Under the pieces are notes generated by a model. The model was not told the origin of the DNA, did no database searches, and saw only the letters and a list, made by a program, of their open reading frames with translations. The position numbers and the translations under genes were made by a program. A stretch of 64,000 nucleotides of DNA from positions 61,006,501 to 61,070,500 of the forward strand of contig OY720349.1 in assembly GCA_963082975.1 (NCBI GenBank), in the 5' to 3' direction. Below are positions 1 to 64,000 of this stretch, in pieces (position 1 is the stretch's first letter; the number at the start of each line of letters is the position of its first letter). The DNA is from Labia minor. Taxonomy: Eukaryota; Arthropoda; Insecta; Dermaptera; Spongiphoridae.

Positions 1-1
1 T

Positions 2-349
2 AAATTAATAAGAAAATTTTATAGCAGAATTGTAAATAATGACGAAAATAGTTTGGTTTCGGGTGCGGCACTTCCACACGACCAGTATTATAAAAAAACT
101 CTAGAAACGGGATTTATTCCACCAGAAGCATTTCCTTTCTTAGATGCCCAGGGATATATACAAGACTCTAATAATATTCCTATAATTTATCATGTATATA
201 GAAATAGTAATGACAAAAGAATCAAATACGATCCCTTCCTAGACGGACAGGACCAGTATAGATTTTATAGATTTAGTCGTGCGATCTCGGATAGGGATAA
301 AAAAGAAAAATTAAATAATAAAAACTACTGGTGGTTTGATAATCAATAA
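2..349 (+). CDS. ORF2 C-terminal end of copy A (partial)
   Basis: The frame is open from base 2 to the TAA at 347-349. It encodes the last 115 residues of the 1,087-residue ORF2 found complete in copies B, C and F. This part lies downstream of the reverse transcriptase core and has no catalytic motif. It ends in the WWFDNQ tail shared by all copies. The start is missing only because the window begins here. The encoded end matches copy C (AALPHDQYYKKTLETG) rather than D or F (AALPND). Whether the whole gene is intact cannot be judged. Confidence 0.9.
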   Translation, partial: KLIRKFYSRIVNNDENSLVSGAALPHDQYYKKTLETGFIPPEAFPFLDAQGYIQDSNNIPIIYHVYRNSNDKRIKYDPFLDGQDQYRFYRFSRAISDRDKKEKLNNKNYWWFDNQ

Positions 350-894
350 GTTTACTAGCTGAAAAAGAGAGGAGGAGAAATATATCCGTTATTTGATTTC
401 TTTTATCTTTTCTTTATTGATTGAATCTTATTATTCATATTATAATCATTATAAAAATTGTAGCATAAGTTAATTTATTTATTTTCTTATTATATTAGAA
501 ATTATTAATAAACATTAAGTTAATTTTTTCTTTTTTTCTTTTTTTATATATCTTAATTTATGTAAAGGAGGGGAAAGGAAAAAAAAAAGAATTATAAAAA
601 TTCAAGTAGTGATAAGTTAAATAAAAAATATATTTTTTTTTCAGGTTTTTATAAAGCCAATTTTTCCTGAAAATTTTTTAAAAAATAAATTTATATAAAC
701 TTAATAATTATATATTAAAAACAATTACTTTCCTAGTGTATAAATAATTTAAGCATAATAACGTATATACATAAAATGTATAATGTTATTAATCAAATGT
801 AAATAATATGTAAATCCCAATGTGTTTGAGGATTTTGTTCATTGTAAATTTAACTGTAATTTGGCTCAATAAACACATTTTTCTAAAAAAAAAA
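350..894 (+). other. 3' UTR and poly(A) tail of copy A
   Basis: About 535 bases of AT-rich untranslated sequence follow the ORF2 stop. AATAAA at 868-873 lies about 11 bases before a 10-A tail at 885-894. This is the arrangement of a polyadenylated Pol II transcript copied back into DNA. No gene is visible here. Confidence 0.85.
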
Positions 895-990
895 GCACCG
901 GTTCTCGTCTGATCACCGAAGTTAAGCAACATCGAGCGCGGTTAGTACTTGGATGGGTGACCGCTTGGGAACACCGCGTGCCGTTGCCCT
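895..990 (+). pseudogene. 5S rRNA 3' remnant (nt 25-120) after copy A
   Basis: The remnant begins exactly after the poly(A) tail with gcaccggttctcgt, the duplicated target (5S nt 25-38), and runs to nt 120. It lacks nt 1-24, so it cannot make mature 5S RNA, but it keeps the internal control region (A box, intermediate element, C box). The spacer that follows belongs to the short class lacking the 74-bp segment. Confidence 0.92.
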
Positions 991-1765
991 TAAATTCTAT
1001 TTTTGTTTTTTGGTTTTCCTTTTCACATTTTGACTTTAAAATTTCATCCTATCTTTTTAATCAAGTCTCTTTATTATATTTCTATTTAATTCTAATATTA
1101 TATTCATACAATTTGCAAATAATGAATAAATAAAATTACTCACATTTTCAAAAAATAATTCATAACATTACTTTTAGAAAACCTCGTTATTCATTTTATT
1201 AATTTGTAAATTACCTCTTCGACATAATCAACATCTTTATATGAAAATGTACTGAATTCTTTTCAGCCTGTTGGTATTTTTCTTTTAAGAATACAAAAAT
1301 AAAACTTTCACTAACATTATAGGAAATAGGAAATACATTATAAATGAAACTATTCGAATATCTTTTTATTGATGTAACCAAACCCTTTATAATTGCAAAC
1401 AAGAGTGGTTTCTATGGAAATATTATTAAGAATTGGAAAAAAAAAAAAAAAAAAAAAAAGAAAAATTATATCGCGAAAATAAATAAAAATATATACCCTA
1501 ATAACTATTAAAATTCTTACCCATTGAACTTATCAAATGTCCATGTCATAAATTTTATTCTAAACAATACAGACAGCTCCCGTCTACCATTTGTCAAATT
1601 AGTTATTATTTTACATCCTACTTTCGAAAAAAATAAACAAAAAGGAAAAAAAAAATTCAAATAGCTATATTGCCTTTATTTTATGATTATTCTTTCTCTA
1701 CCTCTCTTTGAGATGTCATAAATTGAAATTTGTTAAACAATAAAACAACCAAACCACCACCACCA

Positions 1766-1781
1766 ATACGTATATACGTAT
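1766..1781. promoter_or_regulatory. 16-bp perfect palindrome upstream of 5S
   Basis: ATACGTATATACGTAT reads the same on both strands. It lies 88-103 bp upstream of the 5S start, next to a CCACCACCACC run, and recurs at the same place in the spacers I read. Its position could suit an upstream transcription element, but that role is inferred from position and conservation only. In a homogenised array conservation alone is weak evidence. Confidence 0.45.
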
Positions 1782-1834
1782 ATATATTTGAAAATTGAAC
1801 ATTAATGTATCAATTTGTTCATTAATAATTGATT

Positions 1835-1845
1835 TTATTTAATAG
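1835..1845 (+). promoter_or_regulatory. TATA-like element of the 5S gene (-34 to -24)
   Basis: TTATTTAATAG lies at -34 to -24 from the 5S start and is present upstream of the 5S genes and 5S 5' halves I inspected. In several animals and fungi 5S genes need a TATA-like box near -30 as well as the internal control region. This is one representative site; equivalents lie 34 bases before each gene listed. Confidence 0.55.
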
Positions 1846-1868
1846 ATGGAGAGTAATTTTAAATCAGT

Positions 1869-1988
1869 GGCAACGGCCATATCATGTTGAATGCACCGGT
1901 TCTCGTCTGATCACCGAAGTTAAGCAACATCGAGCGCGGTTAGTACTTGGATGGGTGACCGCTTGGGAACACCGCGTGCCGTTGCCCT
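1869..1988 (+). rRNA. 5S rRNA: 5S ribosomal RNA (intact, unit 1)
   Basis: This is a 120-nt 5S gene beginning ggcaacggccat and ending gtgccgttgccct. The ends pair as helix I (GGCAACGGC with GCCGTTGCC). The core matches metazoan 5S sequences I know: GATCACCGAAGTTAAGCAAC, GCGCGGTTAGTACTTGGATG and GGTGACCGCTTGGGAACACC. The 5S rRNA joins the large ribosomal subunit and is transcribed by RNA polymerase III with TFIIIA. The start and end were set by helix I and by comparison with insect 5S. The next gene starts 1,072 bp downstream. Confidence 0.97.
1918..1965 (+). promoter_or_regulatory. 5S internal control region (A box, IE, C box)
   Basis: By homology to animal 5S genes, the A box lies at about nt 50-64, the intermediate element at about nt 67-72 and the C box at about nt 80-97. 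TFIIIA binds here and recruits TFIIIC, TFIIIB and Pol III. This is the representative copy. The retrotransposon site (nt 38/39) lies just upstream, so insertion separates the gene start from this promoter without damaging it. Confidence 0.75.
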
Positions 1989-1997
1989 TAAATTCTA

Positions 1998-2009
1998 TTT
2001 TTGTTTTTT
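1998..2009 (+). terminator. Pol III T-run terminator after 5S
   Basis: Two T-runs (T5 then T6, separated by one G) start 10 bases after the 5S 3' end. Runs of four or more T on the non-template strand stop Pol III. The primary transcript would carry about 10-14 extra 3' bases that are then trimmed. The same T-runs follow the array copies generally, including the 3' remnants. Confidence 0.7.
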
Positions 2010-2940
2010 GGTTTTCCTTTTCACATTTTGACTTTAAAATTTCATCCTATCTTTTTAATCAAGTCTCTTTATTATATTTCTATTTAATTCTAATATTATA
2101 TTCATACAATTTGCAAATAATGAATAAATAAAATTACTCACATTTTCAAAAAATAATTCATAACATTACTTTTAGAAAACCTCGTTATTCATTTTATTAA
2201 TTTGTAAATTACCTCTTCGACATAATCAACATCTTTATATGAAAATGTACTGAATTCTTTTCAGCCTGTTGGTATTTTTCTTTTAAGAATACAAAAATAA
2301 AACTTTCCCTAACATTATAGGAAATAGGAAATACATTATAAATGAAACTATTCGAATATCTTTTTATTGATGTAACCAAACCCTCCCTCACTCACTCTGT
2401 TTTAGACAAAACACATTGAATGAATGAAATAACAAGAAAATTTAACTATTTTATACTTTTATAATTGCAAACAAGAGTGGTTTCTATGGAAATATTATTA
2501 AGAATTGGAAAAAAAAAAAAAAAAAAAAAAAGAAAAATTATATCGCGAAAATAAATAAAAATATATACCCTAATAACTATTAAAATTCTTACCCATTGAA
2601 CTTATCAAATGTCCATGTCATAAATTTTATTCTAAACAATACAGACAGCTCCCGTCTACCATTTGTCAAATTAGTTATTATTTTACATCCTACTTTCGAA
2701 AAAAATAAACAAAAAGGAAAAAAAAAATTCAAATAGCTATATTGCCTTTATTTTATGATTATTCTTTCTCTACCTCTCTTTGAGATGTCATAAATTGAAA
2801 TTTGTTAAACAATAAAACAACCAAACCACCACCACCAATACGTATATACGTATATATATTTGAAAATTGAACATTAATGTATCAATTTGTTCATTAATAA
2901 TTGATTTTATTTAATAGATGGAGAGTAATTTTAAATCAGT

Positions 2941-3060
2941 GGCAACGGCCATATCATGTTGAATGCACCGGTTCTCGTCTGATCACCGAAGTTAAGCAAC
3001 ATCGAGCGCGGTTAGTACTTGGATGGGTGACCGCTTGGGAACACCGCGTGCCGTTGCCCT
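2941..3060 (+). rRNA. 5S rRNA: 5S ribosomal RNA (intact, unit 2)
   Basis: This gene matches the array consensus. The next unit begins 1,076 bp downstream but is split by copy B. Its spacer has the CCAAAC variant of the CCYWAAC site and a full 74-bp segment. Confidence 0.97.
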
Positions 3061-4016
3061 TAAATTCTATTTTTGTTTTTTGGTTTTCCTTTTCACATTT
3101 TGACTTTAAAATTTCATCCTATCTTTTTAATCAAGTCTCTTTATTATATTTCTATTTAATTCTAATATTATATTCATACAATTTGCAAATAATGAATAAA
3201 TAAAATTACTCACATTTTCAAAAAATAATTCATAACATTACTTTTAGAAAACCTCGTTATTCATTTTATTAATTTGTAAATTACCTCTTCGACATAATCA
3301 ACATCTTTATATGAAAATGTACTGAATTCTTTTGAGCCTGTTGGTATTTTTCTTTTAAGAATACAAAAATAAAACTTTCCCAAACATTATAGGAAATAGG
3401 AAATACATTATAAATGAAACTATTCGAATATCTTTTTATTGATGTAACCAAACCCTCCCTCACTCACTCTGTTTTAGACAAAACACATTGAATGAATGAA
3501 ATAACAAGAAAATTTAACTATTTTATACTTTTATAATTGCAAACAAGAGTGGTTTCTATGGAAATATTATTAAGAATTGGAAAAAAAAAAAAAAAAAAAA
3601 AAAAAAAGAAAAATTATATCGCGAAAATAAATAAAAATATATACCCTAATAACTATTAAAATTCTTACCCATTGAACTTATCAAATGTCCATGTCATAAA
3701 TTTTATTCTAAACAATACAGACAGCTCCCGTCTACCATTTGTCAAATTAGTTATTATTTTACATCCTACTTTCGAAAAAAATAAACAAAAAGGAAAAAAA
3801 AAATTCAAATAGCTATATTGCCTTTATTTTATGATTATTCTTTCTCTACCTCTCTTTGAGATGTCATAAATTGAAATTTGTTAAACAATAAAACAACCAA
3901 ACCACCACCACCAATACGTATATACGTATATATATTTGAAAATTGAACATTAATGTATCAATTTGTTCATTAATAATTGATTTTATTTAATAGATGGAGA
4001 GTAATTTTAAATCAGT

Positions 4017-4054
4017 GGCAACGGCCATATCATGTTGAATGCACCGGTTCTCGT
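4017..4054 (+). pseudogene. 5S rRNA 5' half (nt 1-38) before copy B
   Basis: Nucleotides 1-38 of 5S are joined to copy B after TCTCGT; the C at 4055 could belong to either side. The fragment keeps its upstream TATA-like box but has lost the internal promoter to the far side of a 5.3-kb insertion. Its last 14 bases are repeated at 9405-9418. The ATG at 4032 (5S nt 16-18) opens ORF1 of copy B. Confidence 0.93.
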
Positions 4055-5648
4055 CAGTTCTAGTCGAGCATCGGTACGGTTAACATCTCCTTCCAGAGTG
4101 GAGACCCCGAGCCCGAACAATAACCCGCCTACGGATCCCAAGCCCGGCCTACCTGCCAAGCCCTTGGGCCAGCCCTTAGAATTGCCTCCGAGCAAAGCTA
4201 AAACTATCAGTGTGCAGACTAAAGGTCTTTCGAACAAGAAAGCTTTTGAGTTATTAATTAACTCAAAAAGATCCTTAACGAAAGCTGACGTGAAACGTCT
4301 AAGTGTTAGAATGTCGACAGGCAAGAAAAATTCTTCGAGTGGGGTTACAAGTAACTCAAAAATGCAGGCTCTCGAATACGAGAACAAAGAGTTAAGGAAA
4401 AAAATTCAAGAATTGGAAGAATTAATAAAAAAGAACATTTCATCGGCAACGACAACATTAGACGATGACGTCGAAATGGAAGAAGACGCGGACAATCAGA
4501 AGTGGACGGAGGTATCAAGGAAAAGAAAATCAGGAAAAGAATCTCTAGTGCCTCAATCCAATAAAAAGCTGCTGACCGGTGAAACAACAATAAATGAAAA
4601 TCCTAAAAAAATCACTACTCCGCAGGTGGAAAAGACCTCAGCAAAAGAGAAATGACCACCAATATCAATAAACAACGATATCGCGGTGCAAGTGATACAG
4701 ATTATGAAGACTTTTTCAAAACATTTTGAAATCAAACGAAGACCGGGTTCGAAAATGTCTAATATAATCACCCAATCAATGGATGATTATAAAAAAATAA
4801 TTGCCAAACTAAGAGAAAGGAAGTATGAATTTTTTACATTTACTCCAAAATGTGAAAAATATCAGACATTTCTTCTCAAAGGGTTGGCTCTCGAAACGAG
4901 TGAAGAAATCGTGAAAGAAGAATTAGATATTCACAAGAATATAAAATTCACCAAAATAGAGAGATTCGCAACAAAAAAATCCAAGGACGAAAAGAAAACT
5001 CTTCCCATGTTCTTAATCCAAATAAGCCCGGACAGCAAATTTAAAGACTTAAAAGAAATTAAAACTATATTTCATCAAAGGATTCACTGGGAAAACATAA
5101 AAAAACAACAAATGATGCAATGTTACAATTGCCAACGCATGGGTCACTCATCTCACTCATGCAATATGGAATCAAGATGTGTTAAATGTAACACAAAACA
5201 TGAAAAAGGTCAGTGCCAAATTACAATTGATACAGACAAATCAAAAATTTTCTGTGTCAATTGTAAAGAATACGGCCACCCGGCTTCATACAAGGGTTGT
5301 CCAGAAAAAAGAAAATTAATGGATAAAATAAAGAACAAGAAGAATGAAGAAAAAGACAATAAAATAAATAGGGTGAACCGAATTACCAAGATGGTTAATC
5401 CAGGTATGTCATTCGCGGCAGCGGTGAATAATAATAGTGTAAGTGATTCAAACAAAACATCAAATAGTGAAAGTGTTACAGTGCAAAGTGCTCCCCTTGA
5501 AAATAATGTTGAAAGCAGACTGCAGAGAATGGAAAATGCAATTCAACAACTTACAATCAGCATGCAAATAATTGCCAACTTACTACAACCTCAATGTATA
5601 CTGGTGAGTGCTCAACAGATAGGAAAATCCAAAAATCTTTTAAATTAA
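4032..5648 (+). pseudogene. ORF1 (gag-like) of copy B, interrupted by a stop
   Basis: The frame matches the 516-residue ORF1 of copies C and F but has a TGA at 4653-4655 where they have a Cys codon (TGT), giving a 207-residue product. It stays open in the same frame afterwards. A second change turns the normal TGA stop into TGT at the ORF2 start, so the frame runs on to 5648. The proline-rich N-terminal region, coiled-coil segment and three zinc knuckles (about 5118-5300) are recognisable. The 207-residue product would lack the knuckles. The ATG at 4032 is inside the 5S half. The coiled-coil region is E-like (LEELIKKNISSAT). Confidence 0.88.
4054..4088 (+). promoter_or_regulatory. Putative Pol II initiator plus DPE-like site, copy B
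   Basis: TCAGTT spans the 5S/element junction, with TC from 5S nt 38-39 and AGTT from the element. It fits the arthropod initiator TCA(G/T)T(C/T). ACATCT at +28 to +33 from the A fits the loose downstream-element consensus. Non-LTR elements of flies commonly use such internal promoters. This is motif-level evidence only, explained more fully under copy C. Confidence 0.35.
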
Positions 5649-8600
5649 ATTGCTTGTCATTAAATGTTAACTCGTTAGTTTCAATGCAAAAAAGAGCAAG
5701 CTTGCTTGCACTATTAGAAAAATATAGGCCGGATGTTCTTATGTTAAGTGAGACCAAACTTAATAAAATGCATCAAATGTCATTTGCTGAATACAACTTT
5801 ATTAGGACAGATAATCCAAATGAAAACAATGCAGGAGGAACAGCAATATTAATTAAAAAATCATTCAATTATAGGGAAATTCTTAATAGCAAAATATTAA
5901 ACAATAAAAAAGTAGAATCAACCATAATAAAAATTAAAATTGATAATAAAAAAAATCTTTTCCTAATATCAATATACTCCCCAAGTAAAAATGATAGTTT
6001 ATTTATTGAAGAGCTAGAAAATATTTTCAAAAATCTCAATTTAGACCAACAGGACAATTACTTTTATTTGGCCGGTGACTTGAATGCCAAACACGTAAGA
6101 TGGAATAATAGAAAAAATGACTCTAGAGGGAATAAACTTTGCAGATGGGTCGGCGATAATGAAATTCAATTCAAAATAAAGCTTCTTTGTTCAGAAATTC
6201 CTTCCTTCCCAAGAACAGGATCATTTATAGATCTGGTATTGATAGATACCAGATTAAAAGTAATTAATAAAAAAAATAATTATCAAGTTCCAGTGATTGA
6301 TTTCGATGGAGATCACTTAGGTCTAGTTTCTGAAGTGGAGCTTCCAGGCTTAGAAATAGAAAATCAAATAAATAAAAACAAATTTAACTTCAAAAAAACA
6401 AATTGGCAGCATTTCAAAAATTACCTTAACAAAACTTGTACAATTGACCTTTCGGAAAACCAAAATTTAAATAATCAAAAAATAGATGAATCAATAAATT
6501 TAATTGAACAACACATTCACTCTGCAATTCAAAAGGCAACACCCAAATTCAAAAGCTTCAACTCAATTGACAAATACGTCACTCATAAAATTAAAAAACT
6601 ACAAAAAGAAAAAAGTTTTCTAATATCACAAATTAATAAATTTTATAAAAATAATTTGAACCGTAACTCTGATGAATTTTTAATCCTGAAAGCTTTACTA
6701 CAAGAAATTAGAAAAAAAATAAATAAGGAAATCAGTCAATCAATTAACAATTATTGGAAAAACCAAATTGAAAATATACCAGAAAAAAGCTCATCAGAAA
6801 CACTTCCAAAAATTAATGGTATTTTCAGAAGGGGACAAAAAGGGAAGGCAATAAATACAAAAATAAAAATTCCAAACAATAGATTAGAAATTATAGAAAA
6901 GGCCGGAATTAAAAGGGAAAATCTAACAAAAGATGCAGAAGGTAACTTCGTAATTTACGACCCAATTGAAAAGCTTAATATAATGGGATTTCACTTTTCA
7001 ATGACCCATTTGCAAAATAAAAATTTAGGTACACATGGACTAACTAACATTATACAACATTGGACTGATAAACTAAAAACTGAAATACTGACTGACAAAC
7101 AAAACAATAAAAGAATAAACAAATTTTCAATTCATAACAAAGCTTCAGACCCTATTTTAAAAGACGAACAACTCTCACTGACAAATTTCCAAGAAGTAAA
7201 AAACATTTTTAAAAGACTAAATAACAAAACATCGACTGGAATTGACAAAATTCCAAATTGTGTTCTTAAGCATCTGCCTGATAAAGTAATTGTCTATTTC
7301 ACCATCATATTTAACAATGCCCTGAGCAATTTATATTTTCCTGAAAAATGGAAAAAGGCACTATTAATAGCAATCCCAAAAAAAGACAAAGACACATCCA
7401 TTTTAACAAATTTAAGGCCAATAAGTTTATTACCTTGCATTGGAAAGATATTTGAAATAATAATAAATAAAAGGTTGGTCTCAACATGTATAAATAAGAA
7501 TATCCTACCTGAAACTCAATTCGGTTTTAGATACAAGCATTCAACAATTAATGCTATTACAAAATTAAACTCGGACATCTGTTGGGCTCTCAACGGAGGT
7601 AATGTGGTTGGAGCGTGTCTGATTGATGTTGAAAAGGCATTCGACACAGTCTGGAGAGAAGGCCTAATTTACAAACTATTAAAGAAAGGTTTCGACAAAA
7701 ACTTAGTGAAAATGATATGGAGCATGATTGAAAACAGATCATTCGTAATGAGCGATAGAGGTTTGCAGTCCTCAATCAGCTTTCCGGTTGAAAACGGTTT
7801 ACAACAGGGTACGATAAACTCGCCAGTTCTATTTAATATATTTATAAGTGATATTCTAACAGCATATGAACTAAATGTTAAGAAAGGTCTGAATGCACTG
7901 GCATTTGCGGATGACCTGATCATTTATATTTCTGGGAAAAAAACAGATGAAATTCAACAAAAATTAGAATCTTTAGGCAACAAAATTTTTACTTTTTATA
8001 ATAATTGGAAATTAAAGATAAATTTAAATAAATGTGAAACAATATTATTTAGGCCAACTATTAACAATGGAAACAAAAATTTAAAAAAGAATTGGAAAAA
8101 TTTTCACATAAATATAAATGGTCAGGTCATTCCCCATAAAAACACAGTTCGTTATCTAGGCGTACATTTAGATGAAAGACTAATGTTCAAAAATCACATA
8201 AATATTCAATTAGCCAAGGCCAGAGCAGCATTCATGTCGTTAAAATGGCTATTCTATAGTCCGTATTTAAAGCCAAAAATAAAAATTCAATGCTATAGTT
8301 TATTTGTTAGACCAATTGTAACATACGGTTCAAGTATATGGTTCAACCAAAACGCATCAACAATGGAGAAAATTCGTGTGTTTGAAAGGAAATGCTTAAG
8401 AGCTTGTCTGGGGATGTGGAGGGCTCGAGAAACCAGCTATCAGAAATTTATAAATAATGAAACAATCTACAATCTGGCGAATTTAAATAGAATAGATTGC
8501 TTCATTATTAAATTAATAAGAAAATTTTACAGCAGAATTGTAAATAATGACGAAAATAGTTTGGTTTCGGGTGCGGCACTTCCACACGACCAGTATTATA

Positions 8601-8857
8601 AAAAAACTCTAGACACGGGATTTATTCCACCAGAAGCATTTCCTTTCTTAGATGCCCAGGGATATATACAAGACTCTAATAATATTCCTATAATTTATCA
8701 TGTATATAGAAATAGTAATGATAAAAGAATCAAATACGATCCCTTCCTAGACGGACAGGACCAGTATAGATTTTATAGATTTAGTCGTGCGATCCCGGAT
8801 AGGGATAAAAAAGAAAAGTTAAATAATAAAAACTACTGGTGGTTTGATAATCAATAG
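5594..8857 (+). CDS. ORF2 endonuclease / reverse transcriptase of copy B
   Basis: This is a complete 1,087-residue ORF2. The APE-type endonuclease (about residues 18-245) has NVN near residue 24, SETK with E53, GDLNAKH at 161-167 and GDH at 239-241. The reverse transcriptase (about 585-860) has LRPISLLP, the IDVEKAFD aspartates (678, 684), QQGTINSP and FADD (771-774). The C-terminal part has YLGVHLD and RPIVTYGSSIW, as in Jockey-group ORF2. I see no RNase H domain. The protein would nick the 5S target and copy the element RNA there. In this copy the start reads ATGTATACTGG because the overlapping ORF1 stop is mutated. Confidence 0.93.
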   Translation: MYTGECSTDRKIQKSFKLNCLSLNVNSLVSMQKRASLLALLEKYRPDVLMLSETKLNKMHQMSFAEYNFIRTDNPNENNAGGTAILIKKSFNYREILNSKILNNKKVESTIIKIKIDNKKNLFLISIYSPSKNDSLFIEELENIFKNLNLDQQDNYFYLAGDLNAKHVRWNNRKNDSRGNKLCRWVGDNEIQFKIKLLCSEIPSFPRTGSFIDLVLIDTRLKVINKKNNYQVPVIDFDGDHLGLVSEVELPGLEIENQINKNKFNFKKTNWQHFKNYLNKTCTIDLSENQNLNNQKIDESINLIEQHIHSAIQKATPKFKSFNSIDKYVTHKIKKLQKEKSFLISQINKFYKNNLNRNSDEFLILKALLQEIRKKINKEISQSINNYWKNQIENIPEKSSSETLPKINGIFRRGQKGKAINTKIKIPNNRLEIIEKAGIKRENLTKDAEGNFVIYDPIEKLNIMGFHFSMTHLQNKNLGTHGLTNIIQHWTDKLKTEILTDKQNNKRINKFSIHNKASDPILKDEQLSLTNFQEVKNIFKRLNNKTSTGIDKIPNCVLKHLPDKVIVYFTIIFNNALSNLYFPEKWKKALLIAIPKKDKDTSILTNLRPISLLPCIGKIFEIIINKRLVSTCINKNILPETQFGFRYKHSTINAITKLNSDICWALNGGNVVGACLIDVEKAFDTVWREGLIYKLLKKGFDKNLVKMIWSMIENRSFVMSDRGLQSSISFPVENGLQQGTINSPVLFNIFISDILTAYELNVKKGLNALAFADDLIIYISGKKTDEIQQKLESLGNKIFTFYNNWKLKINLNKCETILFRPTINNGNKNLKKNWKNFHININGQVIPHKNTVRYLGVHLDERLMFKNHINIQLAKARAAFMSLKWLFYSPYLKPKIKIQCYSLFVRPIVTYGSSIWFNQNASTMEKIRVFERKCLRACLGMWRARETSYQKFINNETIYNLANLNRIDCFIIKLIRKFYSRIVNNDENSLVSGAALPHDQYYKKTLDTGFIPPEAFPFLDAQGYIQDSNNIPIIYHVYRNSNDKRIKYDPFLDGQDQYRFYRFSRAIPDRDKKEKLNNKNYWWFDNQ

Positions 8858-9404
8858 GATTACTAAGTGAAAAAGAGAGGATGAGAAATGTATCCGTTAT
8901 TTGATTTCTTTTATCTTTTCTTTCTTGAGTGAATCTTGTTATTCATATTATATTCATTATAAAAATTGTAGCATAAGTTAATTTATTTCTTTTCTTATTA
9001 TATTAGCAATTATTAATAAACATTAAGTTAATTTTTTCTTTTTTCTTTTTTTATATATCTTAATTTATGTAAATGAGGGGAAAGGAAAAAAAAAAAAGAA
9101 TTATAAAAATTCAAATAGTGATAAGTTAAATAAAAAATATATTTTTTTTCAGGTTTTTATAAAGCCAATTTTTCCTGAAAATTTTTTAAAAAATAAGATT
9201 ATATAAACTTAATAATTATATATTAAAAACAATTACTTTCCTAGTGTATAAATAATTTAAGCATAATAACGTATATACATAAAATGTATAATGTTATAAA
9301 TCAAATGTAAATAATATGTAAATCCCAATGTGTTTGGGGATTTTGTTCATTGTAAATATAACTGTGATTTGGCTCAATAAACACATTTTTCTAAAAAAAA
9401 AAAA
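8858..9404 (+). other. 3' UTR and poly(A) tail of copy B
   Basis: About 535 AT-rich bases follow the TAG stop, with AATAAA at 9376-9381 and a 12-A tail at 9393-9404. The stop codon (TAG, followed by GATTACTAAG) differs from the TAA of the other copies, marking a separate sublineage. No gene is visible. Confidence 0.85.
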
Positions 9405-9500
9405 GCACCGGTTCTCGTCTGATCACCGAAGTTAAGCAACATCGAGCGCGGTTAGTACTTGGATGGGTGACCGCTTGGGAACACCGCGTGCCGTTGCCCT
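9405..9500 (+). pseudogene. 5S rRNA 3' remnant (nt 25-120) after copy B
   Basis: The remnant begins with the duplicated 14 bp (5S nt 25-38) and continues to nt 120 with the internal control region and downstream T-runs intact. Nucleotides 1-24 are missing. The following spacer carries the ACATTACATTTAG and CCAAAC variants. Confidence 0.92.
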
Positions 9501-10457
9501 TAAATTCTATTTTTGTTTTTTGGTTTTCCTTTTCACATTTTGACTTTAAAATTTCATCCTATCTTTTTAATCAAGTCTCTTTATTATATTTCTATTTAAT
9601 TCTAATATTATATTCATACAATTTGCAAATAATGAATAAATAAAATTACTCACATTTTCAAAAAATAATTCATAACATTACATTTAGAAAACCTCGTTAT
9701 TCATTTTATTAATTTGTAAATTACCTCTTCGACATAATCAACATCTTTATATGAAAATGTACTGAATTCTTTTGAGCCTGTTGGTATTTTTCTTTTAAGA
9801 ATACAAAAATAAAACTTTCCCAAACATTATAGGAAATAGGAAATACATTATAAATGAAACTATTCGAATATCTTTTTATTGATGTAACCAAACCCTCCCT
9901 CACTCACTCTGTTTTAGACAAAACACATTGAATGAATGAAATAACAAGAAAATTTAACTATTTTATACTTTTATAATTGCAAACAAGAGTGGTTTCTATG
10001 GAAATATTATTAAGAATTGGAAAAAAAAAAAAAAAAAAAAAAAAAAAAGAAAAATTATATCGCGAAAATAAATAAAAATATATACCCTAATAACTATTAA
10101 AATTCTTACCCATTGAACTTATCAAATGTCCATGTCATAAATTTTATTCTAAACAATACAGACAGCTCCCGTCTACCATTTGTCAAATTAGTTATTATTT
10201 TACATCCTACTTTCGAAAAAAATAAACAAAAAGGAAAAAAAAAATTCAAATAGCTATATTGCCTTTATTTTATGATTATTCTTTCTCTACCTCTCTTTGA
10301 GATGTCATAAATTGAAATTTGTTAAACAATAAAACAACCAAACCACCACCACCAATACGTATATACGTATATATATTTGAAAATTGAACATTAATGTATC
10401 AATTTGTTCATTAATAATTGATTTTATTTAATAGATGGAGAGTAATTTTAAATCAGT

Positions 10458-10577
10458 GGCAACGGCCATATCATGTTGAATGCACCGGTTCTCGTCTGAT
10501 CACCGAAGTTAAGCAACATCGAGCGCGGTTAGTACTTGGATGGGTGACCGCTTGGGAACACCGCGTGCCGTTGCCCT
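10458..10577 (+). rRNA. 5S rRNA: 5S ribosomal RNA (intact, unit 3)
   Basis: Matches the array consensus. This is the first complete gene after copy B, and its downstream spacer is the short class (next gene at 1,003 bp). Confidence 0.97.
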
Positions 10578-11460
10578 TAAATTCTATTTTTGTTTTTTGG
10601 TTTTCCTTTTCACATTTTGACTTTAAAATTTCATCCTATCTTTTTAATCAAGTCTCTTTATTATATTTCTATTTAATTCTAATATTATATTCATACAATT
10701 TGCAAATAATGAATAAATAAAATTACTCACATTTTCAAAAAATAATTCATAACATTACTTTTAGAAAACCTCGTTATTCATTTTATTAATTTGTAAATTA
10801 CCTCTTCGACATAATCAACATCTTTATATGAAAATGTACTGAATTCTTTTGAGCCTGTTGGTATTTTTCTTTTAAGAATACAAAAATAAAACTTTCCCTA
10901 ACATTATAGGAAATAGGAAATACATTATAAATGAAACTATTCGAATATCTTTTTATTGATGTAACCAAACCCTTTATAATTGCAAACAAGAGTGGTTTCT
11001 ATGGAAATATTATTAAGAATTGGAAAAAAAAAAAAAAAAAAAAAAAAAAAAGAAAAATTATATCGCGAAAATAAATAAAAATATATACCCTAATAACTAT
11101 TAAAATTCTTACCCATTGAACTTATCAAATGTCCATGTCATAAATTTTATTCTAAACAATACAGACAGCTCCCGTCTACCATTTGTCAAATTAGTTATTA
11201 TTTTACATCCTACTTTCGAAAAAAATAAACAAAAAGGAAAAAAAAAATTCAAATAGCTATATTGCCTTTATTTTATGATTATTCTTTCTCTACCTCTCTT
11301 TGAGATGTCATAAATTGAAATTTGTTAAACAATAAAACAACCAAACCACCACCACCAATACGTATATACGTATATATATTTGAAAATTGAACATTAATGT
11401 ATCAATTTGTTCATTAATAATTGATTTTATTTAATAGATGGAGAGTAATTTTAAATCAGT

Positions 11461-11580
11461 GGCAACGGCCATATCATGTTGAATGCACCGGTTCTCGTCT
11501 GATCACCGAAGTTAAGCAACATCGAGCGCGGTTAGTACTTGGATGGGTGACCGCTTGGGAACACCGCGTGCCGTTGCCCT
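11461..11580 (+). rRNA. 5S rRNA: 5S ribosomal RNA (intact, unit 4)
   Basis: Matches the consensus. The downstream spacer is full length with CCTAAC and a comparatively short A-tract (next gene at 1,071 bp). Confidence 0.97.
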
Positions 11581-12531
11581 TAAATTCTATTTTTGTTTTT
11601 TGGTTTTCCTTTTCACATTTTGACTTTAAAATTTCATCCTATCTTTTTAATCAAGTCTCTTTATTATATTTCTATTTAATTCTAATATTATATTCATACA
11701 ATTTGCAAATAATGAATAAATAAAATTACTCACATTTTCAAAAAATAATTCATAACATTACTTTTAGAAAACCTCGTTATTCATTTTATTAATTTGTAAA
11801 TTACCTCTTCGACATAATCAACATCTTTATATGAAAATGTACTGAATTCTTTTGAGCCTGTTGGTATTTTTCTTTTAAGAATACAAAAATAAAACTTTCC
11901 CTAACATTATAGGAAATAGGAAATACATTATAAATGAAACTATTCGAATATCTTTTTATTGATGTAACCAAACCCTCCCTCACTCACTCTGTTTTAGACA
12001 AAACACATTGAATGAATGAAATAACAAGAAAATTTAACTATTTTATACTTTTATAATTGCAAACAAGAGTGGTTTCTATGGAAATATTATTAAGAATTGG
12101 AAAAAAAAAAAAAAAAAAAAAAGAAAAATTATATCGCGAAAATAAATAAAAATATATACCCTAATAACTATTAAAATTCTTACCCATTGAACTTATCAAA
12201 TGTCCATGTCATAAATTTTATTCTAAACAATACAGACAGCTCCCGTCTACCATTTGTCAAATTAGTTATTATTTTACATCCTACTTTCGAAAAAAATAAA
12301 CAAAAAGGAAAAAAAAAATTCAAATAGCTATATTGCCTTTATTTTATGATTATTCTTTCTCTACCTCTCTTTGAGATGTCATAAATTGAAATTTGTTAAA
12401 CAATAAAACAACCAAACCACCACCACCAATACGTATATACGTATATATATTTGAAAATTGAACATTAATGTATCAATTTGTTCATTAATAATTGATTTTA
12501 TTTAATAGATGGAGAGTAATTTTAAATCAGT

Positions 12532-12651
12532 GGCAACGGCCATATCATGTTGAATGCACCGGTTCTCGTCTGATCACCGAAGTTAAGCAACATCGAGCGC
12601 GGTTAGTACTTGGATGGGTGACCGCTTGGGAACACCGCGTGCCGTTGCCCT
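12532..12651 (+). rRNA. 5S rRNA: 5S ribosomal RNA (intact, unit 5)
   Basis: Matches the consensus. The downstream spacer is the CCAAAC class (next gene at 1,076 bp). Confidence 0.97.
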
Positions 12652-13607
12652 TAAATTCTATTTTTGTTTTTTGGTTTTCCTTTTCACATTTTGACTTTAA
12701 AATTTCATCCTATCTTTTTAATCAAGTCTCTTTATTATATTTCTATTTAATTCTAATATTATATTCATACAATTTGCAAATAATGAATAAATAAAATTAC
12801 TCACATTTTCAAAAAATAATTCATAACATTACTTTTAGAAAACCTCGTTATTCATTTTATTAATTTGTAAATTACCTCTTCGACATAATCAACATCTTTA
12901 TATGAAAATGTACTGAATTCTTTTGAGCCTGTTGGTATTTTTCTTTTAAGAATACAAAAATAAAACTTTCCCAAACATTATAGGAAATAGGAAATACATT
13001 ATAAATGAAACTATTCGAATATCTTTTTATTGATGTAACCAAACCCTCCCTCACTCACTCTGTTTTAGACAAAACACATTGAATGAATGAAATAACAAGA
13101 AAATTTAACTATTTTATACTTTTATAATTGCAAACAAGAGTGGTTTCTATGGAAATATTATTAAGAATTGGAAAAAAAAAAAAAAAAAAAAAAAAAAAGA
13201 AAAATTATATCGCGAAAATAAATAAAAATATATACCCTAATAACTATTAAAATTCTTACCCATTGAACTTATCAAATGTCCATGTCATAAATTTTATTCT
13301 AAACAATACAGACAGCTCCCGTCTACCATTTGTCAAATTAGTTATTATTTTACATCCTACTTTCGAAAAAAATAAACAAAAAGGAAAAAAAAAATTCAAA
13401 TAGCTATATTGCCTTTATTTTATGATTATTCTTTCTCTACCTCTCTTTGAGATGTCATAAATTGAAATTTGTTAAACAATAAAACAACCAAACCACCACC
13501 ACCAATACGTATATACGTATATATATTTGAAAATTGAACATTAATGTATCAATTTGTTCATTAATAATTGATTTTATTTAATAGATGGAGAGTAATTTTA
13601 AATCAGT

Positions 13608-13727
13608 GGCAACGGCCATATCATGTTGAATGCACCGGTTCTCGTCTGATCACTGAAGTTAAGCAACATCGAGCGCGGTTAGTACTTGGATGGGTGACCG
13701 CTTGGGAACACCGCGTGCCGTTGCCCT
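13608..13727 (+). rRNA. 5S rRNA: 5S ribosomal RNA variant (C47T, unit 6)
   Basis: Full length with one change, GATCACTGAAG in place of GATCACCGAAG (nt 47 C to T), just upstream of the A box. Helix I and the C box are unchanged. Whether this variant is expressed is unknown. The downstream spacer is short (next gene at 1,001 bp). Confidence 0.94.
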
Positions 13728-14608
13728 TAAATTCTATTTTTGTTTTTTGGTTTTCCTTTTCACATTTTGACTTTAAAATTTCATCCTATCTTTTTAATCA
13801 AGTCTCTTTATTATATTTCTATTTAATTCTAATATTATATTCATACAATTTGCAAATAATGAATAAATAAAATTACTCACATTTTCAAAAAATAATTCAT
13901 AACATTACTTTTAGAAAACCTCGTTATTCATTTTATTAATTTGTAAATTACCTCTTCGACATAATCAACATCTTTATATGAAAATGTACTGAATTCTTTT
14001 GAGCCTGTTGGTATTTTTCTTTTAAGAATACAAAAATAAAACTTTCCCTAACATTATAGGAAATAGGAAATACATTATAAATGAAACTATTCGAATATCT
14101 TTTTATTGATGTAACCAAACCCTTTATAATTGCAAACAAGAGTGGTTTCTATGGAAATATTATTAAGAATTGGAAAAAAAAAAAAAAAAAAAAAAAAAAG
14201 AAAAATTATATCGCGAAAATAAATAAAAATATATACCCTAATAACTATTAAAATTCTTACCCATTGAACTTATCAAATGTCCATGTCATAAATTTTATTC
14301 TAAACAATACAGACAGCTCCCGTCTACCATTTGTCAAATTAGTTATTATTTTACATCCTACTTTCGAAAAAAATAAACAAAAAGGAAAAAAAAAATTCAA
14401 ATAGCTATATTGCCTTTATTTTATGATTATTCTTTCTCTACCTCTCTTTGAGATGTCATAAATTGAAATTTGTTAAACAATAAAACAACCAAACCACCAC
14501 CACCAATACGTATATACGTATATATATTTGAAAATTGAACATTAATGTATCAATTTGTTCATTAATAATTGATTTTATTTAATAGATGGAGAGTAATTTT
14601 AAATCAGT

Positions 14609-14728
14609 GGCAACGGCCATATCATGTTGAATGCACCGGTTCTCGTCTGATCACCGAAGTTAAGCAACATCGAGCGCGGTTAGTACTTGGATGGGTGACC
14701 GCTTGGGAACACCGCGTGCCGTTGCCCT
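14609..14728 (+). rRNA. 5S rRNA: 5S ribosomal RNA (intact, unit 7)
   Basis: Matches the consensus. The downstream spacer is full length, CCAAAC class (next gene at 1,077 bp). Confidence 0.97.
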
Positions 14729-15685
14729 TAAATTCTATTTTTGTTTTTTGGTTTTCCTTTTCACATTTTGACTTTAAAATTTCATCCTATCTTTTTAATC
14801 AAGTCTCTTTATTATATTTCTATTTAATTCTAATATTATATTCATACAATTTGCAAATAATGAATAAATAAAATTACTCACATTTTCAAAAAATAATTCA
14901 TAACATTACTTTTAGAAAACCTCGTTATTCATTTTATTAATTTGTAAATTACCTCTTCGACATAATCAACATCTTTATATGAAAATGTACTGAATTCTTT
15001 TGAGCCTGTTGGTATTTTTCTTTTAAGAATACAAAAATAAAACTTTCCCAAACATTATAGGAAATAGGAAATACATTATAAATGAAACTATTCGAATATC
15101 TTTTTATTGATGTAACCAAACCCTCCCTCACTCACTCTGTTTTAGACAAAACACATTGAATGAATGAAATAACAAGAAAATTTAACTATTTTATACTTTT
15201 ATAATTGCAAACAAGAGTGGTTTCTATGGAAATATTATTAAGAATTGGAAAAAAAAAAAAAAAAAAAAAAAAAAAAGAAAAATTATATCGCGAAAATAAA
15301 TAAAAATATATACCCTAATAACTATTAAAATTCTTACCCATTGAACTTATCAAATGTCCATGTCATAAATTTTATTCTAAACAATACAGACAGCTCCCGT
15401 CTACCATTTGTCAAATTAGTTATTATTTTACATCCTACTTTCGAAAAAAATAAACAAAAAGGAAAAAAAAAATTCAAATAGCTATATTGCCTTTATTTTA
15501 TGATTATTCTTTCTCTACCTCTCTTTGAGATGTCATAAATTGAAATTTGTTAAACAATAAAACAACCAAACCACCACCACCAATACGTATATACGTATAT
15601 ATATTTGAAAATTGAACATTAATGTATCAATTTGTTCATTAATAATTGATTTTATTTAATAGATGGAGAGTAATTTTAAATCAGT

Positions 15686-15805
15686 GGCAACGGCCATATC
15701 ATGTTGAATGCACCGGTTCTCGTCTGATCACCGAAGTTAAGCAACATCGAGCGCGGTTAGTACTTGGATGGGTGACCGCTTGGGAACACCGCGTGCCGTT
15801 GCCCT
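15686..15805 (+). rRNA. 5S rRNA: 5S ribosomal RNA (intact, unit 8)
   Basis: Matches the consensus. The downstream spacer is short and carries CAGCCTG in place of GAGCCTG, a state shared with the spacers after 895 and 1869 (next gene at 1,000 bp). Confidence 0.97.
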
Positions 15806-16685
15806 TAAATTCTATTTTTGTTTTTTGGTTTTCCTTTTCACATTTTGACTTTAAAATTTCATCCTATCTTTTTAATCAAGTCTCTTTATTATATTTCTAT
15901 TTAATTCTAATATTATATTCATACAATTTGCAAATAATGAATAAATAAAATTACTCACATTTTCAAAAAATAATTCATAACATTACTTTTAGAAAACCTC
16001 GTTATTCATTTTATTAATTTGTAAATTACCTCTTCGACATAATCAACATCTTTATATGAAAATGTACTGAATTCTTTTCAGCCTGTTGGTATTTTTCTTT
16101 TAAGAATACAAAAATAAAACTTTCCCTAACATTATAGGAAATAGGAAATACATTATAAATGAAACTATTCGAATATCTTTTTATTGATGTAACCAAACCC
16201 TTTATAATTGCAAACAAGAGTGGTTTCTATGGAAATATTATTAAGAATTGGAAAAAAAAAAAAAAAAAAAAAAAAAGAAAAATTATATCGCGAAAATAAA
16301 TAAAAATATATACCCTAATAACTATTAAAATTCTTACCCATTGAACTTATCAAATGTCCATGTCATAAATTTTATTCTAAACAATACAGACAGCTCCCGT
16401 CTACCATTTGTCAAATTAGTTATTATTTTACATCCTACTTTCGAAAAAAATAAACAAAAAGGAAAAAAAAAATTCAAATAGCTATATTGCCTTTATTTTA
16501 TGATTATTCTTTCTCTACCTCTCTTTGAGATGTCATAAATTGAAATTTGTTAAACAATAAAACAACCAAACCACCACCACCAATACGTATATACGTATAT
16601 ATATTTGAAAATTGAACATTAATGTATCAATTTGTTCATTAATAATTGATTTTATTTAATAGATGGAGAGTAATTTTAAATCAGT

Positions 16686-16805
16686 GGCAACGGCCATATC
16701 ATGTTGAATGCACCGGTTCTCGTCTGATCACCGAAGTTAAGCAACATCGAGCGCGGTTAGTACTTGGATGGGTGACCGCTTGGGAACACCGCGTGCCGTT
16801 GCCCT
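16686..16805 (+). rRNA. 5S rRNA: 5S ribosomal RNA (intact, unit 9)
   Basis: Matches the consensus. Full-length CCAAAC spacer downstream (next gene at 1,077 bp). Confidence 0.97.
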
Positions 16806-17762
16806 TAAATTCTATTTTTGTTTTTTGGTTTTCCTTTTCACATTTTGACTTTAAAATTTCATCCTATCTTTTTAATCAAGTCTCTTTATTATATTTCTAT
16901 TTAATTCTAATATTATATTCATACAATTTGCAAATAATGAATAAATAAAATTACTCACATTTTCAAAAAATAATTCATAACATTACTTTTAGAAAACCTC
17001 GTTATTCATTTTATTAATTTGTAAATTACCTCTTCGACATAATCAACATCTTTATATGAAAATGTACTGAATTCTTTTGAGCCTGTTGGTATTTTTCTTT
17101 TAAGAATACAAAAATAAAACTTTCCCAAACATTATAGGAAATAGGAAATACATTATAAATGAAACTATTCGAATATCTTTTTATTGATGTAACCAAACCC
17201 TCCCTCACTCACTCTGTTTTAGACAAAACACATTGAATGAATGAAATAACAAGAAAATTTAACTATTTTATACTTTTATAATTGCAAACAAGAGTGGTTT
17301 CTATGGAAATATTATTAAGAATTGGAAAAAAAAAAAAAAAAAAAAAAAAAAAAGAAAAATTATATCGCGAAAATAAATAAAAATATATACCCTAATAACT
17401 ATTAAAATTCTTACCCATTGAACTTATCAAATGTCCATGTCATAAATTTTATTCTAAACAATACAGACAGCTCCCGTCTACCATTTGTCAAATTAGTTAT
17501 TATTTTACATCCTACTTTCGAAAAAAATAAACAAAAAGGAAAAAAAAAATTCAAATAGCTATATTGCCTTTATTTTATGATTATTCTTTCTCTACCTCTC
17601 TTTGAGATGTCATAAATTGAAATTTGTTAAACAATAAAACAACCAAACCACCACCACCAATACGTATATACGTATATATATTTGAAAATTGAACATTAAT
17701 GTATCAATTTGTTCATTAATAATTGATTTTATTTAATAGATGGAGAGTAATTTTAAATCAGT

Positions 17763-17882
17763 GGCAACGGCCATATCATGTTGAATGCACCGGTTCTCGT
17801 CTGATCACCGAAGTTAAGCAACATCGAGCGCGGTTAGTACTTGGATGGGTGACCGCTTGGGAACACCGCGTGCCGTTGCCCT
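17763..17882 (+). rRNA. 5S rRNA: 5S ribosomal RNA (intact, unit 10)
   Basis: Matches the consensus. The downstream spacer carries ACATTACATTTAG together with CCAAAC, the same combination that follows copies B and D (next gene at 1,076 bp). Confidence 0.97.
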
Positions 17883-18838
17883 TAAATTCTATTTTTGTTT
17901 TTTGGTTTTCCTTTTCACATTTTGACTTTAAAATTTCATCCTATCTTTTTAATCAAGTCTCTTTATTATATTTCTATTTAATTCTAATATTATATTCATA
18001 CAATTTGCAAATAATGAATAAATAAAATTACTCACATTTTCAAAAAATAATTCATAACATTACATTTAGAAAACCTCGTTATTCATTTTATTAATTTGTA
18101 AATTACCTCTTCGACATAATCAACATCTTTATATGAAAATGTACTGAATTCTTTTGAGCCTGTTGGTATTTTTCTTTTAAGAATACAAAAATAAAACTTT
18201 CCCAAACATTATAGGAAATAGGAAATACATTATAAATGAAACTATTCGAATATCTTTTTATTGATGTAACCAAACCCTCCCTCACTCACTCTGTTTTAGA
18301 CAAAACACATTGAATGAATGAAATAACAAGAAAATTTAACTATTTTATACTTTTATAATTGCAAACAAGAGTGGTTTCTATGGAAATATTATTAAGAATT
18401 GGAAAAAAAAAAAAAAAAAAAAAAAAAAAGAAAAATTATATCGCGAAAATAAATAAAAATATATACCCTAATAACTATTAAAATTCTTACCCATTGAACT
18501 TATCAAATGTCCATGTCATAAATTTTATTCTAAACAATACAGACAGCTCCCGTCTACCATTTGTCAAATTAGTTATTATTTTACATCCTACTTTCGAAAA
18601 AAATAAACAAAAAGGAAAAAAAAAATTCAAATAGCTATATTGCCTTTATTTTATGATTATTCTTTCTCTACCTCTCTTTGAGATGTCATAAATTGAAATT
18701 TGTTAAACAATAAAACAACCAAACCACCACCACCAATACGTATATACGTATATATATTTGAAAATTGAAAATTAATGTATCAATTTGTTCATTAATAATT
18801 GATTTTATTTAATAGATGGAGAGTAATTTTAAATCAGT

Positions 18839-18958
18839 GGCAACGGCCATATCATGTTGAATGCACCGGTTCTCGTCTGATCACCGAAGTTAAGCAACAT
18901 CGAGCGCGGTTAGTACTTGGATGGGTGACCGCTTGGGAACAACGCGTGCCGTTGCCCT
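18839..18958 (+). rRNA. 5S rRNA: 5S ribosomal RNA variant (C104A, unit 11)
   Basis: Full length with GGGAACAACGCG in place of GGGAACACCGCG (nt 104 C to A), near the base of the 3' helical arm. The change lies outside the usual C box. The upstream spacer also differs slightly (GAAAATTAATG for GAACATTAATG near 18769). It is the last complete gene before copy C. Confidence 0.93.
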
Positions 18959-19912
18959 TAAATTCTATTTTTGTTTTTTGGTTTTCCTTTTCACATTTTG
19001 ACTTTAAAATTTCATCCTATCTTTTTAATCAAGTCTCTTTATTATATTTCTATTTAATTCTAATATTATATTCATACAATTTGCAAATAATGAATAAATA
19101 AAATTACTCACATTTTCAAAAAATAATTCATAACATTACTTTTAGAAAACCTCGTTATTCATTTTATTAATTTGTAAATTACCTCTTCGACATAATCAAC
19201 ATCTTTATATGAAAATGTACTGAATTCTTTTGAGCCTGTTGGTATTTTTCTTTTAAGAATACAAAAATAAAACTTTCCCTAACATTATAGGAAATAGGAA
19301 ATACATTATAAATGAAACTATTCGAATATCTTTTTATTGATGTAACCAAACCCTCCCTCACTCACTCTGTTTTAGACAAAACACATTGAATGAATGAAAT
19401 AACAAGAAAATTTAACTATTTTATACTTTTATAATTGCAAACAAGAGTGGTTTCTATGGAAATATTATTAAGAATTGGAAAAAAAAAAAAAAAAAAAAAA
19501 AAAGAAAAATTATATCGCGAAAATAAATAAAAATATATACCCTAATAACTATTAAAATTCTTACCCATTGAACTTATCAAATGTCCATGTCATAAATTTT
19601 ATTCTAAACAATACAGACAGCTCCCGTCTACCATTTGTCAAATTAGTTATTATTTTACATCCTACTTTCGAAAAAAATAAACAAAAAGGAAAAAAAAAAT
19701 TCAAATAGCTATATTGCCTTTATTTTATGATTATTCTTTCTCTACCTCTCTTTGAGATGTCATAAATTGAAATTTGTTAAACAATAAAACAACCAAACCA
19801 CCACCACCAATACGTATATACGTATATATATTTGAAAATTGAACATTAATGTATCAATTTGTTCATTAATAATTGATTTTATTTAATAGATGGAGAGTAA
19901 TTTTAAATCAGT

Positions 19913-19950
19913 GGCAACGGCCATATCATGTTGAATGCACCGGTTCTCGT
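19913..19950 (+). pseudogene. 5S rRNA 5' half (nt 1-38) before copy C
   Basis: Nucleotides 1-38 end at CTCGT, then copy C begins. The duplicated 14 bp recur at 25282-25295. The ATG at 19928-19930 (5S nt 16-18, A at -3) is in frame with ORF1 and supplies its first eight codons together with the junction. Confidence 0.93.
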
Positions 19951-21478
19951 CAGTTCTAGTCGAGCATCGGTACGGTTAACATCTCCTTCCAGAGTGGAGA
20001 CCCCGAGCCCGAACAATAACCCGCCTACGGATCCCAAGCCCGGCCTACCTGCCAAGCCCTTGGGCCAGCCCTTAGAATTGCCTCCGAGCAAAGCTAAAAC
20101 TATCAGTGTGCAGACTAAAGGTCTTTCGAACAAGAAAGCTTTTGAGTTATTAATTAACTCAAAAAGATCCTTAACGAAAGCTGACGTGAAACGTCTAAGT
20201 GTTAGAATGTCGACAGGCAAGAAAAATTCTTCGAGTGGGGTTACAAGTAACTCCAAAATGCAGGCTCTCGAAAACGAGAACAAAGAGTTAAGAAAAAAAA
20301 TACAAGAATTGGAAGATTTAATCAAAAACCAAATTTCAACAGCAACAGTTGAAATGGAAGAAGATAACGCCGAGATTAATAATTGGACGGAGGTCACAAG
20401 AAAAAGAAAAGCAGGTAAAGAATCTTTAGTGCCTCAATCCAATAAAAAGCTGCTGACCGGTGAAACAACAATAAATGAAAATCCTAAAAAAATCACTACT
20501 CCGCAGGTGGAAAAGACATCAGCAAACGAAAAATGTCCACCAATATCAATCAACAACGATATCGCGGTCCAAGTGATACAGATTATGAAGACTTTTTCAA
20601 AACATTTTGAAATCAAACGAAGACCGGGTTCGAAAATGTCTAATATAATCACCCAATCAATGGATGATTATAAAAAAATAATTGCCAAACTAAGAGAAAG
20701 GAAGTATGAATTTTTTACATTTACTCCAAAATGTGAAAAATATCAGACATTTCTTCTCAAAGGGTTGGCTCTCGAAACGAGTGAAGAAATCGTGAAAGAA
20801 GAATTAGATATTCACAAGAATATAAAATTCACCAAAATAGAGAGATTCGCAACAAAAAAATCCAAGGACGAAAAGAAAACTCTTCCCATGTTCTTAATCC
20901 AAATAAGCCCGGACAGCAAATTTAAAGACTTAAAAGAAATTAAAACCATATTTCATCAAAGGATTCACTGGGAAAACATAAAAAAACAACAAATGATGCA
21001 ATGTTACAATTGCCAACGCATGGGTCACTCATCTCACTCATGCAATATGGAATCAAGATGTGTTAAATGTAACACAAAACATGAAAAAGGTCAGTGCCAA
21101 ATTACAATTGATGCAGACAAATCAAAAATTTTCTGTGTCAATTGTAAAGAATACGGCCACCCGGCTTCATACAAGGGTTGTCCAGAAAAAAGAAAATTAA
21201 TGGATAAAATAAAGAACAAGAAGAATGAAGAAAAAGACAATAAAATAAATAGGGTGAACCGAATTACCAAGATGGTTAATCCAGGTATGTCATTCGCCGC
21301 AGCGGTGAATAATAATAGTGAAAGTGATTTAAGCAAAGCATCAAATAGTGAAAGTGCTACAGTGCAAAGTGCTCCCCTCGAAAATAATGTTGAAAGCAGA
21401 CTGCAGAGAATGGAAAATGCAATTCAACAACTTACAATCAGCATGCAAATAATTGCCAACTTACTACAACCTCAATGA
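19928..21478 (+). CDS. ORF1 gag-like nucleic-acid-binding protein, copy C
   Basis: A 516-residue frame. Residues 1-8 come from 5S plus the junction; about 20-60 are Pro/Ser-rich; 111-136 are a charged probable coiled coil (MQALENENKELRKK). A PRE_C2HC-like region (TLPMFLIQISPD onward) precedes three zinc knuckles at 359-372 (CX2CX4HX4C), 378-390 (CX2CX3HX4C) and 403-418 (CX2CX4HX6C), the pattern typical of Jockey, I and R1 group ORF1 proteins. It would bind element RNA and form the retrotransposition particle with ORF2. The first ATG inside the element is codon 94 (20207), so translation could instead give 423 residues. The TGA stop overlaps the ORF2 ATG. Confidence 0.9.
   Translation: MLNAPVLVSSSRASVRLTSPSRVETPSPNNNPPTDPKPGLPAKPLGQPLELPPSKAKTISVQTKGLSNKKAFELLINSKRSLTKADVKRLSVRMSTGKKNSSSGVTSNSKMQALENENKELRKKIQELEDLIKNQISTATVEMEEDNAEINNWTEVTRKRKAGKESLVPQSNKKLLTGETTINENPKKITTPQVEKTSANEKCPPISINNDIAVQVIQIMKTFSKHFEIKRRPGSKMSNIITQSMDDYKKIIAKLRERKYEFFTFTPKCEKYQTFLLKGLALETSEEIVKEELDIHKNIKFTKIERFATKKSKDEKKTLPMFLIQISPDSKFKDLKEIKTIFHQRIHWENIKKQQMMQCYNCQRMGHSSHSCNMESRCVKCNTKHEKGQCQITIDADKSKIFCVNCKEYGHPASYKGCPEKRKLMDKIKNKKNEEKDNKINRVNRITKMVNPGMSFAAAVNNNSESDLSKASNSESATVQSAPLENNVESRLQRMENAIQQLTISMQIIANLLQPQ
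19950..19984 (+). promoter_or_regulatory. Putative Pol II initiator plus DPE-like site, copy C
   Basis: TCAGTT at 19950-19955 fits the arthropod initiator consensus; its TC comes from 5S nt 38-39 and the rest from the element. Taking the A at 19952 as +1, ACATCT at 19979-19984 sits at +28 to +33 and fits the degenerate downstream-element consensus. Drosophila Jockey-group elements use internal initiator/DPE promoters, so the arrangement is plausible. If transcription starts here, the 5S-derived ATG at 19928 would be left out of the RNA. The motifs are short and may occur by chance. Confidence 0.38.
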
Positions 21479-24400
21479 ATACTGGTGAGTGCTCAACAGA
21501 TAGAAAAATCCAAAAATCTTTTAAATTAAATTGCTTGTCATTAAATGTTAACTCGTTAGTTTCAATGCAAAAAAGAGCAAGCTTGCTTGCACTATTAGAA
21601 AAATATAGGCCGGATGTTCTTATGTTAAGTGAGACCAAACTTAATAAAATGCATCAAATGTCATTTGCTGAATACAACTTCATTAGGACAGATAATCCAA
21701 ATGAAAACAATGCAGGAGGAACAGCAATATTAATTAAAAAATCATTCAATTATAGGGAAATTCTTAATAGCAAAATATTAAACAATAAAAAAGTAGAATC
21801 AACCATAATAAAAATTAAAATTGATAATAAAAAAAATCTTTTCCTAATATCAATATACTCCCCAAGTAAAAATGATAGTTTATTTATTGAAGAGCTAGAA
21901 AATATTTTCAAAAATCTCAATTTAGACCAACAGGACAATTACTTTTATTTGGCCGGTGACTTGAATGCCAAACACGTAAGATGGAATAATAGAAAAAATG
22001 ACTCTAGAGGGAAAAAACTTTGCAGATGGGTCGGCGATAATGAAATTCAATTCAAAATAAAGCTACTTTGTTCAGAAATTCCTTCCTTCCCAAGAACAGG
22101 ATCATTTATAGATCTGGTATTGATAGATACCAGATTAAAAGTAATTAATAAAAAAAATAATTATCAAGTTCCAGTGATTGATTTCGATGGAGATCACTTA
22201 GGTCTAATTTCTGAAGTGGAGTTTTCAGGCTTAGAAATAGAAAACCAAACAAATAAAAACAAATTTAACTTCAAAAAAACAAATTGGCAGCATTTCAAAA
22301 ATTACCTTAACAAAACTTGTACAATTGACCTTTCGGAAAACCAAAATTTAAATAATCAAAAAATAGATGAATCAATAAATTTAATTGAACAACACATTCA
22401 CTCTGCAATTCAAAAGGCAACACCCAAATTCAAAAGTTTCAACTCAATTGACAAATACGTCACTCATAAAATTAAAAAACTACAAAAAGAAAAAAGTTTT
22501 CTAATATCACAAATTAATAAATTTTATAAAAATAATTTGAACCGTAACTCTGATGAATTTTTAATCCTGAAGGCTTTACTACGGGAAATTAGAAAAAAAA
22601 TAAATAACGAAATCAGTCAATCAATTAACAATTATTGGAAAAACCAAATTGAAAATATACCAGAAAAAAACTCATCAGAAACACTTCCAAAAATTAATGG
22701 TATTTTCAGAAGGGGACAAAAAGGGAAGGCAATAAATACAAACATAAAAATTCCAAACAATAGATTAGAAATTATAGAAAAGGCCGGAATTAAAAGGGAA
22801 AATCTAACAAAAGATGCAGAAGGTAACTTCGTAATTTACGACCCAATTGAAAAGCTTAATATAATGGGATTTCACTTTTCAATGACCCATTTGCAAAATA
22901 AAAATTTAGGTACACATGGACTAACTAACATTATACAACATTGGACTGATAAACTAAAAACTGAAATACTGACTGACAAACAAAACAATAAAAGAATAAA
23001 CAAATTTTCAATTCATAACAAAGCTTCAGACCCTATTTTAAAAGACGAACAACTCTCACTGACAAATTTCCAAGAAGTAAAAAACATTTTTAAAACATTA
23101 AATAACAAAACATCGACTGGAATTGACAAAATTCCAAATTGTGTTCTTAAGCATCTGCCTGATAAAGTAATTGTCTATTTCACCATCATATTTAACAATG
23201 CCCTGAGCAATTTATATTTTCCTGAAAAATGGAAAAAGGCACTATTAATAGCAATCCCAAAAAAAGACAAAGACACATCCATTTTAACAAATTTAAGGCC
23301 AATAAGTTTATTACCTTGCATTGGAAAGATATTTGAAATAATAATAAATAAAAGGTTGGTCTCAACATGTATAAATAAGAATATCCTACCTGAAACTCAA
23401 TTCGGTTTTAGATACAAGCATTCAACAATTAATGCTATTACAAAATTAAACTCGGACATCTGTTGGGCTCTCAACGGAGGTAATGTGGTTGGAGCGTGTC
23501 TGATTGATGTTGAAAAGGCATTCGACACAGTCTGGAGAGAAGGTCTAATCTACAAACTATTAAAGAAAGGTTTCGACAAAAACCTAGTGAAAATGATATG
23601 GAGCATGATTGAGAACAGATCATTCGTAATGAGCGATAGAGGTTTGCAGTCCTCAATCAGCTTTCCGGTTGAAAACGGTTTACAACAGGGTACGATAAAC
23701 TCGCCAGTTCTATTTAATATATTTATAAGTGATATTCTAACAGCATATGAACTAAATGTTAAGAAAGGTCTGAATGCACTGGCATTTGCGGATGACCTGA
23801 TCATTTATATTTCTGGGAAAAAAACAGATGAAATTCAACAAAAATTAGAATCTTTAGGCAACAAAATTTTTACTTTTTATAATAATTGGAAATTAAAGAT
23901 AAATTTAAATAAATGTGAAACAATATTATTTAGGCCAACTATTAATAATGGAAACAAAAATTTAAAAAAGAATTGGAAAAATTTTCACATAAATATAAAT
24001 GGTCAGGTCATTCCCCATAAAAACACTGTTCGTTATCTAGGCGTACATTTAGATGAAAGACTAATGTTCAAAAATCACATAAATATTCAATTAGCCAAGG
24101 CCAGAGCAGCATTCATGTCGTTAAAATGGCTATTCTATAGTCCGTATTTAAAGCCAAAAATAAAAATTCAATGCTATAGTCTATTTGTTAGACCAATTGT
24201 AACATACGGTTCAAGTATATGGTTCAACCAAAACGCATCAACAATGGAGAAAATTCGTGTGTTTGAAAGGAAATGCTTAAGAGCTTGTCTGGGGATGTGG
24301 AGGGCTCGAGAAACCAGCTATCAGAAATTTATAAATAATGAAACAATCTACAGTCTGGCGAATTTAAATAGAATAGATTGCTTCATTGTTAAATTAATAA

Positions 24401-24738
24401 GAAAATTTTATAGCAGAATTGTAAATAATGACGAAAATAGTTTGGTTTCGGGTGCGGCACTTCCACACGACCAGTATTATAAAAAAACTCTAGAAACGGG
24501 ATTTATTCCACCAGAAGCATTTCCTTTCTTAGATGCCCAGGGATATATACAAGACTCTAATAATATTCCTATAATTTATCATGTATATAGAAATAGTAAT
24601 GACAAAAGAATCAAATACGATCCCTTCCTAGACGGACAGGACCAGTATAGATTTTATAGATTTAGTCGTGCGATCTCGGATAGGGATAAAAAAGAAAAAT
24701 TAAATAATAAAAACTACTGGTGGTTTGATAATCAATAA
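21475..24738 (+). CDS. ORF2 endonuclease / reverse transcriptase, copy C
   Basis: This is a 1,087-residue protein starting in ATGA, one base back from the ORF1 frame. Termination-reinitiation is the likely way it is translated, as reported for some other non-LTR elements with overlapping ORFs. It has an APE endonuclease (E53, GDLN at 161-164, GDH at 239-241) and a reverse transcriptase (D678 in IDVEKAFD; FADD at 771-774). Its C-terminal region has a Jockey-like LGVHLD segment. All motifs are intact. Copy-specific residues include LLREIRKKINNEI near 369-380 and NIKIP near 423. The endonuclease presumably determines the 5S target. Confidence 0.94.
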   Translation: MNTGECSTDRKIQKSFKLNCLSLNVNSLVSMQKRASLLALLEKYRPDVLMLSETKLNKMHQMSFAEYNFIRTDNPNENNAGGTAILIKKSFNYREILNSKILNNKKVESTIIKIKIDNKKNLFLISIYSPSKNDSLFIEELENIFKNLNLDQQDNYFYLAGDLNAKHVRWNNRKNDSRGKKLCRWVGDNEIQFKIKLLCSEIPSFPRTGSFIDLVLIDTRLKVINKKNNYQVPVIDFDGDHLGLISEVEFSGLEIENQTNKNKFNFKKTNWQHFKNYLNKTCTIDLSENQNLNNQKIDESINLIEQHIHSAIQKATPKFKSFNSIDKYVTHKIKKLQKEKSFLISQINKFYKNNLNRNSDEFLILKALLREIRKKINNEISQSINNYWKNQIENIPEKNSSETLPKINGIFRRGQKGKAINTNIKIPNNRLEIIEKAGIKRENLTKDAEGNFVIYDPIEKLNIMGFHFSMTHLQNKNLGTHGLTNIIQHWTDKLKTEILTDKQNNKRINKFSIHNKASDPILKDEQLSLTNFQEVKNIFKTLNNKTSTGIDKIPNCVLKHLPDKVIVYFTIIFNNALSNLYFPEKWKKALLIAIPKKDKDTSILTNLRPISLLPCIGKIFEIIINKRLVSTCINKNILPETQFGFRYKHSTINAITKLNSDICWALNGGNVVGACLIDVEKAFDTVWREGLIYKLLKKGFDKNLVKMIWSMIENRSFVMSDRGLQSSISFPVENGLQQGTINSPVLFNIFISDILTAYELNVKKGLNALAFADDLIIYISGKKTDEIQQKLESLGNKIFTFYNNWKLKINLNKCETILFRPTINNGNKNLKKNWKNFHININGQVIPHKNTVRYLGVHLDERLMFKNHINIQLAKARAAFMSLKWLFYSPYLKPKIKIQCYSLFVRPIVTYGSSIWFNQNASTMEKIRVFERKCLRACLGMWRARETSYQKFINNETIYSLANLNRIDCFIVKLIRKFYSRIVNNDENSLVSGAALPHDQYYKKTLETGFIPPEAFPFLDAQGYIQDSNNIPIIYHVYRNSNDKRIKYDPFLDGQDQYRFYRFSRAISDRDKKEKLNNKNYWWFDNQ

Positions 24739-25281
24739 GTTTACTAGCTGAAAAAGAGAGGAGGAGAAATATATCCGTTATTTGATTTCTTTTATCTTTT
24801 CTTTATTGATTGAATCTTATTATTCATATTATAATCATTATAAAAATTGTAGCATAAGTTAATTTATTTATTTTCTTATTATATTAGAAATTATTAATAA
24901 ACATTAAGTTAATTTTTTCTTTTTTTCTTTTTTTATATATCTTAATTTATGTAAAGGAGGGGAAAGGAAAAAAAAAAGAATTATAAAAATTCAAGTAGTG
25001 ATAAGTTAAATAAAAAATATATTTTTTTTCAGGTTTTTATAAAGCCAATTTTTCCTGAAAATTTTTTAAAAAATAAATTTATATAAACTTAATAATTATA
25101 TATTAAAAACAATTACTTTCCTAGTGTATAAATAATTTAAGCATAATAACGTATATACATAAAATGTATAATGTTATTAATCAAATGTAAATAATATGTA
25201 AATCCCAATGTGTTTGAGGATTTTGTTCATTGTAAATTTAACTGTAATTTGGCTCAATAAACACATTTTTCTAAAAAAAAA
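24739..25281 (+). other. 3' UTR and poly(A) tail of copy C
   Basis: About 534 bases begin GTTTACTAGCTG and match copy A except for one T-run length. They end with AATAAA and 9 A. No gene is visible. Confidence 0.85.
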
Positions 25282-25377
25282 GCACCGGTTCTCGTCTGAT
25301 CACCGAAGTTAAGCAACATCGAGCGCGGTTAGTACTTGGATGGGTGACCGCTTGGGAACACCGCGTGCCGTTGCCCT
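25282..25377 (+). pseudogene. 5S rRNA 3' remnant (nt 25-120) after copy C
   Basis: Begins with the target duplication and keeps nt 25-120, including the internal control region and the downstream T-runs. The spacer that follows is full length and of CCTAAC class, unlike the short spacer after copy A, so the near-identical copies A and C sit in different flanks. Confidence 0.92.
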
Positions 25378-26334
25378 TAAATTCTATTTTTGTTTTTTGG
25401 TTTTCCTTTTCACATTTTGACTTTAAAATTTCATCCTATCTTTTTAATCAAGTCTCTTTATTATATTTCTATTTAATTCTAATATTATATTCATACAATT
25501 TGCAAATAATGAATAAATAAAATTACTCACATTTTCAAAAAATAATTCATAACATTACTTTTAGAAAACCTCGTTATTCATTTTATTAATTTGTAAATTA
25601 CCTCTTCGACATAATCAACATCTTTATATGAAAATGTACTGAATTCTTTTGAGCCTGTTGGTATTTTTCTTTTAAGAATACAAAAATAAAACTTTCCCTA
25701 ACATTATAGGAAATAGGAAATACATTATAAATGAAACTATTCGAATATCTTTTTATTGATGTAACCAAACCCTCCCTCACTCACTCTGTTTTAGACAAAA
25801 CACATTGAATGAATGAAATAACAAGAAAATTTAACTATTTTATACTTTTATAATTGCAAACAAGAGTGGTTTCTATGGAAATATTATTAAGAATTGGAAA
25901 AAAAAAAAAAAAAAAAAAAAAAAAAGAAAAATTATATCGCGAAAATAAATAAAAATATATACCCTAATAACTATTAAAATTCTTACCCATTGAACTTATC
26001 AAATGTCCATGTCATAAATTTTATTCTAAACAATACAGACAGCTCCCGTCTACCATTTGTCAAATTAGTTATTATTTTACATCCTACTTTCGAAAAAAAT
26101 AAACAAAAAGGAAAAAAAAAATTCAAATAGCTATATTGCCTTTATTTTATGATTATTCTTTCTCTACCTCTCTTTGAGATGTCATAAATTGAAATTTGTT
26201 AAACAATAAAACAACCAAACCACCACCACCAATACGTATATACGTATATATATTTGAAAATTGAACATTAATGTATCAATTTGTTCATTAATAATTGATT
26301 TTATTTAATAGATGGAGAGTAATTTTAAATCAGT

Positions 26335-26454
26335 GGCAACGGCCATATCATGTTGAATGCACCGGTTCTCGTCTGATCACCGAAGTTAAGCAACATCGAG
26401 CGCGGTTAGTACTTGGATGGGTGACCGCTTGGGAACACCGCGTGCCGTTGCCCT
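26335..26454 (+). rRNA. 5S rRNA: 5S ribosomal RNA (intact, unit 12)
   Basis: Matches the consensus. First complete gene after copy C; next gene at 1,077 bp. Confidence 0.97.
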
Positions 26455-27411
26455 TAAATTCTATTTTTGTTTTTTGGTTTTCCTTTTCACATTTTGACTT
26501 TAAAATTTCATCCTATCTTTTTAATCAAGTCTCTTTATTATATTTCTATTTAATTCTAATATTATATTCATACAATTTGCAAATAATGAATAAATAAAAT
26601 TACTCACATTTTCAAAAAATAATTCATAACATTACATTTAGAAAACCTCGTTATTCATTTTATTAATTTGTAAATTACCTCTTCGACATAATCAACATCT
26701 TTATATGAAAATGTACTGAATTCTTTTGAGCCTGTTGGTATTTTTCTTTTAAGAATACAAAAATAAAACTTTCCCAAACATTATAGGAAATAGGAAATAC
26801 ATTATAAATGAAACTATTCGAATATCTTTTTATTGATGTAACCAAACCCTCCCTCACTCACTCTGTTTTAGACAAAACACATTGAATGAATGAAATAACA
26901 AGAAAATTTAACTATTTTATACTTTTATAATTGCAAACAAGAGTGGTTTCTATGGAAATATTATTAAGAATTGGAAAAAAAAAAAAAAAAAAAAAAAAAA
27001 AAGAAAAATTATATCGCGAAAATAAATAAAAATATATACCCTAATAACTATTAAAATTCTTACCCATTGAACTTATCAAATGTCCATGTCATAAATTTTA
27101 TTCTAAACAATACAGACAGCTCCCGTCTACCATTTGTCAAATTAGTTATTATTTTACATCCTACTTTCGAAAAAAATAAACAAAAAGGAAAAAAAAAATT
27201 CAAATAGCTATATTGCCTTTATTTTATGATTATTCTTTCTCTACCTCTCTTTGAGATGTCATAAATTGAAATTTGTTAAACAATAAAACAACCAAACCAC
27301 CACCACCAATACGTATATACGTATATATATTTGAAAATTGAACATTAATGTATCAATTTGTTCATTAATAATTGATTTTATTTAATAGATGGAGAGTAAT
27401 TTTAAATCAGT

Positions 27412-27531
27412 GGCAACGGCCATATCATGTTGAATGCACCGGTTCTCGTCTGATCACCGAAGTTAAGCAACATCGAGCGCGGTTAGTACTTGGATGGGTG
27501 ACCGCTTGGGAACACCGCGTGCCGTTGCCCT
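27412..27531 (+). rRNA. 5S rRNA: 5S ribosomal RNA (intact, unit 13)
   Basis: Matches the consensus. Last complete gene before copy D; the next 5S start, 1,076 bp on, is split. Confidence 0.97.
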
Positions 27532-28487
27532 TAAATTCTATTTTTGTTTTTTGGTTTTCCTTTTCACATTTTGACTTTAAAATTTCATCCTATCTTTTTA
27601 ATCAAGTCTCTTTATTATATTTCTATTTAATTCTAATATTATATTCATACAATTTGCAAATAATGAATAAATAAAATTACTCACATTTTCAAAAAATAAT
27701 TCATAACATTACTTTTAGAAAACCTCGTTATTCATTTTATTAATTTGTAAATTACCTCTTCGACATAATCAACATCTTTATATGAAAATGTACTGAATTC
27801 TTTTGAGCCTGTTGGTATTTTTCTTTTAAGAATACAAAAATAAAACTTTCCCTAACATTATAGGAAATAGGAAATACATTATAAATGAAACTATTCGAAT
27901 ATCTTTTTATTGATGTAACCAAACCCTCCCTCACTCACTCTGTTTTAGACAAAACACATTGAATGAATGAAATAACAAGAAAATTTAACTATTTTATACT
28001 TTTATAATTGCAAACAAGAGTGGTTTCTATGGAAATATTATTAAGAATTGGAAAAAAAAAAAAAAAAAAAAAAAAAAAGAAAAATTATATCGCGAAAATA
28101 AATAAAAATATATACCCTAATAACTATTAAAATTCTTACCCATTGAACTTATCAAATGTCCATGTCATAAATTTTATTCTAAACAATACAGACAGCTCCC
28201 GTCTACCATTTGTCAAATTAGTTATTATTTTACATCCTACTTTCGAAAAAAATAAACAAAAAGGAAAAAAAAAATTCAAATAGCTATATTGCCTTTATTT
28301 TATGATTATTCTTTCTCTACCTCTCTTTGAGATGTCATAAATTGAAATTTGTTAAACAATAAAACAACCAAACCACCACCACCAATACGTATATACGTAT
28401 ATATATTTGAAAATTGAACATTAATGTATCAATTTGTTCATTAATAATTGATTTTATTTAATAGATGGAGAGTAATTTTAAATCAGT

Positions 28488-28525
28488 GGCAACGGCCATA
28501 TCATGTTGAATGCACCGGTTCTCGT
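28488..28525 (+). pseudogene. 5S rRNA 5' half (nt 1-38) before truncated copy D
   Basis: Nucleotides 1-38 end at CTCGT and run straight into AAACTT, which is internal ORF2 sequence. Because the element side is unambiguous here, this junction fixes the upper-strand cut after nt 38 and the duplication at 14 bp (28512-28525 and 32179-32192). Confidence 0.94.
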
Positions 28526-28537
28526 AAACTTAATAAA

Positions 28538-31500
28538 ATGCATCAAATGTCATTTGCTGAATACAACTTCATTAGGACAGATAATCCAAATGAAAACAAT
28601 GCAGGAGGAACAGCAATATTAATTAAAAAATCATTCAATTATAGGGAAATTCTTAATAGCAAAATATTAAACAATAAAAAAGTAGAATCAACCATAATAA
28701 AAATTAAAATTGATAATAAAAAAAATCTTTTCCTAATATCAATATACTCCCCAAGTAAAAATGATAGTTTATTTATTGAAGAGCTAGAAAATATTTTCAA
28801 AAATCTCAATTTAGACCAACAGGACAATTACTTTTATTTGGCCGGTGACTTGAATGCCAAACACGTAAGATGGAATAATAGAAAAAATGACTCTAGAGGG
28901 AATAAACTTTGCAGATGGGTCGGCGATAATGAAATTCAATTCAAAATAAAGCTACTTTGTTCAGAAATTCCTTCCTTCCCAAGAACAGGATCATTTATAG
29001 ATCTGGTATTGATAGATACCAGATTAAAAGTAATTAATAAAAAAAATAATTATCAAGTTCCAGTGATTGATTTCGATGGAGATCACTTAGGTCTAATTTC
29101 TGAAGTGGAGTTTTCAGGCTTAGAAATAGAAAACCAAACAAATAAAAACAAATTTAACTTCAAAAAAACAAATTGGCAGCATTTCAAAAATTACCTTAAC
29201 AAAACTTGTACAATTGACCTTTCGGAAAACCAAAATTTAAATAATCAAAAAATAGATGAATCAATAAATTTAATTGAACAACACATTCACTCTGCAATTC
29301 AAAAGGCAACACCCAAATTCAAAAGTTTCAACTCACTTGACAAATACGTCACTCATAAAATTAAAAAACTACAAAAAGAAAAAAGTTTTCTAATATCACA
29401 AATTAATAAATTTTATAAAAATAATTGGAACCGTAACTCTGATGAATTTTTAATCCTGAAAGCTTTACTACAAGAAATTAGAAAAAAAATAAATAAGGAA
29501 ATCAGTCAATCAATTAACAATTATTGGAAAAACCAAATTGAAAATATACCAGAAAAAAGCTCATCAGAAACACTTCCAAAAATTAATGGTATTTTCAGAA
29601 GGGGACAAAAAGGGAAGGCAATAAATACAAAAATAAAAATTCCAAACAATAGATTAGAAATTATAGAAAAGGCCGGAATTAAAAGGGAAAATCTAACAAA
29701 AGATGCAGAAGGTAACTTCGTAATTTACGACCCAATTGAAAAGCTTAATATAATGGGATTTCACTTTTCAATGACCCATTTGCAAAATAAAAATTTAGGT
29801 ACACATGGACTAACTAACATTATACAACATTGGACTGATAAACTAAAAACTGAAATACTGACTGACAAACAAAACAATAAAAGAATAAACAAATTTTCAA
29901 TTCATAACAAAGCTACAGACCCTATTTTAAAAGACGAACAACTCTCACTGACAAATTTCCAAGAAGTAAAAAACATTTTTAAAACATTAAATAACAAAAC
30001 ATCGACTGGAATTGACAAAATTCCAAATTGTGTTCTTAAGCATCTGCCTGATAAAGTAATTGTCTATTTCACCATCATATTTAACAATGCCCTGAGCAAT
30101 TTATATTTTCCTGAAAAATGGAAAAAGGCACTATTAATAGCAATCCCAAAAAAAGACAAAGACACATCCATTTTAACAAATTTAAGGCCAATAAGTTTAT
30201 TACCTTGCATTGGAAAGATATTTGAAATAATAATAAATAAAAGGTTGGTCTCAACATGTATAAATAAGAATATCCTACCTGAAACTCAATTCGGTTTTAG
30301 ATACAAGCATTCAACAATTAATGCTATTACAAAATTAAACTCGGACATCTGTTGGGCTCTCAACGGAGGTAATGTGGTTGGAGCGTGTCTGATTGATGTT
30401 GAAAAGGCATTCGACACAGTCTGGAGAGAAGGCCTAATTTACAAACTATTAAAGAAAGGTTTCGACAAAAACTTAGTGAAAATGATATGGAGCATGATTG
30501 AAAACAGATCATTCGTAATGAGCGATAGAGGTTTGCAGTCCTCAATCAGCTTTCCGGTTGAAAACGGTTTACAACAGGGTACGATAAACTCGCCAGTTCT
30601 ATTTAATATATTTATAAGTGATATTCTAACAGCATATGAACTAAATGTTAAGAAAGGTCTGAATGCACTGGCATTTGCGGATGACCTGATCATTTATATT
30701 TCTGGGAAAAAAACAGATGAAATTCAACAAAAATTAGAATCTTTAGGCAACAAAATTTTTACTTTTTATAATAATTGGAAATTAAAGATAAATTTAAATA
30801 AATGTGAAACAATATTATTTAGGCCAACTATTAATAATGGAAACAAAAATTTAAAAAAGAATTGGAAAAATTTTCACATAAGTATAAATGGTCAGGTCAT
30901 TCCCCATAAAAACACAGTTCGTTATCTAGGCGTACATTTAGATGAAAGACTAATGTTCAAAAATCACATAAATATTCAATTAGCCAAGGCCAGAGCAGCA
31001 TTCATGTCGTTAAAATGGCTATTCTATAGTCCGTATTTAAAGCCAAAAATAAAAATTCAATGCTATAGTCTATTTGTTAGACCAATTGTAACATACGGTT
31101 CAAGTATATGGTTCAACCAAAACGCATCAACAATGGAGAAAATTCGTGTGTTTGAAAGGAAATGCTTAAGAGCTTGTTTGGGGATATGGAGGGCTCGAGA
31201 AACCAGCTATCAGAAATTTATAAATAATGAAACAATCTACAATCTGGCGAATTTAAATAGAATAGATTGCTTCATTATTAAATTAATAAGAAAATTTTAT
31301 AGCAGAATTATAAATAATGACGAAAATAGTTTGGTTTCGGGTGCGGCACTTCCAAACGACCCGTATTATAAAGAAACTCTAGAAACGGGATTTATTCCAC
31401 CAGAAGCATTTCCTTTCTTAGATGCCCAGGGATATATACAAGACTCTAATAATATTCCTATAATTTATCATGTATATAGAAATAGTAATGATAAAAGAAT

Positions 31501-31627
31501 CAAATACGATCCCTTCCTAGACGGACAGGACCAGTATAGATTTTATAGATTTAGTCGTGCGATCTCGGATAGGGATAAAAAAGAAAAGTTAAATAATAAA
31601 AACTACTGGTGGTTTGATAATCAATAA
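28538..31627 (+). pseudogene. ORF2 fragment of copy D (endonuclease N-terminus lost)
   Basis: The element part is open from codon 55 of ORF2; the first in-frame ATG is codon 59 at 28538. All of ORF1 and the first 54 ORF2 residues are absent, including the NVN motif and the catalytic Glu of SETK, so endonuclease activity is not expected. The reverse transcriptase motifs (IDVEKAFD, FADD) and C-terminal region are intact to the stop at 31625-31627. The frame also stays open upstream through 5S sequence without an ATG, which is coincidental. Copy-specific residues include NNWNRN and PNDPYYKE. Confidence 0.9.
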
Positions 31628-32178
31628 GTTTACTAGTTGAAAAAGTGAGGATGAGAAATGTATCCGTTATTTGATTTCTTTTATCTTTTCTTTCTTGAGT
31701 GAATCTTATTATTCATATTATAATCATTATAAAAATTGTAGCATAAGTTAATTTATTTCTTTTCTTATTATATTAGCAATTATTAATAAACATTAAGTTA
31801 ATTTTTTTCTTTTTTCTTTTTTTATATATCTTAATTTATGTAAATGAGGGGAAAGGAAAAAAAAAAAAAGAATTATAAAAATTCAAGTAGTGATAAGTTA
31901 AATAAAAAATATATTTTTTTTCAGGTTTTTATAAAGCCAATTTTTCCTGAAAATTTTTTTAAAAAATAAGATTATATAAACTTAATAATTATATATTAAA
32001 AACAATTACTTTCCTAGTGTACAAATAATTTAAGCATAATAACGTATATACATAAAATGTATAATGTTATAAATCAAATGTAAATAATATGTAAATCCCA
32101 ATGTGTTTGGGGATTTGGTTCTTTGTAAATATAACTGTAATTTGGCTCAATAAACACATTTTTCTAAAAAAAAAAAAA
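31628..32178 (+). other. 3' UTR and poly(A) tail of copy D
   Basis: About 538 bases begin GTTTACTAGTTGAAAAAGTGAGG, the same opening as copy F and different from A, B, C and E. Ends with AATAAA and 13 A. No gene is visible. Confidence 0.85.
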
Positions 32179-32274
32179 GCACCGGTTCTCGTCTGATCAC
32201 CGAAGTTAAGCAACATCGAGCGCGGTTAGTACTTGGATGGGTGACCGCTTGGGAACACCGAGTGCCGTTGCCCT
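32179..32274 (+). pseudogene. 5S rRNA 3' remnant (nt 25-120) after copy D, C107A
   Basis: Begins with the 14-bp duplication. It carries ACCGAGTGCC in place of ACCGCGTGCC (nt 107 C to A), a change absent from the other remnants, as expected for a copy no longer under selection. The internal control region is otherwise intact. Confidence 0.92.
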
Positions 32275-34308
32275 TAAATTCTATTTTTGTTTTTTGGTTT
32301 TCCTTTTCACATTTTGACTTTAAAATTTCATCCTATCTTTTTAATCAAGTCTCTTTATTATATTTCTATTTAATTCTAATATTATATTCATACAATTTGC
32401 AAATAATGAATAAATAAAATTACTCACATTTTCAAAAAATAATTCATAACATTACATTTAGAAAACCTCGTTATTCATTTTATTAATTTGTAAATTACCT
32501 CTTCGACATAATCAACATCTTTATATGAAAATGTACTGAATTCTTTTGAGCCTGTTGGTATTTTTCTTTTAAGAATACAAAAATAAAACTTTCCCAAACA
32601 TTATAGGAAATAGGAAATACATTATAAATGAAACTATTCGAATATCTTTTTATTGATGTAACCAAACCCTCCCTCACTCACTCTGTTTTAGACAAAACAC
32701 ATTGAATGAATGAAATAACAAGAAAATTTAACTATTTTATACTTTTATAATTGCAAACAAGAGTGGTTTCTATGGAAATATTATTAAGAATTGGAAAAAA
32801 AAAAAAAAAAAAAAAAAAAAAGAAAAATTATATCGCGAAAATAAATAAAAATATATACCCTAATAACTATTAAAATTCTTACCCATTGAACTTATCAAAT
32901 GTCCATGTCATAAATTTTATTCTAAACAATACAGACAGCTCCCGTCTACCATTTGTCAAATTAGTTATTATTTTACATCCTACTTTCGAAAAAAATAAAC
33001 AAAAAGGAAAAAAAAAATTCAAATAGCTATATTGCCTTTATTTTATGATTATTCTTTCTCTACCTCTCTTTGAGATGTCATAAATTGAAATTTGTTAAAC
33101 AATAAAACAACCAAACCACCACCACCAATACGTATATACGTATATATATTTGAAAATTGAACATTAATGTATCAATTTGTTCATTAATAATTGATTTTAT
33201 TTAATAGATGGAGAGTAATTTTAAATCAGTGGCAACGGCCATATCATGTTGAATGCACCGGTTCTCGTCTGATCACCGAAGTTAAGCAACATCGAGCGCG
33301 GTTAGTACTTGGATGGGTGACCGCTTGGGAACACCGCGTGCCGTTGCCCTTAAATTCTATTTTTGTTTTTTGGTTTTCCTTTTCACATTTTGACTTTAAA
33401 ATTTCATCCTATCTTTTTAATCAAGTCTCTTTATTATATTTCTATTTAATTCTAATATTATATTCATACAATTTGCAAATAATGAATAAATAAAATTACT
33501 CACATTTTCAAAAAATAATTCATAACATTACTTTTAGAAAACCTCGTTATTCATTTTATTAATTTGTAAATTACCTCTTCGACGTAATCAACATCTTTAT
33601 ATGAAAATATACTGAATTCTTTTGAGCCTGTTAGTATTTTTCTTTTAAGAATACAAAAATAAAACTTTCCCTAACATTATAAGAAATAGGAAATACATTA
33701 TAAATGAAACTATTCGAATATCTTTTTATTGATGTAACCAAACCCTCCCTCACTCACTCTGTTTTAGACAAAACACATTGAATGAATGAAATAACAAGAA
33801 AATTTAACTATTTTATACTTTTATAATTGCAAACAAGAGTGGTTTCTATGGAAATATTATTAAGAATTGGAAAAAAAAAAAAAAAAAAAAAAAAAAAAGA
33901 AAAATTATATCGCGAAAATAAATAAAAATATATACCCTAATAACTATTAAAATTCTTACCCATTGAACTTATCAAATGTCCATGTCATAAATTTTATTCT
34001 AAACAATACAGACAGCTCCCGTCTACCATTTGTCAAATTAGTTATTATTTTACATCCTACTTTCGAAAAAAATAAACAAAAAGGAAAAAAAAAATTCAAA
34101 TAGCTATATTGCCTTTATTTTATGATTATTCTTTCTCTACCTCTCTTTGAGATGTCATAAATTGAAATTTGTTAAACAATAAAACAACCAAACCACCACC
34201 ACCAATACGTATATACGTATATATATTTGAAAATTGAAAAATTAATGTATCAATTTGTTCATTAATAATTGATTTTATTTAATAGATGGAGAGTAATTTT
34301 AAATCAGT
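32275..34308 (+). repeat. 5S array block 4: spacers around one intact 5S gene
   Basis: Two spacers flank the gene at 33231. The second has several private or rare changes: CGACGTAATC at 33581-33590, AAAATATACTG, TTAGTATTT and ATAAGAAAT. It also has an extra A in GAAAAATTAATG near 34237. The last three states recur partly in the 42-46 kb units. No other gene is visible. Confidence 0.9.
33231..33350 (+). rRNA. 5S rRNA: 5S ribosomal RNA (intact, unit 14)
   Basis: Matches the consensus. It is the only intact gene between copies D and E; the next 5S start, 1,078 bp on, is split. Confidence 0.97.
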
Positions 34309-34346
34309 GGCAACGGCCATATCATGTTGAATGCACCGGTTCTCGT
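34309..34346 (+). pseudogene. 5S rRNA 5' half (nt 1-38) before copy E
   Basis: Nucleotides 1-38 end at CTCGT, followed by CCTATTCGAGC in place of the CAGTTCTAGTCGAGC seen in B, C and F. The 5S ATG (34324) therefore reads out of frame with ORF1 and meets a stop after about 15 codons. Confidence 0.92.
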
Positions 34347-35889
34347 CCTATTCGAGCATCGGTACTGTTAACATCTCTTTCCAGAGTGGAGACCCCGAGC
34401 CCGAACAATAACCCGCCTACGGATCCCAAGCCCGGCTTACCTGCCAAGCCCTTGGGCCAGCCCTTAGAATTGCCTCCGAGCAAACTTAAATCTATCAGTG
34501 TGCAGACTAAAGGTCTTTCGAACAAGAAAGCTTTTGAGTTATTAATTAACTCAAAAAGAACTTTAACGAAAGCAGACGTGAAACGTCTAAGTGATAAAAT
34601 GTCTACGAGCAAGAAAAATTCTTCGAGTGGGGTTACAAGTAACTCAAAAATGCAGGCTCTCGAAAACGAGAACAAAGAGTTAAGGAAAAAAATTCAAGAA
34701 TTGGAAGAATTAATAAAAAAGAACATTTCATCGGCAACGGCAACATTAGTCGATGACGTCGAAATGGAAGAAGACGCGGACAATCAGAAGTGGACGGAGG
34801 TATCAAGGAAAAGAAAATCAGGAAAAGAATCTCTATTGCCTCAATCAAATAAAAAGATTCTGACCTGTGAATCAAACATAAACGAAAATACTAAAATCAC
34901 TACCCCGCAGGTGGATAAGACCTCAGTAAAAGAGAAATGTCCACCAATATCAATCAACAATGATATTGCGGTCCAAGTGATCCAAATTATGAAGACCTAT
35001 TCAAAAAATTTTGAAATAAAAAGAAGACCTGGTTCGAAGATGTCAAATATAATCACCCAATCAATGGATGATTATAAAAAAACAATTGCCATACTAAGAG
35101 AAAGGAAGTATGAATTTTTTACATTTACTCCTAAATGTGAAAAATATCAGACATTTCTTCTCAAAGGGTTGGCTCTCGAAACAAGTGAAGAAATTGTGAA
35201 AGAAGAATTATGTATTCACAAGAATATAAAATTCACCAAAATAGAGAGATTCGCAACAAAAAAATCCAAGGACGAAAAGAAAACTCTTCCCATATTCTTA
35301 ATCCAAATAAGCCCGGACAGCAAATTTAAAGACCTAAAAGAAATTAAAACTATATTTCATCAAAGGATTCACTGGGAAAACATAAAAAAACAACAAATGA
35401 TGCAATGTTACAATTGCCAACGCATGGGTCACTCATCTCACTCATGCAATATGGAATCAAGATGTGTTAAATGTAACACAAAACACGAAAAAGGTCAGTG
35501 CCAAATTACAATTGATACAGACAAATCAAAAATTTTCTGTGTCAATTGTAAAGAATACGGCCACCCAGCTTCATACAAGGGTTGTCCAGAAAAAAGAAAA
35601 TTAACGGAAAAAATAAAGACACAGAAGAATGAAGAAAGAAGAAAAAGACAATAAAATAAAAAGAGTGAATAGAATTACCAAGATGGTTAATCCAGGTATG
35701 TCATTCGCCGCAGCGGTGAATAATAATAGTGAAAGTGATTCAAGCAAAGCATCAAATAGTGAAAGTGCTACAGTGCAAAGTGCTCCCCTCGAAAATAATC
35801 TTGAAAGCAGACTGCAGAGAATGGAAAATGCAATTCAACAACTTACAGTCAGCATGCAAATAATTGCCAACTTACTACAACCTCAATGA
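34347..35889 (+). pseudogene. ORF1 (gag-like) of copy E, frameshifted
   Basis: The element-encoded frame is open from the junction, with the first ATG at 34599 (equivalent to codon 94 of copy C). It runs through the coiled coil and all three zinc knuckles to a stop at 35654. A 7-bp insertion near 35634-35640 (a GAAGAAA repeat) shifts the frame. The original C-terminal frame resumes as an open stretch ending in the TGA at 35887-35889. Differences from C in the N-terminal 93 codons are mostly amino-acid changing. The 5S ATG is not in frame here. Confidence 0.87.
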
Positions 35890-38800
35890 ATACTGGTGAG
35901 TGCTCAACAGATAGAAAAATTCAAAAATCTTTTAAATTAAATTGCTTGTCATTAAACGTTAACTCGTTAGTTTCAATGCAAAAAAGGGCAAGCTTGCTTG
36001 CCCTATTAGAAAAATATAGGCCGGATGTTCTTATGTTAAGCGAGACCAAACTTAATAAAATGCATCAAATGTCATTTGCTGAATACAACTTCATTAGGAC
36101 AGATAATCCAAATGAAAACAATGCAGGAGGAACAGCAATATTAATTAAAAAATCATTCAAATATAGGGAAATTCTTAATAGCAAAATATTAAACAATAAA
36201 AAAGTAGAATCAACCATAATAAAAATTAAAATTGATAATAAAAAAAATCTTTTCCTAATATCAATATACTCCCCAAGTAAAAATGATAGTTTATTTATTG
36301 AAGAGCTAGAAAATATTTTCAAAAATCTCAATTTAGATCAACAGGACAATTACTTTTATTTGGCGGGTGACTTGAATGCCAAACACGAAAGATGGAATAA
36401 TAGAAAAAATGACTCTAGAGGGAATAAACTTTGCAGATGGGTCGGCGATAACGAAATTCAATTCAAAATAAAGCTACTTTGTTCAGAAATTCCTTCCTTC
36501 CCAAGAACAGGATCATTTATAGATTTGATATTGATAGATACCAGATTAAAAGTAATTAATAAAAAAAATAATTATCAGGTTCCAGTGATTGATTTCGATG
36601 GAGATCACTTAGGTCTAATTTCTGAAGTAGAGTTTTCAGGCTTGGAAATAGAATATCAAACAAATAAAAACAAATTTAACTTCAAAAAAACAAATTGGCA
36701 GCATTTCAAAAATTACCTTAACAAAACTTGTACAATTGACCTTTCGGAAAACCAAAATTTAAATAATCAAAAAATAGATGAATCAATAAATTTAATTGAA
36801 CAACACATTCACTCTGCAATTCAAAAGGCAACACCCAAATTCAAAAGCTTCAACTCAATTGACAAATACGTCACTCATAAAATTAAAAAACTACAAAAAG
36901 AAAAAAGTTTTCTAATATCACAAATTAATAAATTTTATAAAAATAATTTGAACCGTAACTCTGATGAATTTTTAATCCTGAAAGCTTTACTACAAGAAAT
37001 TAGAAAAAAAATAAATAAGGAAATCAGTCAATCAATTAACAATTATTGGAAAAACCAAATTGAAAATATACCAGAAAAAAACTCATCAGAAACACTTCCA
37101 AAAATTAATGGTATTTTCAGAAGGGGACAAAAAGGGAAGGCAATAAATACAAAAATAAAAATTCCAAACAATAAATTAGAAATTATAGAAAAGGCCGGAA
37201 TTAAAAGGGAAAATCTAACAAAAGATGCAGAAGGTAACTTCGTAATTTACGACCCAATTGAAAAGCTTAATATAATGGGATTTCACTTTTCAATGACCCA
37301 TTTGCAAAATAAAAATTTAGGTACACATGGACTAACTAACATTATACAACATTGGACTGATAAACTAAAAACTGAAATACTGACTGACAAACAAAACAAT
37401 AAAAGAATAAACAAATTTTCAATTCATAACAAAGCTTCAGACCCTATTTTAAAAGATGAACAACTCTCACTGACAAATTTCCAAGAAGTAAAAAACATTT
37501 TTAAAAGACTAAATAACAAAACATCGACTGGAATTGACAAAATTCCAAATTGTGTTCTTAAGCATCTGCCTGATAAAGTAATTGTCTATTTCACCATCAT
37601 ATTTAACAATGCCCTGAGCAATTTATATTTTCCTGAAAAATGGAAAAAGGCACTATTAATAGCAATCCCAAAAAAAGACAAAGACACATCCATTTTAACA
37701 AATTTAAGGCCAATAAGTTTATTACCTTGCATTGGAAAGATATTTGAAATAATAATAAATAAAAGGTTGGTCTCAACATGTATAAATAAGAATATCCTAC
37801 CTGAAACTCAATTCGGTTTTAGATACAAGCATTCAACAATTAATGCTATTACAAAATTAAATTCGGACATCTGTTGGGCTCTCAACGGGGGTAATGTGGT
37901 TGGAGCGTGTCTGATTGATGTTGAAAAGGCATTCGACACAGTCTGGAGAGAAGGTCTAATCTACAAACTATTAAAGAAAGGTTTCGACAAAAACCTAGTG
38001 AAAATGATATGGAGCATGATTGAGAACAGATCATTCGTAATGAGCGATAGAGGTTTGCAGTCCTCAATCAGCTTTCCGGTTGTAAACGGTTTACAACAGG
38101 GTACAATAAACTCGCCAGTCCTATTTAATATATTTATAAGTGATATTCTAACAGCATATGAACTAAATGTTAAGAAAGGTCTGAATGCACTGGCATTTGC
38201 GGATGACCTGATCATTTATATTTCTGGGAAAAAAAACAGATGAAATTCAACAAAAATTAGAATCTTTAGGCAACAAAATTTTTACTTTTTATAATAATTG
38301 GAAATTAAAGATAAATTTAAATAAATGTGAAACAATATTATTTAGGCCAACTATTAATAATGGAAACAAAAATTTAAAAAAGAATTGGAAAAATTTTCAC
38401 ATAAGTATAAATGGTCAGGTCATTCCCCATAAAAACACAGTTCGTTATCTAGGCGTACATTTAGATGAAAGACTAATGTTCAAAAATCACATAAATATTC
38501 AATTAGCCAAGGCCAGAGCAGCATTCATGTCGTTAAAATGGCTATTCTATAGTCCGTATTTAAAGCCAAAAATAAAAATTCAATGCTATAGTTTATTTGT
38601 TAGACCAATTGTAACATACGGTTCAAGTATATGGTTCAACCAAAACGCATCAACAATGGAGAAAATTCGTGTGTTTGAAAGGAAATGCTTAAGAGCTTGT
38701 CTGGGGATGTGGAGGGCTCGAGAAACCAGCTATCAGAAATTTATAAATAATGAAACAATCTACAATCTGGCGAATTTAAATAGAATAGATTGCTTCATTA

Positions 38801-39150
38801 TTAAATTAATAAGAAAATATTATAGCAGAATTGTAAATAATGACGAAAATAGTTTGGTTTCGGGTGCGGCACTTCCACACGACCTGTATTATAAAGAAAC
38901 TCTAGAAACGGGATTTGTTCCACCAGAAGCATTTCCTTTCTTAGATGCCCAGGGATATATACAAGACTTTAATAGTATTCCTATTATTTATCATGTGTAT
39001 AGAAATATTAATGACAAAAGAATCAAATATGATCCCTTCCTAGACGGACAGGACCAGTATAGATTTTATAGATTTAGTCGTGCGATCCCGGATAGGGATA
39101 AAAAAGAAAAGTTAAATAATAAAAACTACTGGTGGTTTGATAATCAATAA
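35886..39150 (+). pseudogene. ORF2 endonuclease / reverse transcriptase of copy E, frameshifted
   Basis: Starts at the usual ATGA overlap and reads 785 residues to 38243. An A-run of 8 at 38229-38236, where other copies have 7, shifts the frame just after FADDLIIYISG. The remaining C-terminal part is open in the new frame to 39150. The endonuclease and reverse transcriptase catalytic motifs precede the break, so a truncated enzyme would lack about 300 C-terminal residues. Residue changes include KHERW for KHVRW in the endonuclease. A homopolymer sequencing error is possible. Confidence 0.88.
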
Positions 39151-39707
39151 GTTTACTAGTTGAAAAAGAGAGGATGAGAAATGTATCCGTTATTTGATTT
39201 CTTTTATCTTTTCTTTCTTGAGTGAATCTTATTATTCATATTATAATCATTATAAAAATTGTAGCATAAGTTAATTTATTTCTTTTCTTATTATATTAGC
39301 AATTATTAATAAACATTATGTTAAGTTTTTCTTTTTTCTTTTTTTATATATCTTAATTTATGTAAAGGAGGGGAAAGGAAAAAAAAAAAGAATTATAAAA
39401 ATTCAAGTAGTGATAAGTTAATAAAAAATATTTTTTTTTCAGGTTTTTATAAAGCCAATTTTTCCTGAAAATTTTTTTTAAAAAATAAGATTATATAAAC
39501 TTAATAATTATATATTAAAAAACAATTACTTTCCTAGTGTATAAATAATTTAAGCATAATAACGTATATACATAAAATGTATAATGTTATAAATCAAATG
39601 TAATTAATATGTAAATCCCAATGTGTTTGGGGATTTTGTTCATTGTAAATATAACTGTAATTTGGCTCAATAAACACATTTTTCTAAAAAAAAAAAAAAA
39701 AAAAAAA
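39151..39707 (+). other. 3' UTR and poly(A) tail of copy E
   Basis: About 535 bases with several small indels relative to the other copies, then AATAAA and a 22-A tail. No gene is visible. Confidence 0.85.
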
Positions 39708-39803
39708 GCACCGGTTCTCGTCTGATCACCGAAGTTAAGCAACATCGAGCGCGGTTAGTACTTGGATGGGTGACCGCTTGGGAACACCGCGTGCCGTTGC
39801 CCT
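39708..39803 (+). pseudogene. 5S rRNA 3' remnant (nt 25-120) after copy E
   Basis: Begins with the target duplication immediately after the tail and matches the consensus to nt 120, with the internal control region intact. It opens the longest uninterrupted array block in the window. Confidence 0.92.
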
Positions 39804-40759
39804 TAAATTCTATTTTTGTTTTTTGGTTTTCCTTTTCACATTTTGACTTTAAAATTTCATCCTATCTTTTTAATCAAGTCTCTTTATTATATTTCTATTT
39901 AATTCTAATATTATATTCATACAATTTGCAAATAATGAATAAATAAAATTACTCACATTTTCAAAAAATAATTCATAACATTACTTTTAGAAAACCTCGT
40001 TATTCATTTTATTAATTTGTAAATTACCTCTTCGACATAATCAACATCTTTATATGAAAATGTACTGAATTCTTTTGAGCCTGTTGGTATTTTTCTTTTA
40101 AGAATACAAAAATAAAACTTTCCCTAACATTATAGGAAATAGGAAATACATTATAAATGAAACTATTCGAATATCTTTTTATTGATGTAACCAAACCCTC
40201 CCTCACTCACTCTGTTTTAGACAAAACACATTGAATGAATGAAATAACAAGAAAATTTAACTATTTTATACTTTTATAATTGCAAACAAGAGTGGTTTCT
40301 ATGGAAATATTATTAAGAATTGGAAAAAAAAAAAAAAAAAAAAAAAAAAAGAAAAATTATATCGCGAAAATAAATAAAAATATATACCCTAATAACTATT
40401 AAAATTCTTACCCATTGAACTTATCAAATGTCCATGTCATAAATTTTATTCTAAACAATACAGACAGCTCCCGTCTACCATTTGTCAAATTAGTTATTAT
40501 TTTACATCCTACTTTCGAAAAAAATAAACAAAAAGGAAAAAAAAAATTCAAATAGCTATATTGCCTTTATTTTATGATTATTCTTTCTCTACCTCTCTTT
40601 GAGATGTCATAAATTGAAATTTGTTAAACAATAAAACAACCAAACCACCACCACCAATACGTATATACGTATATATATTTGAAAATTGAACATTAATGTA
40701 TCAATTTGTTCATTAATAATTGATTTTATTTAATAGATGGAGAGTAATTTTAAATCAGT

Positions 40760-40879
40760 GGCAACGGCCATATCATGTTGAATGCACCGGTTCTCGTCTG
40801 ATCACCGAAGTTAAGCAACATCGAGCGCGGTTAGTACTTGGATGGGTGACCGCTTGGGAACACCGCGTGCCGTTGCCCT
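40760..40879 (+). rRNA. 5S rRNA: 5S ribosomal RNA (intact, unit 15)
   Basis: Matches the consensus. The downstream spacer has ACATTACATTTAG, CCAAAC and a short A-tract (next gene at 1,071 bp). Confidence 0.97.
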
Positions 40880-41830
40880 TAAATTCTATTTTTGTTTTTT
40901 GGTTTTCCTTTTCACATTTTGACTTTAAAATTTCATCCTATCTTTTTAATCAAGTCTCTTTATTATATTTCTATTTAATTCTAATATTATATTCATACAA
41001 TTTGCAAATAATGAATAAATAAAATTACTCACATTTTCAAAAAATAATTCATAACATTACATTTAGAAAACCTCGTTATTCATTTTATTAATTTGTAAAT
41101 TACCTCTTCGACATAATCAACATCTTTATATGAAAATGTACTGAATTCTTTTGAGCCTGTTGGTATTTTTCTTTTAAGAATACAAAAATAAAACTTTCCC
41201 AAACATTATAGGAAATAGGAAATACATTATAAATGAAACTATTCGAATATCTTTTTATTGATGTAACCAAACCCTCCCTCACTCACTCTGTTTTAGACAA
41301 AACACATTGAATGAATGAAATAACAAGAAAATTTAACTATTTTATACTTTTATAATTGCAAACAAGAGTGGTTTCTATGGAAATATTATTAAGAATTGGA
41401 AAAAAAAAAAAAAAAAAAAAAGAAAAATTATATCGCGAAAATAAATAAAAATATATACCCTAATAACTATTAAAATTCTTACCCATTGAACTTATCAAAT
41501 GTCCATGTCATAAATTTTATTCTAAACAATACAGACAGCTCCCGTCTACCATTTGTCAAATTAGTTATTATTTTACATCCTACTTTCGAAAAAAATAAAC
41601 AAAAAGGAAAAAAAAAATTCAAATAGCTATATTGCCTTTATTTTATGATTATTCTTTCTCTACCTCTCTTTGAGATGTCATAAATTGAAATTTGTAAAAC
41701 AATAAAACAACCAAACCACCACCACCAATACGTATATACGTATATATATTTGAAAATTGAACATTAATGTATCAATTTGTTCATTAATAATTGATTTTAT
41801 TTAATAGATGGAGAGTAATTTTAAATCAGT

Positions 41831-41950
41831 GGCAACGGCCATATCATGTTGAATGCACCGGTTCTCGTCTGATCACCGAAGTTAAGCAACATCGAGCGCG
41901 GTTAGTACTTGGATGGGTGACCGCTTGGGAACACCGCGTGCCGTTGCCCT
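41831..41950 (+). rRNA. 5S rRNA: 5S ribosomal RNA (intact, unit 16)
   Basis: Matches the consensus. The downstream spacer has AAAATATACTG and ATAAGAAAT (next gene at 1,076 bp). Confidence 0.97.
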
Positions 41951-42906
41951 TAAATTCTATTTTTGTTTTTTGGTTTTCCTTTTCACATTTTGACTTTAAA
42001 ATTTCATCCTATCTTTTTAATCAAGTCTCTTTATTATATTTCTATTTAATTCTAATATTATATTCATACAATTTGCAAATAATGAATAAATAAAATTACT
42101 CACATTTTCAAAAAATAATTCATAACATTACTTTTAGAAAACCTCGTTATTCATTTTATTAATTTGTAAATTACCTCTTCGACATAATCAACATCTTTAT
42201 ATGAAAATATACTGAATTCTTTTGAGCCTGTTGGTATTTTTCTTTTAAGAATACAAAAATAAAACTTTCCCTAACATTATAAGAAATAGGAAATACATTA
42301 TAAATGAAACTATTCGAATATCTTTTTATTGATGTAACCAAACCCTCCCTCACTCACTCTGTTTTAGACAAAACACATTGAATGAATGAAATAACAAGAA
42401 AATTTAACTATTTTATACTTTTATAATTGCAAACAAGAGTGGTTTCTATGGAAATATTATTAAGAATTGGAAAAAAAAAAAAAAAAAAAAAAAAAAAGAA
42501 AAATTATATCGCGAAAATAAATAAAAATATATACCCTAATAACTATTAAAATTCTTACCCATTGAACTTATCAAATGTCCATGTCATAAATTTTATTCTA
42601 AACAATACAGACAGCTCCCGTCTACCATTTGTCAAATTAGTTATTATTTTACATCCTACTTTCGAAAAAAATAAACAAAAAGGAAAAAAAAAATTCAAAT
42701 AGCTATATTGCCTTTATTTTATGATTATTCTTTCTCTACCTCTCTTTGAGATGTCATAAATTGAAATTTGTTAAACAATAAAACAACCAAACCACCACCA
42801 CCAATACGTATATACGTATATATATTTGAAAATTGAACATTAATGTATCAATTTGTTCATTAATAATTGATTTTATTTAATAGATGGAGAGTAATTTTAA
42901 ATCAGT

Positions 42907-43026
42907 GGCAACGGCCATATCATGTTGAATGCACCGGTTCTCGTCTGATCACCGAAGTTAAGCAACATCGAGCGCGGTTAGTACTTGGATGGGTGACCGC
43001 TTGGGAACACCGCGTGCCGTTGCCCT
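42907..43026 (+). rRNA. 5S rRNA: 5S ribosomal RNA (intact, unit 17)
   Basis: Matches the consensus. The downstream spacer has the CCTTTGCACA marker (T to G at 43059) with CCAAAC (next gene at 1,076 bp). Confidence 0.97.
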
Positions 43027-43982
43027 TAAATTCTATTTTTGTTTTTTGGTTTTCCTTTGCACATTTTGACTTTAAAATTTCATCCTATCTTTTTAATCAA
43101 GTCTCTTTATTATATTTCTATTTAATTCTAATATTATATTCATACAATTTGCAAATAATGAATAAATAAAATTACTCACATTTTCAAAAAATAATTCATA
43201 ACATTACATTTAGAAAACCTCGTTATTCATTTTATTAATTTGTAAATTACCTCTTCGACATAATCAACATCTTTATATGAAAATGTACTGAATTCTTTTG
43301 AGCCTGTTGGTATTTTTCTTTTAAGAATACAAAAATAAAACTTTCCCAAACATTATAGGAAATAGGAAATACATTATAAATGAAACTATTCGAATATCTT
43401 TTTATTGATGTAACCAAACCCTCCCTCACTCACTCTGTTTTAGACAAAACACATTGAATGAATGAAATAACAAGAAAATTTAACTATTTTATACTTTTAT
43501 AATTGCAAACAAGAGTGGTTTCTATGGAAATATTATTAAGAATTGGAAAAAAAAAAAAAAAAAAAAAAAAAAAGAAAAATTATATCGCGAAAATAAATAA
43601 AAATATATACCCTAATAACTATTAAAATTCTTACCCATTGAACTTATCAAATGTCCATGTCATAAATTTTATTCTAAACAATACAGACAGCTCCCGTCTA
43701 CCATTTGTCAAATTAGTTATTATTTTACATCCTACTTTCGAAAAAAATAAACAAAAAGGAAAAAAAAAATTCAAATAGCTATATTGCCTTTATTTTATGA
43801 TTATTCTTTCTCTACCTCTCTTTGAGATGTCATAAATTGAAATTTGTTAAACAATAAAACAACCAAACCACCACCACCAATACGTATATACGTATATATA
43901 TTTGAAAATTGAACATTAATGTATCAATTTGTTCATTAATAATTGATTTTATTTAATAGATGGAGAGTAATTTTAAATCAGT

Positions 43983-44102
43983 GGCAACGGCCATATCATG
44001 TTGAATGCACCGGTTCTCGTCTGATCACCGAAGTTAAGCAACATCGAGCGCGGTTAGTACTTGGATGGGTGACCGCTTGGGAACACCGCGTGCCGTTGCC
44101 CT
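43983..44102 (+). rRNA. 5S rRNA: 5S ribosomal RNA (intact, unit 18)
   Basis: Matches the consensus. Its spacer carries the same markers as the one after 41831, so these two units, two periods apart, look like duplicates (next gene at 1,076 bp). Confidence 0.97.
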
Positions 44103-45058
44103 TAAATTCTATTTTTGTTTTTTGGTTTTCCTTTTCACATTTTGACTTTAAAATTTCATCCTATCTTTTTAATCAAGTCTCTTTATTATATTTCTATTTA
44201 ATTCTAATATTATATTCATACAATTTGCAAATAATGAATAAATAAAATTACTCACATTTTCAAAAAATAATTCATAACATTACTTTTAGAAAACCTCGTT
44301 ATTCATTTTATTAATTTGTAAATTACCTCTTCGACATAATCAACATCTTTATATGAAAATATACTGAATTCTTTTGAGCCTGTTGGTATTTTTCTTTTAA
44401 GAATACAAAAATAAAACTTTCCCTAACATTATAAGAAATAGGAAATACATTATAAATGAAACTATTCGAATATCTTTTTATTGATGTAACCAAACCCTCC
44501 CTCACTCACTCTGTTTTAGACAAAACACATTGAATGAATGAAATAACAAGAAAATTTAACTATTTTATACTTTTATAATTGCAAACAAGAGTGGTTTCTA
44601 TGGAAATATTATTAAGAATTGGAAAAAAAAAAAAAAAAAAAAAAAAAAAGAAAAATTATATCGCGAAAATAAATAAAAATATATACCCTAATAACTATTA
44701 AAATTCTTACCCATTGAACTTATCAAATGTCCATGTCATAAATTTTATTCTAAACAATACAGACAGCTCCCGTCTACCATTTGTCAAATTAGTTATTATT
44801 TTACATCCTACTTTCGAAAAAAATAAACAAAAAGGAAAAAAAAAATTCAAATAGCTATATTGCCTTTATTTTATGATTATTCTTTCTCTACCTCTCTTTG
44901 AGATGTCATAAATTGAAATTTGTTAAACAATAAAACAACCAAACCACCACCACCAATACGTATATACGTATATATATTTGAAAATTGAACATTAATGTAT
45001 CAATTTGTTCATTAATAATTGATTTTATTTAATAGATGGAGAGTAATTTTAAATCAGT

Positions 45059-45178
45059 GGCAACGGCCATATCATGTTGAATGCACCGGTTCTCGTCTGA
45101 TCACCGAAGTTAAGCAACATCGAGCGCGGTTAGTACTTGGATGGGTGACCGCTTGGGAACACCGCGTGCCGTTGCCCT
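45059..45178 (+). rRNA. 5S rRNA: 5S ribosomal RNA (intact, unit 19)
   Basis: Matches the consensus. The downstream spacer has AAAATATACTG and a private change CACTCAGTTTTAG for CACTCTGTTTTAG (next gene at 1,074 bp). Confidence 0.97.
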
Positions 45179-46132
45179 TAAATTCTATTTTTGTTTTTTG
45201 GTTTTCCTTTTCACATTTTGACTTTAAAATTTCATCCTATCTTTTTAATCAAGTCTCTTTATTATATTTCTATTTAATTCTAATATTATATTCATACAAT
45301 TTGCAAATAATGAATAAATAAAATTACTCACATTTTCAAAAAATAATTCATAACATTACTTTTAGAAAACCTCGTTATTCATTTTATTAATTTGTAAATT
45401 ACCTCTTCGACATAATCAACATCTTTATATGAAAATATACTGAATTCTTTTGAGCCTGTTGGTATTTTTCTTTTAAGAATACAAAAATAAAACTTTCCCT
45501 AACATTATAAGAAATAGGAAATACATTATAAATGAAACTATTCGAATATCTTTTTATTGATGTAACCAAACCCTCCCTCACTCACTCAGTTTTAGACAAA
45601 ACACATTGAATGAATGAAATAACAAGAAAATTTAACTATTTTATACTTTTATAATTGCAAACAAGAGTGGTTTCTATGGAAATATTATTAAGAATTGGAA
45701 AAAAAAAAAAAAAAAAAAAAAAAGAAAAATTATATCGCGAAAATAAATAAAAATATATACCCTAATAACTATTAAAATTCTTACCCATTGAACTTATCAA
45801 ATGTCCATGTCATAAATTTTATTCTAAACAATACAGACAGCTCCCGTCTACCATTTGTCAAATTAGTTATTATTTTACATCCTACTTTCGAAAAAAATAA
45901 ACAAAAAGGAAAAAAAAAATTCAAATAGCTATATTGCCTTTATTTTATGATTATTCTTTCTCTACCTCTCTTTGAGATGTCATAAATTGAAATTTGTTAA
46001 ACAATAAAACAACCAAACCACCACCACCAATACGTATATACGTATATATATTTGAAAATTGAACATTAATGTATCAATTTGTTCATTAATAATTGATTTT
46101 ATTTAATAGATGGAGAGTAATTTTAAATCAGT

Positions 46133-46252
46133 GGCAACGGCCATATCATGTTGAATGCACCGGTTCTCGTCTGATCACCGAAGTTAAGCAACATCGAGCG
46201 CGGTTAGTACTTGGATGGGTGACCGCTTGGGAACACCGCGTGCCGTTGCCCT
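46133..46252 (+). rRNA. 5S rRNA: 5S ribosomal RNA (intact, unit 20)
   Basis: Matches the consensus. CCTAAC spacer downstream, with GAAAATTAATG before the next gene, as seen near 18769 (next gene at 1,075 bp). Confidence 0.97.
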
Positions 46253-47207
46253 TAAATTCTATTTTTGTTTTTTGGTTTTCCTTTTCACATTTTGACTTTA
46301 AAATTTCATCCTATCTTTTTAATCAAGTCTCTTTATTATATTTCTATTTAATTCTAATATTATATTCATACAATTTGCAAATAATGAATAAATAAAATTA
46401 CTCACATTTTCAAAAAATAATTCATAACATTACTTTTAGAAAACCTCGTTATTCATTTTATTAATTTGTAAATTACCTCTTCGACATAATCAACATCTTT
46501 ATATGAAAATGTACTGAATTCTTTTGAGCCTGTTGGTATTTTTCTTTTAAGAATACAAAAATAAAACTTTCCCTAACATTATAGGAAATAGGAAATACAT
46601 TATAAATGAAACTATTCGAATATCTTTTTATTGATGTAACCAAACCCTCCCTCACTCACTCTGTTTTAGACAAAACACATTGAATGAATGAAATAACAAG
46701 AAAATTTAACTATTTTATACTTTTATAATTGCAAACAAGAGTGGTTTCTATGGAAATATTATTAAGAATTGGAAAAAAAAAAAAAAAAAAAAAAAAAAGA
46801 AAAATTATATCGCGAAAATAAATAAAAATATATACCCTAATAACTATTAAAATTCTTACCCATTGAACTTATCAAATGTCCATGTCATAAATTTTATTCT
46901 AAACAATACAGACAGCTCCCGTCTACCATTTGTCAAATTAGTTATTATTTTACATCCTACTTTCGAAAAAAATAAACAAAAAGGAAAAAAAAAATTCAAA
47001 TAGCTATATTGCCTTTATTTTATGATTATTCTTTCTCTACCTCTCTTTGAGATGTCATAAATTGAAATTTGTTAAACAATAAAACAACCAAACCACCACC
47101 ACCAATACGTATATACGTATATATATTTGAAAATTGAAAATTAATGTATCAATTTGTTCATTAATAATTGATTTTATTTAATAGATGGAGAGTAATTTTA
47201 AATCAGT

Positions 47208-47327
47208 GGCAACGGCCATATCATGTTGAATGCACCGGTTCTCGTCTGATCACCGAAGTTAAGCAACATCGAGCGCGGTTAGTACTTGGATGGGTGACCG
47301 CTTGGGAACACCGCGTGCCGTTGCCCT
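47208..47327 (+). rRNA. 5S rRNA: 5S ribosomal RNA (intact, unit 21)
   Basis: Matches the consensus. First unit of the duplicated four-unit block; its spacer has TACTTCTATAATT (C at 47798), matched at 52106 (next gene at 1,077 bp). Confidence 0.97.
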
Positions 47328-48284
47328 TAAATTCTATTTTTGTTTTTTGGTTTTCCTTTTCACATTTTGACTTTAAAATTTCATCCTATCTTTTTAATCA
47401 AGTCTCTTTATTATATTTCTATTTAATTCTAATATTATATTCATACAATTTGCAAATAATGAATAAATAAAATTACTCACATTTTCAAAAAATAATTCAT
47501 AACATTACTTTTAGAAAACCTCGTTATTCATTTTATTAATTTGTAAATTACCTCTTCGACATAATCAACATCTTTATATGAAAATGTACTGAATTCTTTT
47601 GAGCCTGTTGGTATTTTTCTTTTAAGAATACAAAAATAAAACTTTCCCAAACATTATAGGAAATAGGAAATACATTATAAATGAAACTATTCGAATATCT
47701 TTTTATTGATGTAACCAAACCCTCCCTCACTCACTCTGTTTTAGACAAAACACATTGAATGAATGAAATAACAAGAAAATTTAACTATTTTATACTTCTA
47801 TAATTGCAAACAAGAGTGGTTTCTATGGAAATATTATTAAGAATTGGAAAAAAAAAAAAAAAAAAAAAAAAAAAAGAAAAATTATATCGCGAAAATAAAT
47901 AAAAATATATACCCTAATAACTATTAAAATTCTTACCCATTGAACTTATCAAATGTCCATGTCATAAATTTTATTCTAAACAATACAGACAGCTCCCGTC
48001 TACCATTTGTCAAATTAGTTATTATTTTACATCCTACTTTCGAAAAAAATAAACAAAAAGGAAAAAAAAAATTCAAATAGCTATATTGCCTTTATTTTAT
48101 GATTATTCTTTCTCTACCTCTCTTTGAGATGTCATAAATTGAAATTTGTTAAACAATAAAACAACCAAACCACCACCACCAATACGTATATACGTATATA
48201 TATTTGAAAATTGAACATTAATGTATCAATTTGTTCATTAATAATTGATTTTATTTAATAGATGGAGAGTAATTTTAAATCAGT

Positions 48285-48404
48285 GGCAACGGCCATATCA
48301 TGTTGAATGCACCGGTTCTCGTCTGATCACCGAAGTTAAGCAACATCGAGCGCGGTTAGTACTTGGATGGGTGACCGCTTGGGAACACCGCGTGCCGTTG
48401 CCCT
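48285..48404 (+). rRNA. 5S rRNA: 5S ribosomal RNA (intact, unit 22)
   Basis: Matches the consensus. Second unit of the duplicated block, with the CCTTTGCACA marker at 48437, matched at 52745 (next gene at 1,076 bp). Confidence 0.97.
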
Positions 48405-49360
48405 TAAATTCTATTTTTGTTTTTTGGTTTTCCTTTGCACATTTTGACTTTAAAATTTCATCCTATCTTTTTAATCAAGTCTCTTTATTATATTTCTATT
48501 TAATTCTAATATTATATTCATACAATTTGCAAATAATGAATAAATAAAATTACTCACATTTTCAAAAAATAATTCATAACATTACATTTAGAAAACCTCG
48601 TTATTCATTTTATTAATTTGTAAATTACCTCTTCGACATAATCAACATCTTTATATGAAAATGTACTGAATTCTTTTGAGCCTGTTGGTATTTTTCTTTT
48701 AAGAATACAAAAATAAAACTTTCCCAAACATTATAGGAAATAGGAAATACATTATAAATGAAACTATTCGAATATCTTTTTATTGATGTAACCAAACCCT
48801 CCCTCACTCACTCTGTTTTAGACAAAACACATTGAATGAATGAAATAACAAGAAAATTTAACTATTTTATACTTTTATAATTGCAAACAAGAGTGGTTTC
48901 TATGGAAATATTATTAAGAATTGGAAAAAAAAAAAAAAAAAAAAAAAAAAAGAAAAATTATATCGCGAAAATAAATAAAAATATATACCCTAATAACTAT
49001 TAAAATTCTTACCCATTGAACTTATCAAATGTCCATGTCATAAATTTTATTCTAAACAATACAGACAGCTCCCGTCTACCATTTGTCAAATTAGTTATTA
49101 TTTTACATCCTACTTTCGAAAAAAATAAACAAAAAGGAAAAAAAAAATTCAAATAGCTATATTGCCTTTATTTTATGATTATTCTTTCTCTACCTCTCTT
49201 TGAGATGTCATAAATTGAAATTTGTTAAACAATAAAACAACCAAACCACCACCACCAATACGTATATACGTATATATATTTGAAAATTGAACATTAATGT
49301 ATCAATTTGTTCATTAATAATTGATTTTATTTAATAGATGGAGAGTAATTTTAAATCAGT

Positions 49361-49480
49361 GGCAACGGCCATATCATGTTGAATGCACCGGTTCTCGTCT
49401 GATCACCGAAGTTAAGCAACATCGAGCGCGGTTAGTACTTGGATGGGTGACCGCTTGGGAACACCGCGTGCCGTTGCCCT
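49361..49480 (+). rRNA. 5S rRNA: 5S ribosomal RNA (intact, unit 23)
   Basis: Matches the consensus. Third unit of the block, with TCCTAAC and an extra AAAT near 50045; its partner is at 53669 (next gene at 1,079 bp). Confidence 0.97.
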
Positions 49481-50439
49481 TAAATTCTATTTTTGTTTTT
49501 TGGTTTTCCTTTTCACATTTTGACTTTAAAATTTCATCCTAACTTTTTAATCAAGTCTCTTTATTATATTTCTATTTAATTCTAATATTATATTCATACA
49601 ATTTGCAAATAATGAATAAATAAAATTACTCACATTTTCAAAAAATAATTCATAACATTACTTTTAGAAAACCTCGTTATTCATTTTATTAATTTGTAAA
49701 TTACCTCTTCGACATAATCAACATCTTTATATGAAAATGTACTGAATTCTTTTGAGCCTGTTGGTATTTTTCTTTTAAGAATACAAAAATAAAACTTTCC
49801 CTAACATTATAAGAAATAGGAAATACATTATAAATGAAACTATTCGAATATCTTTTTATTGATGTAACCAAACCCTCCCTCACTCACTCTGTTTTAGACA
49901 AAACACATTGAATGAATGAAATAACAAGAAAATTTAACTATTTTATACTTTTATAATTGCAAACAAGAGTGGTTTCTATGGAAATATTATTAAGAATTGG
50001 AAAAAAAAAAAAAAAAAAAAAAAAAAGAAAAATTATATCGCGAAAATAAATAAATAAAAATATATACCCTAATAACTATTAAAATTCTTACCCATTGAAC
50101 TTATCAAATGTCCATGTCATAAATTTTATTCTAAACAATACAGACAGCTCCCGTCTACCATTTGTCAAATTAGTTATTATTTTACATCCTACTTTCGAAA
50201 AAAATAAACAAAAAGGAAAAAAAAAATTCAAATAGCTATATTGCCTTTATTTTATGATTATTCTTTCTCTACCTCTCTTTGAGATGTCATAAATTGAAAT
50301 TTGTTAAACAATAAAACAACCAAACCACCACCACCAATACGTATATACGTATATATATTTGAAAATTGAACATTAATGTATCAATTTGTTCATTAATAAT
50401 TGATTTTATTTAATAGATGGAGAGTAATTTTAAATCAGT

Positions 50440-50559
50440 GGCAACGGCCATATCATGTTGAATGCACCGGTTCTCGTCTGATCACCGAAGTTAAGCAACA
50501 TCGAGCGCGGTTAGTACTTGGATGGGTGACCGCTTGGGAACACCGCGTGCCGTTGCCCT
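50440..50559 (+). rRNA. 5S rRNA: 5S ribosomal RNA (intact, unit 24)
   Basis: Matches the consensus. Fourth unit of the block, with a standard CCTAAC spacer; its partner at 54748 has since gained CCTTTGCACA and small indels (next gene at 1,076 bp). Confidence 0.97.
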
Positions 50560-51515
50560 TAAATTCTATTTTTGTTTTTTGGTTTTCCTTTTCACATTTT
50601 GACTTTAAAATTTCATCCTATCTTTTTAATCAAGTCTCTTTATTATATTTCTATTTAATTCTAATATTATATTCATACAATTTGCAAATAATGAATAAAT
50701 AAAATTACTCACATTTTCAAAAAATAATTCATAACATTACTTTTAGAAAACCTCGTTATTCATTTTATTAATTTGTAAATTACCTCTTCGACATAATCAA
50801 CATCTTTATATGAAAATGTACTGAATTCTTTTGAGCCTGTTGGTATTTTTCTTTTAAGAATACAAAAATAAAACTTTCCCTAACATTATAGGAAATAGGA
50901 AATACATTATAAATGAAACTATTCGAATATCTTTTTATTGATGTAACCAAACCCTCCCTCACTCACTCTGTTTTAGACAAAACACATTGAATGAATGAAA
51001 TAACAAGAAAATTTAACTATTTTATACTTTTATAATTGCAAACAAGAGTGGTTTCTATGGAAATATTATTAAGAATTGGAAAAAAAAAAAAAAAAAAAAA
51101 AAAAAAGAAAAATTATATCGCGAAAATAAATAAAAATATATACCCTAATAACTATTAAAATTCTTACCCATTGAACTTATCAAATGTCCATGTCATAAAT
51201 TTTATTCTAAACAATACAGACAGCTCCCGTCTACCATTTGTCAAATTAGTTATTATTTTACATCCTACTTTCGAAAAAAATAAACAAAAAGGAAAAAAAA
51301 AATTCAAATAGCTATATTGCCTTTATTTTATGATTATTCTTTCTCTACCTCTCTTTGAGATGTCATAAATTGAAATTTGTTAAACAATAAAACAACCAAA
51401 CCACCACCACCAATACGTATATACGTATATATATTTGAAAATTGAACATTAATGTATCAATTTGTTCATTAATAATTGATTTTATTTAATAGATGGAGAG
51501 TAATTTTAAATCAGT

Positions 51516-51635
51516 GGCAACGGCCATATCATGTTGAATGCACCGGTTCTCGTCTGATCACCGAAGTTAAGCAACATCGAGCGCGGTTAGTACTTGGATG
51601 GGTGACCGCTTGGGAACACCGCGTGCCGTTGCCCT
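51516..51635 (+). rRNA. 5S rRNA: 5S ribosomal RNA (intact, unit 25)
   Basis: Matches the consensus. Starts the second copy of the block. Its spacer combines TCCTAAC with CCAAAC and TACTTCTATAATT, so it looks recombinant between unit types (next gene at 1,077 bp). Confidence 0.97.
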
Positions 51636-52592
51636 TAAATTCTATTTTTGTTTTTTGGTTTTCCTTTTCACATTTTGACTTTAAAATTTCATCCTAACTT
51701 TTTAATCAAGTCTCTTTATTATATTTCTATTTAATTCTAATATTATATTCATACAATTTGCAAATAATGAATAAATAAAATTACTCACATTTTCAAAAAA
51801 TAATTCATAACATTACTTTTAGAAAACCTCGTTATTCATTTTATTAATTTGTAAATTACCTCTTCGACATAATCAACATCTTTATATGAAAATGTACTGA
51901 ATTCTTTTGAGCCTGTTGGTATTTTTCTTTTAAGAATACAAAAATAAAACTTTCCCAAACATTATAGGAAATAGGAAATACATTATAAATGAAACTATTC
52001 GAATATCTTTTTATTGATGTAACCAAACCCTCCCTCACTCACTCTGTTTTAGACAAAACACATTGAATGAATGAAATAACAAGAAAATTTAACTATTTTA
52101 TACTTCTATAATTGCAAACAAGAGTGGTTTCTATGGAAATATTATTAAGAATTGGAAAAAAAAAAAAAAAAAAAAAAAAAAAAGAAAAATTATATCGCGA
52201 AAATAAATAAAAATATATACCCTAATAACTATTAAAATTCTTACCCATTGAACTTATCAAATGTCCATGTCATAAATTTTATTCTAAACAATACAGACAG
52301 CTCCCGTCTACCATTTGTCAAATTAGTTATTATTTTACATCCTACTTTCGAAAAAAATAAACAAAAAGGAAAAAAAAAATTCAAATAGCTATATTGCCTT
52401 TATTTTATGATTATTCTTTCTCTACCTCTCTTTGAGATGTCATAAATTGAAATTTGTTAAACAATAAAACAACCAAACCACCACCACCAATACGTATATA
52501 CGTATATATATTTGAAAATTGAACATTAATGTATCAATTTGTTCATTAATAATTGATTTTATTTAATAGATGGAGAGTAATTTTAAATCAGT

Positions 52593-52712
52593 GGCAACGG
52601 CCATATCATGTTGAATGCACCGGTTCTCGTCTGATCACCGAAGTTAAGCAACATCGAGCGCGGTTAGTACTTGGATGGGTGACCGCTTGGGAACACCGCG
52701 TGCCGTTGCCCT
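52593..52712 (+). rRNA. 5S rRNA: 5S ribosomal RNA (intact, unit 26)
   Basis: Matches the consensus. CCTTTGCACA plus CCAAAC spacer, the partner of unit 22 (next gene at 1,076 bp). Confidence 0.97.
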
Positions 52713-53668
52713 TAAATTCTATTTTTGTTTTTTGGTTTTCCTTTGCACATTTTGACTTTAAAATTTCATCCTATCTTTTTAATCAAGTCTCTTTATTATA
52801 TTTCTATTTAATTCTAATATTATATTCATACAATTTGCAAATAATGAATAAATAAAATTACTCACATTTTCAAAAAATAATTCATAACATTACATTTAGA
52901 AAACCTCGTTATTCATTTTATTAATTTGTAAATTACCTCTTCGACATAATCAACATCTTTATATGAAAATGTACTGAATTCTTTTGAGCCTGTTGGTATT
53001 TTTCTTTTAAGAATACAAAAATAAAACTTTCCCAAACATTATAGGAAATAGGAAATACATTATAAATGAAACTATTCGAATATCTTTTTATTGATGTAAC
53101 CAAACCCTCCCTCACTCACTCTGTTTTAGACAAAACACATTGAATGAATGAAATAACAAGAAAATTTAACTATTTTATACTTTTATAATTGCAAACAAGA
53201 GTGGTTTCTATGGAAATATTATTAAGAATTGGAAAAAAAAAAAAAAAAAAAAAAAAAAAGAAAAATTATATCGCGAAAATAAATAAAAATATATACCCTA
53301 ATAACTATTAAAATTCTTACCCATTGAACTTATCAAATGTCCATGTCATAAATTTTATTCTAAACAATACAGACAGCTCCCGTCTACCATTTGTCAAATT
53401 AGTTATTATTTTACATCCTACTTTCGAAAAAAATAAACAAAAAGGAAAAAAAAAATTCAAATAGCTATATTGCCTTTATTTTATGATTATTCTTTCTCTA
53501 CCTCTCTTTGAGATGTCATAAATTGAAATTTGTTAAACAATAAAACAACCAAACCACCACCACCAATACGTATATACGTATATATATTTGAAAATTGAAC
53601 ATTAATGTATCAATTTGTTCATTAATAATTGATTTTATTTAATAGATGGAGAGTAATTTTAAATCAGT

Positions 53669-53788
53669 GGCAACGGCCATATCATGTTGAATGCACCGGT
53701 TCTCGTCTGATCACCGAAGTTAAGCAACATCGAGCGCGGTTAGTACTTGGATGGGTGACCGCTTGGGAACACCGCGTGCCGTTGCCCT
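53669..53788 (+). rRNA. 5S rRNA: 5S ribosomal RNA (intact, unit 27)
   Basis: Matches the consensus. TCCTAAC plus the extra AAAT, the partner of unit 23 (next gene at 1,079 bp). Confidence 0.97.
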
Positions 53789-54747
53789 TAAATTCTATTT
53801 TTGTTTTTTGGTTTTCCTTTTCACATTTTGACTTTAAAATTTCATCCTAACTTTTTAATCAAGTCTCTTTATTATATTTCTATTTAATTCTAATATTATA
53901 TTCATACAATTTGCAAATAATGAATAAATAAAATTACTCACATTTTCAAAAAATAATTCATAACATTACTTTTAGAAAACCTCGTTATTCATTTTATTAA
54001 TTTGTAAATTACCTCTTCGACATAATCAACATCTTTATATGAAAATGTACTGAATTCTTTTGAGCCTGTTGGTATTTTTCTTTTAAGAATACAAAAATAA
54101 AACTTTCCCTAACATTATAAGAAATAGGAAATACATTATAAATGAAACTATTCGAATATCTTTTTATTGATGTAACCAAACCCTCCCTCACTCACTCTGT
54201 TTTAGACAAAACACATTGAATGAATGAAATAACAAGAAAATTTAACTATTTTATACTTTTATAATTGCAAACAAGAGTGGTTTCTATGGAAATATTATTA
54301 AGAATTGGAAAAAAAAAAAAAAAAAAAAAAAAAAGAAAAATTATATCGCGAAAATAAATAAATAAAAATATATACCCTAATAACTATTAAAATTCTTACC
54401 CATTGAACTTATCAAATGTCCATGTCATAAATTTTATTCTAAACAATACAGACAGCTCCCGTCTACCATTTGTCAAATTAGTTATTATTTTACATCCTAC
54501 TTTCGAAAAAAATAAACAAAAAGGAAAAAAAAAATTCAAATAGCTATATTGCCTTTATTTTATGATTATTCTTTCTCTACCTCTCTTTGAGATGTCATAA
54601 ATTGAAATTTGTTAAACAATAAAACAACCAAACCACCACCACCAATACGTATATACGTATATATATTTGAAAATTGAACATTAATGTATCAATTTGTTCA
54701 TTAATAATTGATTTTATTTAATAGATGGAGAGTAATTTTAAATCAGT

Positions 54748-54867
54748 GGCAACGGCCATATCATGTTGAATGCACCGGTTCTCGTCTGATCACCGAAGTT
54801 AAGCAACATCGAGCGCGGTTAGTACTTGGATGGGTGACCGCTTGGGAACACCGCGTGCCGTTGCCCT
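54748..54867 (+). rRNA. 5S rRNA: 5S ribosomal RNA (intact, unit 28)
   Basis: Matches the consensus. An extra A just after the gene (AATTCTAATTTTTG) sits before the first T-run but leaves both T-runs in place. The spacer also lacks ATA in TTCAAATAGC (TTCAAAGC near 55611). Next gene at 1,075 bp. Confidence 0.96.
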
Positions 54868-55822
54868 TAAATTCTAATTTTTGTTTTTTGGTTTTCCTTT
54901 GCACATTTTGACTTTAAAATTTCATCCTATCTTTTTAATCAAGTCTCTTTATTATATTTCTATTTAATTCTAATATTATATTCATACAATTTGCAAATAA
55001 TGAATAAATAAAATTACTCACATTTTCAAAAAATAATTCATAACATTACTTTTAGAAAACCTCGTTATTCATTTTATTAATTTGTAAATTACCTCTTCGA
55101 CATAATCAACATCTTTATATGAAAATGTACTGAATTCTTTTGAGCCTGTTGGTATTTTTCTTTTAAGAATACAAAAATAAAACTTTCCCTAACATTATAG
55201 GAAATAGGAAATACATTATAAATGAAACTATTCGAATATCTTTTTATTGATGTAACCAAACCCTCCCTCACTCACTCTGTTTTAGACAAAACACATTGAA
55301 TGAATGAAATAACAAGAAAATTTAACTATTTTATACTTTTATAATTGCAAACAAGAGTGGTTTCTATGGAAATATTATTAAGAATTGGAAAAAAAAAAAA
55401 AAAAAAAAAAAAAAGAAAAATTATATCGCGAAAATAAATAAAAATATATACCCTAATAACTATTAAAATTCTTACCCATTGAACTTATCAAATGTCCATG
55501 TCATAAATTTTATTCTAAACAATACAGACAGCTCCCGTCTACCATTTGTCAAATTAGTTATTATTTTACATCCTACTTTCGAAAAAAATAAACAAAAAGG
55601 AAAAAAAAAATTCAAAGCTATATTGCCTTTATTTTATGATTATTCTTTCTCTACCTCTCTTTGAGATGTCATAAATTGAAATTTGTTAAACAATAAAACA
55701 ACCAAACCACCACCACCAATACGTATATACGTATATATATTTGAAAATTGAACATTAATGTATCAATTTGTTCATTAATAATTGATTTTATTTAATAGAT
55801 GGAGAGTAATTTTAAAATCAGT

Positions 55823-55942
55823 GGCAACGGCCATATCATGTTGAATGCACCGGTTCTCGTCTGATCACCGAAGTTAAGCAACATCGAGCGCGGTTAGTAC
55901 TTGGATGGGTGACCGCTTGGGAACACCGCGTGCCGTTGCCCT
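55823..55942 (+). rRNA. 5S rRNA: 5S ribosomal RNA (intact, unit 29)
   Basis: Matches the consensus. An extra A at -8 to -5 (TTTTAAAATCAGT) moves the TATA-like box one base farther from the start. The second T-run is longer by one, and the spacer has TCCTAAC and AAAATATACTG (next gene at 1,076 bp). Confidence 0.96.
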
Positions 55943-56898
55943 TAAATTCTATTTTTGTTTTTTTGGTTTTCCTTTTCACATTTTGACTTTAAAATTTCAT
56001 CCTAACTTTTTAATCAAGTCTCTTTATTATATTTCTATTTAATTCTAATATTATATTCATACAATTTGCAAATAATGAATAAATAAAATTACTCACATTT
56101 TCAAAAATAATTCATAACATTACTTTTAGAAAACCTCGTTATTCATTTTATTAATTTGTAAATTACCTCTTCGACATAATCAACATCTTTATATGAAAAT
56201 ATACTGAATTCTTTTGAGCCTGTTGGTATTTTTCTTTTAAGAATACAAAAATAAAACTTTCCCTAACATTATAAGAAATAGGAAATACATTATAAATGAA
56301 ACTATTCGAATATCTTTTTATTGATGTAACCAAACCCTCCCTCACTCACTCTGTTTTAGACAAAACACATTGAATGAATGAAATAACAAGAAAATTTAAC
56401 TATTTTATACTTTTATAATTGCAAACAAGAGTGGTTTCTATGGAAATATTATTAAGAATTGGAAAAAAAAAAAAAAAAAAAAAAAAAAAGAAAAATTATA
56501 TCGCGAAAATAAATAAAAATATATACCCTAATAACTATTAAAATTCTTACCCATTGAACTTATCAAATGTCCATGTCATAAATTTTATTCTAAACAATAC
56601 AGACAGCTCCCGTCTACCATTTGTCAAATTAGTTATTATTTTACATCCTACTTTCGAAAAAAATAAACAAAAAGGAAAAAAAAAATTCAAATAGCTATAT
56701 TGCCTTTATTTTATGATTATTCTTTCTCTACCTCTCTTTGAGATGTCATAAATTGAAATTTGTTAAACAATAAAACAACCAAACCACCACCACCAATACG
56801 TATATACGTATATATATTTGAAAATTGAACATTAATGTATCAATTTGTTCATTAATAATTGATTTTATTTAATAGATGGAGAGTAATTTTAAATCAGT

Positions 56899-57018
56899 GG
56901 CAACGGCCATATCATGTTGAATGCACCGGTTCTCGTCTGATCACCGAAGTTAAGCAACATCGAGCGCGGTTAGTACTTGGATGGGTGACCGCTTGGGAAC
57001 ACCGCGTGCCGTTGCCCT
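56899..57018 (+). rRNA. 5S rRNA: 5S ribosomal RNA (intact, unit 30)
   Basis: Matches the consensus. The spacer pairs ACATTACATTTAG with CCTAAC and ATAAGAAAT, a combination not seen elsewhere in the window and probably recombinant (next gene at 1,076 bp). Confidence 0.97.
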
Positions 57019-57974
57019 TAAATTCTATTTTTGTTTTTTGGTTTTCCTTTTCACATTTTGACTTTAAAATTTCATCCTATCTTTTTAATCAAGTCTCTTT
57101 ATTATATTTCTATTTAATTCTAATATTATATTCATACAATTTGCAAATAATGAATAAATAAAATTACTCACATTTTCAAAAAATAATTCATAACATTACA
57201 TTTAGAAAACCTCGTTATTCATTTTATTAATTTGTAAATTACCTCTTCGACATAATCAACATCTTTATATGAAAATGTACTGAATTCTTTTGAGCCTGTT
57301 GGTATTTTTCTTTTAAGAATACAAAAATAAAACTTTCCCTAACATTATAAGAAATAGGAAATACATTATAAATGAAACTATTCGAATATCTTTTTATTGA
57401 TGTAACCAAACCCTCCCTCACTCACTCTGTTTTAGACAAAACACATTGAATGAATGAAATAACAAGAAAATTTAACTATTTTATACTTTTATAATTGCAA
57501 ACAAGAGTGGTTTCTATGGAAATATTATTAAGAATTGGAAAAAAAAAAAAAAAAAAAAAAAAAAAGAAAAATTATATCGCGAAAATAAATAAAAATATAT
57601 ACCCTAATAACTATTAAAATTCTTACCCATTGAACTTATCAAATGTCCATGTCATAAATTTTATTCTAAACAATACAGACAGCTCCCGTCTACCATTTGT
57701 CAAATTAGTTATTATTTTACATCCTACTTTCGAAAAAAATAAACAAAAAGGAAAAAAAAAATTCAAATAGCTATATTGCCTTTATTTTATGATTATTCTT
57801 TCTCTACCTCTCTTTGAGATGTCATAAATTGAAATTTGTTAAACAATAAAACAACCAAACCACCACCACCAATACGTATATACGTATATATATTTGAAAA
57901 TTGAACATTAATGTATCAATTTGTTCATTAATAATTGATTTTATTTAATAGATGGAGAGTAATTTTAAATCAGT

Positions 57975-58094
57975 GGCAACGGCCATATCATGTTGAATGC
58001 ACCGGTTCTCGTCTGATCACCGAAGTTAAGCAACATCGAGCGCGGTTAGTACTTGGATGGGTGACCGCTTGGGAACACCGCGTGCCGTTGCCCT
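57975..58094 (+). rRNA. 5S rRNA: 5S ribosomal RNA (intact, unit 31)
   Basis: Matches the consensus. Last complete gene in the window; its spacer carries the extra AAAT near 58668. The next 5S start, 1,078 bp on, is split by copy F. Confidence 0.97.
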
Positions 58095-59052
58095 TAAATT
58101 CTATTTTTGTTTTTTGGTTTTCCTTTTCACATTTTGACTTTAAAATTTCATCCTATCTTTTTAATCAAGTCTCTTTATTATATTTCTATTTAATTCTAAT
58201 ATTATATTCATACAATTTGCAAATAATGAATAAATAAAATTACTCACATTTTCAAAAAATAATTCATAACATTACTTTTAGAAAACCTCGTTATTCATTT
58301 TATTAATTTGTAAATTACCTCTTCGACATAATCAACATCTTTATATGAAAATGTACTGAATTCTTTTGAGCCTGTTGGTATTTTTCTTTTAAGAATACAA
58401 AAATAAAACTTTCCCTAACATTATAGGAAATAGGAAATACATTATAAATGAAACTATTCGAATATCTTTTTATTGATGTAACCAAACCCTCCCTCACTCA
58501 CTCTGTTTTAGACAAAACACATTGAATGAATGAAATAACAAGAAAATTTAACTATTTTATACTTTTATAATTGCAAACAAGAGTGGTTTCTATGGAAATA
58601 TTATTAAGAATTGGAAAAAAAAAAAAAAAAAAAAAAAAAGAAAAATTATATCGCGAAAATAAATAAATAAAAATATATACCCTAATAACTATTAAAATTC
58701 TTACCCATTGAACTTATCAAATGTCCATGTCATAAATTTTATTCTAAACAATACAGACAGCTCCCGTCTACCATTTGTCAAATTAGTTATTATTTTACAT
58801 CCTACTTTCGAAAAAAATAAACAAAAAGGAAAAAAAAAATTCAAATAGCTATATTGCCTTTATTTTATGATTATTCTTTCTCTACCTCTCTTTGAGATGT
58901 CATAAATTGAAATTTGTTAAACAATAAAACAACCAAACCACCACCACCAATACGTATATACGTATATATATTTGAAAATTGAACATTAATGTATCAATTT
59001 GTTCATTAATAATTGATTTTATTTAATAGATGGAGAGTAATTTTAAATCAGT

Positions 59053-59090
59053 GGCAACGGCCATATCATGTCGAATGCACCGGTTCTCGT
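59053..59090 (+). pseudogene. 5S rRNA 5' half (nt 1-38) before copy F, T20C
   Basis: Nucleotides 1-38 with TCATGTCGAATG in place of TCATGTTGAATG (nt 20 T to C). The ATG at 59068 stays in frame with ORF1; the change makes its second codon Ser instead of Leu. The 3' half of this 5S gene is beyond the window. Confidence 0.92.
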
Positions 59091-60618
59091 CAGTTCTAGT
59101 CGAGCATCGGTACGGTTAACATCTCCTTCCAGAGTGGAGACCCCGAGCCCGAACAATAACCCGCCTACGGATCCCAAGCCCGGCCTACCTGCCAAGCCCT
59201 TGGGCCAGCCCTTAGAATTGCCTCCGAGCAAAGCTAAAACTATCAGTGTGCAGACTAAAGGTCTTTCGAACAAGAAAGCTTTTGAGTTATTAATTAACTC
59301 AAAAAGATCCTTAACGAAAGCTGACGTGAAACGTCTAAGTGTTAGAATGTCGACAGGCAAGAAAAATTCTTCGAGTGGGGTTACAAGTAACTCCAAAATG
59401 CAGGCTCTCGAAAACGAGAACAAAGAGTTAAGAAAAAAAATACAAGAATTGGAAGATTTAATCAAAAACCAAATTTCAACAGCAACAGTTGAAATGGAAG
59501 AAGTTAACGCCGAGATTAATAATTGGACGGAGGTCACAAGAAAAAGAAAAGCAGGTAAAGAATCTTTAGTGCCTCAATCCAATAAAAAGCTGCTGACCGG
59601 TGAAACAACAATAAATGAAAATCCTAAAAAAATCACTACTCCGCAGGTGGAAAAGACCTCAGCAAAAGAGAAATGTCCACCAATATCAATCAACAACGAT
59701 ATCGCGGTCCAAGTGATACAGATTATGAAGACTTTTTCAAAACATTTTGAAATCAAACGAAGACCGGGTTCGAAAATGTCTAATATAATCACCCAATCAA
59801 TGGATGATTATAAAAAAATAATTGCCAAACTAAGAGAAAGGAAGTATGAATTTTTTACATTTACTCCAAAATGTGAAAAATATCAGACATTTCTTCTCAA
59901 AGGGTTGGCTCTCGAAACGAGTGAAGAAATCGTGAAAGAAGAATTAGATATTCACAAGAATATAAAATTCACCAAAATAGAGAGATTCGCAACAAAAAAA
60001 TCCAAGGACGAAAAGAAAACTCTTCCCATGTTCTTAATCCAAATAAGCCCGGACAGCAAATTTAAAGACTTAAAAGAAATTAAAACCATATTTCATCAAA
60101 GGATTCACTGGGAAAACATAAAAAAACAACAAATGATGCAATGTTACAATTGCCAACGCATGGGTCACTCATCTCACTCATGCAATATGGAATCAAGATG
60201 TGTTAAATGTAACACAAAACATGAAAAAGGTCAGTGCCAAATTACAATTGATACAGACAAATCAAAAATTTTCTGTGTCAATTGTAAAGAATACGGCCAC
60301 CCGGCTTCATACAAGGGTTGTCCAGAAAAAAGAAAATTAATGGATAAAATAAAGAACAAGAAGAATGAAGAAAAAGACAATAAAATAAATAGGGTGAACC
60401 GAATTACCAAGATGGTTAATCCAGGTATGTCATTCGCGGCAGCGGTGAATAATAATAGTGCAAGTGATTCAAACAAAACATCAAATAGTGAAAGTGTTAC
60501 AGTGCAAAGTGCTCCCCTTGAAAATAATGTTGAAAGCAGACTGCAAAGAATGGAAAATGCAATTCAACAACTTACAATCAGCATGCAAATAATTGCCAAC
60601 TTACTACAACCTCAATGA
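59068..60618 (+). CDS. ORF1 gag-like nucleic-acid-binding protein, copy F
   Basis: A 516-residue open frame starting at the 5S-derived ATG, collinear with copy C. The coiled coil (LEDLIKNQISTAT) and all three zinc knuckles (359-372, 378-390, 403-418) are intact. Differences from C include Ser for Leu at residue 2, EEVNAEI for EEDNAEI, and the NNNSASDSNKTSNSES region near the C-terminus, which is B-like. An alternative start is Met94 (59347). The stop TGA overlaps the ORF2 ATG. The likely role is RNA binding and particle formation for retrotransposition at 5S. Confidence 0.9.
   Translation: MSNAPVLVSSSRASVRLTSPSRVETPSPNNNPPTDPKPGLPAKPLGQPLELPPSKAKTISVQTKGLSNKKAFELLINSKRSLTKADVKRLSVRMSTGKKNSSSGVTSNSKMQALENENKELRKKIQELEDLIKNQISTATVEMEEVNAEINNWTEVTRKRKAGKESLVPQSNKKLLTGETTINENPKKITTPQVEKTSAKEKCPPISINNDIAVQVIQIMKTFSKHFEIKRRPGSKMSNIITQSMDDYKKIIAKLRERKYEFFTFTPKCEKYQTFLLKGLALETSEEIVKEELDIHKNIKFTKIERFATKKSKDEKKTLPMFLIQISPDSKFKDLKEIKTIFHQRIHWENIKKQQMMQCYNCQRMGHSSHSCNMESRCVKCNTKHEKGQCQITIDTDKSKIFCVNCKEYGHPASYKGCPEKRKLMDKIKNKKNEEKDNKINRVNRITKMVNPGMSFAAAVNNNSASDSNKTSNSESVTVQSAPLENNVESRLQRMENAIQQLTISMQIIANLLQPQ
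59090..59124 (+). promoter_or_regulatory. Putative Pol II initiator plus DPE-like site, copy F
   Basis: Same layout as copy C: TCAGTT across the junction (59090-59095) and ACATCT at +28 to +33 (59119-59124). Preserved in B, C and F, absent from E and from truncated D. Confidence 0.35.
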
Positions 60619-63600
60619 ATACTGGTGAGTGCTCAACAGATAGGAAAATCCAAAAATCTTTTAAATTAAATTGCTTGTCATTAAATGTTAACTCGTTAGT
60701 TTCAATGCAAAAAAGAGCAAGCTTGCTTGCACTATTAGAAAAATATAGGCCGGATGTTCTTATGTTAAGTGAGACCAAACTTAATAAAATGCATCAAATG
60801 TCATTTGCTGAATACAACTTCATTAGGACAGATAATCCAAATGAAAACAATGCAGGAGGAACAGCAATATTAATTAAAAAATCATTCAATTATAGGGAAA
60901 TTCTTAATAGCAAAATATTAAACAATAAAAAAGTAGAATCAACCATAATAAAAATTAAAATTGATAATAAAAAAAATCTTTTCCTAATATCAATATACTC
61001 CCCAAGTAAAAATGATAGTTTATTTATTGAAGAGCTAGAAAATATTTTCAAAAATCTCAATTTAGACCAACAGGACAATTACTTTTATTTGGCCGGTGAC
61101 TTGAATGCCAAACACGTAAGATGGAATAATAGAAAAAATGACTCTAGAGGGAATAAACTTTGCAGATGGGTCGGCGATAATGAAATTCAATTCAAAATAA
61201 AGCTACTTTGTTCAGAAATTCCTTCCTTCCCAAGAACAGGATCATTTATAGATCTGGTATTGATAGATACCAGATTAAAAGTAATTAATAAAAAAAATAA
61301 TTATCAAGTTCCAGTGATTGATTTCGATGGAGATCACTTAGGTCTAATTTCTGAAGTGGAGCTTCCAGGCTTAGAAATAGAAAATCAAATAAATAAAAAC
61401 AAATTTAACTTCAAAAAAACAAATTGGCAGCATTTCAAAAATTACCTTAACAAAACTTGTACAATTGACCTTTCGGAAAACCAAAATTTAAATAATCAAA
61501 AAATAGATGAATCAATAAATTTAATTGAACAACACATTCACTCTGCAATTCAAAAGGCAACACCCAAATTCAAAAGTTTCAACTCAATTGACAAATACGT
61601 CACTCATAAAATTAAAAAACTACAAAAAGAAAAAAGTTTTCTAATATCACAAATTAATAAATTTTATAAAAATAATTTGAACCGTAACTCTGATGAATTT
61701 TTAATCCTGAAGGCTTTACTACGGGAAATTAGAAAAAAAATAAATAACGAAATCAGTCAATCAATTAACAATTATTGGAAAAACCAAATTGAAAATATAC
61801 CAGAAAAAAGCTCATCAGAAACACTTCCAAAAATTAATGGTATTTTCAGAAGGGGACAAAAAGGGAAGGCAATAAATACAAAAATAAAAATTCCAAACAA
61901 TAGATTAGAAATTATAGAAAAGGCCGGAATTAAAAGGGAAAATCTAACAAAAGATGCAGAAGGTAACTTCGTAATTTACGACCCAATTGAAAAGCTTAAT
62001 ATAATGGGATTTCACTTTTCAATGACCCATTTGCAAAATAAAAATTTAGGTACACATGGACTAACTAACATTATACAACATTGGACTGATAAACTAAAAA
62101 CTGAAATACTGACTGACAAACAAAACAATAAAAGAATAAACAAATTTTCAATTCATAACAAAGCTACAGACCCTATTTTAAAAGACGAACAACTCTCACT
62201 GACAAATTTCCAAGAAGTAAAAAACATTTTTAAAACATTAAATAACAAAACATCGACTGGAATTGACAAAATTCCAAATTGTGTTCTTAAGCATCTGCCT
62301 GATAAAGTAATTGTCTATTTCACCATCATATTTAACAATGCCCTGAGCAATTTATATTTTCCTGAAAAATGGAAAAAGGCACTATTAATAGCAATCCCAA
62401 AAAAAGACAAAGACACATCCATTTTAACAAATTTAAGGCCAATAAGTTTATTACCTTGCATTGGAAAGATATTTGAAATAATAATAAATAAAAGGTTGGT
62501 CTCAACATGTATAAATAAGAATATCCTACCTGAAACTCAATTCGGTTTTAGATACAAGCATTCAACAATTAATGCTATTACAAAATTAAACTCGGACATC
62601 TGTTGGGCTCTCAACGGAGGTAATGTGGTTGGAGCGTGTCTGATTGATGTTGAAAAGGCATTCGACACAGTCTGGAGAGAAGGCCTAATTTACAAACTAT
62701 TAAAGAAAGGTTTCGACAAAAACTTAGTGAAAATGATATGGAGCATGATTGAAAACAGATCATTCGTAATGAGCGATAGAGGTTTGCAGTCCTCAATCAG
62801 CTTTCCGGTTGAAAACGGTTTACAACAGGGTACGATAAACTCGCCAGTTCTATTTAATATATTTATAAGTGATATTCTAACAGCATATGAACTAAATGTT
62901 AAGAAAGGTCTGAATGCACTGGCATTTGCGGATGACCTGATCATTTATATTTCTGGGAAAAAAACAGATGAAATTCAACAAAAATTAGAATCTTTAGGCA
63001 ACAAAATTTTTACTTTTTATAATAATTGGAAATTAAAGATAAATTTAAATAAATGTGAAACAATATTATTTAGGCCAACTATTAATAATGGAAACAAAAA
63101 TTTAAAAAAGAATTGGAAAAATTTTCACATAAGTATAAATGGTCAGGTCATTCCCCATAAAAACACAGTTCGTTATCTAGGCGTACATTTAGATGAAAGA
63201 CTAATGTTCAAAAATCACATAAATATTCAATTAGCCAAGGCCAGAGCAGCATTCATGTCGTTAAAATGGCTATTCTATAGTCCGTATTTAAAGCCAAAAA
63301 TAAAAATTCAATGCTATAGTCTATTTGTTAGACCAATTGTAACATACGGTTCAAGTATATGGTTCAACCAAAACGCATCAACAATGGAGAAAATTCGTGT
63401 GTTTGAAAGGAAATGCTTAAGAGCTTGTTTGGGGATATGGAGGGCTCGAGAAACCAGCTATCAGAAATTTATAAATAATGAAACAATCTACAATCTGGCG
63501 AATTTAAATAGAATAGATTGCTTCATTATTAAATTAATAAGAAAATTTTATAGCAGAATTATAAATAATGACGAAAATAGTTTGGTTTCGGGTGCGGCAC

Positions 63601-63878
63601 TTCCAAACGACCAGTATTATAAAGAAACTCTAGAAACGGGATTTATTCCACCAGAAGCATTTCCTTTCTTAGATGCCCAGGGATATATACAAGACTCTAA
63701 TAATATTCCTATAATTTATCATGTATATAGAAATAGTAATGATAAAAGAATCAAATACGATCCCTTCCTAGACGGACAGGACCAGTATAGATTTTATAGA
63801 TTTAGTCGTGCGATCTCGGATAGGGATAAAAAAGAAAAGTTAAATAATAAAAACTACTGGTGGTTTGATAATCAATAA
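60615..63878 (+). CDS. ORF2 endonuclease / reverse transcriptase, copy F
   Basis: A complete 1,087-residue frame. The endonuclease motifs (NVN, SETK, GDLNAKH, GDH), the reverse transcriptase motifs (LRPISLLP, IDVEKAFD, QQGTINSP, FADD) and the C-terminal RPIVTYGSSIW and WWFDNQ segments are all intact. It shares KATDP, HISINGQ, CLGIW and IINNDEN with copy D, so D may derive from an F-like source. No RNase H domain is recognisable. Function: cuts 5S DNA and reverse transcribes element RNA from the nick. Confidence 0.94.
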   Translation: MNTGECSTDRKIQKSFKLNCLSLNVNSLVSMQKRASLLALLEKYRPDVLMLSETKLNKMHQMSFAEYNFIRTDNPNENNAGGTAILIKKSFNYREILNSKILNNKKVESTIIKIKIDNKKNLFLISIYSPSKNDSLFIEELENIFKNLNLDQQDNYFYLAGDLNAKHVRWNNRKNDSRGNKLCRWVGDNEIQFKIKLLCSEIPSFPRTGSFIDLVLIDTRLKVINKKNNYQVPVIDFDGDHLGLISEVELPGLEIENQINKNKFNFKKTNWQHFKNYLNKTCTIDLSENQNLNNQKIDESINLIEQHIHSAIQKATPKFKSFNSIDKYVTHKIKKLQKEKSFLISQINKFYKNNLNRNSDEFLILKALLREIRKKINNEISQSINNYWKNQIENIPEKSSSETLPKINGIFRRGQKGKAINTKIKIPNNRLEIIEKAGIKRENLTKDAEGNFVIYDPIEKLNIMGFHFSMTHLQNKNLGTHGLTNIIQHWTDKLKTEILTDKQNNKRINKFSIHNKATDPILKDEQLSLTNFQEVKNIFKTLNNKTSTGIDKIPNCVLKHLPDKVIVYFTIIFNNALSNLYFPEKWKKALLIAIPKKDKDTSILTNLRPISLLPCIGKIFEIIINKRLVSTCINKNILPETQFGFRYKHSTINAITKLNSDICWALNGGNVVGACLIDVEKAFDTVWREGLIYKLLKKGFDKNLVKMIWSMIENRSFVMSDRGLQSSISFPVENGLQQGTINSPVLFNIFISDILTAYELNVKKGLNALAFADDLIIYISGKKTDEIQQKLESLGNKIFTFYNNWKLKINLNKCETILFRPTINNGNKNLKKNWKNFHISINGQVIPHKNTVRYLGVHLDERLMFKNHINIQLAKARAAFMSLKWLFYSPYLKPKIKIQCYSLFVRPIVTYGSSIWFNQNASTMEKIRVFERKCLRACLGIWRARETSYQKFINNETIYNLANLNRIDCFIIKLIRKFYSRIINNDENSLVSGAALPNDQYYKETLETGFIPPEAFPFLDAQGYIQDSNNIPIIYHVYRNSNDKRIKYDPFLDGQDQYRFYRFSRAISDRDKKEKLNNKNYWWFDNQ

Positions 63879-64000
63879 GTTTACTAGTTGAAAAAGTGAG
63901 GATGAGAAATGTATCCGTTATTTGATTTCTTTTATCTTTTCTTTCTTGAGTGAATCTTATTATTCATATTATAATCATTATAAAAATTGTAGCATAAGTT
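63879..64000 (+). other. 3' UTR of copy F (partial)
   Basis: The first 122 bases of the 3' UTR, beginning GTTTACTAGTTGAAAAAGTGAGG as in copy D. The polyadenylation signal and tail lie beyond the window. Confidence 0.85.

Follow-up and report, generated by a model that had tools for sequence, protein, structure and literature searches.

Elements in the 5S rRNA gene array

The window, a stretch of 64,000 nucleotides from Labia minor, carries a 5S rRNA gene array in which 31 genes are intact and 6 are split by copies of one LINE. The six elements share the + strand with the 5S genes. Copy A is represented by its 3' part (1-894; end of ORF2, 3' UTR and poly(A)), which is cut by the window edge and followed by 5S nt 25-119 (895-989). 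The full-length copy B (4056-9404), which has a poly(A) end, is preceded by 5S nt 1-39 (4017-4055), whose nt 25-38/39 form the first copy of the target duplication, and followed by nt 25-119 (9405-9499). Its ORF1 frame contains one stop (4011-4655 and 4656-5648) and its ORF2 frame covers 5513-8857. Copy C, also full-length (19952-25281), is placed between 5S nt 1-39 (19913-19951) and nt 25-119 (25282-25376). Its ORF1 frame, read from stop to stop (19907-21478), starts inside the 5S gene, and its ORF2 frame (21394-24738) encodes an APE-type endonuclease and a reverse transcriptase. Copy D (28526-32178) is 5'-truncated inside ORF2 and flanked by 5S nt 1-38 (28488-28525) and nt 25-119 (32179-32273). 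Copy E (L028; 34348-39707) is full-length with interrupted reading frames (34269-35654, 35805-38243 and 38212-39150) and lies between a 5S head at 34309-34347 and nt 25-119 at 39708-39802; its first bases differ from those of copies B, C and F. The full-length copy F (L011; 59092-64000), preceded by 5S nt 1-39 (59053-59091), continues beyond the window end.

The preliminary description had reported a fixed site, a single orientation, a duplication of 14-15 bp and independence of the site from the element's 5' part, and this account holds throughout the window. All five visible 5' junctions follow 5S nt 38 or 39, the match reaching nt 38 in copy D and nt 39 in the other four, and all five visible 3' junctions (895, 9405, 25282, 32179 and 39708) restart at nt 25 directly behind the A run, which gives a duplication of nt 25-38 (14-15 bp). 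The truncated copy D uses the same site as the other copies. The C at nt 39 of four 5' junctions is possibly the first base of the element itself.

The same arrangement was found in 23 array copies fetched from the genome, which share one orientation, the same 5' junction (22/23) and the same 3' junction (22/23), counting junctions that fall inside the fetched stretch. A single element family can split about one fifth of a 5S array. Such uniformity could conceivably stem from one or a few original 5S insertions whose number grew through unequal crossing-over and gene conversion of the array, with little active targeting. 5S arrays are generally known to undergo homogenisation, several array copies (L009, L015, L016 and L019) have an unusual interrupted tail in common, and some array copies cluster closely. 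As the only source of the array copies, amplification was rejected in view of the 16 distinct combinations of 5' junction and tail among the 23 copies. Divergence of up to 3.7%, the presence at one and the same 5S site of a 5'-truncated copy and of elements that begin with different bases, and the dispersal of copies from outside the array over several clades of array copies in a tree further argue against this explanation, which may add array copies, cannot account for the tRNA-like sites described below and is improbable overall. The array copies are not all independent insertions; some tails are common to several copies, as expected from array duplication or gene conversion.

Encoded proteins and LINE class

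The ORF1 product of copy C is gag-like, with a coiled-coil-like stretch, a weak PRE_C2HC match (below the cut-off only, at E 0.0075) and three CCHC knuckles. Three CCHC motifs are present in ORF1 of this 5S family and of a sister family whose ORF2 is 58% identical and whose PRE_C2HC match is likewise below the cut-off (E 0.06). With regard to an RRM in ORF1, the single-sequence AlphaFold model of the ORF1 core is unreliable (mean pLDDT 44.7). ORF2 comprises an APE endonuclease and a reverse transcriptase, and no RNase H family occurs among its Pfam matches, those of the sister family being listed to E 1. This is the domain set of the Jockey lineage, in which ORF2 is not known to include RNase H. 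The PDB matches of ORF2 are R2 (1.2e-19) and L1 (2.8e-19), which are nearly equal. In Jockey ORF1 proteins, three CCHC knuckles are preceded by one or two RRMs, and this layout is not unique to Jockey because RRM and CCHC also occur in the L1 and I groups (PMC4120745). The element likely belongs to the Jockey lineage, judged from its predicted proteins. Of the earlier assignment to a Jockey-type LINE, a LINE with a gag-like ORF1 bearing three CCHC motifs and an endonuclease-reverse transcriptase ORF2 is borne out; the ORF1 layout is compatible with Jockey without being specific to it.

Insertion sites outside the array

Scoring of 3' ends with their flanks (40 of 108 own-family candidates; for ORF2, 41 of 6,164 candidates were scored) placed 23/40 copies in the 5S array and 17/40 elsewhere. 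The preliminary description, which expected nearly all copies inside 5S genes and held that many full-length copies at other sites would speak against it, is therefore supported by the array copies in part only, as several of the 17 are full-length with an open ORF2; its statement that the element always enters one position of the 5S gene does not stand. 5S sequence was found at 0/17 of these sites, and a sense-strand tRNA B box (strict motif, 28-52 bp beyond the junction) at 15/17, the flank start of L039 having been set by hand in the B-box scoring. At L002 the surroundings are only degenerately tRNA-like and at L034 they are plain AT-rich. Target duplications of 13-15 bp are present in all six off-array copies of which both flanks were read. 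One insertion, L025, splits a tRNA-Ala gene. When the six empty sites were joined in silico, ARAGORN called a tRNA in 0/6 at default and in 2/6 at a relaxed threshold, of which only the tRNA-Ala is credible, the other being an implausible intron-bearing tRNA-His. Most off-array targets are SINE heads, not established as transcribed.

The sister family carries a B box at 29/44 sites (40 of 150 3'-end candidates scored), and 5S sequence was found at none of the 44; about half of the other 15, where the strict motif is missing, were judged not tRNA-like. One sister site that was read on both sides lies in the SINE that L014 also uses, and at the identical nucleotide. Together, the 61 off-array sites of both families form 44 clusters, so that some may be duplicates. 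Distant windows of the same flanks contain a B box in 0/175 and 0/32 cases (L056, for which no junction was recognised in the 32-window comparison, entered the B-box count only), as do 0/19 sites of an unrelated LINE (0/17 and 0/2). These controls rule out a chance location near tRNA-like DNA. Four other LINE families were fetched, two being motif-scored (4 flanks) and the rest read by eye. L096, a copy of another LINE family, also lies inside a SINE, in antisense and in the SINE body.

A strictly 5S-specific LINE with rare stray insertions would fit the junctions of the fetched array copies, all 22 visible 3' junctions being at 5S nt 25, and the fact that array copies form the largest single group (23/40). 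This explanation is highly improbable, as strict specificity is contradicted by the 17/40 off-array copies, 15 of which fall in one target type marked by the B box, and by a sister family that uses this tRNA-like type at 29/44 sites and 5S at none. In the assembled sequence, identical or nearly identical elements occupy both kinds of target. L005 and L008 at tRNA-like sites and L006 and L007 in 5S genes show 0 differences over 5,328 bp, and L014 compared with L015/L016 shows 0/3,881; L002 differs from L001 at 3/5,312 and L025 from L006 at 4/3,704 positions. L004 (36/5,316) and L030 (24/1,756) have no near-identical array copy.

Targeting and comparison with known systems

Since the insertion sites comprise both 5S and tRNA-like units, the real target seems to be Pol III-type small RNA genes rather than 5S alone. 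Very probably, an APE-type LINE, presumably of the Jockey lineage, enters genes, or remnants of genes, whose internal promoters are of the RNA polymerase III type, 5S among them. It enters 5S rRNA genes between nt 24 and 25, and tRNA genes and tRNA-derived SINE heads within or beside the A box / D arm, in sense direction and with 13-15 bp duplications. The sites that are not tRNA-like (L034 and about half of the 15 sister sites), the merely degenerate L002, the lack of near-identical array copies for L004 and L030, the prevalence of SINE heads, the ARAGORN results, the possible duplicates among the 61 sites and the SINE insertion of L096 speak against this reading. As far as genomic sequence can tell, target identity, orientation, duplications, poly(A) tails and 5' truncation at unchanged sites are established. 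The element would move by target-primed reverse transcription, copying of its poly(A) end starting at a nick that the ORF2 endonuclease may set in the bottom strand immediately ahead of a top-strand G.

There is about an even chance that contact with TFIIIC or TFIIIB of the Pol III initiation machinery directs the nick to its site. Such a tether is suggested because the nick wanders by ~20 bp in tRNA-like targets without a fixed motif and because the 5S cut lies ~25 bp into the gene though the gene's own A box, which we take to be at about nt 50-64, is further in. A possible but somewhat doubtful alternative, which departs from the tether in mechanism only, is that the endonuclease directly recognises A-box/D-loop-like sequence, namely GG-T/C-A/T with a G a few bases ahead of it, as happens to be present in 5S at nt 25-33 (GCACCGGTT), so that no protein tether is needed. 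GG[TC][AT][AG] occurs within 18 nt of the junction in 34/61 off-array sites compared to 24/573 distant windows. At 51/61 sites the first base other than A is G, and in one SINE the two families share the insertion nucleotide; moreover, Dada transposons, whose targets are the tRNA A box and 5S, have been argued to read primary sequence (PMC8869645). However, the motif is absent at 27/61 sites, and its distance to the nick varies from 0 to >10 nt and that of the B box from 28 to 52. The comparison of motif and B box does not decide the mechanism because decayed SINEs can keep either feature. With a tether, a group of animal Jockey-lineage LINEs would find its sites via the Pol III initiation complex and insert inside the transcribed unit, one family filling the 5S array and its sister staying on tRNA-like genes; we put this forward tentatively. 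Because one element pool uses both 5S and tRNA-like units, which are unlike as targets, sequence reading versus protein tethering becomes directly testable.

The lineage had been considered possibly undescribed. Jockey-like elements that interrupt 5S arrays were published in 2024 for Tribolium freemani; they are about 5 kb long, most copies are associated with 5S and some lie outside, and 32/113 5S copies are devoid of the first 30 bp and found only with the element (PMC11202950). These shortened copies are compatible with a 3' junction near nt 25 as in L. minor and would be the 3' halves of occupied genes. Insertion position, target duplication and tRNA sites are not given in the accessible text of that report (PMC11202950). 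A literature search that excluded Repbase, Dfam and most subscription papers retrieved neither a Jockey-like 5S LINE at tRNA-like sites nor a Jockey-type LINE in tRNA A boxes. Mutsu belongs to the Tx1 clade. Like the present element, it is a LINE inserted in 5S genes (PMC3706591), whereas the present element also uses tRNA-like sites and is not confined to 5S, with 17/40 scored copies off-array and 0/17 of these in 5S. According to a 2015 paper, target-specific LINE families fall into three groups, early-branched, Tx1 and R1 (PMC4640811), and a Jockey-type lineage with Pol III genes as its targets would be a further group.

Within tRNA genes, the A box (nt 8-13) or the anticodon is the insertion site of Dada DNA transposons, some families of which also use 5S (PMC8869645). 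They resemble the present element in these targets but rely on a DDE transposase and generate 6-bp duplications, whereas the present element is a retrotransposon whose duplications measure 13-15 bp and whose position wanders; no transposase family is among the Pfam matches of the element, which encodes an endonuclease and a reverse transcriptase. TRE5-A of Dictyostelium is likewise a LINE that uses tRNA and 5S genes, and its ORF1 protein contacts TFIIIB; TRE5 elements, members of the L1 clade, insert upstream of their targets, at a distance of 40-54 bp for tRNA genes and 37-41 bp for 5S genes (PMC5911963). Unlike TRE5-A, the present element keeps no set distance upstream of Pol III genes; its insertions lie within the 5S gene and within tRNA-like units. 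If a tether is indeed at work, protein-mediated targeting would have evolved in animals as a parallel to that of TRE5-A.

The 5S rDNA array and its split genes

The window is a section of a 5S rDNA array (C6:61006501-61070500 in the 604-Mb assembly), in which all 5S matches to Rfam lie on the + strand and the units are mostly spaced by 1,071-1,079 bp, with a few of about 1,000 bp. Those inspected among the shorter units (about 10458-17763) lack a roughly 75-bp spacer stretch compared with the units of about 1,076 bp. Direct comparison distinguishes 31 intact and 6 split genes, so that 6 of 37 carry a LINE: copies A (1-894, incomplete at the window edge), B (4056-9404), C (19952-25281), D (28526-32178, 5'-truncated), E (34348-39707) and F (from 59092, continuing past 64000). 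The preliminary description gave the junctions correctly: the five 5' junctions visible in the window follow 5S nt 38 (copy D) or nt 39 (the other four), and the five visible 3' junctions all resume at nt 25 behind a stretch of A residues. The C at nt 39 can be assigned to either side, because the elements of two copies outside the array (L002 and L004) start with a C that is absent from their targets.

Beyond the window, an ORF2 search of the assembly (41 places scored of 6,164 candidates) retrieved 30 copies of this family (96-100% identity), 23 inside the array and 7 outside, and 11 copies of a sister family (58%). The 5' junction was found in 22 of the 23 array loci, as was the 3' junction, at the identical 5S position and in a single orientation, which confirms the observation of elements at one 5S position both for the six split genes and for the array loci. 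A 27-base 5S pattern (nt 25-51) has 128 exact occurrences in the genome, a search that overlooks genes with a mismatch; among the 100 matches listed, 94 fall in the C6 array and 6 elsewhere (three each on C1 and C4). The array thus has at most 122 genes with an exact match, and the 23 scored array elements amount to roughly one for every five of these. An interrupted A-tail (A9-T-A6) common to four array copies (L009, L015, L016 and L019) is a sign of duplication or conversion inside the array.

Off-array insertions and the B box

A LINE that always inserts into 5S genes, as first described, proved partly right and too narrow a reading, since 17 of the 40 copies scored with a 3' UTR query (108 candidates; the other 23 in the array) lie off-array, and 15 of these 17 carry, 28-52 bp past the junction, a strict sense-strand B box (GWTCRANNC). 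All 17 3' flanks were read and none contains 5S sequence. Of the two remaining flanks, that of L002 has a degenerate B-box form resembling the sister-family site L052, and that of L034 is plain AT-rich sequence. The clearest case is L025, whose joined flanks form a tRNA-Ala (AGC) gene interrupted behind about nt 22, with 14 bp duplicated; ARAGORN calls this gene at a relaxed threshold only and not at default, and the cloverleaf was read by eye. Both flanks were read in six off-array copies, and their duplications (13-15 bp) are like those in 5S.

For the sister family, 44 sites were read, 40 from a 3' UTR query (150 candidates) and 11 from the ORF2 search, with 7 common to both. None of the flanks read at these 44 sites contains 5S and 29 sites have a strict B box; about half of the other 15 resemble decayed tRNA heads by eye and half do not. 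At one sister-family site read on both sides (L055 with L031), the insertion lies in the same SINE as own-family copy L014 and at the identical nucleotide. The body of the SINE that hosts L014 and L030 also contains, in antisense, a member of another LINE family (L096).

Of the first 28 flanks outside the array, 23 had the B box in the near window, against 0 of 175 distant windows and 0 of 28 near windows on the opposite strand; in the next 32 the figures were 20/32, 0/32 and 1/32. With a 33rd flank of the second set (L056) added to the final tally only, 44 of 61 sites of both families carry it, although, grouped by their first 60 nt, these make up 44 clusters and are not all independent. An unrelated LINE family, picked by means of an RT-family search, had none at 17 sites and none at 2 more (Fisher P 7e-9 for 44/61 vs 0/19, treating the 61 as independent). 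Scored flanks from two LINE families other than the own and the sister family, with GAAGAAGAA-type tails (L089-L092, L097-L113), had a B box in 0 of 21 cases.

In a midpoint-rooted tree of 30 copies, some nodes of which are weak, off-array copies are scattered among array clades. L005 (C6) and L008 (C9), both at tRNA-like sites, match array copies L006 and L007 with 0 differences in 5,328 bp, L014 shows 0 differences in 3,881 from L015 and L016, L002 shows 3 in 5,312 from L001 and L025 shows 4 in 3,704 from L006; L004 (36/5,316) and L030 (24/1,756) are without a close array partner. Recent entry into both target types has thus taken place in at least four lines of the family.

Nick position and targeting

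At the 61 off-array sites the first non-A base past the tail is G in 51, and the B box, where present, lies 28-52 downstream (median 38). The first nick is within or next to the A box of the tRNA-like units, since it falls at about nt 8-23 in tRNA numbering at five sites (L004, L005, L008, L014 and L025; by eye). In 5S it falls at nt 24/25, a similar depth into the gene and well 5' of the 5S A box, which we take to lie at about nt 50-64. Direct reading of an A-box-like sequence by the element is a possible explanation, at rather less than even odds. At 34 of the 61 off-array sites, vs 24 of 573 distant windows, the motif GG[TC][AT][AG] follows in the next 18 nt, and 5S carries GGTT at the corresponding place. 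Tethering to the Pol III machinery, combined with a loose local nick preference, is the favoured reading, at about even odds. In the likely course of insertion, the element RNP would arrive at a Pol III-type gene, the endonuclease would nick the bottom strand before G, the poly(A) end would be copied from this nick, and a second cut 13-15 bp off would create the duplication. The sites of the 5'-truncated copies D, L014 and L025 are unchanged, which shows target specificity to be exerted at the first nick.

Coding content and known systems

ORF1 of copy C (frame 19907-21478) encodes three CCHC knuckles, immediately 5' of which lies a weak PRE_C2HC match (E 0.0075, below Pfam's cut-off). The ORF1 frames are open in copies C and F, unlike copy B, which has one in-frame stop at 4653-4655 (frames 4011-4655 and 4656-5648). 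ORF2 (21394-24738 in copy C) encodes an APE-type endonuclease and a reverse transcriptase; a Pfam search up to E 10 returned no RNase H family. Its best PDB matches, R2 and L1 proteins, have nearly equal scores, which do not place it. Both families begin with TCAGTT and have RCATCT in common at +28 to +33 (window 4055-4090; L055 near 578-615). The two motifs are like the initiator and the downstream promoter element found in Jockey-type Pol II promoters, and the element is therefore probably transcribed from a promoter of its own. In a published survey, every Jockey-lineage element combines three CCHC knuckles with one or two RRMs (PMC4120745). The ORF1 layout is compatible with Jockey and is no proof of it, because elements of the L1 and I groups can carry RRM and CCHC domains too (PMC4120745).

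Jockey-like elements in 5S arrays have already been published for Tribolium freemani, in which 32 of 113 5S copies are without their first 30 bp and occur solely alongside the element; the main text of that paper does not contain the word tRNA (PMC11202950). Searches of the published literature turned up no Jockey-type LINE that inserts into tRNA A boxes. According to the passages cited, Mutsu targets 5S in zebrafish (PMC3706591), TRE5 inserts upstream of tRNA and 5S genes (PMC5911963) and Dada inserts into 5S and into the A box of tRNA genes (PMC8869645). The present element is a Pol III-gene-targeting retroelement, a kind already known, and its notable point is the double target, 5S and tRNA-like. 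It is probably a Jockey-lineage case, and this membership, if true, would be a second notable point.
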